DNA of 64,000 bases from Candidatus Anstonellales archaeon (lineage in GTDB: Archaea > Micrarchaeota > Micrarchaeia > Anstonellales > CG1-02-47-40). The position numbers and the translations under genes are program-made. The notes beneath the pieces are model-generated. The model made no database searches and had not been told where the DNA came from. It worked only from the letters and a program-made list of their open reading frames with translations. The stretch covers positions 1 to 64,000 of the forward strand of contig JAWCQO010000004.1 in NCBI GenBank assembly GCA_038869735.1. Direction: 5' to 3'. The stretch's first letter is position 1, and each line of letters starts with the position of its first letter. Shown one piece after another: positions 1 through 64,000 of the stretch.

Positions 1-523
1 TATACAGACGGATAACCTCATTATATACTCCAATCACCTGGGATTCCGTTTTGGGTTTATCTGAAACAAGAGGGACAATTGATCCATCAAGAAAAAGATA
101 ATCCGGAGATAATTTTTCAACAGCATTTATTGAAACTTCAATCTCACTTTTTAGACGGAAGAGGGAAGAATTCCATAAAACATCTTCTATATCCAAAGCA
201 TTCTTAACTTCTATTTCTGGATCTGCTCTGGGAGAGGGATAATACTCGCATGACTTAAGAGTCGAGTTTTCATACAAAAATGATACTGCAACAGCTCTAC
301 AAACAAAGATATCAATACCATGCATAGCACCAAGCATGATTCCTGAATCAGTTGCGCATACCTTTCCGTTCACTTTGATCTCATCTATTCCCCTAATAAA
401 GCTCTTTTCATATGCACCTTCAAAATAAGGCGAAGATTCTGCACGTAATAACTCTGCAAGCTTCCTTCTCCTCTCTTCCAGTAATAAAATGTTCTTAGCT
501 ATTTCTTTTATCTTTTCAATCAT
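1..523 (-). CDS. nurA: NurA-domain nuclease, N-terminal part (cut by window edge)
   Basis: This minus-strand reading frame starts at ATG 523 and is open to the window edge (174 codons). It resembles NurA, the 5'-3' nuclease that works with HerA and Mre11-Rad50 in DNA end resection. Two features support this: an early acidic motif (Asp59-Ser-Gly, where the family usually has Asp-Gly-Ser) in a hydrophobic strand, and a second one, LDGSIVPL, around residues 145-152. The N-terminal 30 residues are charged and helical, as is usual. The C-terminal part, with the remaining metal ligands, lies outside the window. The gene is divergent from Pth2 across a 62-bp gap holding one TATA-like box. HerA, Mre11 and Rad50 are not visible here. 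Confidence 0.75.
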   Translation of the reverse strand, partial: MIEKIKEIAKNILLLEERRRKLAELLRAESSPYFEGAYEKSFIRGIDEIKVNGKVCATDSGIMLGAMHGIDIFVCRAVAVSFLYENSTLKSCEYYPSPRADPEIEVKNALDIEDVLWNSSLFRLKSEIEVSINAVEKLSPDYLFLDGSIVPLVSDKPKTESQVIGVYNEVIRLY

Positions 524-545
524 AAGTTGGATGTGACTAGCTCCG

Positions 546-553
546 TTTATATT
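546..553. promoter_or_regulatory. TATA-like box shared by divergent nurA and pth2
   Basis: The sequence TTTATATT lies in the 62-bp gap between the two divergent starts, about 27 nt from the NurA ATG and about 36 nt from the Pth2 ATG. It is the only good AT-rich box in the gap. Use in both directions is inferred from position. Confidence 0.45.
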
Positions 554-585
554 CTTAATCCCCTCATTCTTATAGCGTTGATACT

Positions 586-981
586 ATGCTAAATCGCATC
601 TTTGGAAAGATTCGTAACAACTTAAAAAATGAATCAGTAAAGCAGGCTATAGTAGTAAGAACGGACTTAAAAATGGGAAAAGGAAAGATTGCTGCTCAAG
701 TGGCACATGCAGCCGTAATGGGCTACATACTGGTAAAGAAAAAGAGCCCTGAACTCGTTCTAAAATGGGAAAAAGGAGGGCAAGAAAAAATAGTGTTGAA
801 AGTCGAAAGTGAAAGCGCACTTTTAGATCTTTACTCTAATGCTCAAAAGGAACTTCCTTGCGTTATAATACGCGACGCAGGAAAGACACAAATCGCTCCA
901 TCAACCCCTACATGCATATCGTTAGGTCCATATTACGAATCCACAATAGACAAATTTACTTCCCGTCTAAAACTCCTTTAG
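586..981 (+). CDS. pth2: Peptidyl-tRNA hydrolase, Pth2 type
   Basis: This 131-residue protein is the archaeal/eukaryotic-type peptidyl-tRNA hydrolase, which releases tRNA from prematurely dissociated peptidyl-tRNA in the cytosol. The family signature is clear: VRTDLKMGKGKIAAQVAHA near residues 24-42, then the conserved D-A-G-T-I-x-P region near residues 97-104 (here DAGKTQIAPST). The length is close to the usual 115-125 residues, with about 15 extra N-terminal residues. A start at the first ATG is reasonable because it lies 33 nt downstream of a TATA-like element. The 3' end faces the debranching enzyme tail to tail. Confidence 0.95.
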   Translation: MLNRIFGKIRNNLKNESVKQAIVVRTDLKMGKGKIAAQVAHAAVMGYILVKKKSPELVLKWEKGGQEKIVLKVESESALLDLYSNAQKELPCVIIRDAGKTQIAPSTPTCISLGPYYESTIDKFTSRLKLL

Positions 982-996
982 TATGCGGCGTTTTTG

Positions 997-2922
997 CTAA
1001 AACCAGTGTATCCCATCTTTTTTTACAGTTGTATAAACTCTAAGTATCTCTGCAACGCTCCAAGCCTGGGAAATACAGCCATCTGGTCTCAATGTTTTTG
1101 CTTCGAATATCTCATTCACGGTCCCAACACCATATTTTCTTAAGTTGTCCTCAAACGGCTCCACTAATTCTATTGCACCTGCTTCTACTCTCTTAAAGAC
1201 TCTTCTATGCGCATCAAAAAAGGCTCCAAGAAGGTATGGCCAAATAGTTCCATTGTGGTATGCTGCATCTCTTTCTTCTTGATTCCCAGAGTAAACCTCC
1301 TTATACTGTGGGTCTGACGGAGATAAACTCCGCAATCCAAGAGGAGTGTAAAGACTCCTAAAAACCTTTGCAAAGACTCCCCTCTGTTGTTCATGCGAAA
1401 GCGGAGAAAAAGGCAGTGATACAGCAAATATCTGGTTTGGCCGTGTAGCCGCATCCGCCGGCTCAATCATGTCAAAAAGAGCACGTTTAGCAGGATTCCA
1501 GAATTTTTGAAATCCTTTTTTTATCTTTTCAGCCAGAGCAGAAAACTCCTCCTTTACTGATGGCTCGAACGTTTCTGCTAATTCACTCATGATCATTGCA
1601 GCGTTAAACCAAAGAGCATTTATTTCAACAGGTTTACCAACTCTCGGATTAAAAAATCCACTTTGGCCCTTTGCGTCCATCCACGTAAGCCCCGGTTTCT
1701 TTGTTTTCAACAGCCCATCTTCCTTATCCACTTCGCAGAACTCATTGGCAGTAAGATACCACGTGATAGCCTCCTTCATTTTTTTCCACATCTTGTCCTT
1801 TACAAATCCAAAATCACCCGTCTTTTTTAAGTACAAATAGACTGCATTTATGAATAGAAGCGGGGAATCTGCATTTGGTGCATCCGAACCAAAAATATTC
1901 GGGATACTTCCACCTTTCATTCTGTTAGCTATACTCTCCAGAACTTCGGATGCTTCGTTGTACCTATAAGTTGAAAGTAATAATCCGGGAAGAGATAACA
2001 GAGCATCCCGAGACCACTCAGAGAACCAATGATATCCCGCGATTATAGCTTTTTTTCCTTCTCTTTCAATGACGAAGGAGTCTGCTGCAAGCACAAGAGA
2101 AGTTGCAAAAACATTTTTGCTAAAACCAGTTTCTTTATAATACCGCTCAAGCATTTCAATTTTTCTTTTTGCTTCCTGTGAGAGCCTTTTTTTTATTCGC
2201 TCAAAATTTATCTCCTCAGTCGAAGCTATTATATTCATTTCGTTTTTCTCACAAGAACATAAGAAATAACCGGGAGAATAGTGGTTATCCAGTTCCCCAG
2301 TTTCTCTTTCCCTCTCTCTTTCGTAAACCATGTTGTAATAGGTTAAAGGTTCTTCTTTGTAACTTGCCAAATCCGAAATAACGTAAAGAACTTTGGGACG
2401 CATAACAAAAAAACCATTGCCTATTCGCTTTACACTGTAATCTATTTCTCTTTGAGTGTTTGAATTGACGTCACGGATATTTATAAGAGGACGTAGCTTG
2501 AGAAAAGAGCCGGGTTTCCTTGAACCTTCCAAACGGTAATTTATTACAACAGTGTTTTCCCCCGTCACGACCATTATTGTCTTTTGGATTTCAAGTCCTT
2601 CGACGTAATAGACGAACTTTGCTACGTCGGAGAATTCAAAAAGACGAAGGCGCTTATGTCCGTCTGGATGGATAACCCCCTCCGGATATTGATTCACGGA
2701 AAGCGGAAATTCCTCTTCTCCAATAACTGCACTGTCCTCTATTTTTGAGAGGTAAAGTGTTCTTGTAAGGTTCTGGTCAGACCCTATCAAAAGCCCATGA
2801 TACTTTCGAGTGTTTAATCCTATGATCGTAGATGAGGCATATCCTCCTATCCTATTTGAAAGAAGCCAATCATTTGTCTTTCCCTTTTCAAATAATAAGT
2901 CCTCACTCCTAAAAGAAATCAT
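997..2922 (-). CDS. Glycogen-debranching enzyme (amylo-alpha-1,6-glucosidase type)
   Basis: This 641-residue protein belongs to the archaeal/bacterial GDE family: an N-terminal beta-sandwich domain followed by a C-terminal (alpha/alpha)6 barrel that hydrolyses alpha-1,6 branch points. The N-terminus carries the family hallmark W-L-L-S-N-R-I-G-G-Y-A-S-S-T with N-T-R-K-Y-H-G-L-L close behind (about residues 18-46). The barrel begins near residue 255 and contains GYHWFSEWSRDALLSLPGLL, the catalytic-domain signature, and later the motif YHNGTIWPYLLG. Length is normal. It implies storage or scavenging of glycogen-like polymer. It starts at ATG 2922, about 33 nt from a palindromic TATA box shared with the divergent thioredoxin gene. 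Confidence 0.93.
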   Translation of the reverse strand: MISFRSEDLLFEKGKTNDWLLSNRIGGYASSTIIGLNTRKYHGLLIGSDQNLTRTLYLSKIEDSAVIGEEEFPLSVNQYPEGVIHPDGHKRLRLFEFSDVAKFVYYVEGLEIQKTIMVVTGENTVVINYRLEGSRKPGSFLKLRPLINIRDVNSNTQREIDYSVKRIGNGFFVMRPKVLYVISDLASYKEEPLTYYNMVYERERERETGELDNHYSPGYFLCSCEKNEMNIIASTEEINFERIKKRLSQEAKRKIEMLERYYKETGFSKNVFATSLVLAADSFVIEREGKKAIIAGYHWFSEWSRDALLSLPGLLLSTYRYNEASEVLESIANRMKGGSIPNIFGSDAPNADSPLLFINAVYLYLKKTGDFGFVKDKMWKKMKEAITWYLTANEFCEVDKEDGLLKTKKPGLTWMDAKGQSGFFNPRVGKPVEINALWFNAAMIMSELAETFEPSVKEEFSALAEKIKKGFQKFWNPAKRALFDMIEPADAATRPNQIFAVSLPFSPLSHEQQRGVFAKVFRSLYTPLGLRSLSPSDPQYKEVYSGNQEERDAAYHNGTIWPYLLGAFFDAHRRVFKRVEAGAIELVEPFEDNLRKYGVGTVNEIFEAKTLRPDGCISQAWSVAEILRVYTTVKKDGIHWF

Positions 2923-2951
2923 TTTTCATCACAAAACCTACTACTTAATTA

Positions 2952-2959
2952 TTTATAAA
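2952..2959. promoter_or_regulatory. Palindromic TATA box between divergent genes
   Basis: TTTATAAA is its own reverse complement and lies almost exactly midway between the debranching-enzyme ATG (2922) and the thioredoxin-lipoprotein GTG (2988). It is about 30 nt from each, a spacing suitable for near-leaderless transcripts in both directions. Function is inferred from position and sequence. Confidence 0.55.
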
Positions 2960-2987
2960 CTTGTTTTTTTAAACTAAGTGGCAAAAG

Positions 2988-3413
2988 GTGATCGATATCA
3001 AGGAGATCAATATAAAAAGCATTTTGTTTATTTTTTGGATTATCACTCTTCTTGGATGCATCAACACGTCTGAACAAGGGAATTTTACTCAAACTAAAAA
3101 AGAAGTCCAACTCGAGTTCCTATATGCTGACTGGTGCGTTCACTGCAACAATATGAAGCCAATCGTTCTTGAGTTGGCTCGAGAGCTCCCTCCAGATAGA
3201 TTTGAATTAATAATGTTAAACGAAAAAGACATAGCAAATCCGAAGATAAAGGAGGTTTATGAGAAATACACAGAAATGGGTTTCTTTAAGGGCTTCCCAA
3301 CTTTTGTTATAAATGGAGAAACTGCGCTTGTTGGGGAGAGAAGCAAACAAGATTTTAATCTTTGGGTCTGCGCACACTTTAAACCACCAAAGCCGACCAA
3401 GTGCTCTTCTTAA
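2988..3413 (+). CDS. Thioredoxin-fold lipoprotein
   Basis: This 141-residue protein has an N-terminal hydrophobic segment ending in the lipobox-like LLGC (Cys24), so it is probably lipid-anchored outside the membrane. A thioredoxin fold follows, with the redox motif C50-V-H-C53 in the context YADWCVHCNNMKP, and a cis-proline loop G-F-P-T-F-V near residues 103-108. It should reduce, oxidise or isomerise disulfides in exported proteins. The chosen start is GTG at 2988; no better ATG exists before the hydrophobic segment. It is tail to tail with ProRS (8-bp gap). A second extracytoplasmic thioredoxin system lies at 59-60 kb. Confidence 0.82.
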   Translation: MIDIKEINIKSILFIFWIITLLGCINTSEQGNFTQTKKEVQLEFLYADWCVHCNNMKPIVLELARELPPDRFELIMLNEKDIANPKIKEVYEKYTEMGFFKGFPTFVINGETALVGERSKQDFNLWVCAHFKPPKPTKCSS

Positions 3414-3421
3414 CTTAGTCT

Positions 3422-4855
3422 TCAATACTGTCTAGCTACATATACCAAAGAGTTGGCGGCTTTACCACACACCACACACGTTCCACCTACTTTTTCTCTT
3501 TTTCCGTATGCCTCCCCTCTTACGTCACCATTAGAGACTTCCTTTATCTTATCTGCGCAAATCTTCCCTTCCATTTCTATAGTACACAGAGGGACCTTAA
3601 CAAAACCACCCAACTTTATCTTCTCATTAAGCTCATCGATGTTTTTTGCATCAAAAATCCTCCTTTGAAATTCATCATCTGCTCTTTCTCTGAGGCGGCT
3701 TATCATATTTCTCTTTATTGCACTGATTCTTCTGTTTAACTCCTTAAGGCTCACAGTTTCCTTTTCACCAGTATCTCGTCTTACTAAAGTGACTTTACTC
3801 TCAGCGACCTCTTTTTCACCGACTTCGATTCTAATAGCAGCGCCCAACATCTCCCATTTGTTGAATTTGAAACCTGGCGTGTTTTCTGAAAGATCAAGAA
3901 AGGCCCTATACTTTGTCTCTAGTTTTTTGCAAACTTTTTTGCAAAATGAGATTATGTCGTTTGACCTTTCTTTTTTTATTATTGGGACTATAATCACTTG
4001 AACAGGAGCAAGCTCAAATGGCAAGACCAGCCCTCTATCGTCCCCATGAATTGAAATAAGTGCAGCATATATACGAGATATTGCTGGGCCATAACAGGTC
4101 GTGCGGCAATTTCTTCTCTCTCCATTCTTATCCAGATATCCGATTCCAAAAGCCTTTGAAAACTTTTCACTTATTAAATGTGTCGAAGGAAGCTGCAACA
4201 CTTTTCCGTCAGGCATAAGGGTATCCGCAGCAAAAGTGTAATCAGCACCTGGAAACTTATCCCACTGAGGCCGAGAAAAAAATATAAACGGAATCCCAAA
4301 TCTTTTATGTAACACTTCTTCGGTTAACTCCATATCTTCCTTTACCTGCTTGAGCGCGTCCTCCACATTTGCAAACGCATTATGGGTTTCTATCCAATGA
4401 AATTCCCTGCTTCTTATAAATGGTCTTGTCGCCCTTGTTTCATATCTCCAGACTTGGGCAGAATGGTAAGTTTTAAATGGAAGGTCATTTTCACTACGAA
4501 TCCAAAGAGAAAACATCTTATAAATCGCAGTTTCCGAAGTAGGTCGCATAGCTAATCGTTCTTCAAGAGCATTCTTCCCGGCATGGCTTACCCAAAAAAC
4601 CTGGGGTGTAAATCCTTCTACATGCTCTCCTTCCTTCTTAAAGTTGGATTCTGGAATTAATGCTGGGAGCCAAATTGGCTTGTGGCCCCTTTTTTCCAAC
4701 TCTTTCTCATAGATTCTGTACATCTCCTTCATGGTTATTACTGAGTTAGGCATAAATACTACAAATCCCTTCACGTTATAACGTAAATCACACAAATCGG
4801 CTTTTTGAGTAATCTCACTATACCATTCTGAAAATCTGTTTTTTGGATTCTTCAT
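3422..4855 (-). CDS. proS: Prolyl-tRNA synthetase, archaeal type
   Basis: This class II synthetase charges tRNA-Pro. From ATG 4855 it has 477 residues, normal for the archaeal/eukaryotic ProRS form without the bacterial editing insertion. Motif 2 lies in W-R-Y-E-T-R-A-T-R-P with R-E-F-H-W-I-E-T-H following. The P-T-S-E-T-A proline-pocket signature precedes it. The C-terminal zinc-type domain has CxxC (CVVC) and an earlier Cys pair, and the chain ends in Tyr, as in this family. A TTG five codons upstream extends the frame, but ATG 4855 (MKNPKNRFSEWY) fits the family start and lies about 27 nt from the TATA-like box shared with RuBisCO. Confidence 0.96.
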   Translation of the reverse strand: MKNPKNRFSEWYSEITQKADLCDLRYNVKGFVVFMPNSVITMKEMYRIYEKELEKRGHKPIWLPALIPESNFKKEGEHVEGFTPQVFWVSHAGKNALEERLAMRPTSETAIYKMFSLWIRSENDLPFKTYHSAQVWRYETRATRPFIRSREFHWIETHNAFANVEDALKQVKEDMELTEEVLHKRFGIPFIFFSRPQWDKFPGADYTFAADTLMPDGKVLQLPSTHLISEKFSKAFGIGYLDKNGERRNCRTTCYGPAISRIYAALISIHGDDRGLVLPFELAPVQVIIVPIIKKERSNDIISFCKKVCKKLETKYRAFLDLSENTPGFKFNKWEMLGAAIRIEVGEKEVAESKVTLVRRDTGEKETVSLKELNRRISAIKRNMISRLRERADDEFQRRIFDAKNIDELNEKIKLGGFVKVPLCTIEMEGKICADKIKEVSNGDVRGEAYGKREKVGGTCVVCGKAANSLVYVARQY

Positions 4856-4878
4856 AATCAAAAGTTTCAACGGAATCC

Positions 4879-4886
4879 TTTTTAAG
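4879..4886. promoter_or_regulatory. Single TATA-like box serving proS and RuBisCO
   Basis: TTTTTAAG (CTTAAAAA on the other strand) lies in the 51-bp gap between ProRS ATG 4855 and RuBisCO ATG 4907. It is about 24-28 nt from each, where a TATA box of a leaderless archaeal transcript should sit in either direction. The gap has no room for two separate promoters. Confidence 0.55.
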
Positions 4887-4906
4887 TTTGTTTTATTTTT
4901 TTTACC

Positions 4907-6202
4907 ATGGCGAAAATTGATTGGTATCTAGAATTTGTAGATGAAGACTATCTCCCCAACGCAGATGATATAGTTGCTCTTTTTTATTTTGAGCCCGGCA
5001 ATGGAATAAGCAAAAAAGAAGCTGCAGGAAGAATAGCTTCTGAGAGTTCAACAGGAACGTGGACAACTCTTGCGACCCTCCCTCCACGCATGAGAAAGCT
5101 GATGGCAAAGGTTTATGAGTTAAATGGCAATTTTGCCAAAATAGCCTATCCTATAGAGCTATGGGAAGAAGCAAATGCACCCCAACTTCTTGCTGGACTT
5201 GCTGGAAACATTTTTGGCATGAAAGCCATCAAAAATTTAAGGCTTTTAGACGCAAAATTCCCCCCCAAATACCTAAAAAGCTTCAAAGGCCCAACAAAGG
5301 GAATTCAAGGAGTAAGAAAACTGATGGGTATAAAAAACCGTCCCTTAACCGGCGCAGTACCGAAACCAAAAATTGGGTTCTCTTCTCTGGAACATTCGCA
5401 GATAGCCTATGAAACTTGGATGGGGGGGTTTGACCTTGTTAAGGATGACGAAAATCTAACCTCTGTCACATTCAACAAATTTGAGGAGAGAGTAGCTTTG
5501 ATGGAAAGAATGCGTGAGAAAGCAGAGAAGGCCACTGGAGACAAAAAAGACGCTTTAATAAACATAACTGCCCCTGTTGAGGTTATGGAAAAGAGGGCAA
5601 AGTTGTTATACGAATCAGGTTTTGGGTTTGCGATGATTGATGTTGTTGTAGCGGGTACAAGTGCCGTGCAGTATATGCGCGAAATACTCGAAGACTATGG
5701 AATGGCAATACATGCTCATCGTGCTATGCACGCCTCCTTTGACCGCAATCCAAAACACGGAATCTCGATGCTCTTTCTTGCAAAGCTTATGCGGCTGATA
5801 GGCGTTGATCAGCTTCATGCTGGTACTGGTGTTGGAAAACTTGTAGGCCGCAAAGATGAGATAAAAGCAATCTCGGATGTGCTGAGAGAAAAAAGGGTGA
5901 AAGCCGTTGAAAATCTTCTACTTGAACAAAACTGGGGTAATATAAAACCAGCGCTTCCTGTTTCTTCAGGAGGTCTGCATCCCGGCCTTATCCCAGACGT
6001 AATTAAACTTTTCGGAACTGATTGCGTAATACTTGTCAGTGGGGGGATTCATGGTCACCCTGATGGAACACGTGCTGGAGCGAAGGCTGCGATGGACGCA
6101 ATATATGCGACCCTTGATGGCATTAGCTTGGAAGAAGCATCCAAAAAAAGCAATGCCCTTGCGAAAGCACTTCAGAAATGGGGCCATTTCAAGCCAAAAT
6201 AA
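4907..6202 (+). CDS. rbcL: Ribulose-1,5-bisphosphate carboxylase, form III-type large subunit
   Basis: This 431-residue RuBisCO large subunit carries all active-site elements: E-S-S-T-G-T-W near residue 46; G-N-I-F-G-M; V-P-K-P-K near residue 150; the carbamylated Lys179 with metal ligands Asp181 and Glu182 in K-D-D-E; H-A-H-R-A-M-H; H-A-G-T-G; loop-6 Lys311 (GVGKLVG); and the phosphate-binding S-S-G-G and S-G-G-I-H-G-H. It should therefore be catalytic, not a RuBisCO-like protein. In archaea form III acts in AMP/nucleoside salvage with AMP phosphorylase and ribose-1,5-bisphosphate isomerase. Those partners are not in the window. Assignment to III-a, III-b or II/III needs a tree. Start ATG 4907 follows the shared TATA-like box. 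Confidence 0.95.
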   Translation: MAKIDWYLEFVDEDYLPNADDIVALFYFEPGNGISKKEAAGRIASESSTGTWTTLATLPPRMRKLMAKVYELNGNFAKIAYPIELWEEANAPQLLAGLAGNIFGMKAIKNLRLLDAKFPPKYLKSFKGPTKGIQGVRKLMGIKNRPLTGAVPKPKIGFSSLEHSQIAYETWMGGFDLVKDDENLTSVTFNKFEERVALMERMREKAEKATGDKKDALINITAPVEVMEKRAKLLYESGFGFAMIDVVVAGTSAVQYMREILEDYGMAIHAHRAMHASFDRNPKHGISMLFLAKLMRLIGVDQLHAGTGVGKLVGRKDEIKAISDVLREKRVKAVENLLLEQNWGNIKPALPVSSGGLHPGLIPDVIKLFGTDCVILVSGGIHGHPDGTRAGAKAAMDAIYATLDGISLEEASKKSNALAKALQKWGHFKPK

Positions 6203-6297
6203 CGTATCAAGACAATAAGCCTTATATCCTTTTTTTTCCAATATATTATAACATCTCACGTTAGATTTCAGCTATACGTAGATGTAAGTGAAAAAAT

Positions 6298-7020
6298 ATG
6301 AATTCTCAAATCATTGCAACGTCCAAGGGTGATAGGGACATCAGTACCAATCACAAATTTAATCTCAGAAACTTCTTTAGAAAAAAACCGAATCCATCTC
6401 TCTCTAAGAATGAACTACTTGAACAGACCATTAGAATGATTAGTTTCGAACAAGAAAAATTTTATTGTCTTCCTCCACTCTATAAAGTCCTCGGAAAAAA
6501 GCATCTTCTGGATACTCAAAATCGTTTGGCTCAGAAAGTAACAAATGTTGCGATAAAAGAGGGCTTCGAAAACTTTTTTCTCTCAACTTTTCAGTTTCTT
6601 CTTGATAAGAAAGCCGAACAGATTATTGAAAGACGCAAGGTAAACCTCCTTTTGCGTCTGAGAAAGAAGAAGCCATATGACGGGGACGCTATTTCATCTG
6701 CACTCGCAGATGTGCGAGCTTTATCAAAATTCCGTCCATTTCGTCCTATCGAGGCTAGAAACGACTTTTATAAGCTCTTATATGACAAAGATCCTTCCAA
6801 AGCTCCCGAAGACGAACTGCGCAAATGCAACGGTCTGCTCCTAACATCATTATTCATCCTAAGCTCGTCTTTTGCTCAAATAGTAATGGCAAAATCAATC
6901 TTACTTCTTAAAAAGAGAATGTCAGAATCAGAGACTCAAAACCAAGCTTTAATGAGTTATGCTAATACCAACAAAATTAGTAAATACATATCCACTTTAA
7001 TCTCAAAGACTGAACAGTGA
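6298..7020 (+). CDS. Uncharacterised helical protein
   Basis: I do not recognise this 240-residue protein. The N-terminal 45 residues are polar and basic. The rest is mostly helical, with a basic stretch (KVNLLLRLRKKKPYDGD) near residue 115 and one hydrophobic segment, LLLTSLFILSSSFAQIVMAKSILLL, near residues 180-205 that could be a membrane helix or a buried helix. A TATA-like ATATTATAAC lies about 50 nt upstream of the ATG. The next gene begins 6 bp after its stop, so the two are probably cotranscribed. This could place it with a DNA-processing nuclease, but that is only context. Confidence 0.65.
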   Translation: MNSQIIATSKGDRDISTNHKFNLRNFFRKKPNPSLSKNELLEQTIRMISFEQEKFYCLPPLYKVLGKKHLLDTQNRLAQKVTNVAIKEGFENFFLSTFQFLLDKKAEQIIERRKVNLLLRLRKKKPYDGDAISSALADVRALSKFRPFRPIEARNDFYKLLYDKDPSKAPEDELRKCNGLLLTSLFILSSSFAQIVMAKSILLLKKRMSESETQNQALMSYANTNKISKYISTLISKTEQ

Positions 7021-7026
7021 ATATTG

Positions 7027-7446
7027 ATGGAGATAAACGAGTTTTACTTCTTTGCTCTTTCCGCTCTTTTAATAATTGTTGGCTTTTTTCTTGGGCAGCT
7101 GATTACAGAGAGGAGATTAGAAAAGATGGTATCCGAGATAAGAGAAGACGCCATAAAAAGATCGCGTTCAGTCTTGACAGGTCAATTTATGGAGCAGATT
7201 GCTCCATATTTGCCGAACTTCAAATATTCTCCTACAGAGGTGCGCTTTATAGGAAAGCCAATTGATTTTATAGTTTTTGAGGGAATGGACGAAAAAGATA
7301 TCAAGCGTGTCATATTTGTCGAAGTCAAAACAGGCAAAAGTACTCTTTCGACTCAAGAAAAAAAATTACGCGATGCGGTGAAGAAAGGTAAGGTTGATTG
7401 GGAGGAGTATACTCTTCCAACATCTTTGCAAGATGAGCCCAATTAG
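7027..7446 (+). CDS. Membrane-anchored Holliday-junction-resolvase-like endonuclease
   Basis: This 139-residue protein starts with a hydrophobic helix (about residues 5-22), continues with a charged helix, and ends in a PD-(D/E)xK-type nuclease core. The core has I-D-F-I-V-F-E-G near residue 80, then V-I-F-V-E-V-K-T-G-K-S with the E-x-K pair, followed by the family tail TQEKKLRDAVKKGKVDWEEY. This matches the family described as endonucleases related to archaeal Holliday junction resolvase. The acidic residue before E-x-K (Asp in IDF) is present, so metal-dependent activity is plausible. A TTG just upstream could extend it by one codon; ATG 7027 is preferred. The substrate is unknown. Confidence 0.78.
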   Translation: MEINEFYFFALSALLIIVGFFLGQLITERRLEKMVSEIREDAIKRSRSVLTGQFMEQIAPYLPNFKYSPTEVRFIGKPIDFIVFEGMDEKDIKRVIFVEVKTGKSTLSTQEKKLRDAVKKGKVDWEEYTLPTSLQDEPN

Positions 7447-7548
7447 CAAAAACATAAACCTACCTACTCAACCTGATAAATCTATTCTGCGCCCGGATTC
7501 TATGTCCCACATAAAATTTTAATTCATCTAATCAATCCATATAAATGC

Positions 7549-8340
7549 ATGTACCCCCATATCCTTTCGTTTAACTCAAGAGAAATGAAAATAGATATCA
7601 GGGACAGTGACACCGTATCAAATCTAGATACGAAGGGAGAGATGCGCCTTCTGTTTTCTAAATACCGCCAATGCATTGGATACAGATCCGATTCTTCACC
7701 CAACCCATGGAACCGCTGCCCAGCCATTACAAGAAATATACGTCAGTGTCCGCTGTGCTCTTATCGAGATATCTCTCGCATCTATACTATCGGAGATTTT
7801 TCCCTCTACCCTCACCTAGAAAAAGAGTTAGAAAATGAATCTTATTATATCTACCTAGCCGCATTTGGAGAAGATAAAATTAAATGCGGAATCACAAAAA
7901 ATGAAAGGCTCAATGAAAGGTTTATTGAGCAGGGAGCAGATTTTGGCTGTGCCCTATTTGAGGTAAATGGTCTCTCACTCGCATTTCGAATAGAAAAAGA
8001 ACTTCAAGAAACTTTTGGTTTTTCAAATGCTGTTTTTATAAAAGAAAAAATTGCAAGAATAAACTTCGATTCCAAAAAGGCAAAGGAGAATCTCAAGCGA
8101 GCAATAGAGCGTGTTCTGGAGTCAGATGTCTTTTGTGAGTTTTCATTAACCCCGAGAATATTAGATCTTGGAACCCATTATCCATACGTAACCAATGCAT
8201 TAGAGTCAAAAAAAATCGATGGAAAAATTCTGGGTGCAAAAGGCTTATTGCTTTTCTGGAGCGATGCTGAAGATAACAAATATCTCATAAACATGAAGTC
8301 TCAAGAGGGAAGATTTTTAGTTAGTTTTGCTAATCTTTGA
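7549..8340 (+). CDS. DUF2797 family protein
   Basis: This 263-residue protein matches the DUF2797 family. The core, near residues 103-130, has Y-Y-I-Y-L-A-A-F-G, then I-K-C-G-I-T and R-F-I-E-Q-G-A, resembling a GIY-YIG-like nuclease fold. The N-terminal third contains CPAI and CPLC around residues 58-73, which may bind zinc. A possible relationship to GIY-YIG enzymes is from fold resemblance only; no activity is established to my knowledge. It stands after a 100-bp gap and is followed 2 bp later by ThpR, suggesting cotranscription with RNA-processing genes. Confidence 0.8.
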   Translation: MYPHILSFNSREMKIDIRDSDTVSNLDTKGEMRLLFSKYRQCIGYRSDSSPNPWNRCPAITRNIRQCPLCSYRDISRIYTIGDFSLYPHLEKELENESYYIYLAAFGEDKIKCGITKNERLNERFIEQGADFGCALFEVNGLSLAFRIEKELQETFGFSNAVFIKEKIARINFDSKKAKENLKRAIERVLESDVFCEFSLTPRILDLGTHYPYVTNALESKKIDGKILGAKGLLLFWSDAEDNKYLINMKSQEGRFLVSFANL

Positions 8341-8342
8341 TT

Positions 8343-8873
8343 ATGCGTGTCTTTTTTGCTGTCGACCTTCCTCCGAATATACAAAAATACCTTTTTCAAG
8401 TAGCAAGAGCACTTAAGGGCAGATATATCAGAACTGTTCCACCAGAAAACCTCCATATAACTCTTAAGTTTCTAGGAGAGCAGCAGCCTGAGAAGGTTGA
8501 CCAAATTATAACGCTTATTAGAAAAGTTCCCTTTAAGGAATTTGATATCGTAATACATGGAATAGGTGCATTCCCAAATAAAAAGCACGCTCGCGTAATA
8601 TGGGCTGGCGCAGATTCAAAAGAACTCTCAGCTCTAGTAAAAACTATCGAGGAGCATCTTTCTCTAAGCCACGAGCCGTTTAAAGGCCATGTAACGTTGG
8701 CACGACTTTCCGGAAATCAACCAAACCAGCTTCAGTCTTTCTTTTCCTTATATAAAGATGTTTTTTTCGGTTCTTTTAAGTGCACTTCATTTGCTCTAAA
8801 ACAGAGTAAGCTAACCCCTATTGGACCAATTTACGAAACTCTCTTTCAGTTCACAAACAATCCATCCTTATAA
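8343..8873 (+). CDS. thpR: RNA 2',3'-cyclic phosphodiesterase (ThpR/LigT)
   Basis: This 177-residue member of the 2H phosphoesterase family has both catalytic HxTx motifs, H38-I-T-L and H116-V-T-L, and the usual N-terminus MRVFFAVDLP. Such enzymes open 2',3'-cyclic phosphates at RNA ends and can ligate tRNA halves in vitro. A TTG at 8337 overlaps the preceding stop and would add two residues, but ATG 8343 gives the family-typical start. The CCA transferase follows after 23 bp, so both may act in tRNA end processing. Confidence 0.93.
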   Translation: MRVFFAVDLPPNIQKYLFQVARALKGRYIRTVPPENLHITLKFLGEQQPEKVDQIITLIRKVPFKEFDIVIHGIGAFPNKKHARVIWAGADSKELSALVKTIEEHLSLSHEPFKGHVTLARLSGNQPNQLQSFFSLYKDVFFGSFKCTSFALKQSKLTPIGPIYETLFQFTNNPSL

Positions 8874-8896
8874 ATGTATAAGAAGATACTTTCAAT

Positions 8897-10264
8897 ATGG
8901 ATATACCTCAAAAGACCCAAAAGGCAATGGTTATTTGTGCTTACGCACTATCAAGAATAAAGCCTTCTCATGAGGAAAATGCCGCAACAAGAAAAATAGT
9001 CGATGAATTCTATCTAGTCCTTCGTAATGTAGTACCTTCAGATGTAGACGTAGAGCTTATGGGGTCCGTTGCAAAAGGAACACACCTCAGAGGCTCAACA
9101 GATCTTGATTTTTTTCTTTTATTTCCTAAAACTTATTCAAAGACGCAAGTTAAAACCCTGGGTCTCACATACGCTAAAAAGGCAAGCAAGAATTCAAAAT
9201 ACGAAATAAGATACGCCGAACATCCATATCTTCGCACATACTTTCACGGCTATAAAATTGATATAGTGCCCTCATATAAAATAGGCAGAATACGAGAAAA
9301 AGGTACGTCAGTTGATCGATCTCAACTCCATACAAAATACATAAAAGAGCGACTTTCTGACTCGCAGAAGGATGACGTACGCCTGCTAAAACAATTTATG
9401 AAAAATCTTGGAATCTACGGTGCAGAGCTTCGAGTTGAGGGATTTTCAGGATACGCATGCGAACTTCTAATCCTCTGTTATGGAACCTTTATGAAGCTTC
9501 TTGAGTCAGCTTCGAAGTGGGACTCCCCAACAATCGACATTGAAAACTATTATGGCGGAAGAGCAAGGGAAAAGTTTGACTCTCCAATAGTAATTATTGA
9601 TCCAGTAGATATGAAAAGAAACGTTGCTGCCGTGATATCCCATACATCCCTGAGCAGATTTATACTTGCAGCCAGAAAATTCTTAAAAGAGCCATCTTCA
9701 AGCTTCTTTTTCAAAGAAAAAGTCGTCCATAACAGAAAGCACCTTAGGAAGCTGATTCTAGACAGAAAGTCAAGATTCCTTGCTATCGAATTTAAGGCAC
9801 CGAATTTAGTTGAAGATATCTTGTGGCCACAGCTTCGCAAGACAGCGCGGGCTATGTTAGCTTTTCTTCACGCTTGCGATTTTATCCCTCTTGGACACTA
9901 TTTCTGGTCTGATGGTAAAAAATGCATGATTTTCTTTGAATTTCTCGTTTATGAACTTCCAGCAATAAGAAAACTGTATGGTCCCGCAGTAAAGTTTGAA
10001 AATGACGTTTCTAAGTTTATTGAAGCCCACAAGAATGCCATTAATCTCCATTTAGAGCACGAGCGAATCGTTGCAATAGAAAAAAGAAAATTAACTAATG
10101 CTTATTTGGCTCTAAAAATACTATTAAAAAATCCCTCTAAACATGGAATCCCAAAAAATTTCCGTCCCTGTCTTAAAAAAGTCCGCTTCCTAACTCTTTC
10201 AGACTTATTGTCCGATAAATATATCTCTGTAGCAGGTGACTACTATACAAGAAAAATAGAATGA
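8897..10264 (+). CDS. cca: CCA-adding enzyme, archaeal class I
   Basis: This 455-residue tRNA nucleotidyltransferase adds CCA to tRNA 3' ends. The class I palm motif is near residues 56-73: MGSVAKGTHLRGSTDLDFFL, with the catalytic D-x-D, and the third carboxylate lies in Y-K-I-D-I-V-P near residue 120. A helical and tail domain rich in basic residues follows, as in archaeal enzymes. None of the three tRNA genes in this window encodes CCA, so the enzyme is needed. A TATA-like TTATAAATG lies at 8868-8876, overlapping the end of ThpR and about 25 nt before the ATG, so it may also be transcribed on its own as a leaderless message. Confidence 0.96.
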   Translation: MDIPQKTQKAMVICAYALSRIKPSHEENAATRKIVDEFYLVLRNVVPSDVDVELMGSVAKGTHLRGSTDLDFFLLFPKTYSKTQVKTLGLTYAKKASKNSKYEIRYAEHPYLRTYFHGYKIDIVPSYKIGRIREKGTSVDRSQLHTKYIKERLSDSQKDDVRLLKQFMKNLGIYGAELRVEGFSGYACELLILCYGTFMKLLESASKWDSPTIDIENYYGGRAREKFDSPIVIIDPVDMKRNVAAVISHTSLSRFILAARKFLKEPSSSFFFKEKVVHNRKHLRKLILDRKSRFLAIEFKAPNLVEDILWPQLRKTARAMLAFLHACDFIPLGHYFWSDGKKCMIFFEFLVYELPAIRKLYGPAVKFENDVSKFIEAHKNAINLHLEHERIVAIEKRKLTNAYLALKILLKNPSKHGIPKNFRPCLKKVRFLTLSDLLSDKYISVAGDYYTRKIE

Positions 10265-10524
10265 AACCTTATGTCGCGAAAAGAACAGGTTTTTAATCAC
10301 TAACACTCTATTTGCCACGCCCTCTAAATCCCTCTTGAGCGCTTTAGGATAAGTGATACGAATCAGAAGACAGTCAAATATCTGTTGTTTACAACGGGAT
10401 CTCATCTACAAAAATAAACTTGCACCAGACGCAACAGTTATCTGATGCGACATATAATAAAGTTGTCTGTCATCCAATTATCAAAGTTTTTAAAGAAAGA
10501 CAAAAGATTATATATTGATTATTC

Positions 10525-12171
10525 ATGTCCCCAGCAAAACCAAGTCCTACTGATGCTCGCACCCATTATCAAAAGGGTAATCTCCTTTATGAGAAGGGCG
10601 AATACGAGAAAGCCATAGAATGCTACAATATGGCAATAATACTTAACCCTGCATTTTCAGAAGCATATTTCAATCGAGGCCTTTGCTACTACAACTTAAA
10701 GAATTTTGACAAGGCAATTCAAGATTATACAAAAGCTGCAGAGTTAGACCCAAAAAATGCAGTAATATACAACAATAGAGGAGATTCTTATTATAGAAAA
10801 CAGGATTTTGAAAAAGCGATATTAGACTATGACAAAGCAATAAGTCTGAATGGGCGATATCTCAAGGCATACTATAATAGGGGACTTGCATACGCTTGTT
10901 TGGAAGATTATGAAAAAGCAGTAGAAGACTTTAGTATGGTAATAGAGCTGAATCATACTTTTGCAGAAGCCTATCATCTACGGGGTCTTGCTTATGATTA
11001 CTTAAATGAGCTTGATAAGGCGATAGCCGATTACGACAAAGCAATAGAGCTAAATCCAAACTTCACAGAAGCCATAAACCATCGAGAGTTAGCAAAGAGC
11101 AAAAAAGAAGGAGGAGGGGCCGGGCAATCTGGCACCCCACAGCAGGGAAGCATAAATCCAATAAAGCTTCTTCAAAAGCCAAACATGAAATTTAGCGATG
11201 TTGCCGGCATGGAGAAGCTAAAAACAGAAATAAATGAAGCAATAGTCTATCCTCTCCTCAAACCTGATTTAGCACGAAAGTATGGTAAGTTTGGCGGCGG
11301 AGGTATGATGCTTTATGGTCCTCCAGGATGTGGAAAAACATTCATCGTCAAGGCAGCAGCTGGAGAATGCAATTCTGCATTTATCAATGCAAAAATATCA
11401 GATGTTTTGGACATGTATGTAGGCAACACAGAAAAGAATATTCACGCAATATTTGAAACCGCACGAAAAAATACCCCAAGTATAGTTTTTTTCGATGAAC
11501 TTGAAGCTCTTGGTGGGAGAAGAGAAGATATGACGCAGGCTACCTCTTATATGAAAATGGCAGTAAATCAGCTCCTTTATGAAATGGACGGAATCGAATC
11601 AAATAACGTAAACGTTCTCATTCTTGGTGCTACGAACGCTCCCTGGGACGTTGACCCTGCCCTGCGGCGTTCTGGTAGGTTTGGAAAAACAATATTTGTA
11701 CCTGAACCTGATTTTGCCTCACGCAAAGCAATTCTTCGCATGCACGCAAAAAAGAGGCCCGTATCAAAATTTATTGCGTACAACCGAATAGCTCTTGCAA
11801 CGTGGGGTTACTCCTCTTCCGACCTAAAAGCGTTGGTTGAAGATGCAGCTGCAATTCCATGGAGAGAGGCTTTCAAGACAGGAAAGCAGAGGAATATTAC
11901 AACCTCTGATTTTATAACTGCTTTAAAGAAAAGACGCTCTACTTTGCCCCCATGGTACGAACAAGCAAAAAAGCAAATAGGGCGGCAGGAAGAAAGAACC
12001 ATAATAGACGGAAAAGAGCATTTAAAAATTACTGAAAGCAAGATGGGTGTAGGTGAAAAAGAGGCCTTCAGAGACCTCCTAAAAGTAATTGAGTGGAAGA
12101 ATAAATGGTATGTCAAAGCTGCAGAGTGGCTTATAAGAAAAATTGCGCTTTATCTTCCAATACCATTTTAA
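10525..12171 (+). CDS. TPR-repeat AAA+ ATPase fusion
   Basis: This 548-residue protein joins five full TPR repeats (about residues 7-176, each near 34 residues) plus a partial sixth to a classical AAA+ module. A Gly-rich linker separates them near residues 193-205. The AAA part has Walker A G265-P-P-G-C-G-K-T272, Walker B with D324-E325, the sensor region A-T-N-A-P-W, and the second-region-of-homology arginines RRSGRF. These resemble FtsH/Vps4/Cdc48 relatives, but there is no protease or MIT domain. A basic/hydrophobic C-terminal tail of about 60 residues ends in a possible amphipathic membrane-binding helix. TPRs probably recruit a protein partner for remodelling; the substrate is unknown. 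Confidence 0.88.
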   Translation: MSPAKPSPTDARTHYQKGNLLYEKGEYEKAIECYNMAIILNPAFSEAYFNRGLCYYNLKNFDKAIQDYTKAAELDPKNAVIYNNRGDSYYRKQDFEKAILDYDKAISLNGRYLKAYYNRGLAYACLEDYEKAVEDFSMVIELNHTFAEAYHLRGLAYDYLNELDKAIADYDKAIELNPNFTEAINHRELAKSKKEGGGAGQSGTPQQGSINPIKLLQKPNMKFSDVAGMEKLKTEINEAIVYPLLKPDLARKYGKFGGGGMMLYGPPGCGKTFIVKAAAGECNSAFINAKISDVLDMYVGNTEKNIHAIFETARKNTPSIVFFDELEALGGRREDMTQATSYMKMAVNQLLYEMDGIESNNVNVLILGATNAPWDVDPALRRSGRFGKTIFVPEPDFASRKAILRMHAKKRPVSKFIAYNRIALATWGYSSSDLKALVEDAAAIPWREAFKTGKQRNITTSDFITALKKRRSTLPPWYEQAKKQIGRQEERTIIDGKEHLKITESKMGVGEKEAFRDLLKVIEWKNKWYVKAAEWLIRKIALYLPIPF

Positions 12172-12194
12172 ATCTCATAATTCCTTTGGCATCC

Positions 12195-13715
12195 ATGAAG
12201 CCAGGTTTATCTCTCCTCATTATTTTGCTACTCAAAAGCTCTCTCTTTTCTCTAATTTCCATTTCGCCTGACGCATTTCAGGACGGAAGCTTACAGGCAA
12301 GAATAAGCTCCCCTCCCTTTGTTGAGTTTGACAAAATAGAAGGTTCAATTAATTTTTCAGCAAAAGTATTTAACCCAACAGATGAACCGATTGCCTTATA
12401 TATAATGGAAAAAAGCGGCGATAAACTTGAATTAATAGAGGAAGCATCAGTTGTGCCTGCGCACGGTGAGACACAACTCTTAGTGAGAATAAATTCAAAA
12501 TATAGGTTCACGCGCTATGATAACAAAACATATGCAATAGTCGGCATCCAAAAAAATGGCAGCGTTTTAGGAAGATATATCACAATAGACATAAGCTGGG
12601 GGAGCTATGAAAAATCCATTCGCGATATGATTCTCCACACAAATACCTATGCCCTTCCTGTTCTTGGGATACTGATAATTATCTTGATAGCGATTCTTCT
12701 TGAGTTAGCATACCAGACCTCTTACAGCCCAGAATACACTCTCCGCACACTTTTTTTTCCTAATATTAAAGGTAAGCCCATTCTGGAAAAAGCTGCAGAG
12801 ATAATGACAGATCCACTTTTTTGGCTTTTTGAAGCGGCAGGTATTTCCATCCTATTAGTTTCAATCTATAATAATGTATCATCAAAAGTTGGATCAGAAG
12901 CGGCTTTCGAATTTCTTATCCTCTCTGGGATGGGTGCCCTCATACTTCCACTTGCGTATCTTGTAATTGCACGTTTATCCGAAAAATATGAAAAAAAGCC
13001 AATAAGAGCTTTTTTTGGTCTTTTTATGTGGGGAAGCTTTTCAGCTTTTCTGTCGTTTTTGCTAAGCTATCTTCAGTGGCCAATCTTCAAGGCAATTGGA
13101 TTATCAACCTCAACAGTTTCTTTTTCTTTTTTTGTAGCTGCGTTACTTGCCCCCTTTTTTGAAGAATTCACAAAAGGGCTTGGTATTCTAATATTCTCAT
13201 CTCACCGAGAGTTTGATGATGCTCTTTCAGGACTTCTTTTTGGCTATACTGTTGGCGTTGGATTTTCATTTATAGAAAACTGGTTTTATTTTACCTCTCG
13301 TACAAATCCATTTGAACTTGGTTTGATACCATGGGGTTCTCTTGTATTATATCGTTCTTTCTTCAATTCAATAGCGCACGGGTGTTTTGCGGCTGCTACC
13401 GCTGTGACTATTGGCTATATCAAATCTCATCCTCGCGCTACAACTCTTGCTCATTTTGGCGTATTACCAGGCTTTTTCGCTTCTGTTGTTCTTCACGTAA
13501 TCTTTAACCTAAGCGCACTTATTGACGGATTTGTAATCTCAAATTATAATGTTCCTGTCTTTGTTTTTAATCCCCTTGTCGTCGTAGTAATAAGCATAAT
13601 GTTTCTGTTTGTGTATATAAGCGCAACGCGCGAAGAGAAGATAAGATACCTCGGTCAGAAAGCCAAAGATATGATAGAAGAGTTGGGTTTAAATTTTGAC
13701 AACACTAAAAAATAA
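12195..13715 (+). CDS. PrsW-type intramembrane metalloprotease with N-terminal exported domain
   Basis: From ATG 12195 this is a 506-residue protein with a signal peptide, an extracytoplasmic beta-rich domain (about residues 25-140) and eight or more membrane helices. The membrane part has PrsW-like motifs: E323-E-F-T-K327 in one helix, E361-N362 in the next, and H395-G after that. These are the presumed metal ligands of this CAAX-protease-related superfamily. Bacterial PrsW cleaves an anti-sigma factor, but no such target exists in archaea, so the substrate is unknown. A longer frame would overlap the AAA gene by 67 bp; the chosen ATG gives a good signal peptide and is preferred. Confidence 0.78.
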   Translation: MKPGLSLLIILLLKSSLFSLISISPDAFQDGSLQARISSPPFVEFDKIEGSINFSAKVFNPTDEPIALYIMEKSGDKLELIEEASVVPAHGETQLLVRINSKYRFTRYDNKTYAIVGIQKNGSVLGRYITIDISWGSYEKSIRDMILHTNTYALPVLGILIIILIAILLELAYQTSYSPEYTLRTLFFPNIKGKPILEKAAEIMTDPLFWLFEAAGISILLVSIYNNVSSKVGSEAAFEFLILSGMGALILPLAYLVIARLSEKYEKKPIRAFFGLFMWGSFSAFLSFLLSYLQWPIFKAIGLSTSTVSFSFFVAALLAPFFEEFTKGLGILIFSSHREFDDALSGLLFGYTVGVGFSFIENWFYFTSRTNPFELGLIPWGSLVLYRSFFNSIAHGCFAAATAVTIGYIKSHPRATTLAHFGVLPGFFASVVLHVIFNLSALIDGFVISNYNVPVFVFNPLVVVVISIMFLFVYISATREEKIRYLGQKAKDMIEELGLNFDNTKK

Positions 13716-13725
13716 AGTGAAATCC

Positions 13726-14637
13726 ATGGAAAGTAGCATTGATCCTGACCTTACTGTAAACATATGCGGTGTCAGACTTTCCAATCCTCTAATATTAGCC
13801 TCCGGCATAAAAGGCAAGATGAGTGCTCCGCTACTTGCAAAATATTCAAAAGATGCTGGAGCTATTACCACCAAATCTTGTAATCTCAAAGGAAGAAAAG
13901 GACATCCTCCCCCAACAATATGGATTGGAAAGCCAGCTATACTCAACGCAGCTGGTCTTCCTAATGATGGCGTTGATTCAGTAATCAAAGAAATAAGAGA
14001 ATGCCGGAAGATATCGGATATTCCAATCATCGCGAGCGTATTTGAAAACTCTGTTGAAGGTTTTGGCGAGGTAGCATCCAGAATAAGTGAAGCAGAGCCG
14101 GACCTAATAGAGATAGATATGTCCTGTCCAAACGTTCAAGAAGAGCGGGTGATGTTTTCTGATTCTTGCCAAAGCGCTGGAGAAGTTATAAGAAAGATAA
14201 AAAAAGTTACCAAAATACCGATAATAGCAAAACTCTCTCCTGCTGTTTCAAACATCGCCGAAATTGCGTTAGAGTGCGAGAGAGCAGGAGCAGATGCAAT
14301 ATGTGCCATAAACACCATGCCTGCGATGGAAATAGACCCCATCAAAAGAGCATTTGTGCTTTCAAATAAATTTGGAGGAATGTCCGGCCCTTGCCTAAAG
14401 CCGATTGCCCTTCGTTGTGTATATCAAATTCGCAAAGCAGTGAGGATTCCAATAATTGGGACTGGCGGAATAGAAACAGGAGAGGACTGCGCTCGATTTT
14501 TCCTAGCAGGTGCAAATGCAGTTGGCATAGGCTCAGTCCTCTATTTCGATCAAGACGCATTTTCAAGAATTAAAAATGAGCTTTCCACATATATGAAAAA
14601 GATGAATTTCACAAAAATTTCTGATATAAAAATGTAG
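13726..14637 (+). CDS. pyrD: Dihydroorotate dehydrogenase, class 1
   Basis: This 304-residue FMN enzyme oxidises dihydroorotate to orotate in pyrimidine synthesis. It shows N-P-L-I-L-A-S-G at the start of the barrel, G-A-I-T-T-K-S, the catalytic-loop motif M-S-C-P-N with the Cys expected of class 1 enzymes, an A-K-L-S-P strand, and the FMN phosphate site G-T-G-G-I-E-T with G-A-N-A-V-G-I-G-S. There is no N-terminal membrane anchor, so it is not class 2. Frames reaching back to TTG 13696 overlap the upstream gene; ATG 13726 follows that gene's stop by 10 bp. PyrK, which a class 1B enzyme would require, is not in the window. Confidence 0.92.
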   Translation: MESSIDPDLTVNICGVRLSNPLILASGIKGKMSAPLLAKYSKDAGAITTKSCNLKGRKGHPPPTIWIGKPAILNAAGLPNDGVDSVIKEIRECRKISDIPIIASVFENSVEGFGEVASRISEAEPDLIEIDMSCPNVQEERVMFSDSCQSAGEVIRKIKKVTKIPIIAKLSPAVSNIAEIALECERAGADAICAINTMPAMEIDPIKRAFVLSNKFGGMSGPCLKPIALRCVYQIRKAVRIPIIGTGGIETGEDCARFFLAGANAVGIGSVLYFDQDAFSRIKNELSTYMKKMNFTKISDIKM

Positions 14638-14741
14638 AAAGATGGTGTTGGGGGACGGATATAGCCAGAGACATGCTCACATGAGATGAACTAACAGAAA
14701 CATAAAATATAATAGATAAATATAACAGCGGAGTTTTTCAG

Positions 14742-16001
14742 ATGCTTATCAAAAATGCCAATGTAGTTTCAACGTCTGGAATTAGTCGCCTAGATATATT
14801 TGTAGACGGAGAGAAAATCAAAAAAGTAGGACGTAACTTAAATTCCCTATCTGAAGAAACACTTGATGCAACAGGTCTTTACGCATTCTTCGGTGCTACT
14901 GATATTCATGTCCACTTCCGTGTTCCTGGAGGAGAGAATAAAGAAGACTTTTACACCGGTTCTTGTTCAGCTATAGCTGGCGGCGTTACTGCCTTTTTGG
15001 ATATGCCAAATACCTCACCTCCGACAACAACAGAGAGTAGACTTAAATCCAAAATAGAGAAAGCTGCATGCACTTCAGTCTGCGATTTTGGCTTTCATTT
15101 TGGCGCAACAGATTACAATATAAATGAAGTCAAAAAAGTCTCACCAACCTCAATCAAGATATATATGAGTTCAAGTACAGGAAATATGGGGATAAGTGAA
15201 AGAGGAATTAAACGTCATTTTCAAACGTTTCCGTCTAAAAAGCCGATATGCATCCATGCAGAAGACCAGCAGCTTATCAACAAGTACTCAAACGCTAAAA
15301 ACATCAAGAGGCATGAACAAATAAGAAATCCTCTCGTAGCAGCTTCAGCAGTATGTAAGGCAATATCCTTTGCATTTCCACTAAAGCGTAAAATACATTT
15401 TTGCCATTGTTCAACAGAAACCGAAATAACACTTGCAAAAACCTATCCTTTCTCAACAGTTGAGGTTGCGCCTCACCACCTATTCCTTTCTCACAAAGAC
15501 ATTAAGAGATTGGGCTTCCTCAAAAACGTAAATCCTCCGTTAAGAAGCTCAGAGGACGTTGCTTATCTTTGGAACTCCCTCTCATATGTAGATGTTATTG
15601 CATCTGACCATGCTCCACATACCATAGAAGATAAAAAAGAAGGAGCATCAGGATTTCCCGGTGTCCAGACGACCTTCCCACTTTTGCTTGATGCTGCTGT
15701 TAAGGGAAGGTTACGTCTTGAGGATGTGGCTAGACTCCTTTGCGAAACTCCTCCTAGGCTCTTTGGTTTGAAAGAACGTGGAAAAATATGCGCTGGTAAT
15801 ATAGCCGATATAGTTTTAGTAGATTTGTCAGCACAGCACACTATCACTTCAGAGTCACTTTTTTCAAAATGCGGATGGAGTCCATATGAAAAAATGCGCC
15901 TCTCTGGCAAGATAGTGCGAGTTATAAGACGCGGCGAGATCGTTTTTGAAGATGGCCAACTTTTTGCCAAGAAAGGCACTGGAAGGTTGATCATGTGTTG
16001 A
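14742..16001 (+). CDS. pyrC: Dihydroorotase
   Basis: This 419-residue amidohydrolase cyclises carbamoyl-aspartate to dihydroorotate, the step before PyrD. Motifs are the metal site D-I-H-V-H-F-R, then A-G-G-V-T-A-F-L-D-M-P-N-T, a central K-I-Y-M-S with the Lys that is carbamylated in the family, C-I-H-A-E-D, V-A-P-H-H, and the late A-S-D-H-A-P-H. Length is typical of class I dihydroorotase; the complete set of metal ligands argues against an inactive paralogue. It lies 104 bp after pyrD, with its own TATA-like AAAATATAATA near 14705-14715. Confidence 0.93.
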   Translation: MLIKNANVVSTSGISRLDIFVDGEKIKKVGRNLNSLSEETLDATGLYAFFGATDIHVHFRVPGGENKEDFYTGSCSAIAGGVTAFLDMPNTSPPTTTESRLKSKIEKAACTSVCDFGFHFGATDYNINEVKKVSPTSIKIYMSSSTGNMGISERGIKRHFQTFPSKKPICIHAEDQQLINKYSNAKNIKRHEQIRNPLVAASAVCKAISFAFPLKRKIHFCHCSTETEITLAKTYPFSTVEVAPHHLFLSHKDIKRLGFLKNVNPPLRSSEDVAYLWNSLSYVDVIASDHAPHTIEDKKEGASGFPGVQTTFPLLLDAAVKGRLRLEDVARLLCETPPRLFGLKERGKICAGNIADIVLVDLSAQHTITSESLFSKCGWSPYEKMRLSGKIVRVIRRGEIVFEDGQLFAKKGTGRLIMC

Positions 16002-16003
16002 TT

Positions 16004-16435
16004 CTAAACAATCTCTAACACTACTATGGGCCTACCCTCATCATTTGTCTGAGAGCTTATCAAAAACCTATATGTCGCAGGGCCTCTTAGAACAATCGCA
16101 GTGCTTAGTATCTCCAGCTGATGGTGTGTGTTTTTCACTATATCCGTTTTTTTATCATCTTCTCCCCATCTTAATACAATTTCATTTTTTGTTGTTCTTA
16201 CCTCCGTCACTCCTGATGGAACTTTTATAGCTACGACTATTTTTGAACCTACTCCTGAGTAGCCAACGGAATCGGTTGCAGAAGCTAATTTTTCTGCACT
16301 CACATCAAGCTGAGATATTGCAAGGGAGTATTGAGCACTGGATAAGTCTAAAGATACATCAACCAAGATGGGTATAAATAAGAGTGCTGCAAATCCGCTT
16401 ATTATAAGCACTTCAAGACTAATTTGGCCTCTCAT
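16004..16435 (-). CDS. Class III signal peptide (pilin-like) protein
   Basis: From ATG 16435 this is a 143-residue secreted or membrane protein whose N-terminus is M-R-G followed by QISLEVLIISGFAALL. This matches the archaeal class III signal motif (Q-x-S-x-E-x-L), which is cut after Gly by a prepilin-peptidase-like enzyme before assembly or release. A beta-rich domain follows. A TTG nine bases upstream overlaps the stop of the CBS gene, so ATG is preferred. It directly follows the CBS gene and is probably cotranscribed. No pilus ATPase or platform protein is seen nearby, so its assembly system, if any, is elsewhere. Confidence 0.78.
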   Translation of the reverse strand: MRGQISLEVLIISGFAALLFIPILVDVSLDLSSAQYSLAISQLDVSAEKLASATDSVGYSGVGSKIVVAIKVPSGVTEVRTTKNEIVLRWGEDDKKTDIVKNTHHQLEILSTAIVLRGPATYRFLISSQTNDEGRPIVVLEIV

Positions 16436-16440
16436 ACATC

Positions 16441-17508
16441 TCAACTTTTTCTGTCTATTATCTGTGTCCTTCTCTTTTCAATTTGTTTCTGAAGCTGACG
16501 CATAACTTCTGAAACTGCAGTTTTTAGATTCCAGTCGTTACTATGTGCAAGAAATAAAACTCTTGAAATAAGGCGTCCTCTAACTGAATACATCTTCTTT
16601 GCTTTTTTAATATGAATGGAAAGAAATTCTACTGGCGCAAACTTTTCTATCCTCTCAACTACCTTCCTGCAATCTTCCATTATCTCATTGATAAGAATCC
16701 GGTCTTCCTCTTCCAGTCCCAAAACAAAAATCTTCTTAGTCGTTCCTCCTTCTCTTCTCATTGCAGTTTCAAATATGTCCTTGGATGTTATAACCCCAAT
16801 TGCTTTCCCTCCATCAGCAACCACCACAGATGAAATCTCATTTTCAACCATCATCCTTGCAGCTTCGCTTAGGGGCGCTGAAGGTGGAAGCAAGAAAACT
16901 TTCTTTCTCATATAAGAGCTTACCGGATAAATATCCGGGTTTTCCTTATCTCCAAACAGCGGCTTCTTTTCTCCAGCTAGGATAAGTACATGGCGCGTTA
17001 TATCAAATGTAGTCAATATCCCTTCTATATACCCTTTTTTTGTTACTACTAAACGTCTTACATTGTACTTTCTCATCATACCCTTTGCGTTTGCAAGGGT
17101 CGCATCAGCTTCAATACTCACAACTGGTGACGACATCACATCTTCGACTTTGTATCCTGAAAGCGTTCCCTCTCTAAGTAACATTCTAGTTACCTCACTT
17201 CTAGTCAGAAGTCCTAAAATTTTTCCTTTCTCTATCACAGGGATTGCTTTCCATTTCCCTGCAAAAAAGAGTTCGCATATCCTCTTGATTTCATAGTTTG
17301 GCCCTATGTATGGGGCAGGTTTGCATATATTCGCGCACTTTGTCTTGGAAATGTCATGTAATTTTTTTCTTATTTCTCTATCATCAATCAGTCCAAAATA
17401 TTTCCCCTCTTTTGTAATGACTACTCCCAGTCCTGTTTGAGCTATCTCAGAAACTGCCCGGCTTGCCGGCTCATCGGCATCAAGAATTAGTACAGGTTTT
17501 AGTTCCAT
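16441..17508 (-). CDS. Four-CBS-domain protein with C-terminal S30AE/HPF-like region
   Basis: This 355-residue protein has two tandem CBS pairs (about residues 5-120 and 122-245), shown by repeated V-x-V-I-x-x-G-K-x-x-G-L-I/V-T-x-x-D/E units. CBS pairs bind adenine nucleotides and sense energy state. The last 90 residues contain V-E-F-L-S-I-H-I-K-K, Y-S-V-R-G-R-L and a C-terminal helix LKTAVSEVMRQLQKQIEKRR. This is like the last helix of ribosome-hibernation (S30AE/HPF) proteins and of archaeal CBS proteins proposed to act on ribosomes. The CBS part is certain; the ribosome link is inference. The start ATG 17508 follows a purine-rich AGGTGA. Confidence 0.85.
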   Translation of the reverse strand: MELKPVLILDADEPASRAVSEIAQTGLGVVITKEGKYFGLIDDREIRKKLHDISKTKCANICKPAPYIGPNYEIKRICELFFAGKWKAIPVIEKGKILGLLTRSEVTRMLLREGTLSGYKVEDVMSSPVVSIEADATLANAKGMMRKYNVRRLVVTKKGYIEGILTTFDITRHVLILAGEKKPLFGDKENPDIYPVSSYMRKKVFLLPPSAPLSEAARMMVENEISSVVVADGGKAIGVITSKDIFETAMRREGGTTKKIFVLGLEEEDRILINEIMEDCRKVVERIEKFAPVEFLSIHIKKAKKMYSVRGRLISRVLFLAHSNDWNLKTAVSEVMRQLQKQIEKRRTQIIDRKS

Positions 17509-17543
17509 GGAAATGTCACCTACTCAACTTTATTCCTGATAGG

Positions 17544-17551
17544 TATAAAAA
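17544..17551 (+). promoter_or_regulatory. TATA-like box of the metal-uptake operon
   Basis: TATAAAAA lies about 54-61 nt before the regulator start. It would place the transcript start near 17575, right at the edge of the palindromic operator. Assignment is by spacing only. Confidence 0.4.
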
Positions 17552-17577
17552 AGTAGTCACATAAACAATTAAGCTTA

Positions 17578-17601
17578 AAAAGTTCTATAAATAGAACTTT
17601 T
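17578..17601. promoter_or_regulatory. Perfect 11-bp inverted repeat, probable metalloregulator operator
   Basis: AAAAGTTCTAT and its exact complement ATAGAACTTTT are separated by AA, ending 3 bp before the start codon of the DtxR/MntR-type gene. A perfect 24-bp dyad in this place is what a dimeric metalloregulator needs to repress its own operon. The central TATAAA could also be a TATA box, but it is too close to the ATG to use that start. Confidence 0.7.
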
Positions 17602-17604
17602 ATT

Positions 17605-18006
17605 ATGAAATATGATGTTCATGATTATCTTCGTGGCATATACTATCTTGGAGGCAATAATAACGATGGAGTCAGCTTATCTTCTCTTACAAGCAGGCTT
17701 GGCGTTTCAAAAAATACGGCTTCGCTAATGGTCTCTAAACTCAAAAAGAAAAATTATGTAATTCACAAAAAGTACGGTAAAATTTTCCTTACAACCGAAG
17801 GAAGAAAAATTGCCAAGGAACTGACTCAACGGCACAGACTGATAGAATTGTTTTTGAATAAAAGTCTCGGTGTGGATGTTGAAGCCGTTCATGAAGAAGC
17901 CTGCAGACTTGAGCACTTTTTTAGCAAGCGCTCAATACTTGGGCTTAAAGCGTTGTTAAAAAATGAAAGATTTTGCCCTCACGGCAAACCAATAAGCGGA
18001 AGATGA
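17605..18006 (+). CDS. DtxR/MntR-family metal-dependent repressor
   Basis: This 133-residue protein has an N-terminal winged helix (about residues 1-65, recognition region S-K-N-T-A-S-L-M-V) and a metal-binding dimerisation domain. Likely ligands are H77 and E81 (RHRLIELF), H96-E97, C100 and H104 in HEEACRLEH, and C124-P-H126 in CPHGKPI. It lacks the C-terminal SH3-like domain of DtxR and so is closer to MntR in length. It sits 3 bp before the transporter substrate-binding gene, below a perfect palindrome. It probably represses this uptake operon when the metal (Mn, Fe or Zn) is abundant. Which metal cannot be told from sequence. Confidence 0.9.
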   Translation: MKYDVHDYLRGIYYLGGNNNDGVSLSSLTSRLGVSKNTASLMVSKLKKKNYVIHKKYGKIFLTTEGRKIAKELTQRHRLIELFLNKSLGVDVEAVHEEACRLEHFFSKRSILGLKALLKNERFCPHGKPISGR

Positions 18007-18009
18007 AAT

Positions 18010-18915
18010 ATGAAAAAGTCAGCTCTGCTCTTTTCTATTTTCATCATTATTGCAGGATGCACAGGAAACAGCGAAAATCTAAAAGAAAAGCAAAAACCCT
18101 TAGTTGTCGTCTCTCTCTACCCACTTTATGATTTTGCAAAAAATGTTGCGGGTGACAAAGCCGATGTTCTTATACTCGTGCCTCCTGGATTAAATTCTCA
18201 TCTCTATGAGCCAACACCTATGGACATTATACTTCTCCAGAAAGCAGATATCCTTTTTCTTAATGGTGCGGGTTTTGAGACTTGGGCACCAAAAACCATA
18301 GAGGGGCTCCAAAATCAAAATCTTCTGATAGTAGATTCTTCAAAACACATCACGCTAGAAAGAGTTCTAAATGGCTCAACAATTCTTATTGACCCCCATC
18401 TTTGGCTATCTCCAAAAAATGCAATGATACAAGTAAAGCTCATTGCAGACGCCCTTATCCAGAAAGACCCAGAAAATAAAAATTATTATCTACAAAATGC
18501 AGAAAAGTATATCCAAGAACTTAGTAAACTTGATTCAAGACTCACAAAAACTCTTTCGACATGCAAAAAAAGAGAAATGTTCGTTTCACATGCTGCGTTT
18601 GGCTATTTTGCCAGAGACTATGGGTTGAGGCAAATTCCTATAATACCCTACTTTGAACCGGTAGGTGAAGTAAGTCTTCGTGATATTGAATTATTGGTTC
18701 GTGCAGCTAAGGAGTATAATGCAACTCATATATTTTTTGAGGAGTTCATATCTCCCAAAGCTTCAGAAGTAATAGCAAAAGAGATAAATGGGCACACTGC
18801 CGTGTTTAGCCCCATGGAAGCTTACAGAAAAGAAGACATTGACCTCGGAAATGGCTATCTTTACTATATGGATAAAAATAGAGAAACTCTTGCACAAGCT
18901 CTCGGGTGCTCATAA
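18010..18915 (+). CDS. znuA: Metal ABC transporter substrate-binding lipoprotein (ZnuA/TroA family)
   Basis: This 301-residue lipoprotein has a signal peptide ending in the lipobox IIAGC (Cys16 by position). It shows the cluster A-I family pattern: S-L-Y-P-L-Y-D-F-A, then S-H-L-Y-E-P-T-P with the first His, D-P-H-L-W-L with the second, H-A-A-F-G-Y-F with the third, and F-F-E-E-F near the C-terminus supplying an acidic ligand. It lacks the long His-rich loop of many zinc-specific members, so Mn or Fe is possible. It is translationally close to the regulator upstream and directly abuts the ATPase gene. Confidence 0.92.
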   Translation: MKKSALLFSIFIIIAGCTGNSENLKEKQKPLVVVSLYPLYDFAKNVAGDKADVLILVPPGLNSHLYEPTPMDIILLQKADILFLNGAGFETWAPKTIEGLQNQNLLIVDSSKHITLERVLNGSTILIDPHLWLSPKNAMIQVKLIADALIQKDPENKNYYLQNAEKYIQELSKLDSRLTKTLSTCKKREMFVSHAAFGYFARDYGLRQIPIIPYFEPVGEVSLRDIELLVRAAKEYNATHIFFEEFISPKASEVIAKEINGHTAVFSPMEAYRKEDIDLGNGYLYYMDKNRETLAQALGCS

Positions 18916-19635
18916 ATGGCAAATGCAATAAGTATCAAAAATCTTTGGTTTTCCTATGGAAGCACAAGCGTATTTGAGAATCTAAACTTTACGGTTAAGG
19001 AAAGCGAGTTTGTGGCCTTACTCGGACACAACGGCACTGGTAAAACCACTCTTTTAAAAATACTCTTAGGCTTCTTAAAGCCAAATAAGGGCGAGGTACT
19101 TCTTTTTGGTACCCCAGTTTCGCTATTTAGCGATTGGCATAAAATTGGCTATGTGCAACAAACATTTGAGAATTTTGACCTTACGTTTCCCTCAACTGTT
19201 GAGGAAGTCGTCTCAATGACGATATATTCGAAAAGAGCTTTCTTCTATAAATTATCCAAGGAAGAGCAAGAGGCAGTCCAAGGCGCTATCAGAGTAGTTG
19301 GAATGGAAGAATTCAAAAATAGAAAAATAGGGGAGCTTTCAGGAGGTCAACAACAGCGCGTCTTTCTTGCCCGTGCACTAGCATCAAGTCCGAAGCTTCT
19401 ACTTTTGGACGAACCCACAACAGCAGTTGATTTTGCCTCCCAACAACGTTTTTATTCCCTACTTAAACAACTGAATCAGGAGTTAGGCCTATCAATTCTT
19501 CTCATCTCCCACGATTTGGGTCAGATATTCCCAATCGTTGATAGAATCGCAGTTCTTAACAAAAGAATAGTCTTTGATGGCAGTCCAAAAACATTTACAA
19601 AAGAAAAAATAGTTGAGCTTATGGGGACGATATAG
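18916..19635 (+). CDS. znuC: Metal ABC transporter ATP-binding protein
   Basis: This 239-residue ABC ATPase has Walker A G37-H-N-G-T-G-K-T-T45, signature L141-S-G-G-Q-Q-Q-R, Walker B LLLLDEP (161-167) and a switch His in I-S-H-D. It begins on the base after the stop of the substrate-binding gene and ends 2 bp before the permease, so the transporter genes form one transcription unit. It powers metal import through the permease. Length is typical of the family. Confidence 0.94.
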   Translation: MANAISIKNLWFSYGSTSVFENLNFTVKESEFVALLGHNGTGKTTLLKILLGFLKPNKGEVLLFGTPVSLFSDWHKIGYVQQTFENFDLTFPSTVEEVVSMTIYSKRAFFYKLSKEEQEAVQGAIRVVGMEEFKNRKIGELSGGQQQRVFLARALASSPKLLLLDEPTTAVDFASQQRFYSLLKQLNQELGLSILLISHDLGQIFPIVDRIAVLNKRIVFDGSPKTFTKEKIVELMGTI

Positions 19636-19637
19636 GT

Positions 19638-20444
19638 ATGCTTGAACTTTTCTCTTATACATTTATGCAATATGCGCTTGTAGTTGGGGTCATAATAACC
19701 GTCATCTGTTCTACGCTAGGGCTTTTTCTTGTTTTGAGAAGAATGTCTCTCATAGGAGACGGCCTTTCCCACATAGCGTTCGGTGGAATTGCTCTCGGTC
19801 TCTTTCTAAATTGGATGCCGTATATAATGGCTCTCCTCTTCTCCATCTTTGCCTCATTGGGTATAATAAAGCTGAGAGAAAACGCAAGAATTTACGGAGA
19901 TACTGCTATAGGGATAGTTTTTTCCTCAGCCCTAGCGTTTGGGGTTGTTTTAATCAGCATCTCAAGCGGCTTTAAAGCAGACTGGCACACATTGCTCTTT
20001 GGAAATATAATTTCAGTTAATCTCGAAGATGTGCTAATAACCCTTTTGATAGGCAGTTTGGTTTTAGTCCTCGTCATGCGTTATTATCACCAATTTCTTT
20101 TTCTTTCATTTGACGAGAAGTCTGCCCAAGCATCTGGAATAAACACACGTAGACTTAATGTGCTCTTGATAGTACTAACAGCAATAACAGTTGTAATATC
20201 AATCCGCATAGTAGGCATTCTACTAGTTTCGTCATTTTTAATAATCCCTCCGGCGACAGCCTTGCAGGTCGCACCATCCTTCCGACGCGCCCTTATTTAT
20301 TCTATCCTTTTTGGACTCATCTCCCTTTTCGTTGGGCTCCTAGCTTCTTATTATTTTGACATAGCATCGGGTGGTGCAATAGTCCTCGTTTCATCCATTC
20401 TTTTCTTTGGCGCTTTCCTTTACAGGTTTTTTTACCTCTCCTGA
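19638..20444 (+). CDS. znuB: Metal ABC transporter permease
   Basis: This 268-residue integral membrane protein has about eight or nine helices and the ABC-3 family features: R-R-M-S-L-I-G-D-G-L-S-H near residue 34, G-D-T-A-I-G-I-V-F-S near residue 87, a D-W-H-T-L-L-F-G loop, and R-I-V-G-I-L-L-V-S with L-I-I-P-P-A-T-A near residues 190-215. It completes the metal import operon started by the regulator. The gene ends in a T-rich stretch with no gene for about 230 bp. Confidence 0.94.
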   Translation: MLELFSYTFMQYALVVGVIITVICSTLGLFLVLRRMSLIGDGLSHIAFGGIALGLFLNWMPYIMALLFSIFASLGIIKLRENARIYGDTAIGIVFSSALAFGVVLISISSGFKADWHTLLFGNIISVNLEDVLITLLIGSLVLVLVMRYYHQFLFLSFDEKSAQASGINTRRLNVLLIVLTAITVVISIRIVGILLVSSFLIIPPATALQVAPSFRRALIYSILFGLISLFVGLLASYYFDIASGGAIVLVSSILFFGAFLYRFFYLS

Positions 20445-20678
20445 TATCCTAATAAAATAATATTACTATGTTACGTCGATTAAGTTTTTTTCTAATGACG
20501 CTTTACGCTTGGCATTGCTTACTCTCTTTCATTACTCTCTCCCATTTTTGGTTATTAGAAATTATCTCCCTTTCTGTTGAGAGGGGCAAAAAACAAACTT
20601 TTTTAAAGTTAAAAAAGAAAATAATCCCACCAGCCACTTCTAAAGCTTTAAACTCCTATATAAAAAAGGTGCAGAATT

Positions 20679-23222
20679 ATGGAAGACCAAACGGAAGAAA
20701 AAGAAGAAAAGCCTTCCTTCTTTAGAAGCCCACTTGTTATTCTAATGGCTGGAATAGTAATTTTAGCTTCCATAGCTTATTTTCTTTCAACATTCCTACC
20801 CGATTTTTTTGGTTTAGCACAAACAAAACTTGAAGCACCAACACTCCTTAGAGCTGAGCCTATCTCTGGAGGTATAAAACTTTCCTGGAATGCAGCACCG
20901 GCTGTTCCCGACAAATACGTAATCTATAGAAGCACAACTCGTGGAGTTTTGGGCACCAGAATTGGAGAAGTTCCATCAAGACTTACTTCATATATAGACC
21001 TCCAGGTTTCGCCCGGTAACACCTACTATTATGTAGTAAGATCCTCCCTTGCAAACGGAAAAGAAGATGAAAACCTAAATCAGGCTTTTGCAACTTATTC
21101 CGGAACAGGTATGTTAGCAGCTCCTTCTTCACTTTCAATCTTAATAAATGGAGGAAAAACTCACACAAACTCATCTACTGTTATGCTATCCTTATCTGCT
21201 GTAAATGCAGATAAGTGCAGGTTCAAAAATGAAAAATCTGATTGGTCCAGCTGGGAGCAATTTTCATCCACCAAGCAATGGACGCTCTCTCCAGGTGACG
21301 GAGCAAAGCAGGTCTCTTTTCAGTGCATGAATCCCTTTGGTGCAGAATCCAAAGACGTTTCTGCATACATTACGCTTGATACAGTTCCTCCAGCAATCAA
21401 AATATACAAATCAGAAAAAATTCAACGAACAAGAAAATTCAACTTAACCTTTTCTGTTAAAGACGACACTTCTACGAATCTTGTGTGTAAGGGTTATATA
21501 AATGGCTGGGAAACCGACATAAGAACCAAGCCAGAAGCAAATAATACTGTTATTTTTACGGCCCTCACACCCAAAAATTTAGTCTATGTAAGGTGTTATG
21601 ATGAAGCAGAAAATTCAGTAGAAAGCCCAATCTCCATATTTGAGGTTGATCCCTCCCTCTTACAGAATGGGACCAGAATAAAGATAAATGAGGACATGCC
21701 TCAAACCAGAAGTATCGCAGTTGAGCTATCGTTATTCTCGCAGGATGCGTATGAGTGTAGACTGAAGAACTCAGGAGAAACTTTCATTGATTGGGAGCCA
21801 TACAAGACAAAAAGAAGCTGGACTCTAACATACGGAAATGGAATAAAGGTTGTTTATTACCAATGCAGAGATATTTTCGGTCAATTGGTTGGCGAAGCAC
21901 AGGACGACATAATACTATTAAGATCAAATGATGGCCCACGCGGCGGGGGTAGTAGAAGTGAAGAAGGAGGAGAGGTAGGAGGTACAAGAAGCTCAGGTAA
22001 TTATACTATTACTATTCCCAATCCCTCTGACCGCCTTCTTTTATTCCTGATAAATAATGGGGCCATTTACACCAACTCCAAAGAGGTTATTTTGAATCTT
22101 TATCCGAATCCAGTTAGGTATGCCTCTCTTCCACTTTACTGTAGATTCAAAAACAACCACACAAACTCAGAATTCTCCTCGTGGTTACCATATACTTCTT
22201 CAATTAGATGGAATCTTGATTGGTCAGCCAACCGGAGCATTTTCCCCCAACAACCACTTAATAATTACACGGTCCTATACGAGTGCGTCTGGGAATCCAA
22301 CATAACTGAAAATGGCCAGGACTCAATAATCTATGACCCAAGCGTTCCACAACGACCTACTAATCTTTCGGCTACATCTCTTCCTGGAGGCGATATATAC
22401 CTTTCATGGAGTGGTAGTATACCCTCTTATTCCTTAAGTGGCGAGACACCTTCACCAATCATAAAATACAACATTTACAGAAGAGAGTACTTCTCCTCTC
22501 GTCAGCCTTCTCCTCTCTTTAATCCCCCCATTTCAAATGCAATAACAAATATTGAGCAACTTATTAGAGGTTCAATTTTTGCTTTTGAAGAGAAAAAAAC
22601 TGACGAGTACTTACCTCTTGGATTATTTTTCAAGATTGGTGAATCAAGTTCATTAGATTGGCTAGATTCAACCAAGTCAATGCAAAACCCTCCACTCAAC
22701 GGACTTAAGTATGAGTATGTTGTAAAAGCAGAAAACCAAGCAGGAACCGAATCAGATGAAAGCAACATAGTAACTGCAATCTCAGATTCAACAGCACCAA
22801 CCATTACTGTTTATTCACCTCAAAATGGTTATATCTATCAACCAGAAAGAGAAAATATCGAGTTGCGTTTTAGAGCAACTGAGACGTCTTCACCACCAAT
22901 ATCGTGTGCATACACTCTATTGTCTCCTCCAATAAGAACTAAACCACCATGGCCGATGCTGAAAACCTATTCGCTGCCTCCTCTTCAATCAGGTAATGAA
23001 TACCGCGAGTCTCTCAAAGAGAAATTGGAACTTCCTAAGCCCCTGAATTCTACTATTACATATTATCTCTCATTAGAATGCAAAGACAGCATAGGTAATA
23101 AAATTAAAGAGGAGATAACTTTTCATGTGACTCCTTCAGACCGTACAAGAACCAAGGACTCAGGCAATTTCCCAACCACTGAAAAACTAACTGGACAAGA
23201 ACCTGAAAAGCTTGCTTCGTAG
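20679..23222 (+). CDS. Membrane-anchored surface protein with Fn3 and Ig-like modules
   Basis: This 847-residue protein has a short acidic/basic cytoplasmic N-terminus, one membrane helix (about residues 22-45), and a large outside part. A fibronectin type III module follows at about 55-130 (L-S-W-N... Y-Y-Y-V-V-R-S) and another at about 565-690. Between them lie three repeats of a module with C-R-F/L-K-N, W-x-x-W/Y, W-x-L and a final Q-C or E-C. This is the common archaeal surface pattern ending in a K-V-x-Y-x-C strand, here with paired Cys that may form disulfides. A Gly/Ser/Glu-rich linker lies near residues 422-445. The role (adhesion, cell contact or S-layer association) is unknown. Confidence 0.82.
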   Translation: MEDQTEEKEEKPSFFRSPLVILMAGIVILASIAYFLSTFLPDFFGLAQTKLEAPTLLRAEPISGGIKLSWNAAPAVPDKYVIYRSTTRGVLGTRIGEVPSRLTSYIDLQVSPGNTYYYVVRSSLANGKEDENLNQAFATYSGTGMLAAPSSLSILINGGKTHTNSSTVMLSLSAVNADKCRFKNEKSDWSSWEQFSSTKQWTLSPGDGAKQVSFQCMNPFGAESKDVSAYITLDTVPPAIKIYKSEKIQRTRKFNLTFSVKDDTSTNLVCKGYINGWETDIRTKPEANNTVIFTALTPKNLVYVRCYDEAENSVESPISIFEVDPSLLQNGTRIKINEDMPQTRSIAVELSLFSQDAYECRLKNSGETFIDWEPYKTKRSWTLTYGNGIKVVYYQCRDIFGQLVGEAQDDIILLRSNDGPRGGGSRSEEGGEVGGTRSSGNYTITIPNPSDRLLLFLINNGAIYTNSKEVILNLYPNPVRYASLPLYCRFKNNHTNSEFSSWLPYTSSIRWNLDWSANRSIFPQQPLNNYTVLYECVWESNITENGQDSIIYDPSVPQRPTNLSATSLPGGDIYLSWSGSIPSYSLSGETPSPIIKYNIYRREYFSSRQPSPLFNPPISNAITNIEQLIRGSIFAFEEKKTDEYLPLGLFFKIGESSSLDWLDSTKSMQNPPLNGLKYEYVVKAENQAGTESDESNIVTAISDSTAPTITVYSPQNGYIYQPERENIELRFRATETSSPPISCAYTLLSPPIRTKPPWPMLKTYSLPPLQSGNEYRESLKEKLELPKPLNSTITYYLSLECKDSIGNKIKEEITFHVTPSDRTRTKDSGNFPTTEKLTGQEPEKLAS

Positions 23223-23423
23223 TTATGTTTTTGGAGCCTGTCCCTTCCTAACTTCCTAACATTTTTTGTTGTATGTGCCTGACGACTTGAGCGGCACAAG
23301 AAATAATCTAAAGGTTACGGCGTATCTTTCCTGCATGGTAGTATGTTAATTTCAGGACTTTTGCTTATTTCCAAAAAACGGAAGAAGCATCAAAGAACAA
23401 ATCGAAACAAAGTTTACTTTGAG

Positions 23424-24176
23424 TTATTTCGAGGCAGCCATTTTCAGTTCATAAATTTTTTTTCTTATATCCCTACCAACCAGTAAGCCTGTCCCTACCA
23501 AAATTGCGTCAGCACCTGCATCAATCAACCTTTTCACATCAGTTGGAGAGTTTATACCACTTTCAGAAACAACAATCCTATCTGATTTTGTTTTCTCAAG
23601 AATCTTGATTGTTGTGTTGATATCTACTTCCATTGTAGCCAAATCTCTATTGTTTATTCCGATGATGTCTGCCTCTGTTTTTTTAGCTCTCTCAAACTCT
23701 TCTACATTGTGGACTTCCAATAAAACCTCTATTTTATCCTCGTGAGCATACGAAATGAATTCGTCTGCATCCAAGCGACACAAATCTAATAGTCTTTGAA
23801 TCAAAAGGACACAGTCACCACTTCCAATCTGTCGCCTATCAATGACAAAATCTTTCATTAGAACGGGTACTGCCCATTTCTCCTGCAGCAATAATATGTC
23901 CCCTTCAAAAATTTTTGGCTCAGTTAAAATTGAAAGCGCGCAAGCACCACCTCTTACAAATTCTTGAGCGTATCTTTTCATCTCCTCTTTTTTTATCAAT
24001 CTCCCTTGTGTTGGAGAAAATGGCTTTACCTCTGCAATAATCGGCACTACGCCCCTTTCTTTTTCTTCTTCTATTGATTCGACAAAAGATTTTCTTTTTT
24101 CTTCTCTTAGATGTACATAATACCCAGAATCAACACTCTCTTTTACTTTTGGAATAATCTCCTCCAAAAATCCCAT
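23424..24176 (-). CDS. trpC: Indole-3-glycerol-phosphate synthase
   Basis: From ATG 24176 this is a 250-residue TIM barrel. Catalytic residues of the tryptophan-pathway enzyme are all visible: I-I-A-E-V-K with F-S-P-T-Q-G, V-L-M-K-D-F, V-L-L-E-V, I-G-I-N-N-R-D-L, V-V-S-E-S-G-I and I-L-V-G-T-G. It converts carboxyphenylamino-deoxyribulose phosphate to indole-3-glycerol phosphate. It stands alone: no other trp gene is near. An upstream TTG would add seven residues; the ATG sits about 25-35 nt from the TATA-like sequence at 24200-24210. Its isolation suggests either a pathway spread over the genome or remnant use. Confidence 0.9.
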   Translation of the reverse strand: MGFLEEIIPKVKESVDSGYYVHLREEKRKSFVESIEEEKERGVVPIIAEVKPFSPTQGRLIKKEEMKRYAQEFVRGGACALSILTEPKIFEGDILLLQEKWAVPVLMKDFVIDRRQIGSGDCVLLIQRLLDLCRLDADEFISYAHEDKIEVLLEVHNVEEFERAKKTEADIIGINNRDLATMEVDINTTIKILEKTKSDRIVVSESGINSPTDVKRLIDAGADAILVGTGLLVGRDIRKKIYELKMAASK

Positions 24177-24295
24177 AACTAACTCTTTGTAAAGCAAGAG
24201 TATAAAAATAAATTTCTCTTTTTTTGTTTTTCAAAGGCAACATTAAAGAAACATTTTTAAATCTTTTAGTAGCATATGATGTTGGCGATCCAGTT

Positions 24296-25360
24296 ATGGA
24301 TAGTTTGATAAAATCGGTAATTGGTGAGCGAGAGCCCGCTCAAAACGAAGTATTCGGCTCTGACCAAATTAAAATTGTGACTGTAGGAGTTGGCGGTGCA
24401 GGAAATAACACGATAAACCGCCTTATACGTGCAGGCGTAAAAGGAACAGAACTCGTTGCTGTAAATACAGATCGACAGCACCTCAATCAAATACACGAAA
24501 AAGCACACAAAGTCCTTATTGGAAAAAGCATTACTAAGGGTTTGGGTGCAGGCGGATATCCAGAAACAGGTGCAAAAGCCGCAGAAGTTGATAGGGCACT
24601 TTTGGAGAAGGAACTTGAAGGTGCGCACTTAGTTTTCCTCTGCGCAGGAATGGGTGGCGGGACAGGAACAGGAGCAGCTCCGGTGATAGCTCAGATTGCA
24701 AAGGAACAGGGCGCAATCACCGTTGCAATGGTTACCTACCCATTTAACCTTGAAAGAGCACGAAAGCTTAAAGCTGACGAAGGAATTGCAAATCTAAGAA
24801 AAAACGTAGACTCTGTAATCATTCTTGACAATAATAGATTGGTAAAGCTAGTTCCCAATCTTCCAATGAACGAAGCTTTCTCAGTTGCAGATGAAATTCT
24901 TGCGAAAGCAATTGGAGGACTCGTATGGACAATTACGCAGCCTTCATTAATAAACATAGATTTTGCAGATGTGCGTGCAATTGTTCAGGGAGGAGGAGTT
25001 GGATTTATTGCAGTTGGAGAAGGCAAAGGGACCGATAAGGTCAGAGGGGCTGCTGAGGGTGTGCTTCGCAATAAGCTGTTGGATGTAGATTACGAAGGCG
25101 CAAACGGAGCACTCATCCACATATCTGGAGGAGCAGACCTTACGCTTGGTGATGCGATAAAGGCAGGAGAGATAATAACAGAAAAGATGGACACGCAAGC
25201 CAACATAAAATGGGGAGCACGTTTGATACCTGGCTATGACGGAAAGTTAGAAATAGTAGCTATAGTAACAGGAGTCAAGGGCGCCTCGGTGCTGGGCATG
25301 TCCTTTGAAGATGTCTCAGCAAAAAAGGTTACTTACGACGATATAGAAATAATCGGGTGA
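24296..25360 (+). CDS. ftsZ: Cell division GTPase FtsZ, first copy
   Basis: This 354-residue tubulin-fold GTPase polymerises into the division ring. It has the N-terminal V-G-V-G-G-A-G-N-N, the tubulin signature G-G-G-T-G-T-G, the T-Y-P-F loop, and the T7 loop N-I-D-F-A-D-V with catalytic Asp. An upstream TTG (24224) would add 24 residues with no FtsZ similarity; ATG 24296 gives the usual short N-terminus and lies about 40 nt below a TATA-like TTTTTAAAT. The second ftsZ begins 10 bp after its stop. A 50-bp block in its GTPase motif is identical to the neighbour. Confidence 0.96.
24632..24681 (+). repeat. 50-bp block identical to 25707-25756
   Basis: These 50 bases, covering the G-G-G-T-G-T-G motif, are identical to the block 1075 bp downstream in the second ftsZ. 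A further 22-bp identity follows at 24696-24717 and 25771-25792. Flanking codons differ at many synonymous sites, so protein constraint alone does not explain the identity. Confidence 0.85.
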
Positions 25361-25370
25361 GGTGACTATA

Positions 25371-26432
25371 ATGCTTGAAGGATTTTTGCATTCTGCCCTT
25401 GAACACAACAACCCTCCAAACGAAGATGCAGTAGGAGACAATGACATAAGGATAGCAGTTGTAGGAGTCGGTGGTGGCGGTTGCAATACCATTCATCGCC
25501 TTATGCAATCAAACCTTAAAAGTGCAACCACAATTGCAGTTAACACAGATCATCTCCATCTACGAAGTATATCGGCTCACAAGAGAATCTTAATAGGCCA
25601 ATCGATAACAAAGGGTCTTGGTGCTGGGGGTTTTCCAGAGGTAGGACAAAAGTGTGCAGAGATATCAAAAGACAAGCTTTCTGAAGTGCTATCCGAAAAT
25701 GACCTTGTTTTCCTCTGCGCAGGAATGGGTGGCGGGACAGGAACAGGAGCAGCTCCTGTAGTAGCACAAGTTGCAAAGGAACAGGGCGCAATAGTAGTTG
25801 CTATTGTTACATACCCCTTCAATCTGGAGCGTATAAGAATACAAAAAGCCCAATGGGGACTTTCCCATTTGACGAAGGTATGCGATACCGTTGTGGTAAT
25901 TGACAATAACCGGCTAGTCCAATATGCACCAAATATTCCGATAAATGATGCATTTAATTTAGCAGATAACATTACTGGAAGAGCAGTTAAGGGAATCTGT
26001 GACACAATAATGTTTCCGTCTCTCATGAATATTGACTATGCAGACGTAAAATCAGTAATGGAGGAAGGCGGAGTTTCACTTATCTCTGTTGGCGAAGGAA
26101 AGGGACCGGATAGAGTTGAGAAAGTTGTAAAGAGTACTCTTGAACACCCTCTTCTTGATGTTGACTACGAAGGAGCAAGGGGAGCTCTTTTACATATCGG
26201 AGGCGGTTCCAGCCTAACACTCGGAGAAGCAATAGAGATTGGCGAAAAGCTAACTGAAGCATTTGACAAAAATGCAAATGTCAAAATGGGAGCAAGACTG
26301 ACTCCAGAATACGGGGAGGATGTTTCCGTGACGGCTATAGTCACAGGCCTAAAACAGACTCCTTCAATATTCAGTCAGCAAACAACAGACGCCGACGAGG
26401 TAAAGGGATTAGAAGAGCTATCTCTCCTATAG
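25371..26432 (+). CDS. ftsZ: Cell division GTPase FtsZ, second copy
   Basis: This 353-residue FtsZ paralogue has the same motifs: V-G-V-G-G-G-G-C-N near residue 27, [15 protein letters not shown], and the T7 loop N-I-D-Y-A-D-V. It therefore should bind and hydrolyse GTP. The Shine-Dalgarno-like GAGGTGA at 25359-25365 fixes ATG 25371 over GTG 25362. It is cotranscribed with the first copy. Many archaea have two FtsZ proteins with distinct roles (ring assembly and constriction); tandem placement here implies balanced expression. The C-terminal tail is short and acidic, without a recognisable bacterial-type conserved tail. Confidence 0.96.
   Translation: MLEGFLHSALEHNNPPNEDAVGDNDIRIAVVGVGGGGCNTIHRLMQSNLKSATTIAVNTDHLHLRSISAHKRILIGQSITKGLGAGGFPEVGQKCAEISKDKLSEVLSENDLVFLCAGMGGGTGTGAAPVVAQVAKEQGAIVVAIVTYPFNLERIRIQKAQWGLSHLTKVCDTVVVIDNNRLVQYAPNIPINDAFNLADNITGRAVKGICDTIMFPSLMNIDYADVKSVMEEGGVSLISVGEGKGPDRVEKVVKSTLEHPLLDVDYEGARGALLHIGGGSSLTLGEAIEIGEKLTEAFDKNANVKMGARLTPEYGEDVSVTAIVTGLKQTPSIFSQQTTDADEVKGLEELSLL
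25707..25756 (+). repeat. 50-bp block identical to 24632-24681
   Basis: This is the second copy of the identical block within the GTP-binding motif of the second ftsZ, in the same reading frame and at the same place in the protein as the first copy. Confidence 0.85.
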
Positions 26433-26488
26433 GTTCTAGAATATGGTCCGTAACTGGATTCCATAACTGGATCGATCATCTGACTCCC

Positions 26489-26522
26489 CTTCCTTTTTCT
26501 TTTCCTTTTTTTGTTGGTTTTT
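26489..26522 (+). terminator. Pyrimidine/T-rich termination region after the ftsZ pair
   Basis: Runs of T interrupted by C (CTTTTTCTTTTCC then seven T) lie about 60-90 bp after the second ftsZ stop. Oligo-T tracts end transcription in archaea. No stable hairpin is seen. Another T-run follows directly downstream. Confidence 0.4.
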
Positions 26523-26661
26523 ATCTTTAAACAGAACCTATCTCAAAAAGAAGAAAAGATTTTTCGACTTCATCAAGAAATTCACAGTACTTGAACTTAG
26601 AGTATAACGCACTTTACAGTTAATGCACTTTTTACCTTTATCCTTTGAAATATAATTAGTG

Positions 26662-26733
26662 TGGACGGAGAGGGATTTGAACCCTCGGCCTCTTCGTTGC
26701 GAACGAAGCGATCTACCTCTGATCTACCCGCCC
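26662..26733 (-). tRNA. tRNA-Ala (anticodon CGC)
   Basis: On the minus strand the 72-nt sequence folds fully. The acceptor GGGCGGG pairs with TCCGTCC and includes the G3-U70 wobble pair that identifies alanine tRNA. The D stem is GATC/GATC; the anticodon stem CTTCG/CGAAG holds loop TTCGCAA (anticodon CGC); the T arm is GAGGG TTCAAAT CCCTC. The discriminator is A and CCA is not encoded. No intron is present. A TATA-like box lies 24 nt upstream. Confidence 0.97.
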
Positions 26734-26756
26734 ACCTGTCCCCACATGTCATTTCA

Positions 26757-26765
26757 TTTATATTT
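26757..26765. promoter_or_regulatory. TATA-like box shared by tRNA-Ala and the Dph6 gene
   Basis: TTTATATTT (AAATATAAA on the minus strand) is 24 nt from the tRNA 5' end on one side and 24 nt from the Dph6 ATG on the other. It fits both transcripts as a single box. Confidence 0.55.
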
Positions 26766-26788
26766 GATGGGGTTTAAATATTTCATTA

Positions 26789-27433
26789 ATGAAATCAGCA
26801 GTTCTTTTTTCTGGCGGTAAGGATTCAACTATGGCAGCTTTTTTCTCATTGTTTCAAGGATGGAATACAACTCTAATTTGCGTCCAATCAGAAGAGGATT
26901 CTTATATGTTTCATCATCCAAATACCGACTTTTGTAAATTACAAGCGCACTCAATGGGCTTGCCTATACACTATATACGAACAAACAAGGCGCGCGAGTT
27001 GGCTGACCTTAAAGCTCATCTTGAAAAGATCAAAACAGATTGCATAGTATCTGGAGCTGTGGCTTCAGAATATCAAAAACAACGCATAGACGTTATAGCT
27101 GAAGAACTAAACATCCCTTCTTTTTCTCCGTTATGGCACAAGGGAACCCAAATTCTGGAGGAAATTGCCCAATATCTTGAAATCTACATCGTTCACGTAG
27201 CTGCCGATGGTTTAGGAAGTGAGCTGCTTGGAAAAAGGCTGACCCTTACCGAAATATATAATCTTTCAAAACTAAACATCCATCCTTTTTTTGAAGGTGG
27301 AGAAGGAGAAACTTTTGTTTCAGATGCTCCGTTTTTTAGAGAACGATTGGAAGTACTAGCGTGGGATTACCTTTGTGGTTCAACTCATTTCACCGCTAAG
27401 ATATCAAAGATACGTGTTCATAAAAAATTCTAA
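26789..27433 (+). CDS. dph6: Diphthine-ammonia ligase (Dph6 family)
   Basis: This 214-residue PP-loop ATPase begins with the motif F-S-G-G-K-D-S-T (residues 7-14) and carries V-S-G-A-V-A-S-E-Y-Q-K-Q-R near residue 89 and P-L-W near residue 114, as in Dph6/ATPBD4. This enzyme amidates diphthine on elongation factor 2, the last step of diphthamide synthesis. The late motif F-E-G-G-E-G-E-T-F-V is also typical. It starts at ATG 26789, leaderless by spacing from the box above. It overlaps the convergent minus-strand gene by 4 bp. Confidence 0.92.
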   Translation: MKSAVLFSGGKDSTMAAFFSLFQGWNTTLICVQSEEDSYMFHHPNTDFCKLQAHSMGLPIHYIRTNKARELADLKAHLEKIKTDCIVSGAVASEYQKQRIDVIAEELNIPSFSPLWHKGTQILEEIAQYLEIYIVHVAADGLGSELLGKRLTLTEIYNLSKLNIHPFFEGGEGETFVSDAPFFRERLEVLAWDYLCGSTHFTAKISKIRVHKKF

Positions 27434-28125
27434 CTCACCCTTTCCAATCGATCTATAATATCATCCAACTCGCTTCCATACATTTCCTTTATTTTGACAG
27501 TGGCTTGGACGTTAATGTTCACAGGTATCTCTTTTTTTATCTTTATCCCATATCTGCTTCCGTTTTGGGTGTCTACGAATATTTCCTGCCTAATTGGGAG
27601 AGTCTGTCCAAACTTAAACTCAGTAACCTGTCCTGTTGTGGAAATCGCAGTAACCTTCTCAGGCAGCTTCAGATTAAATAAAACAGGAATCCTAAAATTT
27701 GGGGGGAATACTTCATCCAATGGTATCTCTTCTTCGATTTGCACAGTCGTTCTAATGGGGGATGAAGATAAAATCACGTCCTTTGCCTGAAGCGCTTTTA
27801 AATCAGCAATTATCGCAGGAAGCTCAGACCTAATTTTTCCACTTCCTCCAATATCAACGATGTTTAGTACAAGAGATATCAAGGCAAGTACAAAGGCTGC
27901 CCCAGCCAGGATTTCAGCTTTTTTCAAATTATCTTTGCTCTCTATTCTTTTTTCGCCATACTCCCTTTTGATAGGAGCAGAAAAATCGCTCTTACTGCCA
28001 GATAATGATTGGGGGATTTTTGCTACTCCTAACTTTTTATCAGTTGAGCTGTCTTTTCTTTTAGATTGTCCATACAATATGCCGGCAGGTTGATCCGAAT
28101 ATTCCTCCTCTGCCACAAACACCAC
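27430..28125 (-). CDS. Single-span membrane protein at the end of the six-paralogue operon
   Basis: I do not recognise this 231-residue protein. Its first 75 residues are charged and probably cytoplasmic, one membrane helix (AGAAFVLALISLVLNIVDI) follows at about residues 76-96, and the last 130 residues are beta-rich and outside. They alternate short strands with charged turns and end in a helix, Y-G-S-E-L-D-D-I-I-D-R-L-E-R. It starts at GTG 28125 after an AGGTG box and lies 13 bp downstream of the last of six paralogous membrane proteins, so it is probably their partner, perhaps the extracytoplasmic or linking component. The function is unknown. Confidence 0.8.
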   Translation of the reverse strand: MVFVAEEEYSDQPAGILYGQSKRKDSSTDKKLGVAKIPQSLSGSKSDFSAPIKREYGEKRIESKDNLKKAEILAGAAFVLALISLVLNIVDIGGSGKIRSELPAIIADLKALQAKDVILSSSPIRTTVQIEEEIPLDEVFPPNFRIPVLFNLKLPEKVTAISTTGQVTEFKFGQTLPIRQEIFVDTQNGSRYGIKIKKEIPVNINVQATVKIKEMYGSELDDIIDRLERVS

Positions 28126-28138
28126 CTCAAAATCAAAA

Positions 28139-29137
28139 TCATATTAATTTTATAAGCCCTCTTCCAAGCTCAGCAAGATCTGCTGAAAATAAGGCAGACG
28201 TGCTTCTAATAAAGGTAAACGTAATTATCAATGCCACTACTGGAAAAAATGTTGATTGAAGATACAAAATAGAAACGTTTTCGCCTATATGAAAGATAAG
28301 ACTGGTCCAGCTTGGAAGATTCTGTCCAACGTCCCTTGCTATTAAATTGTAACCAGCGATATCATCGGGGCAAATTCTTCTATCATATATTTCAACGTTA
28401 CCAATACTGGTACAGAACTCATCAGCGCTACCTTGAATCGCTACGAGAATAACATAAGACATAGGGAAAACAAAGAAGCACCCTATAGCGAGGGCAATAA
28501 GAAAACCTCCCAATCCACGCGAGATTGGAAAGACTCTAAGTATAAGGCCTGCTGGAAGAAACAAGTTTAGCATTGAGACCTCAAAGAATACAAGTAGATT
28601 GTATATAATATATTGAAACATAATAATCCACAAAAGCTTCTTTGTAACGTAATCACCGAGGCTTACAACAGACGAAATGACTGTTGAGGATAGATTCCAT
28701 CCTTCTGCTCCAGAAGAATCCACAGAAAATGTTTCAAATGGTTTCACAAACAACATTATAGAATAAATACTCGAATATGCTAAAGTTTCACATTCAATAA
28801 CGTTTCTAATATATCCTTTTGCTAAATCAAATGGCCCAGTAACGGGTCCGGGATTAACGTTTCCTCCGGTTACAGAATAAATCACAATACCAGATATTTC
28901 GTATGAAATATTCCACAAAAATGATATTACCCCTATTATGCAAAAAACAATAAGAAACCCTACCAATACCTGAGAATACTCACTCTTTGCCCATTTCTTA
29001 ACGTTTTGTAGGTTTAATCCTATTGAAATCATATAGATAACTGTAGTTATAAAAAATGTCACTAGCAAAGCAAGAATATTGATAACATACCAATCCTGGA
29101 AGAAAACCCGGTGAAATATCTCTATTGGATTTAGCAC
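28139..29137 (-). CDS. Polytopic membrane protein, paralogue 6 of the cluster
   Basis: This 332-residue protein has about six membrane helices. The N-terminal part has an I-Y-M-I-S motif followed by W-A-K-S-E-Y; the centre has L-P-A-G-L-I-L-R-V-F with S-R-x-x-G-G-F-L-I-A and F-F-V-F-P; the C-terminus ends F-I-R-S ... L-I-K-L-I. These positions match the other five proteins of the operon. Two Cys in a long outside loop may form a disulfide. It starts at GTG 29137, on the base next to the stop of the preceding gene, so translation is coupled. The family is not one I can name. Confidence 0.85.
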   Translation of the reverse strand: MLNPIEIFHRVFFQDWYVINILALLVTFFITTVIYMISIGLNLQNVKKWAKSEYSQVLVGFLIVFCIIGVISFLWNISYEISGIVIYSVTGGNVNPGPVTGPFDLAKGYIRNVIECETLAYSSIYSIMLFVKPFETFSVDSSGAEGWNLSSTVISSVVSLGDYVTKKLLWIIMFQYIIYNLLVFFEVSMLNLFLPAGLILRVFPISRGLGGFLIALAIGCFFVFPMSYVILVAIQGSADEFCTSIGNVEIYDRRICPDDIAGYNLIARDVGQNLPSWTSLIFHIGENVSILYLQSTFFPVVALIITFTFIRSTSALFSADLAELGRGLIKLI

Positions 29138-30214
29138 TTATATCATCCTCAATATAGTTGATAAATCCATTTCCTCTCCAAGAAGCATCGTAAAGTCCCG
29201 GATAAAAGGAATAAAAACAGCAAAATTTATTGCTGGAAGAAATACACTTGCAATAAATATATAAAAAGCAAGGGACACTATATAAAATAGCTTTATTGAT
29301 ATACTTCCGCTATAGCGGTTTATATTTATGCCTTGATAACCATCTCTACTCAAGTTTTCTGCTTCCCCATAATTCCCTTGCGCAATTCTCCCTCCCTCTA
29401 CTTCTTCCCATATCCCCCTGTATTCCTGACTGGTTTGAGGCTCATCTAATCTTTCAAATATCCCTGTCTGACTTCCGCGGATTATAAAGTCATTTATCAC
29501 CAACATTGCAGGATAAATAAGAAAGACTCCAAATGAAAAAGCAATAAGTGAGCCCCCAAAAAGTCTAGTTGGCTCAAATGCGCGGAGCAAGACCCCGATT
29601 GGAAACAGATACGTAAGCGTAGCTATAGAGAGATACTCCAAAATCTTTATTTGCATAATGACAAATAATAGAGAGGTAGCTATTCCTTGAGCTACAATCG
29701 AGAATATTTGAATTAATATGTTTAGACCAGCCGCCGGTCTTAGAGAAAAGCCCATCCCCAAAGGGATGGCATTATGATGAACCCCCGCCATAGTTTGAAA
29801 AACCCAATACACAGCACCAACATATACTAAGGCTTGCAGATTCTTTTTTCTTATGTATCCCAAGTAATCATATGTGAGGTCATAGAAATTCATATTTTGA
29901 AATCGAGCGTCATTGTATCTTTCTCCAAAGATTAACCCCATCTTAGACGGCTTTAATTCGCACATCAGACCGACTGTTCCAACAGCAACAACAGCAATTG
30001 CAGCTGTCACTAAAAGTTGAACGAGCTCTGCCCTACTCCAAACCTCAAGTTGCTGATTTCTAAAGAATTTTGATGCCATAAATATTAGCGAGAGAATCCC
30101 GCTAGATATTAAGACTGCAAGTGCAACGTTGACTCTCCAATCCTGCCAGAAAAAAGAATAAGTTGAAGCTATCTGCCCGCCTGTCATGCATACATTAAAT
30201 ACAAAATCCGCCAT
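29138..30214 (-). CDS. Polytopic membrane protein, paralogue 5 of the cluster
   Basis: This 358-residue protein has about six helices. Shared motifs are F-M-A-S with W-S-R-A-E-L-V-Q near residue 56, the central F-P-I-G-V-L-L-R-A-F with T-R-L-F-G-G-S-L-I-A and L-I-Y-P, and the C-terminal F-I-R-D-F ... L-G-E-E-M-D-L-S-T-I-L-R-M-I. A hydrophilic outside loop of about 60 residues (near 235-300, rich in Glu, Gly, Asn) is specific to this copy. It abuts its neighbours with gaps of 0 and 3 bp. The sixfold repetition points to a shared complex rather than separate functions. Confidence 0.85.
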   Translation of the reverse strand: MADFVFNVCMTGGQIASTYSFFWQDWRVNVALAVLISSGILSLIFMASKFFRNQQLEVWSRAELVQLLVTAAIAVVAVGTVGLMCELKPSKMGLIFGERYNDARFQNMNFYDLTYDYLGYIRKKNLQALVYVGAVYWVFQTMAGVHHNAIPLGMGFSLRPAAGLNILIQIFSIVAQGIATSLLFVIMQIKILEYLSIATLTYLFPIGVLLRAFEPTRLFGGSLIAFSFGVFLIYPAMLVINDFIIRGSQTGIFERLDEPQTSQEYRGIWEEVEGGRIAQGNYGEAENLSRDGYQGININRYSGSISIKLFYIVSLAFYIFIASVFLPAINFAVFIPFIRDFTMLLGEEMDLSTILRMI

Positions 30215-30217
30215 CGC

Positions 30218-31366
30218 TTATAACACCCTCAATATATCTCCTATATTAACGTCTGTTCCAAAGTGTCGCGCAAACTCCCTTATAGCAGTAAATGTTACGT
30301 ATATAATCAGCACCGGAATCATAACTCCAACTATAAAAATAAAGTAGGCCGCATTCTTGATAATTTCAATCAAAGCATTTAGAAGAACAAAAAATATCCC
30401 CACCCCTACAAATCCAACGTTCCCAAAAATAATGCTTCCAATCAAAGCTATAATAGCTCCAGAAGAAAGTGTTAAAATAAGACGTTCGAAAAAATCACCC
30501 CCTAAATGGGTTCTAAAATAACTTACTCTGCCATCAGGCGTATCTATACTGCTTCTTTCATAATACCTTTCAACTGCGCTTGCAGAGACGTTTATCATAG
30601 CTGGATAGACTACATAAAATCCCAGTGCGATAGCAATAAGAGCTCCACCCAATGCCCTTGTAAAAGAAAAAGTCCGAAAAAATATACCAATAGGAAGTAA
30701 AAATGACATAAGATACTTCTTTGAAAAGCAAAGAACAAATAGATTCACAAACCATATCCCCCACGTCGTTGTCATCATTCCCACAACCATGTTGAGCATA
30801 TCAACAATCGGTTTTAGAACATAAGACATACTAAATGAAAAGCCACCCAGCAATCCAATAGCGCTTCCAATTACTATTTGAGTACTAGATAACACTGTTA
30901 CTAGAAAATTTACTATAGTGGCCACCATCAAATCAGCACTCAACGTTATCAAAATTGCATTTGACAACTCAAGTGCCCTATCAATGTTATTTGTCTCATC
31001 CCCGACTCCGAAGCTCTTAGTGAGTATATCTACCCCTACGTTTGTTATAATCAAAAAGACGATAATTACACCAGAAAAGATAATTTGTTCAAGAGTATTT
31101 TTTGCCCATAAAATACTGGTTTGGTTATCCAGAAGATGCCCCCCCATGTAAACAAGGGCGCAGATAGAGAGAGAAATAGCAAGGGAGATTAATGTGATGA
31201 CAGGCCATTCAACATTCGTAAACGCAATACAACTTTCTCTGCTTATCCCTACTTCTCTCAAATACCGCCTTGTCTGGTTCATCTGGTCCTCCCAAATGCC
31301 GGTAGAAGATCCTAAGCCTATAAGATATATGAGAAATAAAACTGTGATAATAGCCCTTATCTTCAT
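30218..31366 (-). CDS. Polytopic membrane protein, paralogue 4 of the cluster
   Basis: This 382-residue protein begins with a cleavable-looking signal (about 1-22), then has Y-M-G-G with W-A-K-N-T-L-E-Q near residue 88, and the central motif L-P-I-G-I-F-F-R-T-F with T-R-A-L-G-G-A-L-I-A and V-V-Y-P. Its C-terminus is F-T-A-I-R-E-F ... F-G-T-D-V-N-I-G-D-I-L-R-V-L. The outside loop between the last helices includes a charged R-Y-Y-E-R stretch. It starts at ATG 31366, 1 bp after the stop of the upstream paralogue. Confidence 0.85.
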   Translation of the reverse strand: MKIRAIITVLFLIYLIGLGSSTGIWEDQMNQTRRYLREVGISRESCIAFTNVEWPVITLISLAISLSICALVYMGGHLLDNQTSILWAKNTLEQIIFSGVIIVFLIITNVGVDILTKSFGVGDETNNIDRALELSNAILITLSADLMVATIVNFLVTVLSSTQIVIGSAIGLLGGFSFSMSYVLKPIVDMLNMVVGMMTTTWGIWFVNLFVLCFSKKYLMSFLLPIGIFFRTFSFTRALGGALIAIALGFYVVYPAMINVSASAVERYYERSSIDTPDGRVSYFRTHLGGDFFERLILTLSSGAIIALIGSIIFGNVGFVGVGIFFVLLNALIEIIKNAAYFIFIVGVMIPVLIIYVTFTAIREFARHFGTDVNIGDILRVL

Positions 31367-31367
31367 C

Positions 31368-32528
31368 TCATATCAACCTTGTAAGACCGGCAATCTCTAC
31401 GTCTCCTCCAAGAAGAGGCGACAATATTTTTATACTGGCTATTGTAGACATAATTGCGACAAAAGGCATGAATAGGGAAAAAATCATCATCCTAGCTACT
31501 GATTCAAAGACGCCCCCTTCACCAATTATCCATGCACTACCTCTATATGTCCTTAAAAAAGCGTGAGGGACGTCTACAAGAGACCTAAAAATTTCCAAAA
31601 TGTGTTGAATCAATGACCTAAGAATTCGAAGATATCCTTCCATTGTTGGTTGAGACTGTTCTCCAACCAAATTTATTCGAGTAGGTTCTATCTCAAAAAG
31701 TGATTCGGGAGTAGGCATACTTTCGCGCGTAATATTACCACCCCCTCCTATCTCAAAAGGATTGATTAATCCTAATCGGTCGATGTTTAAGGGATTAAGC
31801 GTTCTTCCACTATATCCAATGAGTATATATCCTGATAGCGCATACATAAATGGATAAACAAAATAAAAACCAACGGCAATAGCAATCATGAGCCCCCCAA
31901 GTCTTCTTGTTAGAAAAAAGTTACGAAGGAAAAATCCAAATATAAGAAAAATAGGGAAAATAGTCTGCCATATAATATCCAGTAAATACTCCTGAAATCG
32001 TAAAGCAATCATCATTTTATATAAAATATCTATTGCTATTAGAAGAGCATCCGAAACCATTGACAATGCGGCAAATGGCTTAATTGAGAGATCTGACATA
32101 GGTATAATTGTCAGCCTTAAACCTACTCCTATATCTGAGAGAAACATAAACGTTGAATTTATCCAAATAATCTGCCCTGCCATCTGCTTTGAGGAATTGA
32201 AAATTATCCCCAAATAATTTTTAGCTAACGAGACTTGACACGGCTCGGTGTTCGTACAAACAACCGAAGATAAGGGATCAGCTGCCAATATAAGCCTGGC
32301 GTATCTATCTGCTCCACTATTAAACGCTTCAGCTGCAAATGTAATTAGTATCAAAATTATGACCGATAAAAACATATGAGCTATTTCACTTCTCGCATAA
32401 GCTTCCAACGACTCAATAGAAAGCATTTTGCTTATCGCATAAGCAATAGCAACAAGTGATATGGTTGAGACAATCGCAATACCAAGCAAAAACCAATATC
32501 TTCCAATCAGAATTTCGGCAATGAGCAT
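31368..32528 (-). CDS. Polytopic membrane protein, paralogue 3 of the cluster
   Basis: This 386-residue protein has an N-terminal A-Y-A-I-S with Y-A-R-S-E-I-A near residue 44, a pair of Cys in C-T-N-T-E-P-C that probably form a disulfide outside, the central F-F-L-R-N-F with T-R-R-L-G-G-L-M-I-A and F-V-Y-P, and C-terminal L-G-G-D-V-E-I-A-G-L-T-R-L-I. The loop after the central helix is long (about residues 235-340) and includes amphipathic helices. It starts at ATG 32528, 3 bp after the preceding gene. Confidence 0.85.
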   Translation of the reverse strand: MLIAEILIGRYWFLLGIAIVSTISLVAIAYAISKMLSIESLEAYARSEIAHMFLSVIILILITFAAEAFNSGADRYARLILAADPLSSVVCTNTEPCQVSLAKNYLGIIFNSSKQMAGQIIWINSTFMFLSDIGVGLRLTIIPMSDLSIKPFAALSMVSDALLIAIDILYKMMIALRFQEYLLDIIWQTIFPIFLIFGFFLRNFFLTRRLGGLMIAIAVGFYFVYPFMYALSGYILIGYSGRTLNPLNIDRLGLINPFEIGGGGNITRESMPTPESLFEIEPTRINLVGEQSQPTMEGYLRILRSLIQHILEIFRSLVDVPHAFLRTYRGSAWIIGEGGVFESVARMMIFSLFMPFVAIMSTIASIKILSPLLGGDVEIAGLTRLI

Positions 32529-32531
32529 TTA

Positions 32532-33491
32532 CTACCCCATTTTTTGGCTTAGAAATTTATTCATGCTCTTTATAAATGTCATCGTAATCAGCATTGATAG
32601 ACCGGGAAGAAATATCCCCTGCATCAATATTACTGATAACTTTACAAATAGTTTCATTACTAACTCATAATTCCATAAAACCCTCTCGGTTATTCTTTGA
32701 TGGTATTCCCCGTCTTGGTTTTCTTGAATGCTTTGTCTATAATCACTAATCCAATCATACGGAGCAATTGTCTCTTGTCTGGGGTCTTGACCTGCTGGTG
32801 GAGGAAGAAAATCAATCACACCATCTCTTGCATCGATGTACCTCATTATGTTGTAATGCATGACATATGTAAGAGGAAATACGAAATAAAACCCAAAAGA
32901 AGCGGCAATGAGGAGTACCCCGGCATCCCTAGTGGGAGGGAAAATCCTAAGAATTATACCTGCAGGCAAGACCAAAGTTAGGGTCGTTGCCTTTATTAAC
33001 TGGAGACCAATACTTTGTGCTACCAGTGAAGAAGCAAAGGGTGAGATGACGAACACAACCCATTCAAAGATAGATGCTAAAAGCGATAAAAAACTCAACG
33101 GTTGGAACCTTATGCTCCAGCCACCCCCAGCTCCAAAGTGGAGCGCTGCCCCACCCATCCATTCAAAAAGAATCACTAACCCCTCCATTTGAACAAGTGT
33201 CGGAATCGTAAGCTGAGAGATCATTATGTCAAGATATTTCAAGGCGATTTCAAAGTAATCCACCCCAAATATACTCATACTTACTCCGATTGCCATATTA
33301 GCAAGAAAATACGTCATAAGAAGCAAAACCACTGAAAAGAAAACCTGGTATGTCTCGAGAGTAGCAAAAGCTTCCAACTCAGATTTTCTAAATATCTGAG
33401 CTAACATATAAATAAGCGAAATCGAAGTGACCATAACTAATATACTTATTGCAATCATCTCAAACTGGCTTCCTCCAATCTCCAAAGCCAT
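32532..33491 (-). CDS. Polytopic membrane protein, paralogue 2 of the cluster
   Basis: This is the shortest copy (319 residues). It has the N-terminal I-Y-M-L-A with F-A-T-L-E-T-Y-Q near residue 42 and the central motif L-P-A-G-I-I-L-R-I-F with T-R-D-A-G-V-L-L-I-A and F-V-F-P. The C-terminus (T-F-I-K-S) lacks the final L-G-G-D/E-V-E-I...L-I segment seen in its neighbours. A loop of about 60 residues after the central helix is acidic and Gln-rich. It starts at ATG 33491, 14 bp after the first paralogue, and precedes the next by 3 bp. Confidence 0.85.
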   Translation of the reverse strand: MALEIGGSQFEMIAISILVMVTSISLIYMLAQIFRKSELEAFATLETYQVFFSVVLLLMTYFLANMAIGVSMSIFGVDYFEIALKYLDIMISQLTIPTLVQMEGLVILFEWMGGAALHFGAGGGWSIRFQPLSFLSLLASIFEWVVFVISPFASSLVAQSIGLQLIKATTLTLVLPAGIILRIFPPTRDAGVLLIAASFGFYFVFPLTYVMHYNIMRYIDARDGVIDFLPPPAGQDPRQETIAPYDWISDYRQSIQENQDGEYHQRITERVLWNYELVMKLFVKLSVILMQGIFLPGLSMLITMTFIKSMNKFLSQKMG

Positions 33492-33505
33492 TAGTCAATC
33501 ACCAC

Positions 33506-34771
33506 CTATACTAGCTTTGAAAGCCCAAATATCTCAACTTCTCCCCCAATTGAAGCCGCAATACTTCTGTAAGCTGTTACAGTTAAAATTATCTCTATAA
33601 CTACCCCAACAAATACAAAAGATAGGCTCCACCCAATCTCATTCATCGTTTCTACCGTTGCATAGTAAAAAATAACAGAACTCCTCCACAGGGACGCAAG
33701 GGAAGAGACGTATCTTAAAGTAAATCTTATATAATTCATTGATATATCGATGAGCTGTTCTGTTACTTCAACAACCGCGCTTAACAGTCGCCAAGCTCCA
33801 CAAATTATTCTCCTAAAAAATCCCCAATTTTGAGGCTGCCCACTGCACCATCCGCCACTTTCATTACTTCTCTCATCCTCGTGATTTTGATAAATGCGTC
33901 TGCTTGCTTCTCTCCCTTCCTCAACAACCGTATTCATAAAATTCCCTGCTTGCGGGTTTGGTTCAATGGTAAGGGGGAATTCGTACTCTCTTATCTGAGG
34001 CATTTGGGTGTTAATATATAGTTCTTCGACTACTATCACGGAGAGTGGGAAAACAAAATAAGCTGTAAAGGCAAAAGCTATAATACTAGAACCTATCCTC
34101 CTTGTTATAAAAAAAGCTCTTAAAAAAAGCCCAAGGGGAAGGAAGACGCTTAACATACTATCCTTAAAAAACAATAATAGCACTTTTTGAAGAGAAATAA
34201 GACCAATTGCACCTCCAACAAGGTCCGTGATCAAAATATTACCTTCTGCAACCGGTACGACTCCCACACCAGGTCCAAACGAAATAGAAAATCTCATTAT
34301 CGAATGAGGAGGAAAAAAAAAGGTTGAGTGTAATGTGGATACCATGCCCAGCACTATCTCGTTTAAATTCAGTGATATGTACTTACTAACTAGCATCCAG
34401 AACATAGAATCAAGAAAGATTGAAGGCCGCATATAAATGTCCGCGCTACCACCAATAATCTGGCTTATCATTGAGAATAGGCCCAGGGTAAAAAAAGTGA
34501 TTATTACTATAACTCCAGTTATAAAAACTTCATAAAGCTCCATCTTTGCCCATGACTTAATATTTGGAACTGCTAAAAATTCAGACAACATATATGCTAT
34601 TGCAGTGGCGCCTACCCCAATTAAAAGTGCGGCACCAATCGGAGCAGCAAATCCTTGGAATCTCCCAATAAAATCTTCAACATTTTCGTCAACGGTTTGT
34701 TGCGCATCTACGCTTTGGATCAACAACAAAGAAAACACAAAAAATAAAGACGCTAAGCTTCTAATCCTCAT
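33506..34771 (-). CDS. Polytopic membrane protein, paralogue 1, first gene of the operon
   Basis: This 421-residue protein has a clear signal peptide (about 1-24, ending in V-D-A-Q) and then Y-M-L-S with W-A-K-M-E-L-Y-E near residue 75. The central motif is L-P-L-G-L-F-L-R-A-F with T-R-R-I-G-S-S-I-I-A and F-V-F-P. The C-terminus is L-G-like G-G-E-V-E-I-F-G-L-S-K-L-V. The outside loop of about 100 residues holds two Cys (W-C-S-G and I-I-C-G). Its ATG is preceded by a purine-rich AAGGGG and by the TATA-like element shared with LeuRS. As first gene of the run it probably sets expression for all seven. Confidence 0.87.
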   Translation of the reverse strand: MRIRSLASLFFVFSLLLIQSVDAQQTVDENVEDFIGRFQGFAAPIGAALLIGVGATAIAYMLSEFLAVPNIKSWAKMELYEVFITGVIVIITFFTLGLFSMISQIIGGSADIYMRPSIFLDSMFWMLVSKYISLNLNEIVLGMVSTLHSTFFFPPHSIMRFSISFGPGVGVVPVAEGNILITDLVGGAIGLISLQKVLLLFFKDSMLSVFLPLGLFLRAFFITRRIGSSIIAFAFTAYFVFPLSVIVVEELYINTQMPQIREYEFPLTIEPNPQAGNFMNTVVEEGREASRRIYQNHEDERSNESGGWCSGQPQNWGFFRRIICGAWRLLSAVVEVTEQLIDISMNYIRFTLRYVSSLASLWRSSVIFYYATVETMNEIGWSLSFVFVGVVIEIILTVTAYRSIAASIGGEVEIFGLSKLV

Positions 34772-34808
34772 GTTTTTACCCCTTCTAGCTTAGTAACGAA
34801 GTTCTATT

Positions 34809-34817
34809 ATTTAAAAA
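34809..34817. promoter_or_regulatory. TATA-like box between the membrane operon and LeuRS
   Basis: ATTTAAAAA, with TTTAAA centred at 34812.5, lies about 28 nt before the LeuRS ATG and about 41 nt before the first gene of the minus-strand operon, which has its own ribosome-binding site. It is the only clear TATA-like sequence in the 68-bp gap. Confidence 0.5.
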
Positions 34818-34839
34818 CTAATGTCGCTACAATTTACTT

Positions 34840-37620
34840 ATGGATATTAATTATGCCCATTGGCAATCCATCTGGGAGAAAAAAGGAGTTTATCAACCAA
34901 CGGCTTATGATGGAAAAAAATTTTTCCTTACTGCAGCTTTTCCCTATCCAAACTCTCCTCAACACATAGGACACGCAAGAACATACACCACAGCAGATAT
35001 ATATGCAAGATACATGCGAATGAAGGGAAAAAATGTTCTTTTTCCAATGGGCTTCCATGTGACTGGCACGCCAATAATTTCGATGGCTAGTCGATTAGCC
35101 GAAGGAGACCCCGAAATACTAAGTATTTTTGAAGAAGTTTATCACATACCAAAAGAAAAAGCACTCCTTCTCAATGACCCAAAAAAGTTAGTTATGTACT
35201 TCTCAAAGGAAATAGAAATTGGAATGAGAATGATGGGTTTTTCGATTGACTGGAGGCGGAAATTTTATACGGATGAGCCCCATTTTAACAGATTTATTCA
35301 ATGGCAGTTTCGCAAGTTAAGTGAATTAGGATACATAAAAAAAGGCATCCACCCTGTTCCATGGTGCCCAAAATGCGAAAATCCGCTTTCTGCTCATGAT
35401 ACCCATGGGGACATTGACCCTCATCTAGAAGAAGTTCTTGTAATCAAGTTTAAAAGCTCAGAAGGTTATTTCCCCACTGCAACATATCGACCTGAAACAA
35501 TTTATGGTGTTACGAATCTTTGGGTCAAGCCAACAGCCACTTATGTTTTGTGCAAGATGGGTGAAGAGCATCTTTTTCTATCAAAAAAAGCGTACGAGAG
35601 CCTTTCCAATCAGTTGGATATTGAAAAAAAAGAAGAGTTACCCGGTTCTAAACTAGTAGGTAAAAAATGTACAAATCCCCTAAATGGTAAAGACGTTGAG
35701 GTTCTACCTGCTGCTTTTGTAGATGAAGAAGTTGGCACGGGTCTTGTTATGAGTGTGCCAGCCCACGCTCCTTATGACTATGTTGCCTTACGCGACCTCA
35801 ACTCTAACCTAACCCCTATACCTGTCTTGGAAGTAGAAGGTTTTAGCTCCATACCTGCAAAAGATATAGTAGAAAAACTCAAAATAGAAAATCAGCTGAG
35901 CGCCCAGTTGAAAGAAGCAACTGACATACTATACAAGAAGGAGGCACATCTTGGAAAGATGATTATTGGTGATTATAATGGTATGAGGGCAATAGAGGCA
36001 AAAGAAAAAATCTCCCTTGTTTTGCTTTCAAAAGGAGCAGCTTTTTTGATACATGTGATTTCAAATTCCCCAATTTTTTGTAGATGTGGCACAAAATCAA
36101 CAGTAAAAATAGTGAAAGACCAGTGGTTCATAGATTATGGAAATAAAGAATGGAAAGAAAGAACATTGAGACATCTAATGAAAATGAAAATAATCCCACA
36201 AAGCACAGTTCCTGATTATACGTATACTATAAACTGGCTAAAGGAAAAAGCCTGTACTAGATCACGAGGTCTTGGGACAAATTTTCCATTTGACGAATCT
36301 CAAATAATTGAAGCCTTATCTGATTCTACCATATACATGGCATTTTATACCATCTCACATCTCCTCCCCTCATACCCTCTTGACAAGATAAACGACTCCC
36401 TTTTTGATTATATTTTCCTTGGAAAAGTAACCGGCAATTTTAAGCCTGATTCGAAGGCAGAGGAAATGAGAAGAGAATTTCTTTATTGGTATCCACTTGA
36501 TTCTCGCCACTCAGCCGTTGACCTAGTCCACAATCATCTTACATTTTTCATCTTTAATCACGTTGCTATTTTTGATGATGCACTTCTACCACAACAAATA
36601 GTTGCAAATGGTTTTGTAACAATGAATGGTAAAAAAATGAGCAAAAGCATGGGAAATATTCTCCCTCTTCAAGAGGCCATAAAGAAATGGGGCCCTGACG
36701 TAATTCGCTTTTCAGTGATAGCTGGCGCAGACATCGCTTCGGATACTGACTTTTCTGACTCACTTGCAAATGGCGTTTCAAGCAGATTAAGATATGCAGT
36801 TGAACTTGCGGAAAAATACCTCTCAAAAAATAACCAAAATCTCCCTGATGAACAAACAGAGCACGACCTACCCCACAAGTGGCTTTTATCTCGCCTTCAT
36901 AGAAGAATAAAAAAGGCGCCATATCTTTATGAGAATTTTGCCTTGCGAGAGCTTGCACATGAATTGCTCTACGATTCCCTCAACGATGTCACCTGGTACC
37001 TAAAAAGAACAAAAAAGCCATCTCTTAAAGAATTTTTTGAATACTGGACACTTTTGATCTCTCCAATAATGCCGCACATCGCAGAGGAACTATCCTTTCG
37101 TTTTCTTGGAAGGGAAAAAAGCGTAGTTACTATGCCATTTCCACATCCGGACGATTCAAAAATTAGTGATTCATTAGAGCTTGGAGAGGAGCTTCTAATA
37201 AATCTCATCGCCGATATAAAACAAATTATCAAAATAATAGGAAGGGGGGAGACCGCCCCCCCTAAAAAAATCTTTGTCTATGTAGCATCTAATTGGAAAA
37301 GAAAACTTCAGAAAATAGCGTATACAAATAAGCGCTTAGACCTAACTATGCGCGAGGCAACAGAAATTGAGGAATTAAAAGGAAGGCTTCAGGACGTTTC
37401 TTATCTTGCAAAAAAGTTTTGTTCAAATCTAAATTCTCTAACAGATAAAATGCTATCCGCAGAAGAGGAGCTTTCATATTTTAAATCATGTCTTGATTTT
37501 CTCTCAACTGAATTTTCGTGTACGATCGAAATCTTACTCGATAAAGATGCGCCTTCTAAACATCAACAAAAGGCCTCATCGGCACTTCCTAACAGACCAT
37601 CAATTTACATTGAATTGTAA
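34840..37620 (+). CDS. leuS: Leucyl-tRNA synthetase, archaeal type
   Basis: This 926-residue class I synthetase charges tRNA-Leu. It has the HIGH motif (P-Q-H-I-G-H-A-R-T near residue 42), a zinc-type C-P-K-C, the editing CP1 domain with threonine-rich T-Y-R-P-E-T-I-Y-G, and the K-M-S-K-S motif in [10 protein letters not shown]. Length and N-terminal pattern W-x-x-x-W-E-K-K-G fit the archaeal/eukaryotic form. It begins at ATG 34840, spaced for a leaderless transcript. A tRNA-Leu gene lies in the window at 45.7 kb. Confidence 0.97.
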
Positions 37621-37720
37621 ATGCTCCTATAATTGGGCTTTATAATTGGACTTTGTCCATTTCCAGAAGCCTTTAACAAAACCTTTTAAACAAAGAAAAA
37701 TAAAAAAATAATAGATAAAC

Positions 37721-40700
37721 ATGAGATACAGAAGTATACTCATTTCAACACTTACTCTATTACTTTTTTTATCTTCATTACCACTATCAGAAAAAAACAT
37801 AACAAGACTCCAGGTTTATGTTGATGGACTTACTGTTCATGCTCAACTTACGAAAGTGGATATGGGCTCATCATTTCGGGTTTATCCTGAAGAATTGGAG
37901 AGACAGGTTAGGTCGTTTTTAAGTGAAAATAGACAAGAACAAAGACAGAACGAACAGATCCCGTTTTTAGTTCAACGCACAGAACCACTTGCTGGACAAA
38001 GTCTTGATTTCTTTCTATATAACCGAGAAACCAGTGAGTATCAACCAGTTTTCGGATGTAGCGGTCTTCTTACAGATGAGCGCGGAATAGCGAATTGCAC
38101 TGTAAGCGAGATTTCCGGTTCAAAAACGTGTTCTGTTATAAACGTGTCTTATTCGGGAACAACAGCCTATGAGCCGTCTACTACTACTGGAATAGTTTGT
38201 GATGAATCAAACAACGGCCTCTCTGCATTTGGTCTTGCTACTGAAAACTACCTTAGGAATAGGCAGACCTACATATGCCTACCCATCTTCCTAATTCTAG
38301 GGCTCCTCCTTGCTTCTCTCTACTATTCAGGAAAGAACCCCTTAAATATTTTTGATATAACCACTCCGCGGCTTCCAAGACCAAAAAAACACCGCATCAC
38401 TCCAATCATTATCCGCTCACACCTAATTAGCAATATGTTGATGAATATGAGTCTCCTTCGCAGAGCTCAACTGGATATCATCAACGCAGCCGATGCGATT
38501 GTCCGGATTCTTCCTTCTGATAATACTCTTCATAGCGACCTTCTACAAGCTTATAGTGAAATACGATCTGCCAGACGTATCCCCCCCCATATTCGTTGTG
38601 CCGCCATCGCAGCGCTCTTTTCTTCTGGACCTCGAGCAGCAGAGACGATTCTAAGAAATGCATATCAAAGAGGTGCAGTTAGAAGCATACAATCTCTAAA
38701 AAAGAACGAAACAGATACATATCTTTCGAGTATACTCTCAAGATCCGGATTAGATAAGGAAACCCAACAAACATTAATGCGCTTTCACAAATTTATTCAA
38801 GATCGTAGTAGTGCTGCGATAGTAACTTATGAGAAACACGAAAAGCTGAAAGAAACGTATGGATATAGCGGTTCCATCGCCAAGTTACTCCTATCCCTTT
38901 CTTATAATAGTTACCGGTTAGACCGCACCTTGCCTCGAACAGTAGATAAAACTGTTCTAGCCACCGTAGGAAGAGTTCCGATTGTTGGCCCTCCATTAGC
39001 ATCAGTTATTCGCAGCGCCGCTAAAGTTGCATTATTGCCTATAAGGACTCCCCTAAATTTTGCTATCCTTCCTCTTGAAGTTGTAGGACAGACTAAGATG
39101 GCTGTCAAATCAGCTAAAAGCATTCTAAACATTTTTTCAGGTTCTTTGGATAACAAACGAGTGGGTAATTTTCATGATGCGCTTTCTCAAATCAAAAACA
39201 TTTGCAGACATATAACACCAGAGACAGTCAGAGAAGAGGTTATCTCCTACGCAATCAGAAAAATAAACGAAGCTTATTTTGGGAGTTCGATTGATGAAGA
39301 GACTAGAAACCGCCTTCTAAATATAGTGGGTGCACGGTTAGCGAGTCCCCTACGAAATGGCGACTACGATGAAGCGTATAGGAGAGCATTATTAATTATG
39401 GCTAGATATAATCTAGTTGATCAGCAAACTATTGACTCAATCAAGGCTGTTGTACGCGATATAGATAGAAGGTATTATTCGTATATAGGAAATAGAGATA
39501 ATAGTCTAGATGCGGGCATACACTACTTGAGTGATGTGCATGCTCTTATACGTAAATTTCAAACTTCCCACCCACAAGAGCAAGTATTCTTCCTAACAAC
39601 AAGATTTTATGACCCTCAAAATCCGACCACAGAACGAGCAACTGCTGCATTCCATTACTTCCTTAGTCTTCAGGCCATTCAACGTTTACGCTCTGGTATA
39701 GACACTAGAACTACATTTGCAGACATCTACACTGAATTACATAGAAGAGAGAGTCAGGAACTTGAAAGAGAAGCTAACTCTGTTGCACAAATAGTCGCAA
39801 TTCGGTACACTCTTTCTCCTAACGCTCCACAAAGACGACAAACTCGAAACCCACATGATGAATTCCTTCATTTTCTTTTAAACCGAATTGAAATAAAAAT
39901 CAACAGAATGCGTCCTGCAGAAGTTTATCGCGACTTTTCCCAAGTTCTCATGGAGAATGCTACAATTTTGAGGTTTTATCAAGACCACATTTTACCGTTA
40001 CTAGCAAAGACTAGTTCCGGAGCAAACCTTTCAGAACAAGAGCTGTATCAAGAGTTGATGAAGCATGGGGTTGATTGGAGAACAGCTACAAGGCTTATTT
40101 ATACTCCACCAAGCAACCTAACACAAAATAGCACGCCTGAGTCCGAAAGAATTGGGAGCGGAATTGTTCGAGGATGGATAGTAACTGGAGACGGCACCTT
40201 CAAACCACTTTTTATAGAGGGCATGTATCACACCTTTGTAACAACAATTTTTGGTTCGTCCTCTCCCCTATTGGATGAAGGCCTGACCAGGACAAACAGC
40301 CAAGGCCAACGTATATCTGTAATGGGAGCTTCAGATGCAGATAAAATAGTCTCCGTTTACAGCAGGGATAACAATGATTTGTTAGCAACACATGCTGGAG
40401 GACCCATAAGAAGACTGTTCTATCAAATTCAGCAGCCGTTTCTAGCCGGTGCAAAAGTTATCTTCGCAGCAAAAGAAGAGTTTGAAACAGTCTTTGCTCT
40501 CCAAGCCCTCGAAAGGAAAGCGTATAAGGATATAGAGCGAAATTACAACCTCGGAACGTATTTTTCTCAAGTGCCAACGCTCCGGCAGATCGAAGAACAG
40601 ATAGCTAGCGAAAGTGACAAAACTATGCGCCGAAAGCTAGAAAGAAAACGTCAAGACATGATACTGGAAATCTTAAATAACCGAGATATTAGCAGGACAT

Positions 40701-41959
40701 TTAAAGATGCCTATGAGGCCTCACTACTATACGACTTAGTATTTCTAAAAAACGAGGTAGCAAACTTTATGAGAGACCCGCGAGGAGGAAGTTCTTCCTA
40801 TGGTATAAGACAAGCAATCCACACCGGATATCATACAGGTCAATCCTTTTTTGAACCTGCAAGTTATTTTCTAACACGCGGATACGTTATAGGTGAAGAC
40901 TACTTGCGTTCCCTCCTATGGTTGCCTGAAAGACTAGGCCGACTTATAACGTACTTCTCCCGAGCCCCAATGGCACTGCAATCCGGCTATCCTTCTGTTT
41001 ATGAAGGAACCCATGAACCTGTTCGCCCCATGCGAGGGCGGGCACTTATGGATTTTTTTTCACCTTGGAAAAATCTTGATCGTCTATCGAACATACGTCT
41101 CCCAGAAATACATCCGACAAGAGGCTTGACACCTGTCGGTTGGTCTTATTTCGACGAATACAAAAGAACTCAAGCTCTTCGTTGGCTTGTGCCCGGAAGA
41201 ACACTCCAGCAACGTCTTAACATACATGAATCTTATTGGGATAACTTTCAAAACCTGTACGGTACTCAAGAGATGCATAACATCAACGAGATATTCAATA
41301 ATATTGTTGGAGACACAACCATTGACTTATTTAGAAATGTACGTCAACAATCAAGGTGGTGGCATTGGTTCTTCCAAAGGGGGGAGAATGTCACCTTACA
41401 GCTCACCGGTTATCTGCTTGCCACCGGTCCTGAATCAGCCCTGAGGACACCCGAACTCTATATCAATATTTATACTACTAATATATACAAAGCTTACCCT
41501 GTCGGGATGATGTATGTAGATGACGACCCATCAAAATTTACGACACAGCATCATCTAAATGCGAGACTTGCAAATAGAATAATTCGTGATTATAATTACC
41601 TTGTAGACCTCTATCCAGATATCAAAGAAGATGCACTCAGAAACATATGGAGACGGGATAAAATGTCAGCTGAGGAACTTGAATCAACCCGCAAACACGA
41701 ATACAGTAATTATGAGTTTAGGATATTTTCTCCGTTTTTCCTTGCAAAATGGCTTGCTCCAAAAACCTATAATCAAGCTCTCGATAGTGCGGTTCTGAGA
41801 AGTATTGATGCAAGAACAGCGTATTACGAAAATATTAATCTCTATACTTCACTATTATTCCCTCCCTTGCTCTTATCTATGGGAGCTGAAAACTTAGGAT
41901 ATTGGATACGTAATGTAGCAAGAAGAATACGAGCAAGAAGAACACACGCAGGACCTTGA
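37721..41959 (+). CDS. Giant membrane-anchored protein with large cytoplasmic helical domain
   Basis: I do not recognise this 1412-residue protein. It begins with a signal peptide (about 1-22). An outside region with an Ig-like strand pattern (G-Q-S-L-D-F-F-L-Y-N, then L-T-D-E-R-G-I-A-N-C near residue 125) and four Cys follows. One membrane helix (about 185-205) leads to about 1200 residues that should be cytoplasmic. That part is rich in Arg, Glu, Leu and Tyr and almost all helical, with several blocks separated by loops. No Walker motif, nuclease or kinase signature is seen. It follows LeuRS by 100 bp and begins after a TATA-like CTTTTAAAC. Together with the six-paralogue operon it may form part of an envelope assembly; that link is only proximity. 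Confidence 0.78.
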   Translation: MRYRSILISTLTLLLFLSSLPLSEKNITRLQVYVDGLTVHAQLTKVDMGSSFRVYPEELERQVRSFLSENRQEQRQNEQIPFLVQRTEPLAGQSLDFFLYNRETSEYQPVFGCSGLLTDERGIANCTVSEISGSKTCSVINVSYSGTTAYEPSTTTGIVCDESNNGLSAFGLATENYLRNRQTYICLPIFLILGLLLASLYYSGKNPLNIFDITTPRLPRPKKHRITPIIIRSHLISNMLMNMSLLRRAQLDIINAADAIVRILPSDNTLHSDLLQAYSEIRSARRIPPHIRCAAIAALFSSGPRAAETILRNAYQRGAVRSIQSLKKNETDTYLSSILSRSGLDKETQQTLMRFHKFIQDRSSAAIVTYEKHEKLKETYGYSGSIAKLLLSLSYNSYRLDRTLPRTVDKTVLATVGRVPIVGPPLASVIRSAAKVALLPIRTPLNFAILPLEVVGQTKMAVKSAKSILNIFSGSLDNKRVGNFHDALSQIKNICRHITPETVREEVISYAIRKINEAYFGSSIDEETRNRLLNIVGARLASPLRNGDYDEAYRRALLIMARYNLVDQQTIDSIKAVVRDIDRRYYSYIGNRDNSLDAGIHYLSDVHALIRKFQTSHPQEQVFFLTTRFYDPQNPTTERATAAFHYFLSLQAIQRLRSGIDTRTTFADIYTELHRRESQELEREANSVAQIVAIRYTLSPNAPQRRQTRNPHDEFLHFLLNRIEIKINRMRPAEVYRDFSQVLMENATILRFYQDHILPLLAKTSSGANLSEQELYQELMKHGVDWRTATRLIYTPPSNLTQNSTPESERIGSGIVRGWIVTGDGTFKPLFIEGMYHTFVTTIFGSSSPLLDEGLTRTNSQGQRISVMGASDADKIVSVYSRDNNDLLATHAGGPIRRLFYQIQQPFLAGAKVIFAAKEEFETVFALQALERKAYKDIERNYNLGTYFSQVPTLRQIEEQIASESDKTMRRKLERKRQDMILEILNNRDISRTFKDAYEASLLYDLVFLKNEVANFMRDPRGGSSSYGIRQAIHTGYHTGQSFFEPASYFLTRGYVIGEDYLRSLLWLPERLGRLITYFSRAPMALQSGYPSVYEGTHEPVRPMRGRALMDFFSPWKNLDRLSNIRLPEIHPTRGLTPVGWSYFDEYKRTQALRWLVPGRTLQQRLNIHESYWDNFQNLYGTQEMHNINEIFNNIVGDTTIDLFRNVRQQSRWWHWFFQRGENVTLQLTGYLLATGPESALRTPELYINIYTTNIYKAYPVGMMYVDDDPSKFTTQHHLNARLANRIIRDYNYLVDLYPDIKEDALRNIWRRDKMSAEELESTRKHEYSNYEFRIFSPFFLAKWLAPKTYNQALDSAVLRSIDARTAYYENINLYTSLLFPPLLLSMGAENLGYWIRNVARRIRARRTHAGP

Positions 41960-42003
41960 TAACCAAATTACATGACATGCATATATCTTAACTTTTCCAC
42001 AGA

Positions 42004-43473
42004 ATGGGGGTTGGGGGAGAAGGGAAATTACTAAAAAATAATAAAAATGCGTTTATGACTATTATCCTGCTATCAGAAATAATCGGTGATGTGGTGCAAT
42101 TTAGAAGGATTTTGTTTTTGTTTTTGTTTTTGTTTTTCAGTCTTATAGGATGCATCAGCCAGCAGAGTCAACCCCCGCCCGTTTTTAATCTAAATGAGAT
42201 ACTACAGCCATCAGATCAACAAAGACTTTGTCAGGAGCCAAGCGACCCACAAAACCCTTGCAAATGCTACGTTTGTACGGTAAGTACTAATTCCAGCCCC
42301 AGCGCAATAACTGAAGCTTCTCTTGAAGGACAGCGGTGCTTATTTATTGGATGCAACGGAACACCGGAAAGCTACATCCGTCTATTAAATCCTCAACGCA
42401 CATCTAATCCTATTTACGTCATAAATTTCTTTGCATTTGGGGGAGGACCAGATTTTGAGTCTTTTTCTGTGGCAAACAGATATTGTAATAACATGATGAA
42501 TTTGCCTGCTATGTGGATCAATCCTAACACAATTAACTTTAGAAGCAACGACGAAATTGGCTTCGAACAACACGAACAAGTAGGTACGATTGACTCAAGA
42601 GATATCGAGGATTATGTAAAGTCATATCTACAAAACCATATAATCCCCATGTTCATCCTCTATAGCGATAACGGAACAATCAACGACGCCAAACTAGAGG
42701 ATTTTGCTTCCCTTCTTAATAGCACTGGCCCTGTCTACATTTCTACCCAACCTACTATTATGACGAGCACAACTCCTGCTTTGTCCATTCGACATGCCCG
42801 GACTATAAAGAGATATTGCCAAAAATGCCTCGTAATACTTTCCTATTCCCCAGATAATATGAATTACCTTAACTACTCCATCACCCCATCTGATAACGTT
42901 GATTTTCTTGGGATGGAAATAATAATAGACCCCAACGATATAGTTCCTCTTAACTGCAATCTGAACTCAAAACTTATTCAATACATGTGGGGAGTAAGAG
43001 AGAATTTAGCTCGCTATAGAAAGCCAACTTTTTGGAGCATTTTTGCAATAAAAGAAGGAATATCAGATGACCGTAGGTGTGAGATAAGTTCGCAACAAGT
43101 TGGAGAGGCATATGACTTAATTTTTCAATCAGCACAGTCTCTTGCTGCATATGGGCTTTCAGGAATTTCGCTTCTCTCCTTCTCTGACAGACTCCCGCCA
43201 TATCTCTCCGCCTATACTGGAGTAGGACTTTTTAGGTCTGATGGAAGTCAAAAGAATCCCCAACTAAACTTTTTCTTTGACTGGTGTAACTATTATTATA
43301 CGAACAAACTTCCTGGGGGCTTTGAAAGTGAGGTTGACTATTCAAAAAACTTGATAAGTCTTGTTTATCAGCCTGAGCTAAGCATACCTCATTGTGCCTT
43401 TGCCATGCAAACGAATCTACAGCGTAGAATTTCCCACTCAACCGGCCCTTATACTCCACCCTCACTTAGATAA
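42004..43473 (+). CDS. Large lipoprotein with possible TIM-barrel-like domain
   Basis: This protein has a basic stretch F-R-R, a hydrophobic core built from Phe-Leu repeats, and the lipobox S-L-I-G-C, so it should be lipid-anchored outside. The mature part (about 440 residues) has regularly spaced strands and motifs such as P-T-F-W-S-I-F and S-G-I-S-L-L-S-F, which suggest a barrel of the glycoside-hydrolase type, plus several Cys. No family can be named. The outer ATG at 42004 puts the lipobox at residue 50. ATG 42055, GTG 42091 or GTG 42094 (after GGTGAT) would give a more normal signal peptide, and one of these is probably the true start. It is 44 bp after the giant protein and probably cotranscribed. 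Confidence 0.75.
   Translation: MGVGGEGKLLKNNKNAFMTIILLSEIIGDVVQFRRILFLFLFLFFSLIGCISQQSQPPPVFNLNEILQPSDQQRLCQEPSDPQNPCKCYVCTVSTNSSPSAITEASLEGQRCLFIGCNGTPESYIRLLNPQRTSNPIYVINFFAFGGGPDFESFSVANRYCNNMMNLPAMWINPNTINFRSNDEIGFEQHEQVGTIDSRDIEDYVKSYLQNHIIPMFILYSDNGTINDAKLEDFASLLNSTGPVYISTQPTIMTSTTPALSIRHARTIKRYCQKCLVILSYSPDNMNYLNYSITPSDNVDFLGMEIIIDPNDIVPLNCNLNSKLIQYMWGVRENLARYRKPTFWSIFAIKEGISDDRRCEISSQQVGEAYDLIFQSAQSLAAYGLSGISLLSFSDRLPPYLSAYTGVGLFRSDGSQKNPQLNFFFDWCNYYYTNKLPGGFESEVDYSKNLISLVYQPELSIPHCAFAMQTNLQRRISHSTGPYTPPSLR
42110..42137 (+). repeat. TTTTTG hexamer repeat in a signal peptide
   Basis: Three perfect and two partial TTTTTG units encode alternating Phe and Leu in the hydrophobic core of the lipoprotein signal. 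Change in unit number would keep the frame and alter only the length of the core. Confidence 0.8.
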
Positions 43474-43493
43474 CTCTCAGGTGCATTTAACGT

Positions 43494-44522
43494 ATGGCAT
43501 ACTTTCTAAAAGTTCCCCGCTCAGAAGGAGAGAAAATGAGAATTTTTCTCTCATCCATATCTCTTCTTGATACCTCCACCGCCATAGAATCGAATTTAAA
43601 CTATGTATATCTGCCGCTTTTATCATCAAAAAAAAGAATACCTCTCCATTATCCTATTGTGAAATTTGCAGGCCGCAAAATCAACAAAAAGCCGCGAAAT
43701 ATATATGAAGCACTCAAAAATACTTTATCAAAGAAGGAACTATCTTCTCTTGTCAAATCGTTTGATATAATCGGAGATGTAGCAGTTCTTGAAATACCCG
43801 ATTCACTAAAAAAACATGAAAAAGCCATCTCAAAAGCTGTTATGGCTGTCCACCCGAATATTAAATGTGTCGTAAAGAAAATGAGCGGAATGGAAGGCGA
43901 TTTTAGAGTACGAAAGATAAAAGTAATCGGCGGAAGAAGAAGGACGCAAACTTCATACAAAGAAAGCGGCGTAAGAATGTTTGTCGACATTTCAAAGATG
44001 TATTTCTCCGTTCGACTTGCAACAGAAAGAAAAAGAATTGCATCCCTTGTAGGAGCCAATGAAAATATACTGGTCTTTTTTTCAGGATGTTGCCCATTCC
44101 CTCTTATAATCTCAAAATTTAATCCTACATGCAACATAGTAGCAATAGAACTTAATCAGGCTGCCCACAATTATGCCCTAAAAAACATTGCACTAAACAA
44201 AATGCGGAACATAACTGCTATTCTGGGCGACGTTCGCGAAGTTGTTCCGAAAAACTACTCGAACTTTGCAGACAGAATCGTTATGCCCCTCCCAAAAGGC
44301 GGTGAAAATTTCTTGGATGTGGCCTTTTTAGGTGCAAGAAAAGGATGTGTTGTTCATTTTTATGCTTTCGGACCTAAAGAAAACCCCTACAAAAAAGCCC
44401 TCGAGGCCATAAATAAAACTGCTAAGATGTTAAACAAAACCATCCGTATTTTAAACAAAAAGGTGGTTAGACCCTATGCTCCCGGTATAGTCCAGGCAGT
44501 GATAGACTTTAAGATTCTCTAA
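43494..44522 (+). CDS. trm5: tRNA (guanine-37-N1)-methyltransferase Trm5
   Basis: This 342-residue protein has the Trm5 layout: an N-terminal domain with S-F-D-I-I-G-D-V-A-V-L-E-I-P near residue 87, a linker with E-S-G-V-R-M-F-V-D-I-S-K-M-Y-F-S and E-R-K-R-I-A, and a Rossmann methyltransferase domain. The SAM site is F-S-G-C-C-P-F-P where the family usually has A-G-V-G-P-F, and the catalytic loop is I-V-M-P-L-P. It methylates G37 next to the anticodon, preventing frameshifts. The start ATG lies 20 bp after the lipoprotein gene. The altered SAM loop (Cys for Gly) is unusual but keeps P-F-P. Confidence 0.9.
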   Translation: MAYFLKVPRSEGEKMRIFLSSISLLDTSTAIESNLNYVYLPLLSSKKRIPLHYPIVKFAGRKINKKPRNIYEALKNTLSKKELSSLVKSFDIIGDVAVLEIPDSLKKHEKAISKAVMAVHPNIKCVVKKMSGMEGDFRVRKIKVIGGRRRTQTSYKESGVRMFVDISKMYFSVRLATERKRIASLVGANENILVFFSGCCPFPLIISKFNPTCNIVAIELNQAAHNYALKNIALNKMRNITAILGDVREVVPKNYSNFADRIVMPLPKGGENFLDVAFLGARKGCVVHFYAFGPKENPYKKALEAINKTAKMLNKTIRILNKKVVRPYAPGIVQAVIDFKIL

Positions 44523-44555
44523 ACTTTTATAAAATTCCTTTGCACAAGCTAGTCT

Positions 44556-45194
44556 ATGCTTGTATTAGAGATTTCTTCATATCTGCGGCGTTTTGGGGCT
44601 GACATCTTTTTGTCGTCCCTCCAATGTTTATCTTATGCTATCTTGATTTTTATCATCCTTTTTTCTCTTCTAGCGCCAGAACAACAACCAATATCTAGTT
44701 TTTTTTATCAACCCCTCTTTCTCATACCCTATCTCGATGTCTTTCTTGCTTTGCTTACTTTTCTTTCTATTGAGGTTGTTTTTTATAAAACTGAAAATCT
44801 GCCTACTGAATATCTGACACGAAAAGCTTTGGCCATTCTCGTTCTTTTTCTTGTGGGATTGGGGAGTATCGCCTTCTTATATTATATCAATGAACAGTTC
44901 CTTCTTTATTTTTTCTTATTATCAGTTATAAAAGACGCCCAAACAATAATTTTTAGGGAAGAAATAGCTGACGCGCACACACTATACAAAAAAAATTATA
45001 CAGCTCTGATTATTTTTACTTCCTTTTCTCTTTTTGTTTATTTTCTAATCACAACCGCTGGAACGTATCTATTAGACATGACTTTAATTTCTGTATTTTT
45101 AACTCACTTTACAAATCTTTGGACTCTTCTGTGGCTTTTCGTGGCAATATATATCCGTTTTCCTCTCAGGCTATCCCTTCCTCTGCACGGTTAG
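44556..45194 (+). CDS. Polytopic membrane protein of unknown function
   Basis: This 212-residue protein has five or six membrane helices with short loops. A conserved-looking cytoplasmic loop, F-R-E-E-I-A-D-A-H-T-L-Y-K-K, lies near residues 128-146. I cannot assign a family. The start ATG is about 25 nt below a TATA-like TTTTATAAAATT, so it is likely leaderless and transcribed on its own. Its 3' end overlaps the convergent gene by 24 bp. Confidence 0.65.
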   Translation: MLVLEISSYLRRFGADIFLSSLQCLSYAILIFIILFSLLAPEQQPISSFFYQPLFLIPYLDVFLALLTFLSIEVVFYKTENLPTEYLTRKALAILVLFLVGLGSIAFLYYINEQFLLYFFLLSVIKDAQTIIFREEIADAHTLYKKNYTALIIFTSFSLFVYFLITTAGTYLLDMTLISVFLTHFTNLWTLLWLFVAIYIRFPLRLSLPLHG

Positions 45195-45626
45195 AGAAAC
45201 CCTTTCAGTAGCCACCGTTAAGTTCTTGTCCATTACCTCCACAAAAATATCAAACTTTGATTCAGATGCCGGAGAGAAAGCTGTGACATTAATCTTTCTA
45301 ATTTGAACCTCACCCTTAAAATTCATTGGATAAAGCCACCATTCTTTTTCGGCTATGCGGATGTAGTTTTCATCTATACTTTCTTCAGTCCTTATCTTTA
45401 CTAGAGGCTGGGAAATTTCGTCTTTTTGATTTTCTATTCTTATAAATAGGGTGGCGGTTTGATTATCTGTTATAACTGATGGCTCAAATTCAGCCTTTAA
45501 AAAGATGCCGCTTGCATTTCCTACATTAAAAACGTTACCTGCACTAAAAATTAACGCTATCACTGCTGCAAATAGTGATAAGACTATAACTGCTAGCAAT
45601 ATTTTTTGATTCTCAACTTTTGCCAT
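45171..45626 (-). CDS. Single-span membrane protein with outside beta domain
   Basis: This 151-residue protein has an N-terminal membrane helix (about residues 8-30) and a roughly 120-residue extracytoplasmic domain of alternating strands. It resembles the CARDB/Ig-like stalk domains common in archaeal surface proteins (A-T-L-F-I-R-I-E-N-Q, F-D-I-F-V-E-V-M, final V-S-L-T-V). There are no Cys. A TATA-like sequence at 45649-45660 precedes the start. The binding partner is unknown. Confidence 0.7.
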   Translation of the reverse strand: MAKVENQKILLAVIVLSLFAAVIALIFSAGNVFNVGNASGIFLKAEFEPSVITDNQTATLFIRIENQKDEISQPLVKIRTEESIDENYIRIAEKEWWLYPMNFKGEVQIRKINVTAFSPASESKFDIFVEVMDKNLTVATERVSLTVQRKG

Positions 45627-45683
45627 AGCTACTTCCTCTACAAATAAGATATTTTTAAATCTAACAGTAGCGTATGTCTTATT

Positions 45684-45693
45684 TTTTAAATTA
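45684..45693 (+). promoter_or_regulatory. TATA-like box of tRNA-Leu
   Basis: The AT-rich TTTTTAAATT lies 31-40 nt before the tRNA 5' end, suitable for a tRNA promoter with a short leader. Confidence 0.4.
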
Positions 45694-45723
45694 AGTTTCC
45701 ATCTAATACTTGCAGCTTTTGAT

Positions 45724-45822
45724 GCAGGGGTAGCAAAGCCTGGTCAAATGCGCAGGACTCAGAAAGAATCTTGGGATATCCTGTCGGTTAGCCGTTCGAG
45801 AGTTCAAATCTCTCCCCCTGCA
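45724..45822 (+). tRNA. tRNA-Leu (anticodon CAG) with a 14-nt intron
   Basis: The acceptor GCAGGGG pairs with CCCCTGC, the discriminator is A, and CCA is not encoded. The D arm is closed by GCA/TGC around a loop with GG. The anticodon stem CAGGA/TCCTG encloses 21 nt rather than 7. The long variable arm (CGG TTAG CCG) and the T arm GAGAG TTCAAAT CTCTC mark a class II tRNA. Removing a 14-nt insert gives loop CTCAGAA with anticodon CAG, which is leucine. The 3' end overlaps a 13-bp repeat that recurs 643 bp downstream. Confidence 0.92.
45764..45777 (+). other. tRNA intron with bulge-helix-bulge motif
   Basis: The insert AAGAATCTTGGGAT sits at the canonical 37/38 site. CTCA of the exon loop pairs with TGGG of the intron (4 bp, one G-U), flanked by 3-nt bulges GAA and ATA. 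The expected cuts leave loop CTCAGAA. The inner helix is very short (AG/CT with an AAT loop), close to the smallest possible. Confidence 0.8.
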
Positions 45823-45824
45823 CT
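45812..45824 (+). repeat. 13-bp tRNA 3'-end repeat, left copy (possible att site)
   Basis: CTCCCCCTGCACT covers the last 11 bases of tRNA-Leu and two beyond. An exact copy lies at 46455-46467. Duplicated tRNA 3' ends are the usual trace of integrase-mediated insertion. Confidence 0.65.
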
Positions 45825-46007
45825 TAACCCTCGCCTAGTTCACTTTATCGCAGGGGAACGCGCAAATCCATACCTCAAGATGAACAGGACAAAATTGACT
45901 GCGCGCTCAAGCACTTCGCCGCGTTGGGCGACCTTGACTACCGCGTGGTTGATTCGTATGAAAACTTTAAGCAAACACTTCCGAGCTGACTTAATGGTTG
46001 ATATCTA

Positions 46008-46280
46008 ATGCAAAACGATTTATTCGGATATTGCAAAGAAATCTGTGCCTCCTTCTTGGTGCTAGTTTTTGTCCTTATCATCGCGTCCGCTTTGTTGAAT
46101 GAAGCCAGCAAGCTAGCGCCAAATAACGCGGCAATTCAATCGTTGAAAGGAACTTACGAGTTTCTGGCGCGGCTGTTTATTGATTGGGGTTCTCCAGATC
46201 CAGCCCTTTGGATTGTCCGAATCCTTGTCGGAATCGTTGCGGCTTTCCGGATATACGCAAATTTTCAACGAAATAGCTGA
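46008..46280 (+). CDS. Small two-span membrane protein in the tRNA island
   Basis: This 90-residue reading frame encodes two hydrophobic segments (about residues 13-30 and 66-83) separated by a polar helix. It is not recognised. It is carried by the G+C-richer island next to tRNA-Leu and has codon use unlike the neighbouring genes. It may be a plasmid- or virus-type small membrane protein. Coding status is uncertain, as no promoter or ribosome site is clear. Confidence 0.45.
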   Translation: MQNDLFGYCKEICASFLVLVFVLIIASALLNEASKLAPNNAAIQSLKGTYEFLARLFIDWGSPDPALWIVRILVGIVAAFRIYANFQRNS

Positions 46281-46454
46281 TAAGTTCCGCGGAAACGCCG
46301 TCTGTCCTTCGCTTTATAATCTCAGGCACTCAACGAGCTCGCCCTCGTCGCTACGCCGTTTTCGGAACAGAGTTTATTAATGCCAAATGCGACACGATAG
46401 TGCGTGAAAGGGCATTTACGAGAGAGTTCTGCTCAGAGATGTGGACTTGCCTTG

Positions 46455-46467
46455 CTCCCCCTGCACT
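46455..46467 (+). repeat. 13-bp tRNA 3'-end repeat, right copy (possible att site)
   Basis: CTCCCCCTGCACT is an exact copy of the tRNA-Leu end at 45812-45824, in the same orientation. The bases that follow (AAC) are also similar to those after the left copy (TAAC). Confidence 0.65.
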
Positions 46468-46636
46468 AACATCCTCTGCAAAACCTTCCCATCACTTTTA
46501 GGAAATTAAATAAGCTTTTAGAAAGCTAGATAAATGTCTCAGAACAATACTTTAGAAAAAACTTAAGAAACAAAGATGACTTAAATATAAAGATATTCGT
46601 CTAACATATACTTAACAGCACAAATAAAACTATGCT

Positions 46637-47833
46637 ATGCGCAGGTACATGCTAATGATACCCAACATATACGAAGGTAACTATAAGCGACTTGTGATTT
46701 TCCCTCTGATTTTAATATTAACATCCATTTTTTTTATACCGCAAATAAAACAAGGTGTGGACTTTAAGGGCGGAGTCTTAATCACCCTCCATACTTCTGC
46801 TCCAGTAAATATAAGTATAGCTGAATCCACTCTCCAAAGCGAGCTTAAAACAGCGGTAAGCATCAAGCAGATAGAGACAGCTATAGGCAACTCGATTGAA
46901 ATAAGCTTCCCTCTTGATGAAAATATATCAAGAGCAGAAAAAATAAAGGAAGAATTCTTTTCACTTGTTGACGACGCTTCGCGGCTTGAAGCTGATGCAT
47001 CTGTTCTAGAGTCAGACCCAAACTCAACATCTACCGGAATTTCGCCCGATGCAAAAGAAAAGTATACAGAAGCTCGCGAAAGACTTAACTTGTATGCAGA
47101 TGAACTATTTCTGTTAGCAGGACTTAATAAACAAGCTGCCAAAGCCAATAGCACCAACGAGCTCCGCAGAATGGTTAGCGATGCGTATAACTCTATCAAT
47201 AGTGATTATCAAACAAAAATAAGAAGCACAATAGAAAAACACATCCCTTACTCGTCAATATCCTTTGAGCTAGTCTCCTCAACGCTTTCAGAGAGATTCC
47301 TCTCCTCAGCATTATGGGTTATTCTGGTCTCATCGGCGCTTTCAATAGCAGTTGTTTTTTTTGTTTTTCGCACATTTATACCTAGTATTGCCGTACTGAT
47401 TGGAGCGGCATCAGATATAATCATAGCATTGGGCGCAATGGGTCTTTTTGGAATACCACTTACTCTCGCTTCATTTGCAGCTCTACTTATGTTAATAGGT
47501 TTTTCCCTTGACACCGACATCCTTCTTACGATGCGCACCCTCAAGAGGTCGGAGGGAAGAGCCCGCGATAGAGCTTTTGAATCAATGAAAACGGGTTCAA
47601 CTATGAGTATGGCAGCAATTACTGCGTTTGCATCCCTTCTCATCCTCTCACTCGCAACAAACATATCTACATATTACGAAATATCCTCAGTTGCTCTTGC
47701 CGGTCTTTTTGGTGATTTGTTTGCTACATGGGGACTTAACGCCGTTATCATTCTTTGGTATGCGGAAAAGAAAGAAAAGGAAGCAGAGGCAATAAAAACC
47801 CACTTCGCTTCTCTTTATGAAAGGAAGGAATAA
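46637..47833 (+). CDS. secF: Protein-export membrane protein SecF
   Basis: This 398-residue protein has TM1, the P1-type region with V-D-F-K-G-G-V near residue 41, and a C-terminal five-helix block with the conserved S-L-D-T-D-I-L-L-T and G-S-T-M-S-M-A motifs (about residues 297-350). SecF with SecD uses proton motive force to help translocation after the Sec channel. The outside region between TM1 and TM2 is about 175 residues, including a helical insert near 110-185, and is longer than in most archaeal SecF proteins of about 290 residues. SecD follows 3 bp later, in the usual archaeal order secF-secD. Confidence 0.94.
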   Translation: MRRYMLMIPNIYEGNYKRLVIFPLILILTSIFFIPQIKQGVDFKGGVLITLHTSAPVNISIAESTLQSELKTAVSIKQIETAIGNSIEISFPLDENISRAEKIKEEFFSLVDDASRLEADASVLESDPNSTSTGISPDAKEKYTEARERLNLYADELFLLAGLNKQAAKANSTNELRRMVSDAYNSINSDYQTKIRSTIEKHIPYSSISFELVSSTLSERFLSSALWVILVSSALSIAVVFFVFRTFIPSIAVLIGAASDIIIALGAMGLFGIPLTLASFAALLMLIGFSLDTDILLTMRTLKRSEGRARDRAFESMKTGSTMSMAAITAFASLLILSLATNISTYYEISSVALAGLFGDLFATWGLNAVIILWYAEKKEKEAEAIKTHFASLYERKE

Positions 47834-47836
47834 CTA

Positions 47837-49429
47837 ATGAAAAATACTACCTTTTCGATATTGTCTGACAGGCGCATTTTGTTATTGGTGTTTCTTACCT
47901 TAGCTGCTCTTCTTTATTCGTTACTGAACGGGATAAAATTTGGAATAGATTTTTCAGGAGGAACACGCATACCTGTTGTTCTTGAAACGGGCGTCGATTC
48001 AGCAACGATGCTAGAAATGGTCGAATCCATAAAAACAAGAACAGCAACGCTCGGGTTGACCGAGGTAAAGGTAAGGGGAGTTGGCAACTCCCAGATTTAT
48101 GTAGAAGTTCCAAGTTCTGATCCTGCACTCGTTTCTCAGGTCCAACATATACTTTCTCAGCAGGGAGTTTACGAAGGAATAATCGACGGACGTGTAGCAA
48201 TTAAGGGAGATGATATATTTGCCGGAACCATAGTGCAGGTGTCTCCGCAGTTTCTTCAAGGAGGAGCTGATTGGGGCGTCTCATTTACAATAACTCAAAA
48301 GGGCGCATTGCGCTTTGCCCAAGTGGCAAAGGGAAAAGCAAACTATCCCCTCTTTATGTTTCTAGATAGACCAAAAGATTCCATTATTATAATGAAAAAG
48401 AAGTCATTTTTAGAACCAAGCTATACCTTATTCGGGGCATCCATAGTCGAAGATGACCTAATAAAGGCAGCTGAGTTTGCCTTGAACTTATCTGAAGAAG
48501 AAGGCGGCTCGATCCAGCTTTATTTTGAAGAAGATTTCAACAGCTATAACCAGACTTTATTTCCAAAGACCAACAAGACACGTGCTATTATTGAATCTAG
48601 CGTATCCAATGAAATAAAAGCAACTCTAACATCAAGAGGATTCCAGTTGGTTGAAAAGACAAGTCAAGAGATCGTACCAGAATTTGTAGTGCCAAACCAA
48701 CCGTTCTCAAACTTTCGAGCCGTTGTTTCAAAATGGTCAGCAGTAGGTCTTCTCTCAAGTCCCTATTTGGTACCTTCTGTCACAACCGGAGCGCCTAGCT
48801 ACTCCTATCAAATTACGGGACCTGGTGAAGGTACGGGTCAGCAGAGGGTTATTTCTGCAAGACAAAGGGCCAAAGAGATTGAATCAATATTGAAAGGAGG
48901 TGCATTTCCTGTTCAAATATCTCTTGGTTCCACCACTACGATACCTGCCCCTCTTGGAAGAGAGTTTCTTAAAATGAGCATAATCGGCGCTGCAATCGCG
49001 CTTGTGCTTATCTCATTACTCGTAGCATTAAGATATCGCAATCCCAGATTGGTCCTACCGGTTATCTTCATAAGCATTTCTGAAATGATAATTCTTGTCT
49101 CCTTTCTAGGAGCATTTTCAATAGACCTCGGTACAATGGCAGGTATAATCGCAGCAATTGGGGTTTCGGTTGATGCACAGGTTGTAGTTACCGACGAATT
49201 GCTAAAGCGTGGGTCTCAAACGACCCAAAAAAAACTCCAAAATGCATTTTCAATCATTTTGACAAATGCCACTGTGGCAGTTATCGCGATGGTTCCTCTT
49301 CTCTTTTCAGGAATGGTCGAGATAATCGGATTTGCTACAGCTCACGTTTCTGGATCCCTACTTGGTGTACTAATAAGCAGGCCGGCTTACAGCGCAATCG
49401 TTGAGAAGTTTATACATGTTGAAGAGTGA
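47837..49429 (+). CDS. secD: Protein-export membrane protein SecD
   Basis: This 530-residue partner of SecF has TM1, the family motif G-I-D-F-S-G-G-T-R near residue 37, a large outside P1 region, and a C-terminal helix block. The block carries L-R-Y-R-N, the D-L-G-T-M-A-G-I-I-A-A-I-G-V-S-V-D-A-Q motif and a final helix. SecD and SecF together act outside the membrane on emerging polypeptides. It is cotranscribed with secF. The length is normal for archaea. It serves the many exported proteins in this window. Confidence 0.95.
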   Translation: MKNTTFSILSDRRILLLVFLTLAALLYSLLNGIKFGIDFSGGTRIPVVLETGVDSATMLEMVESIKTRTATLGLTEVKVRGVGNSQIYVEVPSSDPALVSQVQHILSQQGVYEGIIDGRVAIKGDDIFAGTIVQVSPQFLQGGADWGVSFTITQKGALRFAQVAKGKANYPLFMFLDRPKDSIIIMKKKSFLEPSYTLFGASIVEDDLIKAAEFALNLSEEEGGSIQLYFEEDFNSYNQTLFPKTNKTRAIIESSVSNEIKATLTSRGFQLVEKTSQEIVPEFVVPNQPFSNFRAVVSKWSAVGLLSSPYLVPSVTTGAPSYSYQITGPGEGTGQQRVISARQRAKEIESILKGGAFPVQISLGSTTTIPAPLGREFLKMSIIGAAIALVLISLLVALRYRNPRLVLPVIFISISEMIILVSFLGAFSIDLGTMAGIIAAIGVSVDAQVVVTDELLKRGSQTTQKKLQNAFSIILTNATVAVIAMVPLLFSGMVEIIGFATAHVSGSLLGVLISRPAYSAIVEKFIHVEE

Positions 49430-49465
49430 GGTTATCTAGCGGTTTTTCTTTCAAAAAGGTTCGGT

Positions 49466-49987
49466 TCATTCCAAAAAAGTAAAGACTTCGTCTAATACCT
49501 TTTTTGGCGGAACTTCCGGTTTTTCCGCAGGGTAGCCCACTGGCACAATAGTTATTGGACGAAGATGAGGAGGAATACTCAAAACCTCACGAACCTCTTC
49601 CTCATCAAATGCTCCAACCCAAACGGTCCCAAGACCAAGAGAGTAAGCTCTTATATGAAGATTCTCCACAGATGCTGCAACATCCATTATAGAATATAGT
49701 TCTACTCCTCTTTTTCCGTATTTTTTCTCTATCCGCCTGTCAGCGCATGCAACGACGATAAGAGGGGCAGATGATATAAACTCCTCCTGCATTTCCCCAC
49801 AGCATAAAGCAATTTTTTTTCTTAGGGCTTCATTCGTGACAAAATAAAAATTCCGGCTTTCCAGATTACCGCTTGAAGGTGCAAATCTCATTGCATCTAC
49901 AAGTTCATCTATTATCTTCCTATCTATTTTTTTATTCAAATATGCTCTTATGGACCGCCTTCCCAAAATTGCTTCTTTTACATCCAT
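49466..49987 (-). CDS. Nitroreductase-family flavoprotein
   Basis: From ATG 49987 this is a 173-residue FMN protein. It has the family start M-D-V-K-E-A-I-L-G-R-R-S-I-R, then A-P-S-S-G-N, F-Y-F-V-T-N, and G-L-G-T-V-W-V-G-A-F near residue 128. A P-V-G-Y-P-A strand near the end is also typical. Such proteins reduce nitro compounds, quinones or flavins with NAD(P)H, but the substrate cannot be predicted. A frame extended upstream to 50059 has a hydrophobic run unlike the family; the ATG with GGGAAAGGG upstream is preferred. Confidence 0.88.
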   Translation of the reverse strand: MDVKEAILGRRSIRAYLNKKIDRKIIDELVDAMRFAPSSGNLESRNFYFVTNEALRKKIALCCGEMQEEFISSAPLIVVACADRRIEKKYGKRGVELYSIMDVAASVENLHIRAYSLGLGTVWVGAFDEEEVREVLSIPPHLRPITIVPVGYPAEKPEVPPKKVLDEVFTFLE

Positions 49988-50124
49988 ATCCCTTTCCCTC
50001 TCGGAGTCATCTCTGTTTAAGATTAGCATATTTAAAGCTAAGTAAAAATAAAAAATCATAACAGAAAAAAGAACTTTTCATAACGCTTTAAAATAAATTC
50101 TCAACATAATCCACCCTATAGCTT

Positions 50125-50196
50125 GCCCCGGTAGCTCAGTGGTAGAGCGGCTGGCTGTTAACCAGTAGGCCGCAAGTTCGAGTCTTGCCCGGGGCG
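50125..50196 (+). tRNA. tRNA-Asn (anticodon GTT)
   Basis: The 72-nt sequence folds as a standard tRNA: acceptor GCCCCGG/CCGGGGC, D arm GCTC AGTGGTA GAGC, anticodon stem GCTGG/CCAGT with loop CTGTTAA (anticodon GTT), and T arm GCAAG TTCGAGT CTTGC. The discriminator is G as expected for asparagine, there is no intron, and CCA is not encoded. AT-rich TTTAAAATAAATTC lies about 35 nt upstream. Confidence 0.97.
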
Positions 50197-50493
50197 CTTG
50201 CAATCTGAAATTTTATCATCATCAGCAGCTTCTGGTAGCTGGCTTGTAACATCCTATAATCAGGCATTCAAAATGAATATCAAATAACAATCAAGATACA
50301 GATAGATAGTTAAATCATTACTGAAAGTTTCCTACAAAAAGAGCGGTTAGGTTGAAAGCAAATCGCAAAAGGTGATTACAACCCTATGATGAGAGTCCCA
50401 TGAGAATCGAATATAATCTATTCATTTTTTTAGATTCAAAAGAGGCCCAACGCTCGCTCTTCTTAAGCTCCTTATATAGGCCGTATACACCAT

Positions 50494-51150
50494 TCATTTC
50501 TTACCTATAACATTTCCACCAACTTTGTTGTTTTTTTTCTTGTCTAGAGAAGGAGGCTTTCCTTTTGAAGCTAATCTGATGGAAATGGCCAATCCAAGCG
50601 ACAATACGGCTATGAATAACAACGCCAAGCTCAATACAATCAAAAATAAAAGAACCTCATAAAGAAAACCAAACGATTCTATCTCATTCAAAACAACCAA
50701 TATAAGATCAGATAATAAACCAAAATGATTTGCTTGTTCACCTTTATTTTCGCATTCTGGTTGATAGTACAGTCCAATTCCGATTATAATAATTGTTGAT
50801 GTAGCAATACTTGTTGTTATCCCTAAAATTATATAATATCGCAGAGTCTCAAGATAATGATATTCCTCCTCACCTAATGGTTCGCTTTCGGTATCGAGTA
50901 TCTTCAGGCTTGCCTCCACAAGCAGACAGGAGACGAGTATTACCAAACCTGTGCATATAATTAGAATAGAAAAAAAGATATACCGATTATACTGATCTGT
51001 ACCAAATACACCAAACATGTTAGTATATAAGAATAACTCTAATATTACAACAATCAATAGTGTAAGATATATTAGTTTATCTCTTTTTTTTATGTTTCCT
51101 ATAAAAGAATCAAAGCATTTAAAAATTGAATTTAATCTCTGAGATTCCAT
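50494..51150 (-). CDS. Polytopic membrane protein of unknown function
   Basis: This protein (218 residues from ATG 51150; GTG 51186 would add twelve) has five or so membrane helices, a cytoplasmic acidic loop with E-E-E-Y-H-Y-L-E near residue 85, and a short outside loop. The C-terminus is strongly basic (K-K-K-N-N-K-V). No family is recognised. The TATA-like AATATTTAAAAGG near 51206-51218 supports either start. It stands between tRNA-Asn and a gene-poor stretch, so no context helps with function. Confidence 0.6.
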   Translation of the reverse strand: MESQRLNSIFKCFDSFIGNIKKRDKLIYLTLLIVVILELFLYTNMFGVFGTDQYNRYIFFSILIICTGLVILVSCLLVEASLKILDTESEPLGEEEYHYLETLRYYIILGITTSIATSTIIIIGIGLYYQPECENKGEQANHFGLLSDLILVVLNEIESFGFLYEVLLFLIVLSLALLFIAVLSLGLAISIRLASKGKPPSLDKKKNNKVGGNVIGKK

Positions 51151-51708
51151 AGTTATTCTCTTTATACCGCATATATCTAAAATCACTTTGGGGATATAGT
51201 ACCTTTTAAATATTACCTCTAATCGAACTTTAAGTAAACATTTGAAATTTTGAACAGAACATCAACTCTTTTTAACCATCGGTTTGTCACCATTTAACAA
51301 TTATAACTTCGTTTGTGCACAGCTTTAAAAATCATAAGAATTATTTTTTCTGTGTCGCTAATTTTCCAGCCAACTTCTAATCTTTCTAGTCTATGGTGCT
51401 TTTTCTCAATAACCTTAATTTATTTCCTAATAGCGCTTCTAATAGGATCTCTAACAGAGGGACTTCAAACAGAGAATATTATGCTTCGCTGTGAGTTTCA
51501 TCTCTAATGTATATGAATCAAAAACGCTTGCATAGAAGCTGACTCTACCAAACTAAGAAAGCCCCACCCAAAAAGTCAAATTGCCGCTTCTCTAGGATAT
51601 CGACAATATTCACTTTAACTATATTACTTCACAACTAACTAAAGAAAACGAAATTTCAGTGCCAAAACCCTTTCAGCCAGCCTTCCGTCCATCCTTATCA
51701 TTTAGAAC
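51151..51708. other. Gene-poor stretch, nothing firm
   Basis: About 560 bp between two minus-strand genes. It holds the promoter region of the membrane protein near 51206-51218 and a 64-codon plus-strand frame from GTG 51313 with hydrophobic stretches but no supporting signals. No RNA gene or repeat is evident. Confidence 0.4.
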
Positions 51709-52692
51709 TTATTTCCGCTTAAGCTCTTCCTTGACGGTTCTGACGATGTTTTCAAAGCAGAGTCCAAAGTGTTTTAACAGCTCCAGTCCTCTTCCTGTCT
51801 CTCCAAATTCCATCCTCATCCCTATTCTTTTAACTCTTACAGGCTGAATTTCAGAGGCCACTTCGCATATGGCGCTTCCAAGTCCTCCCTTTATTTGGTG
51901 TTCTTCAACAGTAACAAATAGAGAACATTTTTTTGCATATTTTTCTATGCAGCTTTGGTCGATTTCAACCAAATCATATACATTGAGAACAGCTGCGCTT
52001 ATACCTTCTCTCTCAAGAATATCTGCGGCTAGTAGACTTTCATGTACCATTGAACCGCACGCAAAAATAGTAACATCATCCCCATCCTTGTAAACCGAAA
52101 TCTTTCCAGGTTCAAATGGGGTTTTTTCTGTTGTAAAAACAGGCATTTTCTCCCGCCCGCATCTTATATATACAGGACCTTCAATTTTTGCGGCTTCAAA
52201 GACAGCTTTTTTAGTTTGCTCGTAATCACAAGGGACAAATATCCTCATTTTTGGCAGGCTCCGCATAATGGCAATGTCCTCTAGCGCTTGGTGAGTCGCA
52301 CCATCCTCCCCAACCGTTACTCCCGTATGTGATGAGACTATTTTTACGTTTGCCTCACCATAACAGATAGCAGTTCTAATCTGCTCCCAATTTCTTCCAG
52401 GGGAGAATATGCCAAAAGAAGTCATAAACGGTATTTTTCCCTCATATGCAAGTCCGCTAGAGACACATGCCATATTTTGTTCCGCAACTCCACACTGAAA
52501 AAATCTTTCAGGATACTTTTTTGCAAAATAGTGGGCCCTCACAGATTCTGCCAAATCAGCAGTAAGCACAACAACATTCTTATTTATATTACCAAGTTCA
52601 AGGAGAGCCTTCCCAAAACCCTCACGTGTTGATTCGTGGATTAAGTCGGGTGAAAGCGGATCGAGGAGGTGCATTCCTTGGTTTAACTCCAT
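51709..52692 (-). CDS. tktB: Transketolase, C-terminal subunit
   Basis: From ATG 52692 this is a 327-residue protein holding the pyrimidine-binding and C-terminal domains of transketolase. Visible are V-V-V-L-T-A-D-L-A-E-S, then R-F-F-Q-C-G-V-A-E-Q-N-M with the catalytic Glu of the cofactor activation pair, D-G-A-T-H-Q-A-L-E-D, and P-V-Y-I-R-C-G-R. It works with the N-terminal subunit encoded directly upstream (7-bp gap). A longer frame overlaps that gene and is rejected. The split gene pair is common in archaea and many bacteria. Confidence 0.93.
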   Translation of the reverse strand: MELNQGMHLLDPLSPDLIHESTREGFGKALLELGNINKNVVVLTADLAESVRAHYFAKKYPERFFQCGVAEQNMACVSSGLAYEGKIPFMTSFGIFSPGRNWEQIRTAICYGEANVKIVSSHTGVTVGEDGATHQALEDIAIMRSLPKMRIFVPCDYEQTKKAVFEAAKIEGPVYIRCGREKMPVFTTEKTPFEPGKISVYKDGDDVTIFACGSMVHESLLAADILEREGISAAVLNVYDLVEIDQSCIEKYAKKCSLFVTVEEHQIKGGLGSAICEVASEIQPVRVKRIGMRMEFGETGRGLELLKHFGLCFENIVRTVKEELKRK

Positions 52693-52699
52693 CTCTAAT

Positions 52700-53557
52700 C
52701 TACTCCATCTCAATTCTTCTTCTTTCCGCTTCCAGTTCTGCGATGGCTCTTTTTGTCTCGTCCTCCTTTGGCGGAGTGCCGTGCCATCTATGATTTCTCT
52801 CCATAAAGGATACCCCCTTTCCTGGAACCGTTCTTGCAATTATCATCGTGGGTTTTCCTCCCGTCTTTTTTGCGTTGGCAAGAGCATCCTTTATCTCTAC
52901 AATGTTGTTCCCATCAATCGAAATTACGTTCCAATTGAATGCTCTATACTTCTCTTCAATTGGCTCAAGAGGCATTATCTCTTCAGTGTTGCCATCTATT
53001 TGTATGTAGTTTCTATCCATTATAACCGTTAGGTTATCTAGTCCATATTTTGCTGCAAACAGCACAGCCTCCCATGTGCTTCCTTCCTGATGTTCACCAT
53101 CAGATGTTATGCAATAAACTCTCGCATTCCTCCCATCCAGCCTCATCGCAAGTGCAATTCCACATGAGACCCCAAGTCCCTCTCCCAAAGGGCCTGAGGA
53201 GTTCTCTATGAATGCAAGATACTTTCTTGAAGGGTGGCCTTGTAGTGGCGAGCCAAGTTGCCTAAACCTATCAAGTTCATTTATAGGAAAATATCCTGCA
53301 TGTGCCATTGCAGAATAGTAAGCCGCGCAGACATGACCATTCGACAATACAAATCTATCCCTCTCCTCCCACCGAGGGTTTTTGACGTCGAAATTCATTT
53401 CTGAAAAGAATAGGACAGAAAATATTTCTGCAAGCCCCAACGCTCCAGCTACATGTCCAGATTTAGCCATCCCTACCATCTTGACTACATCTTGTCTTAT
53501 TGTATTGGCAATCAGTTTAAGCTCTTTGTCAGAATCAACCCGTTGCCTCCTAACCAT
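52700..53557 (-). CDS. tktA: Transketolase, N-terminal subunit
   Basis: This 285-residue protein binds the thiamine diphosphate: the motif S-D-G-E-H-Q-E-G-S-T-W-E-A is the cofactor/Mg site, and D-R-N-Y-I-Q-I-D-G is the usual next segment. An early S-G-H-V-A-G-A-L-G marks the family. With the C-terminal subunit it transfers two-carbon units between sugars in the non-oxidative pentose phosphate pathway. The three genes rpe-tktN-tktC run in one direction with gaps of 28 and 7 bp. Reach of this pathway to RuBisCO products is inferred. Confidence 0.93.
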   Translation of the reverse strand: MVRRQRVDSDKELKLIANTIRQDVVKMVGMAKSGHVAGALGLAEIFSVLFFSEMNFDVKNPRWEERDRFVLSNGHVCAAYYSAMAHAGYFPINELDRFRQLGSPLQGHPSRKYLAFIENSSGPLGEGLGVSCGIALAMRLDGRNARVYCITSDGEHQEGSTWEAVLFAAKYGLDNLTVIMDRNYIQIDGNTEEIMPLEPIEEKYRAFNWNVISIDGNNIVEIKDALANAKKTGGKPTMIIARTVPGKGVSFMERNHRWHGTPPKEDETKRAIAELEAERRRIEME

Positions 53558-53585
53558 GCCCCTCTCCTCGTCTCGTTATAGATTC

Positions 53586-54218
53586 TTATAAATGGCTTAA
53601 ACTTTCAATTGCCTTTCTAATATTTTGACTTTCAAAGATTGCACTTGCAACGGCAAGTGCATTTGCACCTGCTCTTATTGCGCCCGGAGCAGTCTTTTCA
53701 TTTACACCGCCATCCACTTCAATTCTTATACCTGGATTCCACCATCTTATTTTTCTGATTTTGGCTTCGACTGCCTTTATGTATTTTTGCCCCGAAAAGC
53801 CTGGGTAAACTGTCATCACAAGGACAGTATCAATTACGCTGTAGTCTACCAAATCCTTGATTCTCTCTGCTGGAGTATCTGGGGAGATGGCAATCCCAAC
53901 CCCCGAGCCCATTGCTCTTATTTTATGTGCCAACTTGCCTGACTGTTCTCCGCAGGATTCGTAATGAAATATGTAAGTTGCGTGCTTTTTTCCTATTCTT
54001 TTTATGTAACCCTCAGGATCCTTTACCATCAAGTGGTATTCTACCTCGGAGCCGGGAGGTGTTGGAGGCAATTCTTCCGGCTGAAGTGTTTTATTTGGCA
54101 CGAATTCTCCGTCCATCAAATCAACTTGAACACGATTTACAAGCCCAGCAACTTCTCTTGCCTTTCTTTCGAAATCTTCTTGTGTTTTGGAAAGAATAGC
54201 AGGAACTATTTCAACCAT
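53586..54218 (-). CDS. rpe: Ribulose-phosphate 3-epimerase
   Basis: This 210-residue TIM barrel has the motifs I-V-P-A-I-L-S, V-Q-V-D-L-M-D-G-E-F-V-P-N (metal-binding His of the family replaced or shifted here), Y-H-L-M-V with His, M-T-V-Y-P-G-F-S-G-Q-K-Y, and E-V-D-G-G-V-N-E-K-T. It interconverts ribulose-5-phosphate and xylulose-5-phosphate, feeding transketolase downstream. It starts at ATG 54218 after GGGGAGGG, with TATA-like TTTAAATATTAAA near 54245-54257. It is the first gene of the three-gene operon. Confidence 0.88.
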   Translation of the reverse strand: MVEIVPAILSKTQEDFERKAREVAGLVNRVQVDLMDGEFVPNKTLQPEELPPTPPGSEVEYHLMVKDPEGYIKRIGKKHATYIFHYESCGEQSGKLAHKIRAMGSGVGIAISPDTPAERIKDLVDYSVIDTVLVMTVYPGFSGQKYIKAVEAKIRKIRWWNPGIRIEVDGGVNEKTAPGAIRAGANALAVASAIFESQNIRKAIESLSHL

Positions 54219-54344
54219 AATCCCTCCCCTAATTCTTGATACATTTAATATTTAAAACATCCGCATTCGACTTAAAAATCTACTCGTTATTGCGACAGAG
54301 AGAAGCATCAAAACAATTATAAAGAAAACTAACAAAATTCATAT

Positions 54345-54896
54345 GTGCCCATTTATACTAAGGGAGGCGATGGGGGTAAAACGCGCCTATTATCCGGCGA
54401 GCTAGTTCAAAAGTTTAACCCCAGAATAGAAGCCTATGGCTCTGTAGATGAGCTAAGCTCATTCATAGGTGTTGCAAGAAGCATAAATAAGGATAAGTAC
54501 CTTGACGCTCTTCTCAAAAGGATTCAATCAGACCTCTTTATTGTTTGTTCAGAGCTTGCAAGTACAAAGGAGATTTTAAGTAAAGAGCCAAACAAACGTA
54601 TTAAAATCGAGGCTTCTCACATACACGAAATTGAGAAGGAAATAGATAAATTAGAAGCAGAGCTTCCGCGGATTTCAAGTTTTTTGTATCCCAGCGGAAC
54701 AACTTTGGCAGCCATTTTTCACGTTTCTAGATCGGTTTGCCGAAGGTCAGAAAGAAGTGTTTGTAATCTAATGGAAAAGGAACCTCTAAACATGAACGTC
54801 CAAATATACTTAAACCGCTTATCCGACCTTCTTTTCTTGCTTGCAAGAAAATCAAACAAAGATAGAGGAGAAGATGAGGAACTATGGAAGATATAG
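54345..54896 (+). CDS. Cob(I)alamin adenosyltransferase, PduO/MMAB type
   Basis: This 183-residue enzyme adds adenosyl from ATP to cobalamin. It has the ATP loop I-Y-T-K-G-G-D-G-G-K-T near its start, E-A-Y-G-S-V-D-E-L-S-S-F, S-V-C-R-R-S-E-R in a later helix and N-R-L-S-D-L-L-F-L-L-A-R. These are the residues used by the family for ATP and Co binding. The start is GTG 54345; the TATA-like ATTATAAAG lies about 25 nt before. Its presence implies an adenosylcobalamin enzyme, such as class II ribonucleotide reductase, elsewhere in the genome. Confidence 0.93.
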   Translation: MPIYTKGGDGGKTRLLSGELVQKFNPRIEAYGSVDELSSFIGVARSINKDKYLDALLKRIQSDLFIVCSELASTKEILSKEPNKRIKIEASHIHEIEKEIDKLEAELPRISSFLYPSGTTLAAIFHVSRSVCRRSERSVCNLMEKEPLNMNVQIYLNRLSDLLFLLARKSNKDRGEDEELWKI

Positions 54897-54943
54897 GTTC
54901 CAATAATATAAGTTTCAATAAGCCGTTAAACGGTTAACTGCTG

Positions 54944-55312
54944 TTGGTGTTGTTCGTGATTATAAAAAGTCAACTAAAAGAAAACGTTCAAAACTCTTAT
55001 GACCTTGACCCCCGCGCCTCGCAAGAAGCTCTCCAGTCGCTGTATAGGTGTTATCCCAATTTAAATCGCATCTTTATCCGTTCAGTCTTTCATAAACATC
55101 TGCTTAATCTTGATAAGAGCTCGCGGATAAAGAAGTACCTTCATATTTTTGCAAAAAAATTAGCTGACGAGGAGATCAAAGTCAAATCTGAAAATGAAAA
55201 AAATGATTATGGTAATTCAACAAATGATAACTCAGCAAATGAGGATAAAAAGGAGGAGGTATCCAAAATTAATCCAGCTTATACTGCCTCATCAAAACTC
55301 CTGCCTGTTTGA
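54944..55312 (+). CDS. Short uncharacterised protein
   Basis: This 122-residue protein has a helical N-terminal part (about 1-85) with mixed charges and a low-complexity Asn/Asp/Lys/Glu-rich tail. I do not recognise it. GTG 54944 or GTG 54956 may be the start. A short palindrome, CCGTTAAACGG, lies just upstream at 54923-54933. The 3' end overlaps the convergent deaminase by 44 bp, which lowers confidence. Confidence 0.5.
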   Translation: MVLFVIIKSQLKENVQNSYDLDPRASQEALQSLYRCYPNLNRIFIRSVFHKHLLNLDKSSRIKKYLHIFAKKLADEEIKVKSENEKNDYGNSTNDNSANEDKKEEVSKINPAYTASSKLLPV

Positions 55313-56282
55313 ATAACTCGGAGGTTTCATTTGTCATTGGGTAATCTGCATTATAAACTACCTCTCTAATCCCAGAGTTTATAATCATTCTTGCACACAT
55401 GAGACATGGAGAGTAAGTTACGTAGATGGTTGAGCGAGCAACAGAAATTCCGTGATATGCTGCCTGAGAAATCGCGTTTTCTTCTGCATGGGCGCAAACA
55501 CATTCTGAGAGATTCTTACCGCTCTCTTCAAAAGAGTTGCACCTCTTGCATCCGCCCTCGTTACAGTTTATACATCCGCGCGGCGTCCCATTATACCCGG
55601 TAGAAATAATGCGTTTGTCCTTTACTATAACTGCTGCAACTTTTCGCTTTATACAATTACTTCGAGAAGCGACTATTTTTGCTATGCTCATAAAATATTC
55701 GTCCCAGGAAGGTCTGTCAGGAACAAAATCCTTTGAAAGAGTTGCTAAGAGTCCATCTATCAACATATAAAGATTTTTAAAATCAAGTTCGTTTTCGATC
55801 TTTTTGTCAGCCATCTGATAGGTAGCATGGGTATTCTGTTTTGTTTTTTCTTCATTCTTTGCTTCTTCTTCCTCGATTTTCAAAAAAGCGTCAAAGGTAT
55901 TTGGATCACCCTCCCTACCCCTTTTTCTCATCCTTTCAAACCTAACACGTTGACTTGCAGTAACATATACTAATACAAAATCCTTTCTTTTTCTAAAAAC
56001 CTCCACTTCTGCCGGATTTCTAAACGAATCTACCACAAAGTTTTTGTCAGGGTTGAGTTCTATTTTTTGCATAATCCTCTCTGCAAGTATCCCCGGACCA
56101 TACTTATCTCGCAATTCATTTCCGCGTTTAATCAAGTTTTCTCTCGTAATACTCATTCCGTTTTTTGCTAAATCCTCCCGAATGGCGTCTGACAAAGAGT
56201 AATAATAAAAGCTCCTTTTCGTGAGATATTCTGCAACAGTTCCTTTTCCTGCACAATTTTCTCCTGTTAATCCTATAATCAT
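55269..56282 (-). CDS. P-loop kinase-dCMP deaminase fusion
   Basis: This 337-residue protein has an N-terminal nucleoside-monophosphate-kinase-like domain (P-loop G7-E-N-C-A-G-K-G-T15, D-S-F-R-N near 85-89, R-x-x-R-x-x-R-G lid near 113-122). A C-terminal cytidine deaminase domain of the dCMP type follows, with zinc ligands in H265-A-E267 and P-C293-L-M-C296, and an extra Cys cluster (C-I-N-C-N-E-G-G-C-K-R-C). Deamination of dCMP to dUMP feeds dTMP synthesis. The kinase-like domain may phosphorylate a deoxynucleotide or be regulatory. Similar layouts occur in fungi and archaea. Confidence 0.88.
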   Translation of the reverse strand: MIIGLTGENCAGKGTVAEYLTKRSFYYYSLSDAIREDLAKNGMSITRENLIKRGNELRDKYGPGILAERIMQKIELNPDKNFVVDSFRNPAEVEVFRKRKDFVLVYVTASQRVRFERMRKRGREGDPNTFDAFLKIEEEEAKNEEKTKQNTHATYQMADKKIENELDFKNLYMLIDGLLATLSKDFVPDRPSWDEYFMSIAKIVASRSNCIKRKVAAVIVKDKRIISTGYNGTPRGCINCNEGGCKRCNSFEESGKNLSECVCAHAEENAISQAAYHGISVARSTIYVTYSPCLMCARMIINSGIREVVYNADYPMTNETSELFKQAGVLMRQYKLD

Positions 56283-56385
56283 AAAGCCGCCTCCATTCGC
56301 CTCCCAAACACAATCTTTACATGCAATTCATTAAAAAGCTTCTTAGCCCACTTCCCTTTTCCCCATTTACCCACCAAAAATCATT

Positions 56386-56406
56386 TAAACTTAGTTCGTT
56401 TAAATA
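56386..56406. promoter_or_regulatory. Inverted repeat in the promoter of the coiled-coil gene
   Basis: TTTAAAC and its exact complement GTTTAAA are separated by seven bases and end 8 bp before the ATG at 56415. The left arm also serves as a TATA-like box about 25 nt before the ATG. It may be an operator or simply AT-rich sequence. Confidence 0.4.
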
Positions 56407-56414
56407 TAACAATA

Positions 56415-57344
56415 ATGATTACCACCAACGATGAAGTGACCGTGCAACAATTCAAAGACAAAGTAGCTAACCTAATTTTTTCTGGAAAGAACATTGATTT
56501 AGATGCTTTATCCATATCCAACATCCAAAGATATTTAAGAAAAACAACCACCAGATTTCGAATTGTTAGTGCACACCTCAGACGACTTGAGGGTAGACAT
56601 ACCCCCTATGGTAGAAGAAAGAGGTCAGAACTTGCTTTAGAGTTAAAAGCCTTAGATGAGTTGCGCTCTCTTTTTGTTTCAAAACTACAATTAAAGAGAG
56701 AGCTATCAAAAAAACCACCTCTTTTGGATGAAACGCCAGAGCAACAAGTACATGCAAAAAAACCGAAAACCAAACCCAAATTATCAGCCAACTTTAAAAA
56801 CGGAGAAAGCGTGAGCTTTGCTTCTAGTCAACGCAACGAAAGTACAGGCGGCAATAAAACACAGAGTATCGCAAGTAAAGATAAAGAAAATACAGCTCTT
56901 TCGCCCATCGTAAAAAAAAATCGATTAAACGCCTACAAAAAGATTAAACGCCTACAAAAAGAGCTTTTTGAAGTACGGAGAGCAATATCCTCATTGGGAG
57001 AATCTAATTCTAACCAAAATTCACCTATTCTTCACGATCTGTTAGCAAGAGAAAAAATATTGGAAATCCTAATAACTGAGATAATATTCAATTCTCAATT
57101 GAAAGGGGGAACTATAAACTCAACATTAACTATTGAAGATAAAAGAAGACGAATTATTCAACTTGAAACGAATTTGAATATCGCAAAAAAGAGGATAGCG
57201 GAGCTAACAGATAAAGATAATCTTAACCCCGATGATCAGTATCTGTTATCATTCTTCAAACGTGAGGTCCAAAGAATAGAAAAATTACTATCATATACCT
57301 GGTCATTAAAACCTGTTGATAATCAATATCTAAAACAATATTAG
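56415..57344 (+). CDS. Uncharacterised coiled-coil protein with a tandem duplication
   Basis: This 309-residue protein is mostly charged helices. A basic N-terminal part (to about 100) is followed by a low-complexity linker rich in Ser, Asn, Lys and Thr (about 115-170) and a long coiled coil (about 175-300). Two copies of a 19-bp sequence lie at the start of the coiled coil and are read in different frames. No family is recognised. It probably forms rods or scaffolds. Start ATG 56415. Confidence 0.65.
   Translation: MITTNDEVTVQQFKDKVANLIFSGKNIDLDALSISNIQRYLRKTTTRFRIVSAHLRRLEGRHTPYGRRKRSELALELKALDELRSLFVSKLQLKRELSKKPPLLDETPEQQVHAKKPKTKPKLSANFKNGESVSFASSQRNESTGGNKTQSIASKDKENTALSPIVKKNRLNAYKKIKRLQKELFEVRRAISSLGESNSNQNSPILHDLLAREKILEILITEIIFNSQLKGGTINSTLTIEDKRRRIIQLETNLNIAKKRIAELTDKDNLNPDDQYLLSFFKREVQRIEKLLSYTWSLKPVDNQYLKQY
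56923..56960 (+). repeat. Perfect 19-bp tandem duplication in a coding region
   Basis: The unit GATTAAACGCCTACAAAAA occurs twice in direct contact. Because 19 is not a multiple of three, the second copy is read in another frame (first N-A-Y-K-K, second I-K-R-L-Q-K). A nine-A run lies just upstream. Confidence 0.9.
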
Positions 57345-57360
57345 AATTTTTAAAAAGTTT

Positions 57361-57969
57361 GTGGAAAATATGAGAAACTTGCTAATTCCAAAAAATAGAG
57401 AGAAATTACACATCCTAGTGCGAGAAATAGAAAGCGAAAGGAACATGACACGACTAGCTAGATTACTCTCAAAAGAAGAAATTCCAATTTTAGGTGTCCA
57501 CATCCTCTATCCTGAAACTAATCCTCAGAGTTTCATTGCATCTTTTTCCCGCTATCTTGAATATAAAGAAAGGCTGATTTCCTTTGTATCCGCTCTTCCA
57601 ACAGAAGTTTGGAAAAGGACAATTCTCTTTGTGGAGTCTGAAAGCGGGGCAAAGGTCACTTCAAACTTTTTTTTCTCGATTCAGGCGCATTCTTATAGTC
57701 ATAGTACTTATTTTATGTCAACAATAGGTGAGATAGAATCTCCATATGATGATGAAAAAGCATGGCGCAATCCACAAAAAACACAATTTAATATTATGTA
57801 TGGAGGATATGACCGCATTCGCAAAGCCCTGAATGATTCTATTATCTTTGTTTTTGGATGTTACAAAGAGTCCTGCATCAGACGCGTAACAGCCGAGTTA
57901 AGAGCAATTGCTATGGAAAAAGGGAGGTATAACCTAAAAATCCCAATAAACTCAGATTTAATCTTGTAA
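57361..57969 (+). CDS. Uncharacterised protein
   Basis: This 202-residue protein (GTG 57361, or ATG 57370) is not recognised. It has an amphipathic helical first 60 residues, then an alpha/beta-looking part with strands such as R-T-I-L-F-V-E-S and S-I-I-F-V-F-G, and two Cys in C-Y-K-E-S-C near residue 170. It starts 16 bp after the coiled-coil gene and is probably cotranscribed. Confidence 0.6.
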   Translation: MENMRNLLIPKNREKLHILVREIESERNMTRLARLLSKEEIPILGVHILYPETNPQSFIASFSRYLEYKERLISFVSALPTEVWKRTILFVESESGAKVTSNFFFSIQAHSYSHSTYFMSTIGEIESPYDDEKAWRNPQKTQFNIMYGGYDRIRKALNDSIIFVFGCYKESCIRRVTAELRAIAMEKGRYNLKIPINSDLIL

Positions 57970-58787
57970 GGTTTTTGTTCCTTTTGGGCTCATCTAAGGG
58001 GCAAAATAATACAACTTTTCAAACTTCACGAGAGAAAAATTTGCGAGTACTTATATTTTTTTAATCTAATTACAACTTTCCTGTTTCACTCCAATCAATT
58101 TTATATCTTTATAAAGTAAACCTAATAAATAAATAATTTATTATAAAAGTAAACCAAAACTTTTCGTAGCACTGCCTCTCTTCATTTTTGGTTTACTGTT
58201 AAAGTGTTGAGTGGTTATCTGTGATGGCAGAAGCGGGCTTCCAATTAAAAGATAGCTCAAAAAATGAAAAAATGCATCAAACTAACCAGTTTTGGTTTAC
58301 TTATAAAATAAAAAAAGATTTAGGTTTATCTAAATAGTAAAATTTTTTATGCTATACGAGTCATAGAACGCAGTTTATAGAGCCATATTATGGAGCATTT
58401 TAATTTCTGTTGCTTTATCCGATTTTCTTTTAGTTTTTCTAATATTTTTTTAGTTTTATATGCAAATACAGAGATTCTACGACTACACTTATAGACTAAT
58501 GTCGAGTTGAAAGTTTACAAATCTCTATCAATTATCTACTTCGAATGGAAGACTCAAGAATAGATTCTGAAAAACAGCTCCCAGAAAATTGACTTGGAAG
58601 CCCTTTTCTCTTTCGAAACAATGATGTTTGATTCTCTATTTGCTGACTTTTCGCCAAAGCTGGGATTGGAGAACGGGCGTTAACCCACTAGATTAATCTA
58701 CATTTCTCAAAGACAACCATCCTGTGGATATTAATACACTACCTAGGTGTCTTTAGCATCTTATTGGTAACTACGTTAAAACCACTT
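57970..58787. other. 818-bp gene-poor region with inverted repeats
   Basis: I see no convincing protein gene here on either strand. A block near 58110-58310 contains repeated AGTAAACC and GGTTTACT elements (see next entry) and a possible RNA-like hairpin. The remainder is AT-rich with a short ATG-started frames only. It is the longest gap of the window and could hold a non-coding RNA or decayed insertion. Confidence 0.5.
58148..58301. repeat. 154-bp unit bounded by 14-bp inverted repeats
   Basis: AGTAAACCAAAACT (58148-58161) is the exact reverse complement of AGTTTTGGTTTACT (58288-58301). A third, partial copy TTTTGGTTTACT lies inside at 58186-58197, and AAAGTAAACCT occurs upstream near 58115. 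The interior can pair GAAG/CTTC around CGGG (58230-58241), within a longer imperfect stem between 58209-58220 and 58250-58258. It could be a MITE-like unit, a protein-binding region or an RNA gene. Confidence 0.55.
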
Positions 58788-59096
58788 TTATGAGCCAACT
58801 ACTTCAGAAGCTTTAGTTGTACATTTTAGTTGGTTTATATCATAATATTGAAACTCGCATTTGCATGTTGGCGTTCCTACGTCGCTTACTGTATCATTTA
58901 AGAGCATTGCATAAAGTAAGTCCAAATTACAAACATAAGCTACTGTCTCACACATTTCTGCGCAATAAATAAGCGGGTCTGTAGCGTTCTTGCAATTTGA
59001 ACATAGAAACCCTATTTCTTTGTATGGTTTGGAGCTTGTGCTAATACAGCCACCAATAAAAAAAAGAAAAACGAATGCGAAAATAATCTTTTTCAT
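58788..59096 (-). CDS. Small Cys-rich lipoprotein
   Basis: This 102-residue protein has a signal peptide ending in the lipobox I-G-G-C and a mature part with eight Cys, including C-S-N-C, C-A-E-M-C and C-K-C. It is likely anchored outside the membrane with several disulfides. It follows the thioredoxin-CcdA gene by 31 bp in the same direction, so it may be its partner or substrate. The family is not recognised. Confidence 0.65.
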   Translation of the reverse strand: MKKIIFAFVFLFFIGGCISTSSKPYKEIGFLCSNCKNATDPLIYCAEMCETVAYVCNLDLLYAMLLNDTVSDVGTPTCKCEFQYYDINQLKCTTKASEVVGS

Positions 59097-59127
59097 AACA
59101 AATAGATGAAAGGTTAAATAAAAAAGC

Positions 59128-60354
59128 CTATCTCAGAAGCTGAGGAGCAAAGAGGAGGACAAGTCCGAGAATAAGCAACAATAAGCCGCCGATTATCTTA
59201 CAATAGCCTGCATACTTTTCACCGATATAAATCTTTGAGATTGCAAAAGTAGCTAAAGAGAAGATAATTAGATCATCCAACATATAGAAAATGTCATAGA
59301 GGAGAATGTATCCGTAGTATTCTAAAAATGACAAGTTAGAAAGAGCGAGTATCTGGGTAAAAACAGCAGGAATTGCAGATGAGCAGATAAATTCAATTGA
59401 ATTTACCGTAAAGGCTAAACCAACTATTGCAATAATTGTAGCGGTACTAAGCGGAGATGACGCTATAGTCTCGATGATGCCAGCTTTTTCTTTTTTTTCA
59501 GAGGGGTCATCTACTTTGCAAGTAACTCGCCCCCCAACCTCAACATACTCCTTAATACTTAATATCCCCCCGCCTACTGCAACTACTCCAACAATTACAG
59601 TAATTAACCGTACATAACCTAAAATAAGAAAGAAGTTAAGCCAAGCGGTCATAAAAAGAAAATAGAGTACTCCAGATGCAAGTAAAAAAGTCCCCACTAT
59701 AAGCCAACTTTTTTTTGGTTCGTTTAATGTTGCAACGACTCCAATTAAATACACTAAAACCCACATTGCACAAGGATTAAAACCATCTATTAATCCAAGG
59801 ATTACTGCAAGCATGGGAAGCGAATAGCGCTTTAAATCTATTTTTCCAATGAGAGGAGCTTCTATTTCATAGGACCTTTCAGCCGCAGCCCCTCTTTCAT
59901 ATACCTCCTCAAATCTGGTAGAACTCCTATTTTCAAGTTTTTGCTTTATGCACTGTTCAATATACGCCCCAGTCGTTTCTCTGGACTCCCATCCAACAGA
60001 ATAGCAGTCTCCTATTACTGTTGTTGGAGTGCCAATTCGGGGAATCTTTAATCTCTCAACCGTTTCGAGATAAATGGTTGCTTCTCTTTCAATTTCAACG
60101 TCGTGGTATACCCACTGGACTTGTGGATATCTCTTCATAAGCTCCTCGTTGAATGGTTTTTGAGCAGAACAATGCGGACAGGTTGGAGAATAGAAAAAGT
60201 GAACTTCAAACAATGGCTTTTCTACTTTTACTGTCTCGTACTGGCTGGTAAAATACACCAGCGAACCTAATGCAATCAGAAAAACAACCAGAAATCTGTT
60301 AAAATCATCCGATAGAAAACTTTTAATGCTAAAAAATATACTACCTATCATCAA
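59128..60354 (-). CDS. Thioredoxin-CcdA (DsbD-like) membrane fusion
   Basis: This 408-residue protein has an N-terminal membrane anchor (about 18-38), an outside thioredoxin domain with C59-P-H-C62 and I-P-R-I-G-T-P-T (cis-Pro), and a polytopic C-terminal domain of six helices. The latter carries the CcdA/DsbD-type Cys in F-N-P-C-A-M-W and F-I-C-S-S-A-I-P. Such proteins pass electrons from cytoplasmic thioredoxin across the membrane to exported thiols. It sits between a Cys-rich lipoprotein gene and an inositol-phosphatase-family gene. The thioredoxin comes before the membrane part, an order unlike bacterial DsbD. Confidence 0.86.
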   Translation of the reverse strand: MMIGSIFFSIKSFLSDDFNRFLVVFLIALGSLVYFTSQYETVKVEKPLFEVHFFYSPTCPHCSAQKPFNEELMKRYPQVQWVYHDVEIEREATIYLETVERLKIPRIGTPTTVIGDCYSVGWESRETTGAYIEQCIKQKLENRSSTRFEEVYERGAAAERSYEIEAPLIGKIDLKRYSLPMLAVILGLIDGFNPCAMWVLVYLIGVVATLNEPKKSWLIVGTFLLASGVLYFLFMTAWLNFFLILGYVRLITVIVGVVAVGGGILSIKEYVEVGGRVTCKVDDPSEKKEKAGIIETIASSPLSTATIIAIVGLAFTVNSIEFICSSAIPAVFTQILALSNLSFLEYYGYILLYDIFYMLDDLIIFSLATFAISKIYIGEKYAGYCKIIGGLLLLILGLVLLFAPQLLR

Positions 60355-60381
60355 CTTACCTTCAAAATGGAAGGTTGTTAT

Positions 60382-61182
60382 TTACGTCTTTTTATTTATA
60401 AAGTTTGTTTCTTCTTTTTTGAGTAAAAATTTTCTAATTTTGTCATGAAGCTTCCTGTTGCTTGCAAGAATTGTTGTTTTTTTATTCATACCAATCTCTT
60501 CACGCCTAACCTCTTCTACTAATCCTCCAGCCTCTTTCACAAGCAATTTTCCTGCAGCAAAGTCTCCGGGTTTTAAGTTTTGATGAAAGCATGCATCTAT
60601 AGCTCCCTTGGCTAAAAGCGCATACGTATAACAGGCAGCTCCAAATATTCGAAGTTGAAAAAAGTTTTTTGAAAACGAAGAAAGGCTTTCATTAGAGCTT
60701 TTAACGGCGTCTAGGTGTGAAATGTCATCAAGAACAAAAACTGCATCTTTTAGCGTTCTTATTTTCGAAACATGCAATTTTTTACCATTGAGATATGCTC
60801 CCTTGTTCGCTTCTGCATAATAAAGTTCATTTTCCAGAGGAAAAAGCATTCCTCCTGCAACAGGTACGGCCCCTTTATATAACGCGAGTGAAATACCCCA
60901 AATTGGTATGCTTCTAAAATAATTGTTAGTACCGTCAATTGGGTCTATATACCAGCAGTATTCTGACTTTCTCTTTATTCTAATTTTTTCCTCGCTCCAA
61001 ATCGAGTGAGTAGGAAAGCTCTTTTTTATCATCCCGGCAATTATTCTTTCTGACTCATAATCAGCCCGCGTTACGACTTCCTGGACACTCTTATAAGAAA
61101 CCGACAACTTCTTTCTACAATATCTGTTTGCTATTACACCTGCTCTTTTTAGAGTATCAGTTATAAATTGTTCAAATCTCAT
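60382..61182 (-). CDS. Inositol monophosphatase-family phosphatase
   Basis: This 266-residue enzyme has the metal-site motif W-Y-I-D-P-I-D-G-T-N near residue 80, preceded by W-S-E-E, and the second motif G-D-F-A-A-G-K-L-L-V-K-E-A-G-G near residue 205 (where W-D is usual, G-D is found). Archaeal relatives act on inositol phosphate or fructose-1,6-bisphosphate, so it may be part of gluconeogenesis. It lies divergent to the HTH gene and is followed by the thioredoxin-CcdA gene. Confidence 0.88.
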   Translation of the reverse strand: MRFEQFITDTLKRAGVIANRYCRKKLSVSYKSVQEVVTRADYESERIIAGMIKKSFPTHSIWSEEKIRIKRKSEYCWYIDPIDGTNNYFRSIPIWGISLALYKGAVPVAGGMLFPLENELYYAEANKGAYLNGKKLHVSKIRTLKDAVFVLDDISHLDAVKSSNESLSSFSKNFFQLRIFGAACYTYALLAKGAIDACFHQNLKPGDFAAGKLLVKEAGGLVEEVRREEIGMNKKTTILASNRKLHDKIRKFLLKKEETNFINKKT

Positions 61183-61212
61183 TTCTATCTTCCTGTCAAT
61201 ATGGTATTAACA

Positions 61213-61218
61213 TTTAAA
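61213..61218. promoter_or_regulatory. TTTAAA box between divergent genes
   Basis: This palindromic hexamer is about 29 nt from the HTH-regulator ATG and about 33 nt from the phosphatase ATG, and is the only AT-rich box of its kind in the gap. Confidence 0.45.
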
Positions 61219-61243
61219 TATTCTCTTGTGCATATAACTAATC

Positions 61244-61720
61244 ATGGAAAATAAAATAAGGATTGATGTAGGAAAAAAGCGTTTCTACATAGATAATGTT
61301 CTATCTATAAATAGCGAGCTAGTAACTTTATGTAGAGGTATAAGACTGCTTTCAGAGAGAGATACGGGAGCTACTGCTGCCAAACTTATGCGTTATATAA
61401 TGGAAATAGGCCCAAGTAAGGAAATCGGTTGTTCTGAGCTTTCAAGAATCTCAGGACTTAATCGTATTACATGTATACACCATATGAAAAGATTAGAAAG
61501 CGCCGGCATAGTCAAAAAAAAGGATTCAAAATATCGCCTTCTATTCAATAGCTACGAGGAAATTGTAGAACAACTGAGAGAAAAAATGCTTGATGAAATG
61601 GAAGAATTTCTAAAAATTGCTCGTGAGCTTGACTTTCACATTAAATCAAAGAGAAAGGAGAATTTTCGGACTTCATCATCAAGAAGCTCAGAGAAATGGG
61701 TTAAAATTGAGGTCCAATAA
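61244..61720 (+). CDS. Winged-helix regulator upstream of grpE-dnaK
   Basis: This 158-residue protein has a predicted winged helix at about residues 40-105 (E-L-S-R-I-S-G-L-N-R-I-T-C-I-H-H-M-K-R-L-E-S-A-G-I-V as the helix-turn-helix) and a charged C-terminal coiled tail. It resembles ArsR/MarR-type regulators but no subfamily is certain. It lies 39 bp before grpE and on the same strand, so it may control the chaperone operon, as heat-shock regulators do in other archaea. This role is inferred from position. Confidence 0.75.
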   Translation: MENKIRIDVGKKRFYIDNVLSINSELVTLCRGIRLLSERDTGATAAKLMRYIMEIGPSKEIGCSELSRISGLNRITCIHHMKRLESAGIVKKKDSKYRLLFNSYEEIVEQLREKMLDEMEEFLKIARELDFHIKSKRKENFRTSSSRSSEKWVKIEVQ

Positions 61721-61759
61721 ACCTTCATTTCACCGAACGTTAATATCTGGGTTGGGATA

Positions 61760-62266
61760 ATGGTATCAGAAACCGAGATAAACCAAGTCCCTGAAAAAAA
61801 GGGAGAACAGAAATCCGAAGAAGAAAGCGGAAGAGATGAACCAGCTTTAGAGAAACCAAGTCCCATTGATGAATTAAAAGATAAATATTTGCGACTAGCA
61901 GCTGAGTTTGACAACTATAAAAAAAGGATGGAAAAGGAAAAGACGGAGCTTTTGCGTAGAGGTGAAGAAAAGATGATTCTGTCCCTCTTACCGGTGTTAG
62001 ACGATTTAGAGGCCGCTGTAGACTCTGTCGAGGACGAACAAGCAAAGAAGGGTATACTCCTAATAAAAGAGAAAATCTTTTCTTTGATGGAACGAGAAGG
62101 ACTAGAGAAGATCAACACTGATGGAACTTTTGATGAATCAATCCACGAAGCAGTACTTTTGGAAAAAGGCAATGAAGATGGAAGAATAATTCGTGTTATC
62201 TCTCCTGGTTACAAGTTCAAAGGTAAGGTAATCAGATATGCGAAGGTTGTAGTCAGCAAAAAGTAA
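61760..62266 (+). CDS. grpE: Nucleotide exchange factor GrpE
   Basis: This 168-residue protein has the usual GrpE layout: an acidic, disordered N-terminus (to about 30), a long helical dimerisation part with K-Y-L-R-L-A-A-E-F-D-N-Y-K-K-R near residue 36, and a C-terminal beta domain with H-E-A-V and K-G-K-V-I-R-Y-A-K-V-V-V. It releases ADP from DnaK. The dnaK gene follows 16 bp later. Confidence 0.94.
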   Translation: MVSETEINQVPEKKGEQKSEEESGRDEPALEKPSPIDELKDKYLRLAAEFDNYKKRMEKEKTELLRRGEEKMILSLLPVLDDLEAAVDSVEDEQAKKGILLIKEKIFSLMEREGLEKINTDGTFDESIHEAVLLEKGNEDGRIIRVISPGYKFKGKVIRYAKVVVSKK

Positions 62267-62282
62267 TAGAGAGGTGAATTAA

Positions 62283-64000
62283 ATGGTAAGTGAAAAAATT
62301 ATCGGTATAGATTTAGGAACTTCAAATTCAGCTGCTGCTGTCCTTGAAGGAGGGAAACCTACAATTATTCCTTCTGCTGAAGGAACAACTCAATATGGAA
62401 AATCTTTTCCTTCCTATGTTGCATTTACAAAGGATGGAAAAAGGCTTGTAGGAGAACCGGCAAGAAGACAGGCAGTTACCAATCCTGAGGGCACTATTTA
62501 TGCTGCAAAACGAAAGATGGGAACAGACTACAAATACAAAATATTCGGTAAAGAGTACACGCCGCAAGAAATATCGGCGTTCATCTTGCAAAAGATAAAA
62601 CAAGATGCCGAGTCTTTTCTTGGAACGAAAGTAGAAAAGGCAGTAATTACAGTTCCAGCGTACTTTGACGACAATCAAAGGCAAGCCACAAAAGATGCGG
62701 GACGAATTGCTGGTTTGGACGTCGTCAGAATAATAAATGAACCTACTGCAGCTTCTTTGGCTTATGGATTAGACAAGGGTGATAGAGAAGAAAAAATCCT
62801 AGTTTTCGACTTGGGTGGGGGAACACTAGATGTCACTATAATGGAATTTGGAAACAAAGTTTTTGAAGTGAAAGCAACCTCAGGAGATACCCAACTTGGT
62901 GGAACAGATATGGACAATGCAATCGTAGATTATCTTGTTTCGGAATTTCGCAGGCAGACAGGAGTTGACTTAGCTTCCGATAAACAGGCGCTAGCTCGAC
63001 TTCGCGAGGCAGCAGAAAAAGCAAAGATAGAGTTATCTTCTGTATACGAATCTACAATCAATCTACCATTCTTGAGTGCAAACGCTTCAGGCCCTCTACA
63101 CTTTACATATACCTTAACACGAGCAAAACTAGAGGAACTTGTTTACCCAATAATAGAAAGATGCAGAAAACCCGTTGAACGTGCTTTAGCTGATGCAAAA
63201 ATGAATAGTAGCGACATAACCAAAGTAATTTTGGTTGGTGGACCTACCAGAATGCCAATCGTCCAGGAATTTGTCAAAAAGGTTGTTGGTAGAATGCCCG
63301 AGCGAGGGGTCGATCCTATGGAGTGCGTTGCAATTGGAGCAGCAATCCAGGGCGGAGTTTTGGCAGGAGAAGTAAAAGACTTACTTTTGCTTGACGTTAC
63401 TCCACTCTCACTCGGAATAGAGACTTTGGGAGGCGTGTTTACGAAACTTATTGAGCGAAATACCACTATTCCTACCAGAAAATCACAAATTTTTACAACT
63501 GCAGCAGATAATCAGACATCAGTGGAAATCCACGTTCTGCAAGGCGAGAGAGCAATGGCTAAGGATAATATTGAGCTTGGAAGATTCTCTCTCATTGGGA
63601 TACCTCCCGCGCCGCGTGGCGTTCCACAAATTGAGGTTACCTTCGATATTGATGTAAACGGTATATTGCATGTAAGTGCAAAAGATTTGGGAACAGGAAA
63701 AGAACAAAAGATCCAGATTACAGCGCCGCATAAAATGAGTGAAGAAGAAATCAAGAAAAAAATGGAGGAAGCAGAAAAATATGCTGATGTAGACAAAAGA
63801 TTAAAAGAGGAAGCAGAATTGAAGAATGACGCAGAAGCTCTTCTTTACACAGCAGAAAAGACAATATCTGAATTTAAGGACAAAATAAAACCGGAAGAAG
63901 GAAAGAAGATCAGTGAAGCTATTGAGGACTTAAAAGACGCCTTAAAGTCAAATAACGTTGAAAGGATAAAAGAAAAAAGAGAGAATCTTTCAAGGGAACT
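62283..64000 (+). CDS. dnaK: Chaperone DnaK (3' end outside window)
   Basis: The first 572 codons of a Hsp70 are present. The ATPase domain has [24 protein letters not shown], the E-P-T-A-A motif, and V-G-G-P-T-R-M-P. The substrate domain begins with [13 protein letters not shown]. The Shine-Dalgarno GAGGTGA precedes ATG 62283. It belongs to the bacterial-type DnaK found patchily in archaea, generally explained by transfer. The DnaJ gene is not in the window but may follow. Confidence 0.96.

Follow-up and report, generated by a model that had tools for sequence, protein, structure and literature searches.

The window, by which we mean the whole 64,000-nucleotide stretch analysed here, derives from Candidatus Anstonellales archaeon, a symbiotic-type member of the Micrarchaeota, and carries six adjacent genes on its minus strand encoding proteins of 319–421 residues. 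The first gene of the operon (position 1; 33506..34771, 421 aa) encodes a protein with a signal-peptide-like N-terminus and is followed by those at position 2 (32532..33491, 319 aa, the shortest of the six), position 3 (31368..32528, 386 aa), position 4 (30218..31366, 382 aa), position 5 (29138..30214, 358 aa) and position 6 (28139..29137, 332 aa), with gaps, in this order, of 14, 3, 1, 3 and 0 bp according to the ORF coordinates. When the whole genome was searched with the position-1 protein the other five were recovered with E values of 1.7e-15 to 3.7e-7, and by this measure the six adjacent ORFs are judged to be true paralogs. A pair of helices at the N-terminus with a WAKxEL-like loop, a central LPxGxxLRxFxxTRxxGGxLIA motif and a C-terminal tail are common to the paralogs, and most of the ten invariant columns in an alignment of all six lie inside the central motif. 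The tail is position-specific: position 5, for example, has a FGEEIDVTNLTRLI-like form and position 6 a GADLAEIGRGLIKLI-like one, whereas it is missing from position 2, as it generally is in position-2 orthologs. Regions predicted to lie outside the membrane differ strongly between positions. The gene layout, the paralogy, the three shared features and the variable outside regions had all been proposed in a preliminary description of the locus and are borne out by the coordinates, the genome search and the alignment. A gene for a 231-aa protein with one TM segment (27430..28125, minus strand) lies 13 bp downstream of the array and probably belongs to the same operon, although L031, the nearest relative, is the only other place where it is conserved.

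The genome from which the window derives (884 kb in 15 contigs, about 97% complete) encodes further members of this family. A second six-gene array, referred to here as B with the window array as A, is located on contig 5 (L009) and encodes proteins of 680, 834, 766, 427, 356 and 346 aa, several of which have Cys-rich ectodomains, and a 1431-aa Cys-rich protein (f4) is encoded after it. Position-1 orthologs are found in both A and B arrays, and very large inserts occur at position 3 in B arrays. A solo family copy of 326 aa is present on contig 2 (L010). On the plus strand of the window a 1412-aa protein (f3; 37721..41959) is predicted to consist of a signal peptide, a short ectodomain, a TM segment at residues 183–201 and a long C-terminal part. 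The f3 family adjoins A arrays in several relatives and follows some B arrays, suggesting a possible accessory subunit, the similarity between the window protein and the B-linked members being weak (12–24 bits). No significant Pfam match was obtained for f3, for the B-linked f4 or for a neighbouring 489-aa lipoprotein; a barrel fold in two of these three was suspected by eye only and has been dropped.

The number and order of the array genes are conserved throughout the phylum. Exactly six genes were present in each of the 44 complete arrays of a non-redundant set, from which four partial arrays broken off at contig ends are excluded, and nine solos were also identified. The taxonomic order of the window genome contributed 20 arrays from ten genomes (its own included), each of exactly six genes, and arrays added from more distant families again had six each. 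A search of 84,980 species genomes with a position-5 profile identified 27 loci, of which 23 were complete and contained all six genes, the remaining four being cut by contig ends; nearly all carried a Micrarchaeota label, including Candidatus Fermentimicrarchaeum limneticum (CP058998.1), with one labelled Woesearchaeota and others Burarchaeum or Iainarchaeum-like. The family was detected in 121 of 147 genomes of the class and in 38 of 39 genomes of a second sample (the phylum of G151, Iainarchaeum-like). Both samples lie within the phylum, and the second overlaps the first and apparently drew on the same genome group. In a tree of 123 core sequences each B position and A positions 2–6 formed their own clades, with A1 inside the position-1 clade, and the closest neighbour of every leaf from another locus was of the same type and position. 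In a larger tree, of 273 sequences, all 44 arrays were united at position 5 and again at position 6, 38 were united at positions 1–4 with the six deepest arrays unresolved there, and the nine solos formed one clade (support 0.978). When the six deepest arrays were compared with position profiles trained without them, the identity order ranked first of 720 permutations each time, although these arrays are related and the six results are not independent. Copy number, order and orthology are thereby established within this sample, and the positional clades together with the identity order of the deep arrays indicate that the six-gene array predates the split of the sampled lineages and has been kept since, A and B being later copies of one whole array. 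Retention of a fixed rather than randomly varying copy number in relatives, as anticipated in the preliminary description, suggests that the six proteins are different parts of one channel.

Genes encoding a predicted motor and pilin accompany the arrays in relatives. In early-branching lineages the gene order is f11, array, f1, f1, f2, f19, f6, f8, with f7 pilins just upstream in several, and at solo loci it is f7, solo, f1, f2. The f2 protein matched Pfam AAA_10, DUF87 and P-loop_TraG, the NCBIfam models CedB (3.6e-30), CedD (5.3e-19) and VirB4_CagE (2.3e-15), and the solved VirB4 structure 4ag5 (2.1e-10), identifying it at the level of sequence as a VirB4/CedB-type ATPase. Its best scores fall below the NCBIfam cut-offs (105 bits against 700 for CedB and 68 against 600 for CedD), indicating a relative of these proteins rather than an ortholog. 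Similarly, f7 was assigned as a VirB2-type pilin: of its 13 members, 11 match Pfam T4SS_pilin (best 5.4e-7) and 8 match TrbC/VIRB2 (1.8e-5), and a match to R388 TrwL was also obtained (E 8.8e-6). The ATPase was found at E < 1e-130 in every family-positive genome tested and was missing at this threshold from all 17 family-negative genomes, demonstrating co-occurrence of ATPase and family; the proposal that a HerA/VirB4-type ATPase would lie near the genes in relatives is thus upheld. In G084 alone, an ATPase block of the array type was present with no array found, possibly owing to an assembly gap; the contig ends 3.8 kb away. In the window genome the f1-f2-f19-f6-f8 block is on contig 1 (L094) and not on the contig of the window array, a second f1-f2-f6 set is on contig 5 (L095), and a pilin gene is directly upstream of the solo (C2:103385-103636) with further pilins elsewhere. 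The ATPase block is likewise separate from the arrays in other genomes of the same order, where one array-type block is present for up to twelve paralogs. An initial impression that two f1 copies always accompany an array was ruled out, as the window's order has one array-type f1 and one f2 for both arrays. The f1 protein has two TM segments and a soluble domain and gave no match to relevant Pfam or NCBIfam models for VirB3/VirB8-type counterparts; it remains a candidate equivalent of VirB3 or of the VirB4 N-terminal domain. Comparison of f1 with the PDB and R388 VirB4 returned only coiled-coil-like chance matches.

Similarity of the paralogs to VirB6 was moderate in structure comparisons and weak at most in sequence. 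None of the six matched any Pfam-A family, TrbL/VirB6 included, in hmmscan searches up to E 5, no match was obtained in Pfam, NCBIfam or PDB sequences for the family members scanned, and a HMMER family profile retrieved nothing from PDB sequences; nor was anything relevant found in PHROGs for the four members scanned, or any relative in viral contigs with the position-6 profile. As membership of the Pfam TrbL/VirB6 family is not met, the proteins are referred to as VirB6-like. Profile-profile comparison with nine bacterial VirB6 proteins gave weak matches only (best E 0.0056, probability 6.6%), the best having a plausible register in which LPxGxxLRxFxPTR is placed on GPLFI..WQPTHRF, with another register obtained for position 6. 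The central-loop Trp that follows the GPLFI-like motif and is invariant in the bacterial VirB6 set (W199) has no invariant counterpart after the central motif of positions 5 and 6, and single-sequence hhalign with TrwI was uninformative. AlphaFold2 models of position 5 (mfd21747c329e; pLDDT 79, pTM 0.70) and position 6 (m305ff68c166c; pLDDT 85, pTM 0.78) were compared with known structures using VIA-align 2. For position 5 the VirB6/TrwI protein of R388 ranked 1, 3 and 4 (Z 9.2, 8.7 and 8.6; 240–250 residues), the top match aligning 240 of 261 residues, and for position 6 it ranked 2, 3 and 6 (Z 9.0, 8.7 and 7.6). Aligned lengths across these matches were 208–250 residues, and most other matches spanned only part of the model; among membrane-protein folds VirB6 gave the best match over the full length of each modelled paralog. 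Z values below about 13 may reflect a common arrangement among helical proteins, and Foldseek against the PDB returned nothing significant for either model, so that the fold claim rests on the VIA-align ranking and is supportive rather than proof. The N-terminal TM pair of the family additionally resembles the pilin (E 5e-4), a likeness that Beltran et al. (PMC9905601) have described for VirB6 with VirB2 and for CedA with CedA1. A VirB6 role for the paralogs is inferred from gene context and this moderate fold match.

Gene context, co-occurrence and fold together make it very likely that the array belongs to a Ced/type-IV-secretion-like machine, as the preliminary description had suggested, although no member fits the Pfam TrbL/VirB6 family. 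For proteins that form a ring in known systems, the constancy of number and order within a single operon points to a hetero-oligomer containing one of each paralog, an inference to which we incline, and the combined explanation, of six VirB6-like subunits in one hetero-oligomer of such a machine, is probable. Against it can be set the location of the ATPase block on another contig in the window genome, the missing sequence match, the weak profile-profile comparison, the moderate Z values without Foldseek support and the array-type block without an array in G084. Early-branching lineages still encode together VirB2-like pilins, six VirB6-like genes, two f1, the f2 ATPase and f19-f6-f8. In the proposed mechanism the ATPase at the inner face would drive the assembly of pilin, the passage of substrate or both, the VirB6-like proteins would constitute membrane platform and channel with the pilin polymer growing on the platform, and the six paralogs would fill six fixed, different positions. 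The array was duplicated to give A and B versions, apparently sharing one ATPase block in the window's order, and the solo protein, accompanied by a pilin and an ATPase of its own, would form a second, single-subunit machine. Stoichiometry, transfer direction and cargo are inferences only, unsupported by complex prediction or biochemistry. Six subunits are unexpected since known VirB6 is a homopentamer (PMC9259494); that pentamer sits above a six-fold VirB4 base, and by inference six VirB6-like subunits could match a six-fold motor. A platform made obligately of six specialised paralogs, a hetero-hexamer whose order around the ring is fixed and which many lineages would supplement by a second ring of B type, is evenly balanced in our judgement, as is the notion contained in it of a homomeric-to-heteromeric change by analogy with MCM2-7 or CCT.

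Location near a VirB4/HerA-type ATPase could also be incidental, the paralogs forming a different membrane complex, such as a machine for polymer secretion, for lipids or for adhesion. The missing VirB6 sequence match, the only moderate Z values and the unlinked ATPase in the window's order leave room for this, but it is hard to reconcile with the pilin-family-ATPase order around both solos and arrays, the co-occurrence of ATPase and family across genomes, the ranking of VirB6 above other membrane-protein folds in full-length comparison with two paralogs and the pilin-like paralog N-terminus, and we regard it as improbable. If the proteins are VirB6-like, each paralog might instead form its own homo-oligomer, giving alternative platforms for different partners or cargo, in the manner of duplicated secretion components retained for different substrates. 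Bacterial VirB6 is after all a homopentamer (PMC9259494), outside loops differ strongly between positions and B members carry large Cys-rich ectodomains; however, paralogs for alternative use normally vary in number and order, whereas here six are found in fixed order across the phylum, and a single array-type ATPase block serves up to twelve of them. In Ehrlichia, moreover, four VirB6 paralogs are reported to interact, to judge from the title of Bao 2009 as cited in PMC7648143 and PMC12857230. Separate homo-oligomers are accordingly considered unlikely.

A further alternative concerns only cargo and direction, namely that the machine is a domesticated DNA importer strictly like Ced, acting in DNA repair, and not a host-contact machine. 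Among curated models the ATPase is closest to CedB/CedD, the genes lie on the chromosome and pass on by vertical inheritance, and viral contigs yielded no relative when searched with the position-6 profile. No DNA-repair-specific gene was recognised beside the arrays, and as many Micrarchaeota are host-dependent, cell-cell transfer is equally plausible; strict Ced-like import thus remains a real possibility that we do not favour. The six-subunit hetero-oligomer of a Ced/type-IV-secretion-like machine is retained as the preferred explanation, with its cargo unassigned.

Under this explanation the array resembles VirB6/TrwI of R388 (PDB 7o3v, 8rtd, 8rt9) in the full-length helical arrangement of two paralogs, at moderate Z values only, in the VirB2-type pilin and VirB4-type ATPase encoded alongside in relatives and in its pilin-like N-terminal TM pair. 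It differs in having six different proteins rather than five copies of one and in lacking significant sequence similarity, and no VirB5 or VirB7-10 counterparts were recognised in the Micrarchaeota system. The crenarchaeal Ced/Ted systems (CedA/CedE, CedA1, CedB/CedD; PMC9905601, PMC11868833) are likewise chromosomal machines of monoderm archaea, pared down to a pilin, a VirB6-like channel and a VirB4-like ATPase. Saccharolobus CedA and CedE are two VirB6 paralogs with a proposed hetero-oligomer (PMC11868833); two is the most that these systems have, whereas the Micrarchaeota have six, or twelve with A and B, and their ATPase appears, by inference, to be split from its TM/N-terminal part (f1 and f2). 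In the rvh/VirB systems of the host-dependent Rickettsiales there are four to five paralogs of VirB6 (PMC2653234, PMC7648143), whose flanking parts are enlarged and have diverged and whose genes in Anaplasma lie in tandem and are transcribed together (PMC2653234, PMC7648143), but these bacteria are diderm, their paralogs have recognisable TrbL/VirB6 domains and most VirB components are present; this expansion is separate from the Micrarchaeota array. Strict retention of six genes in order would represent a change in nature from a homomeric to a heteromeric secretion ring, parallel to the VirB6 expansion of the Rickettsiales, and bears directly on whether VirB6 platforms must be five-fold.

A search limited to open-licence literature, and hence weak evidence, found no description of the array or of type IV secretion in Micrarchaeota, and the paper on the Mia14 genome (PMC5498576) speaks only of type IV pili and of possible conjugative elements. 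How material passes between host-dependent DPANN archaea and their hosts is an open question, for which the array provides a phylum-wide, vertically kept candidate machine, testable given the presence of pilin, motor and channel. If the hetero-hexamer reading is correct, this DPANN lineage would have a candidate cell-contact machine with a six-subunit platform instead of the bacterial five-fold VirB6 ring. Tomography has shown nanotubes that connect a DPANN symbiont with its host; they were assigned to the host (PMC11329633), and no link to the array is claimed. The type IV secretion systems of Patescibacteria (PMC12102498) are similarly widespread in a radiation of small epibiotic cells; they are bacterial, a six-gene VirB6 array is not described in that study, and virB6 is essential for epibiotic growth in one strain.

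In all ten B loci compared, the B array, represented in this genome by its second six-gene array (contig 5), was followed by a large Cys-rich secreted protein, encoded at 224-4519 of locus L009 in the present genome. This protein was 962-1855 aa where complete, the gene being interrupted by the contig end in one of the ten loci, and gave no match in Pfam. It likely represents a B-specific partner of the B array. Large ectodomain insertions were also observed in B-array members themselves (L009, 10153-14700; loci L034, L038, L039 and L090). The insertion at position 1 of this genome's B array consisted of DUF4215-type Cys-rich repeats, and among the B arrays position 3 reached up to 1143 aa.

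An array-type ATPase block was present on contig 31 of a relative's genome, G084 (locus L117), despite which no array was detectable in that genome, reflecting either an assembly gap or loss.

Downstream of the window's 1412-aa gene lies a lipoprotein-like protein of 489 aa (42004-43473) without a Pfam match. A SecF/SecD-like pair (46637-49429) is located approximately 12 kb from the A array, the window's six VirB6-like paralogs; in three loci from relatives (L037, L052 and L054), two of them belonging to one genome, such a pair lies immediately 3' of the A array. Two adjoining FtsZ-like genes occur in tandem at 24224-26432, and the nearest relative has the same pair close to its own A array (L031).
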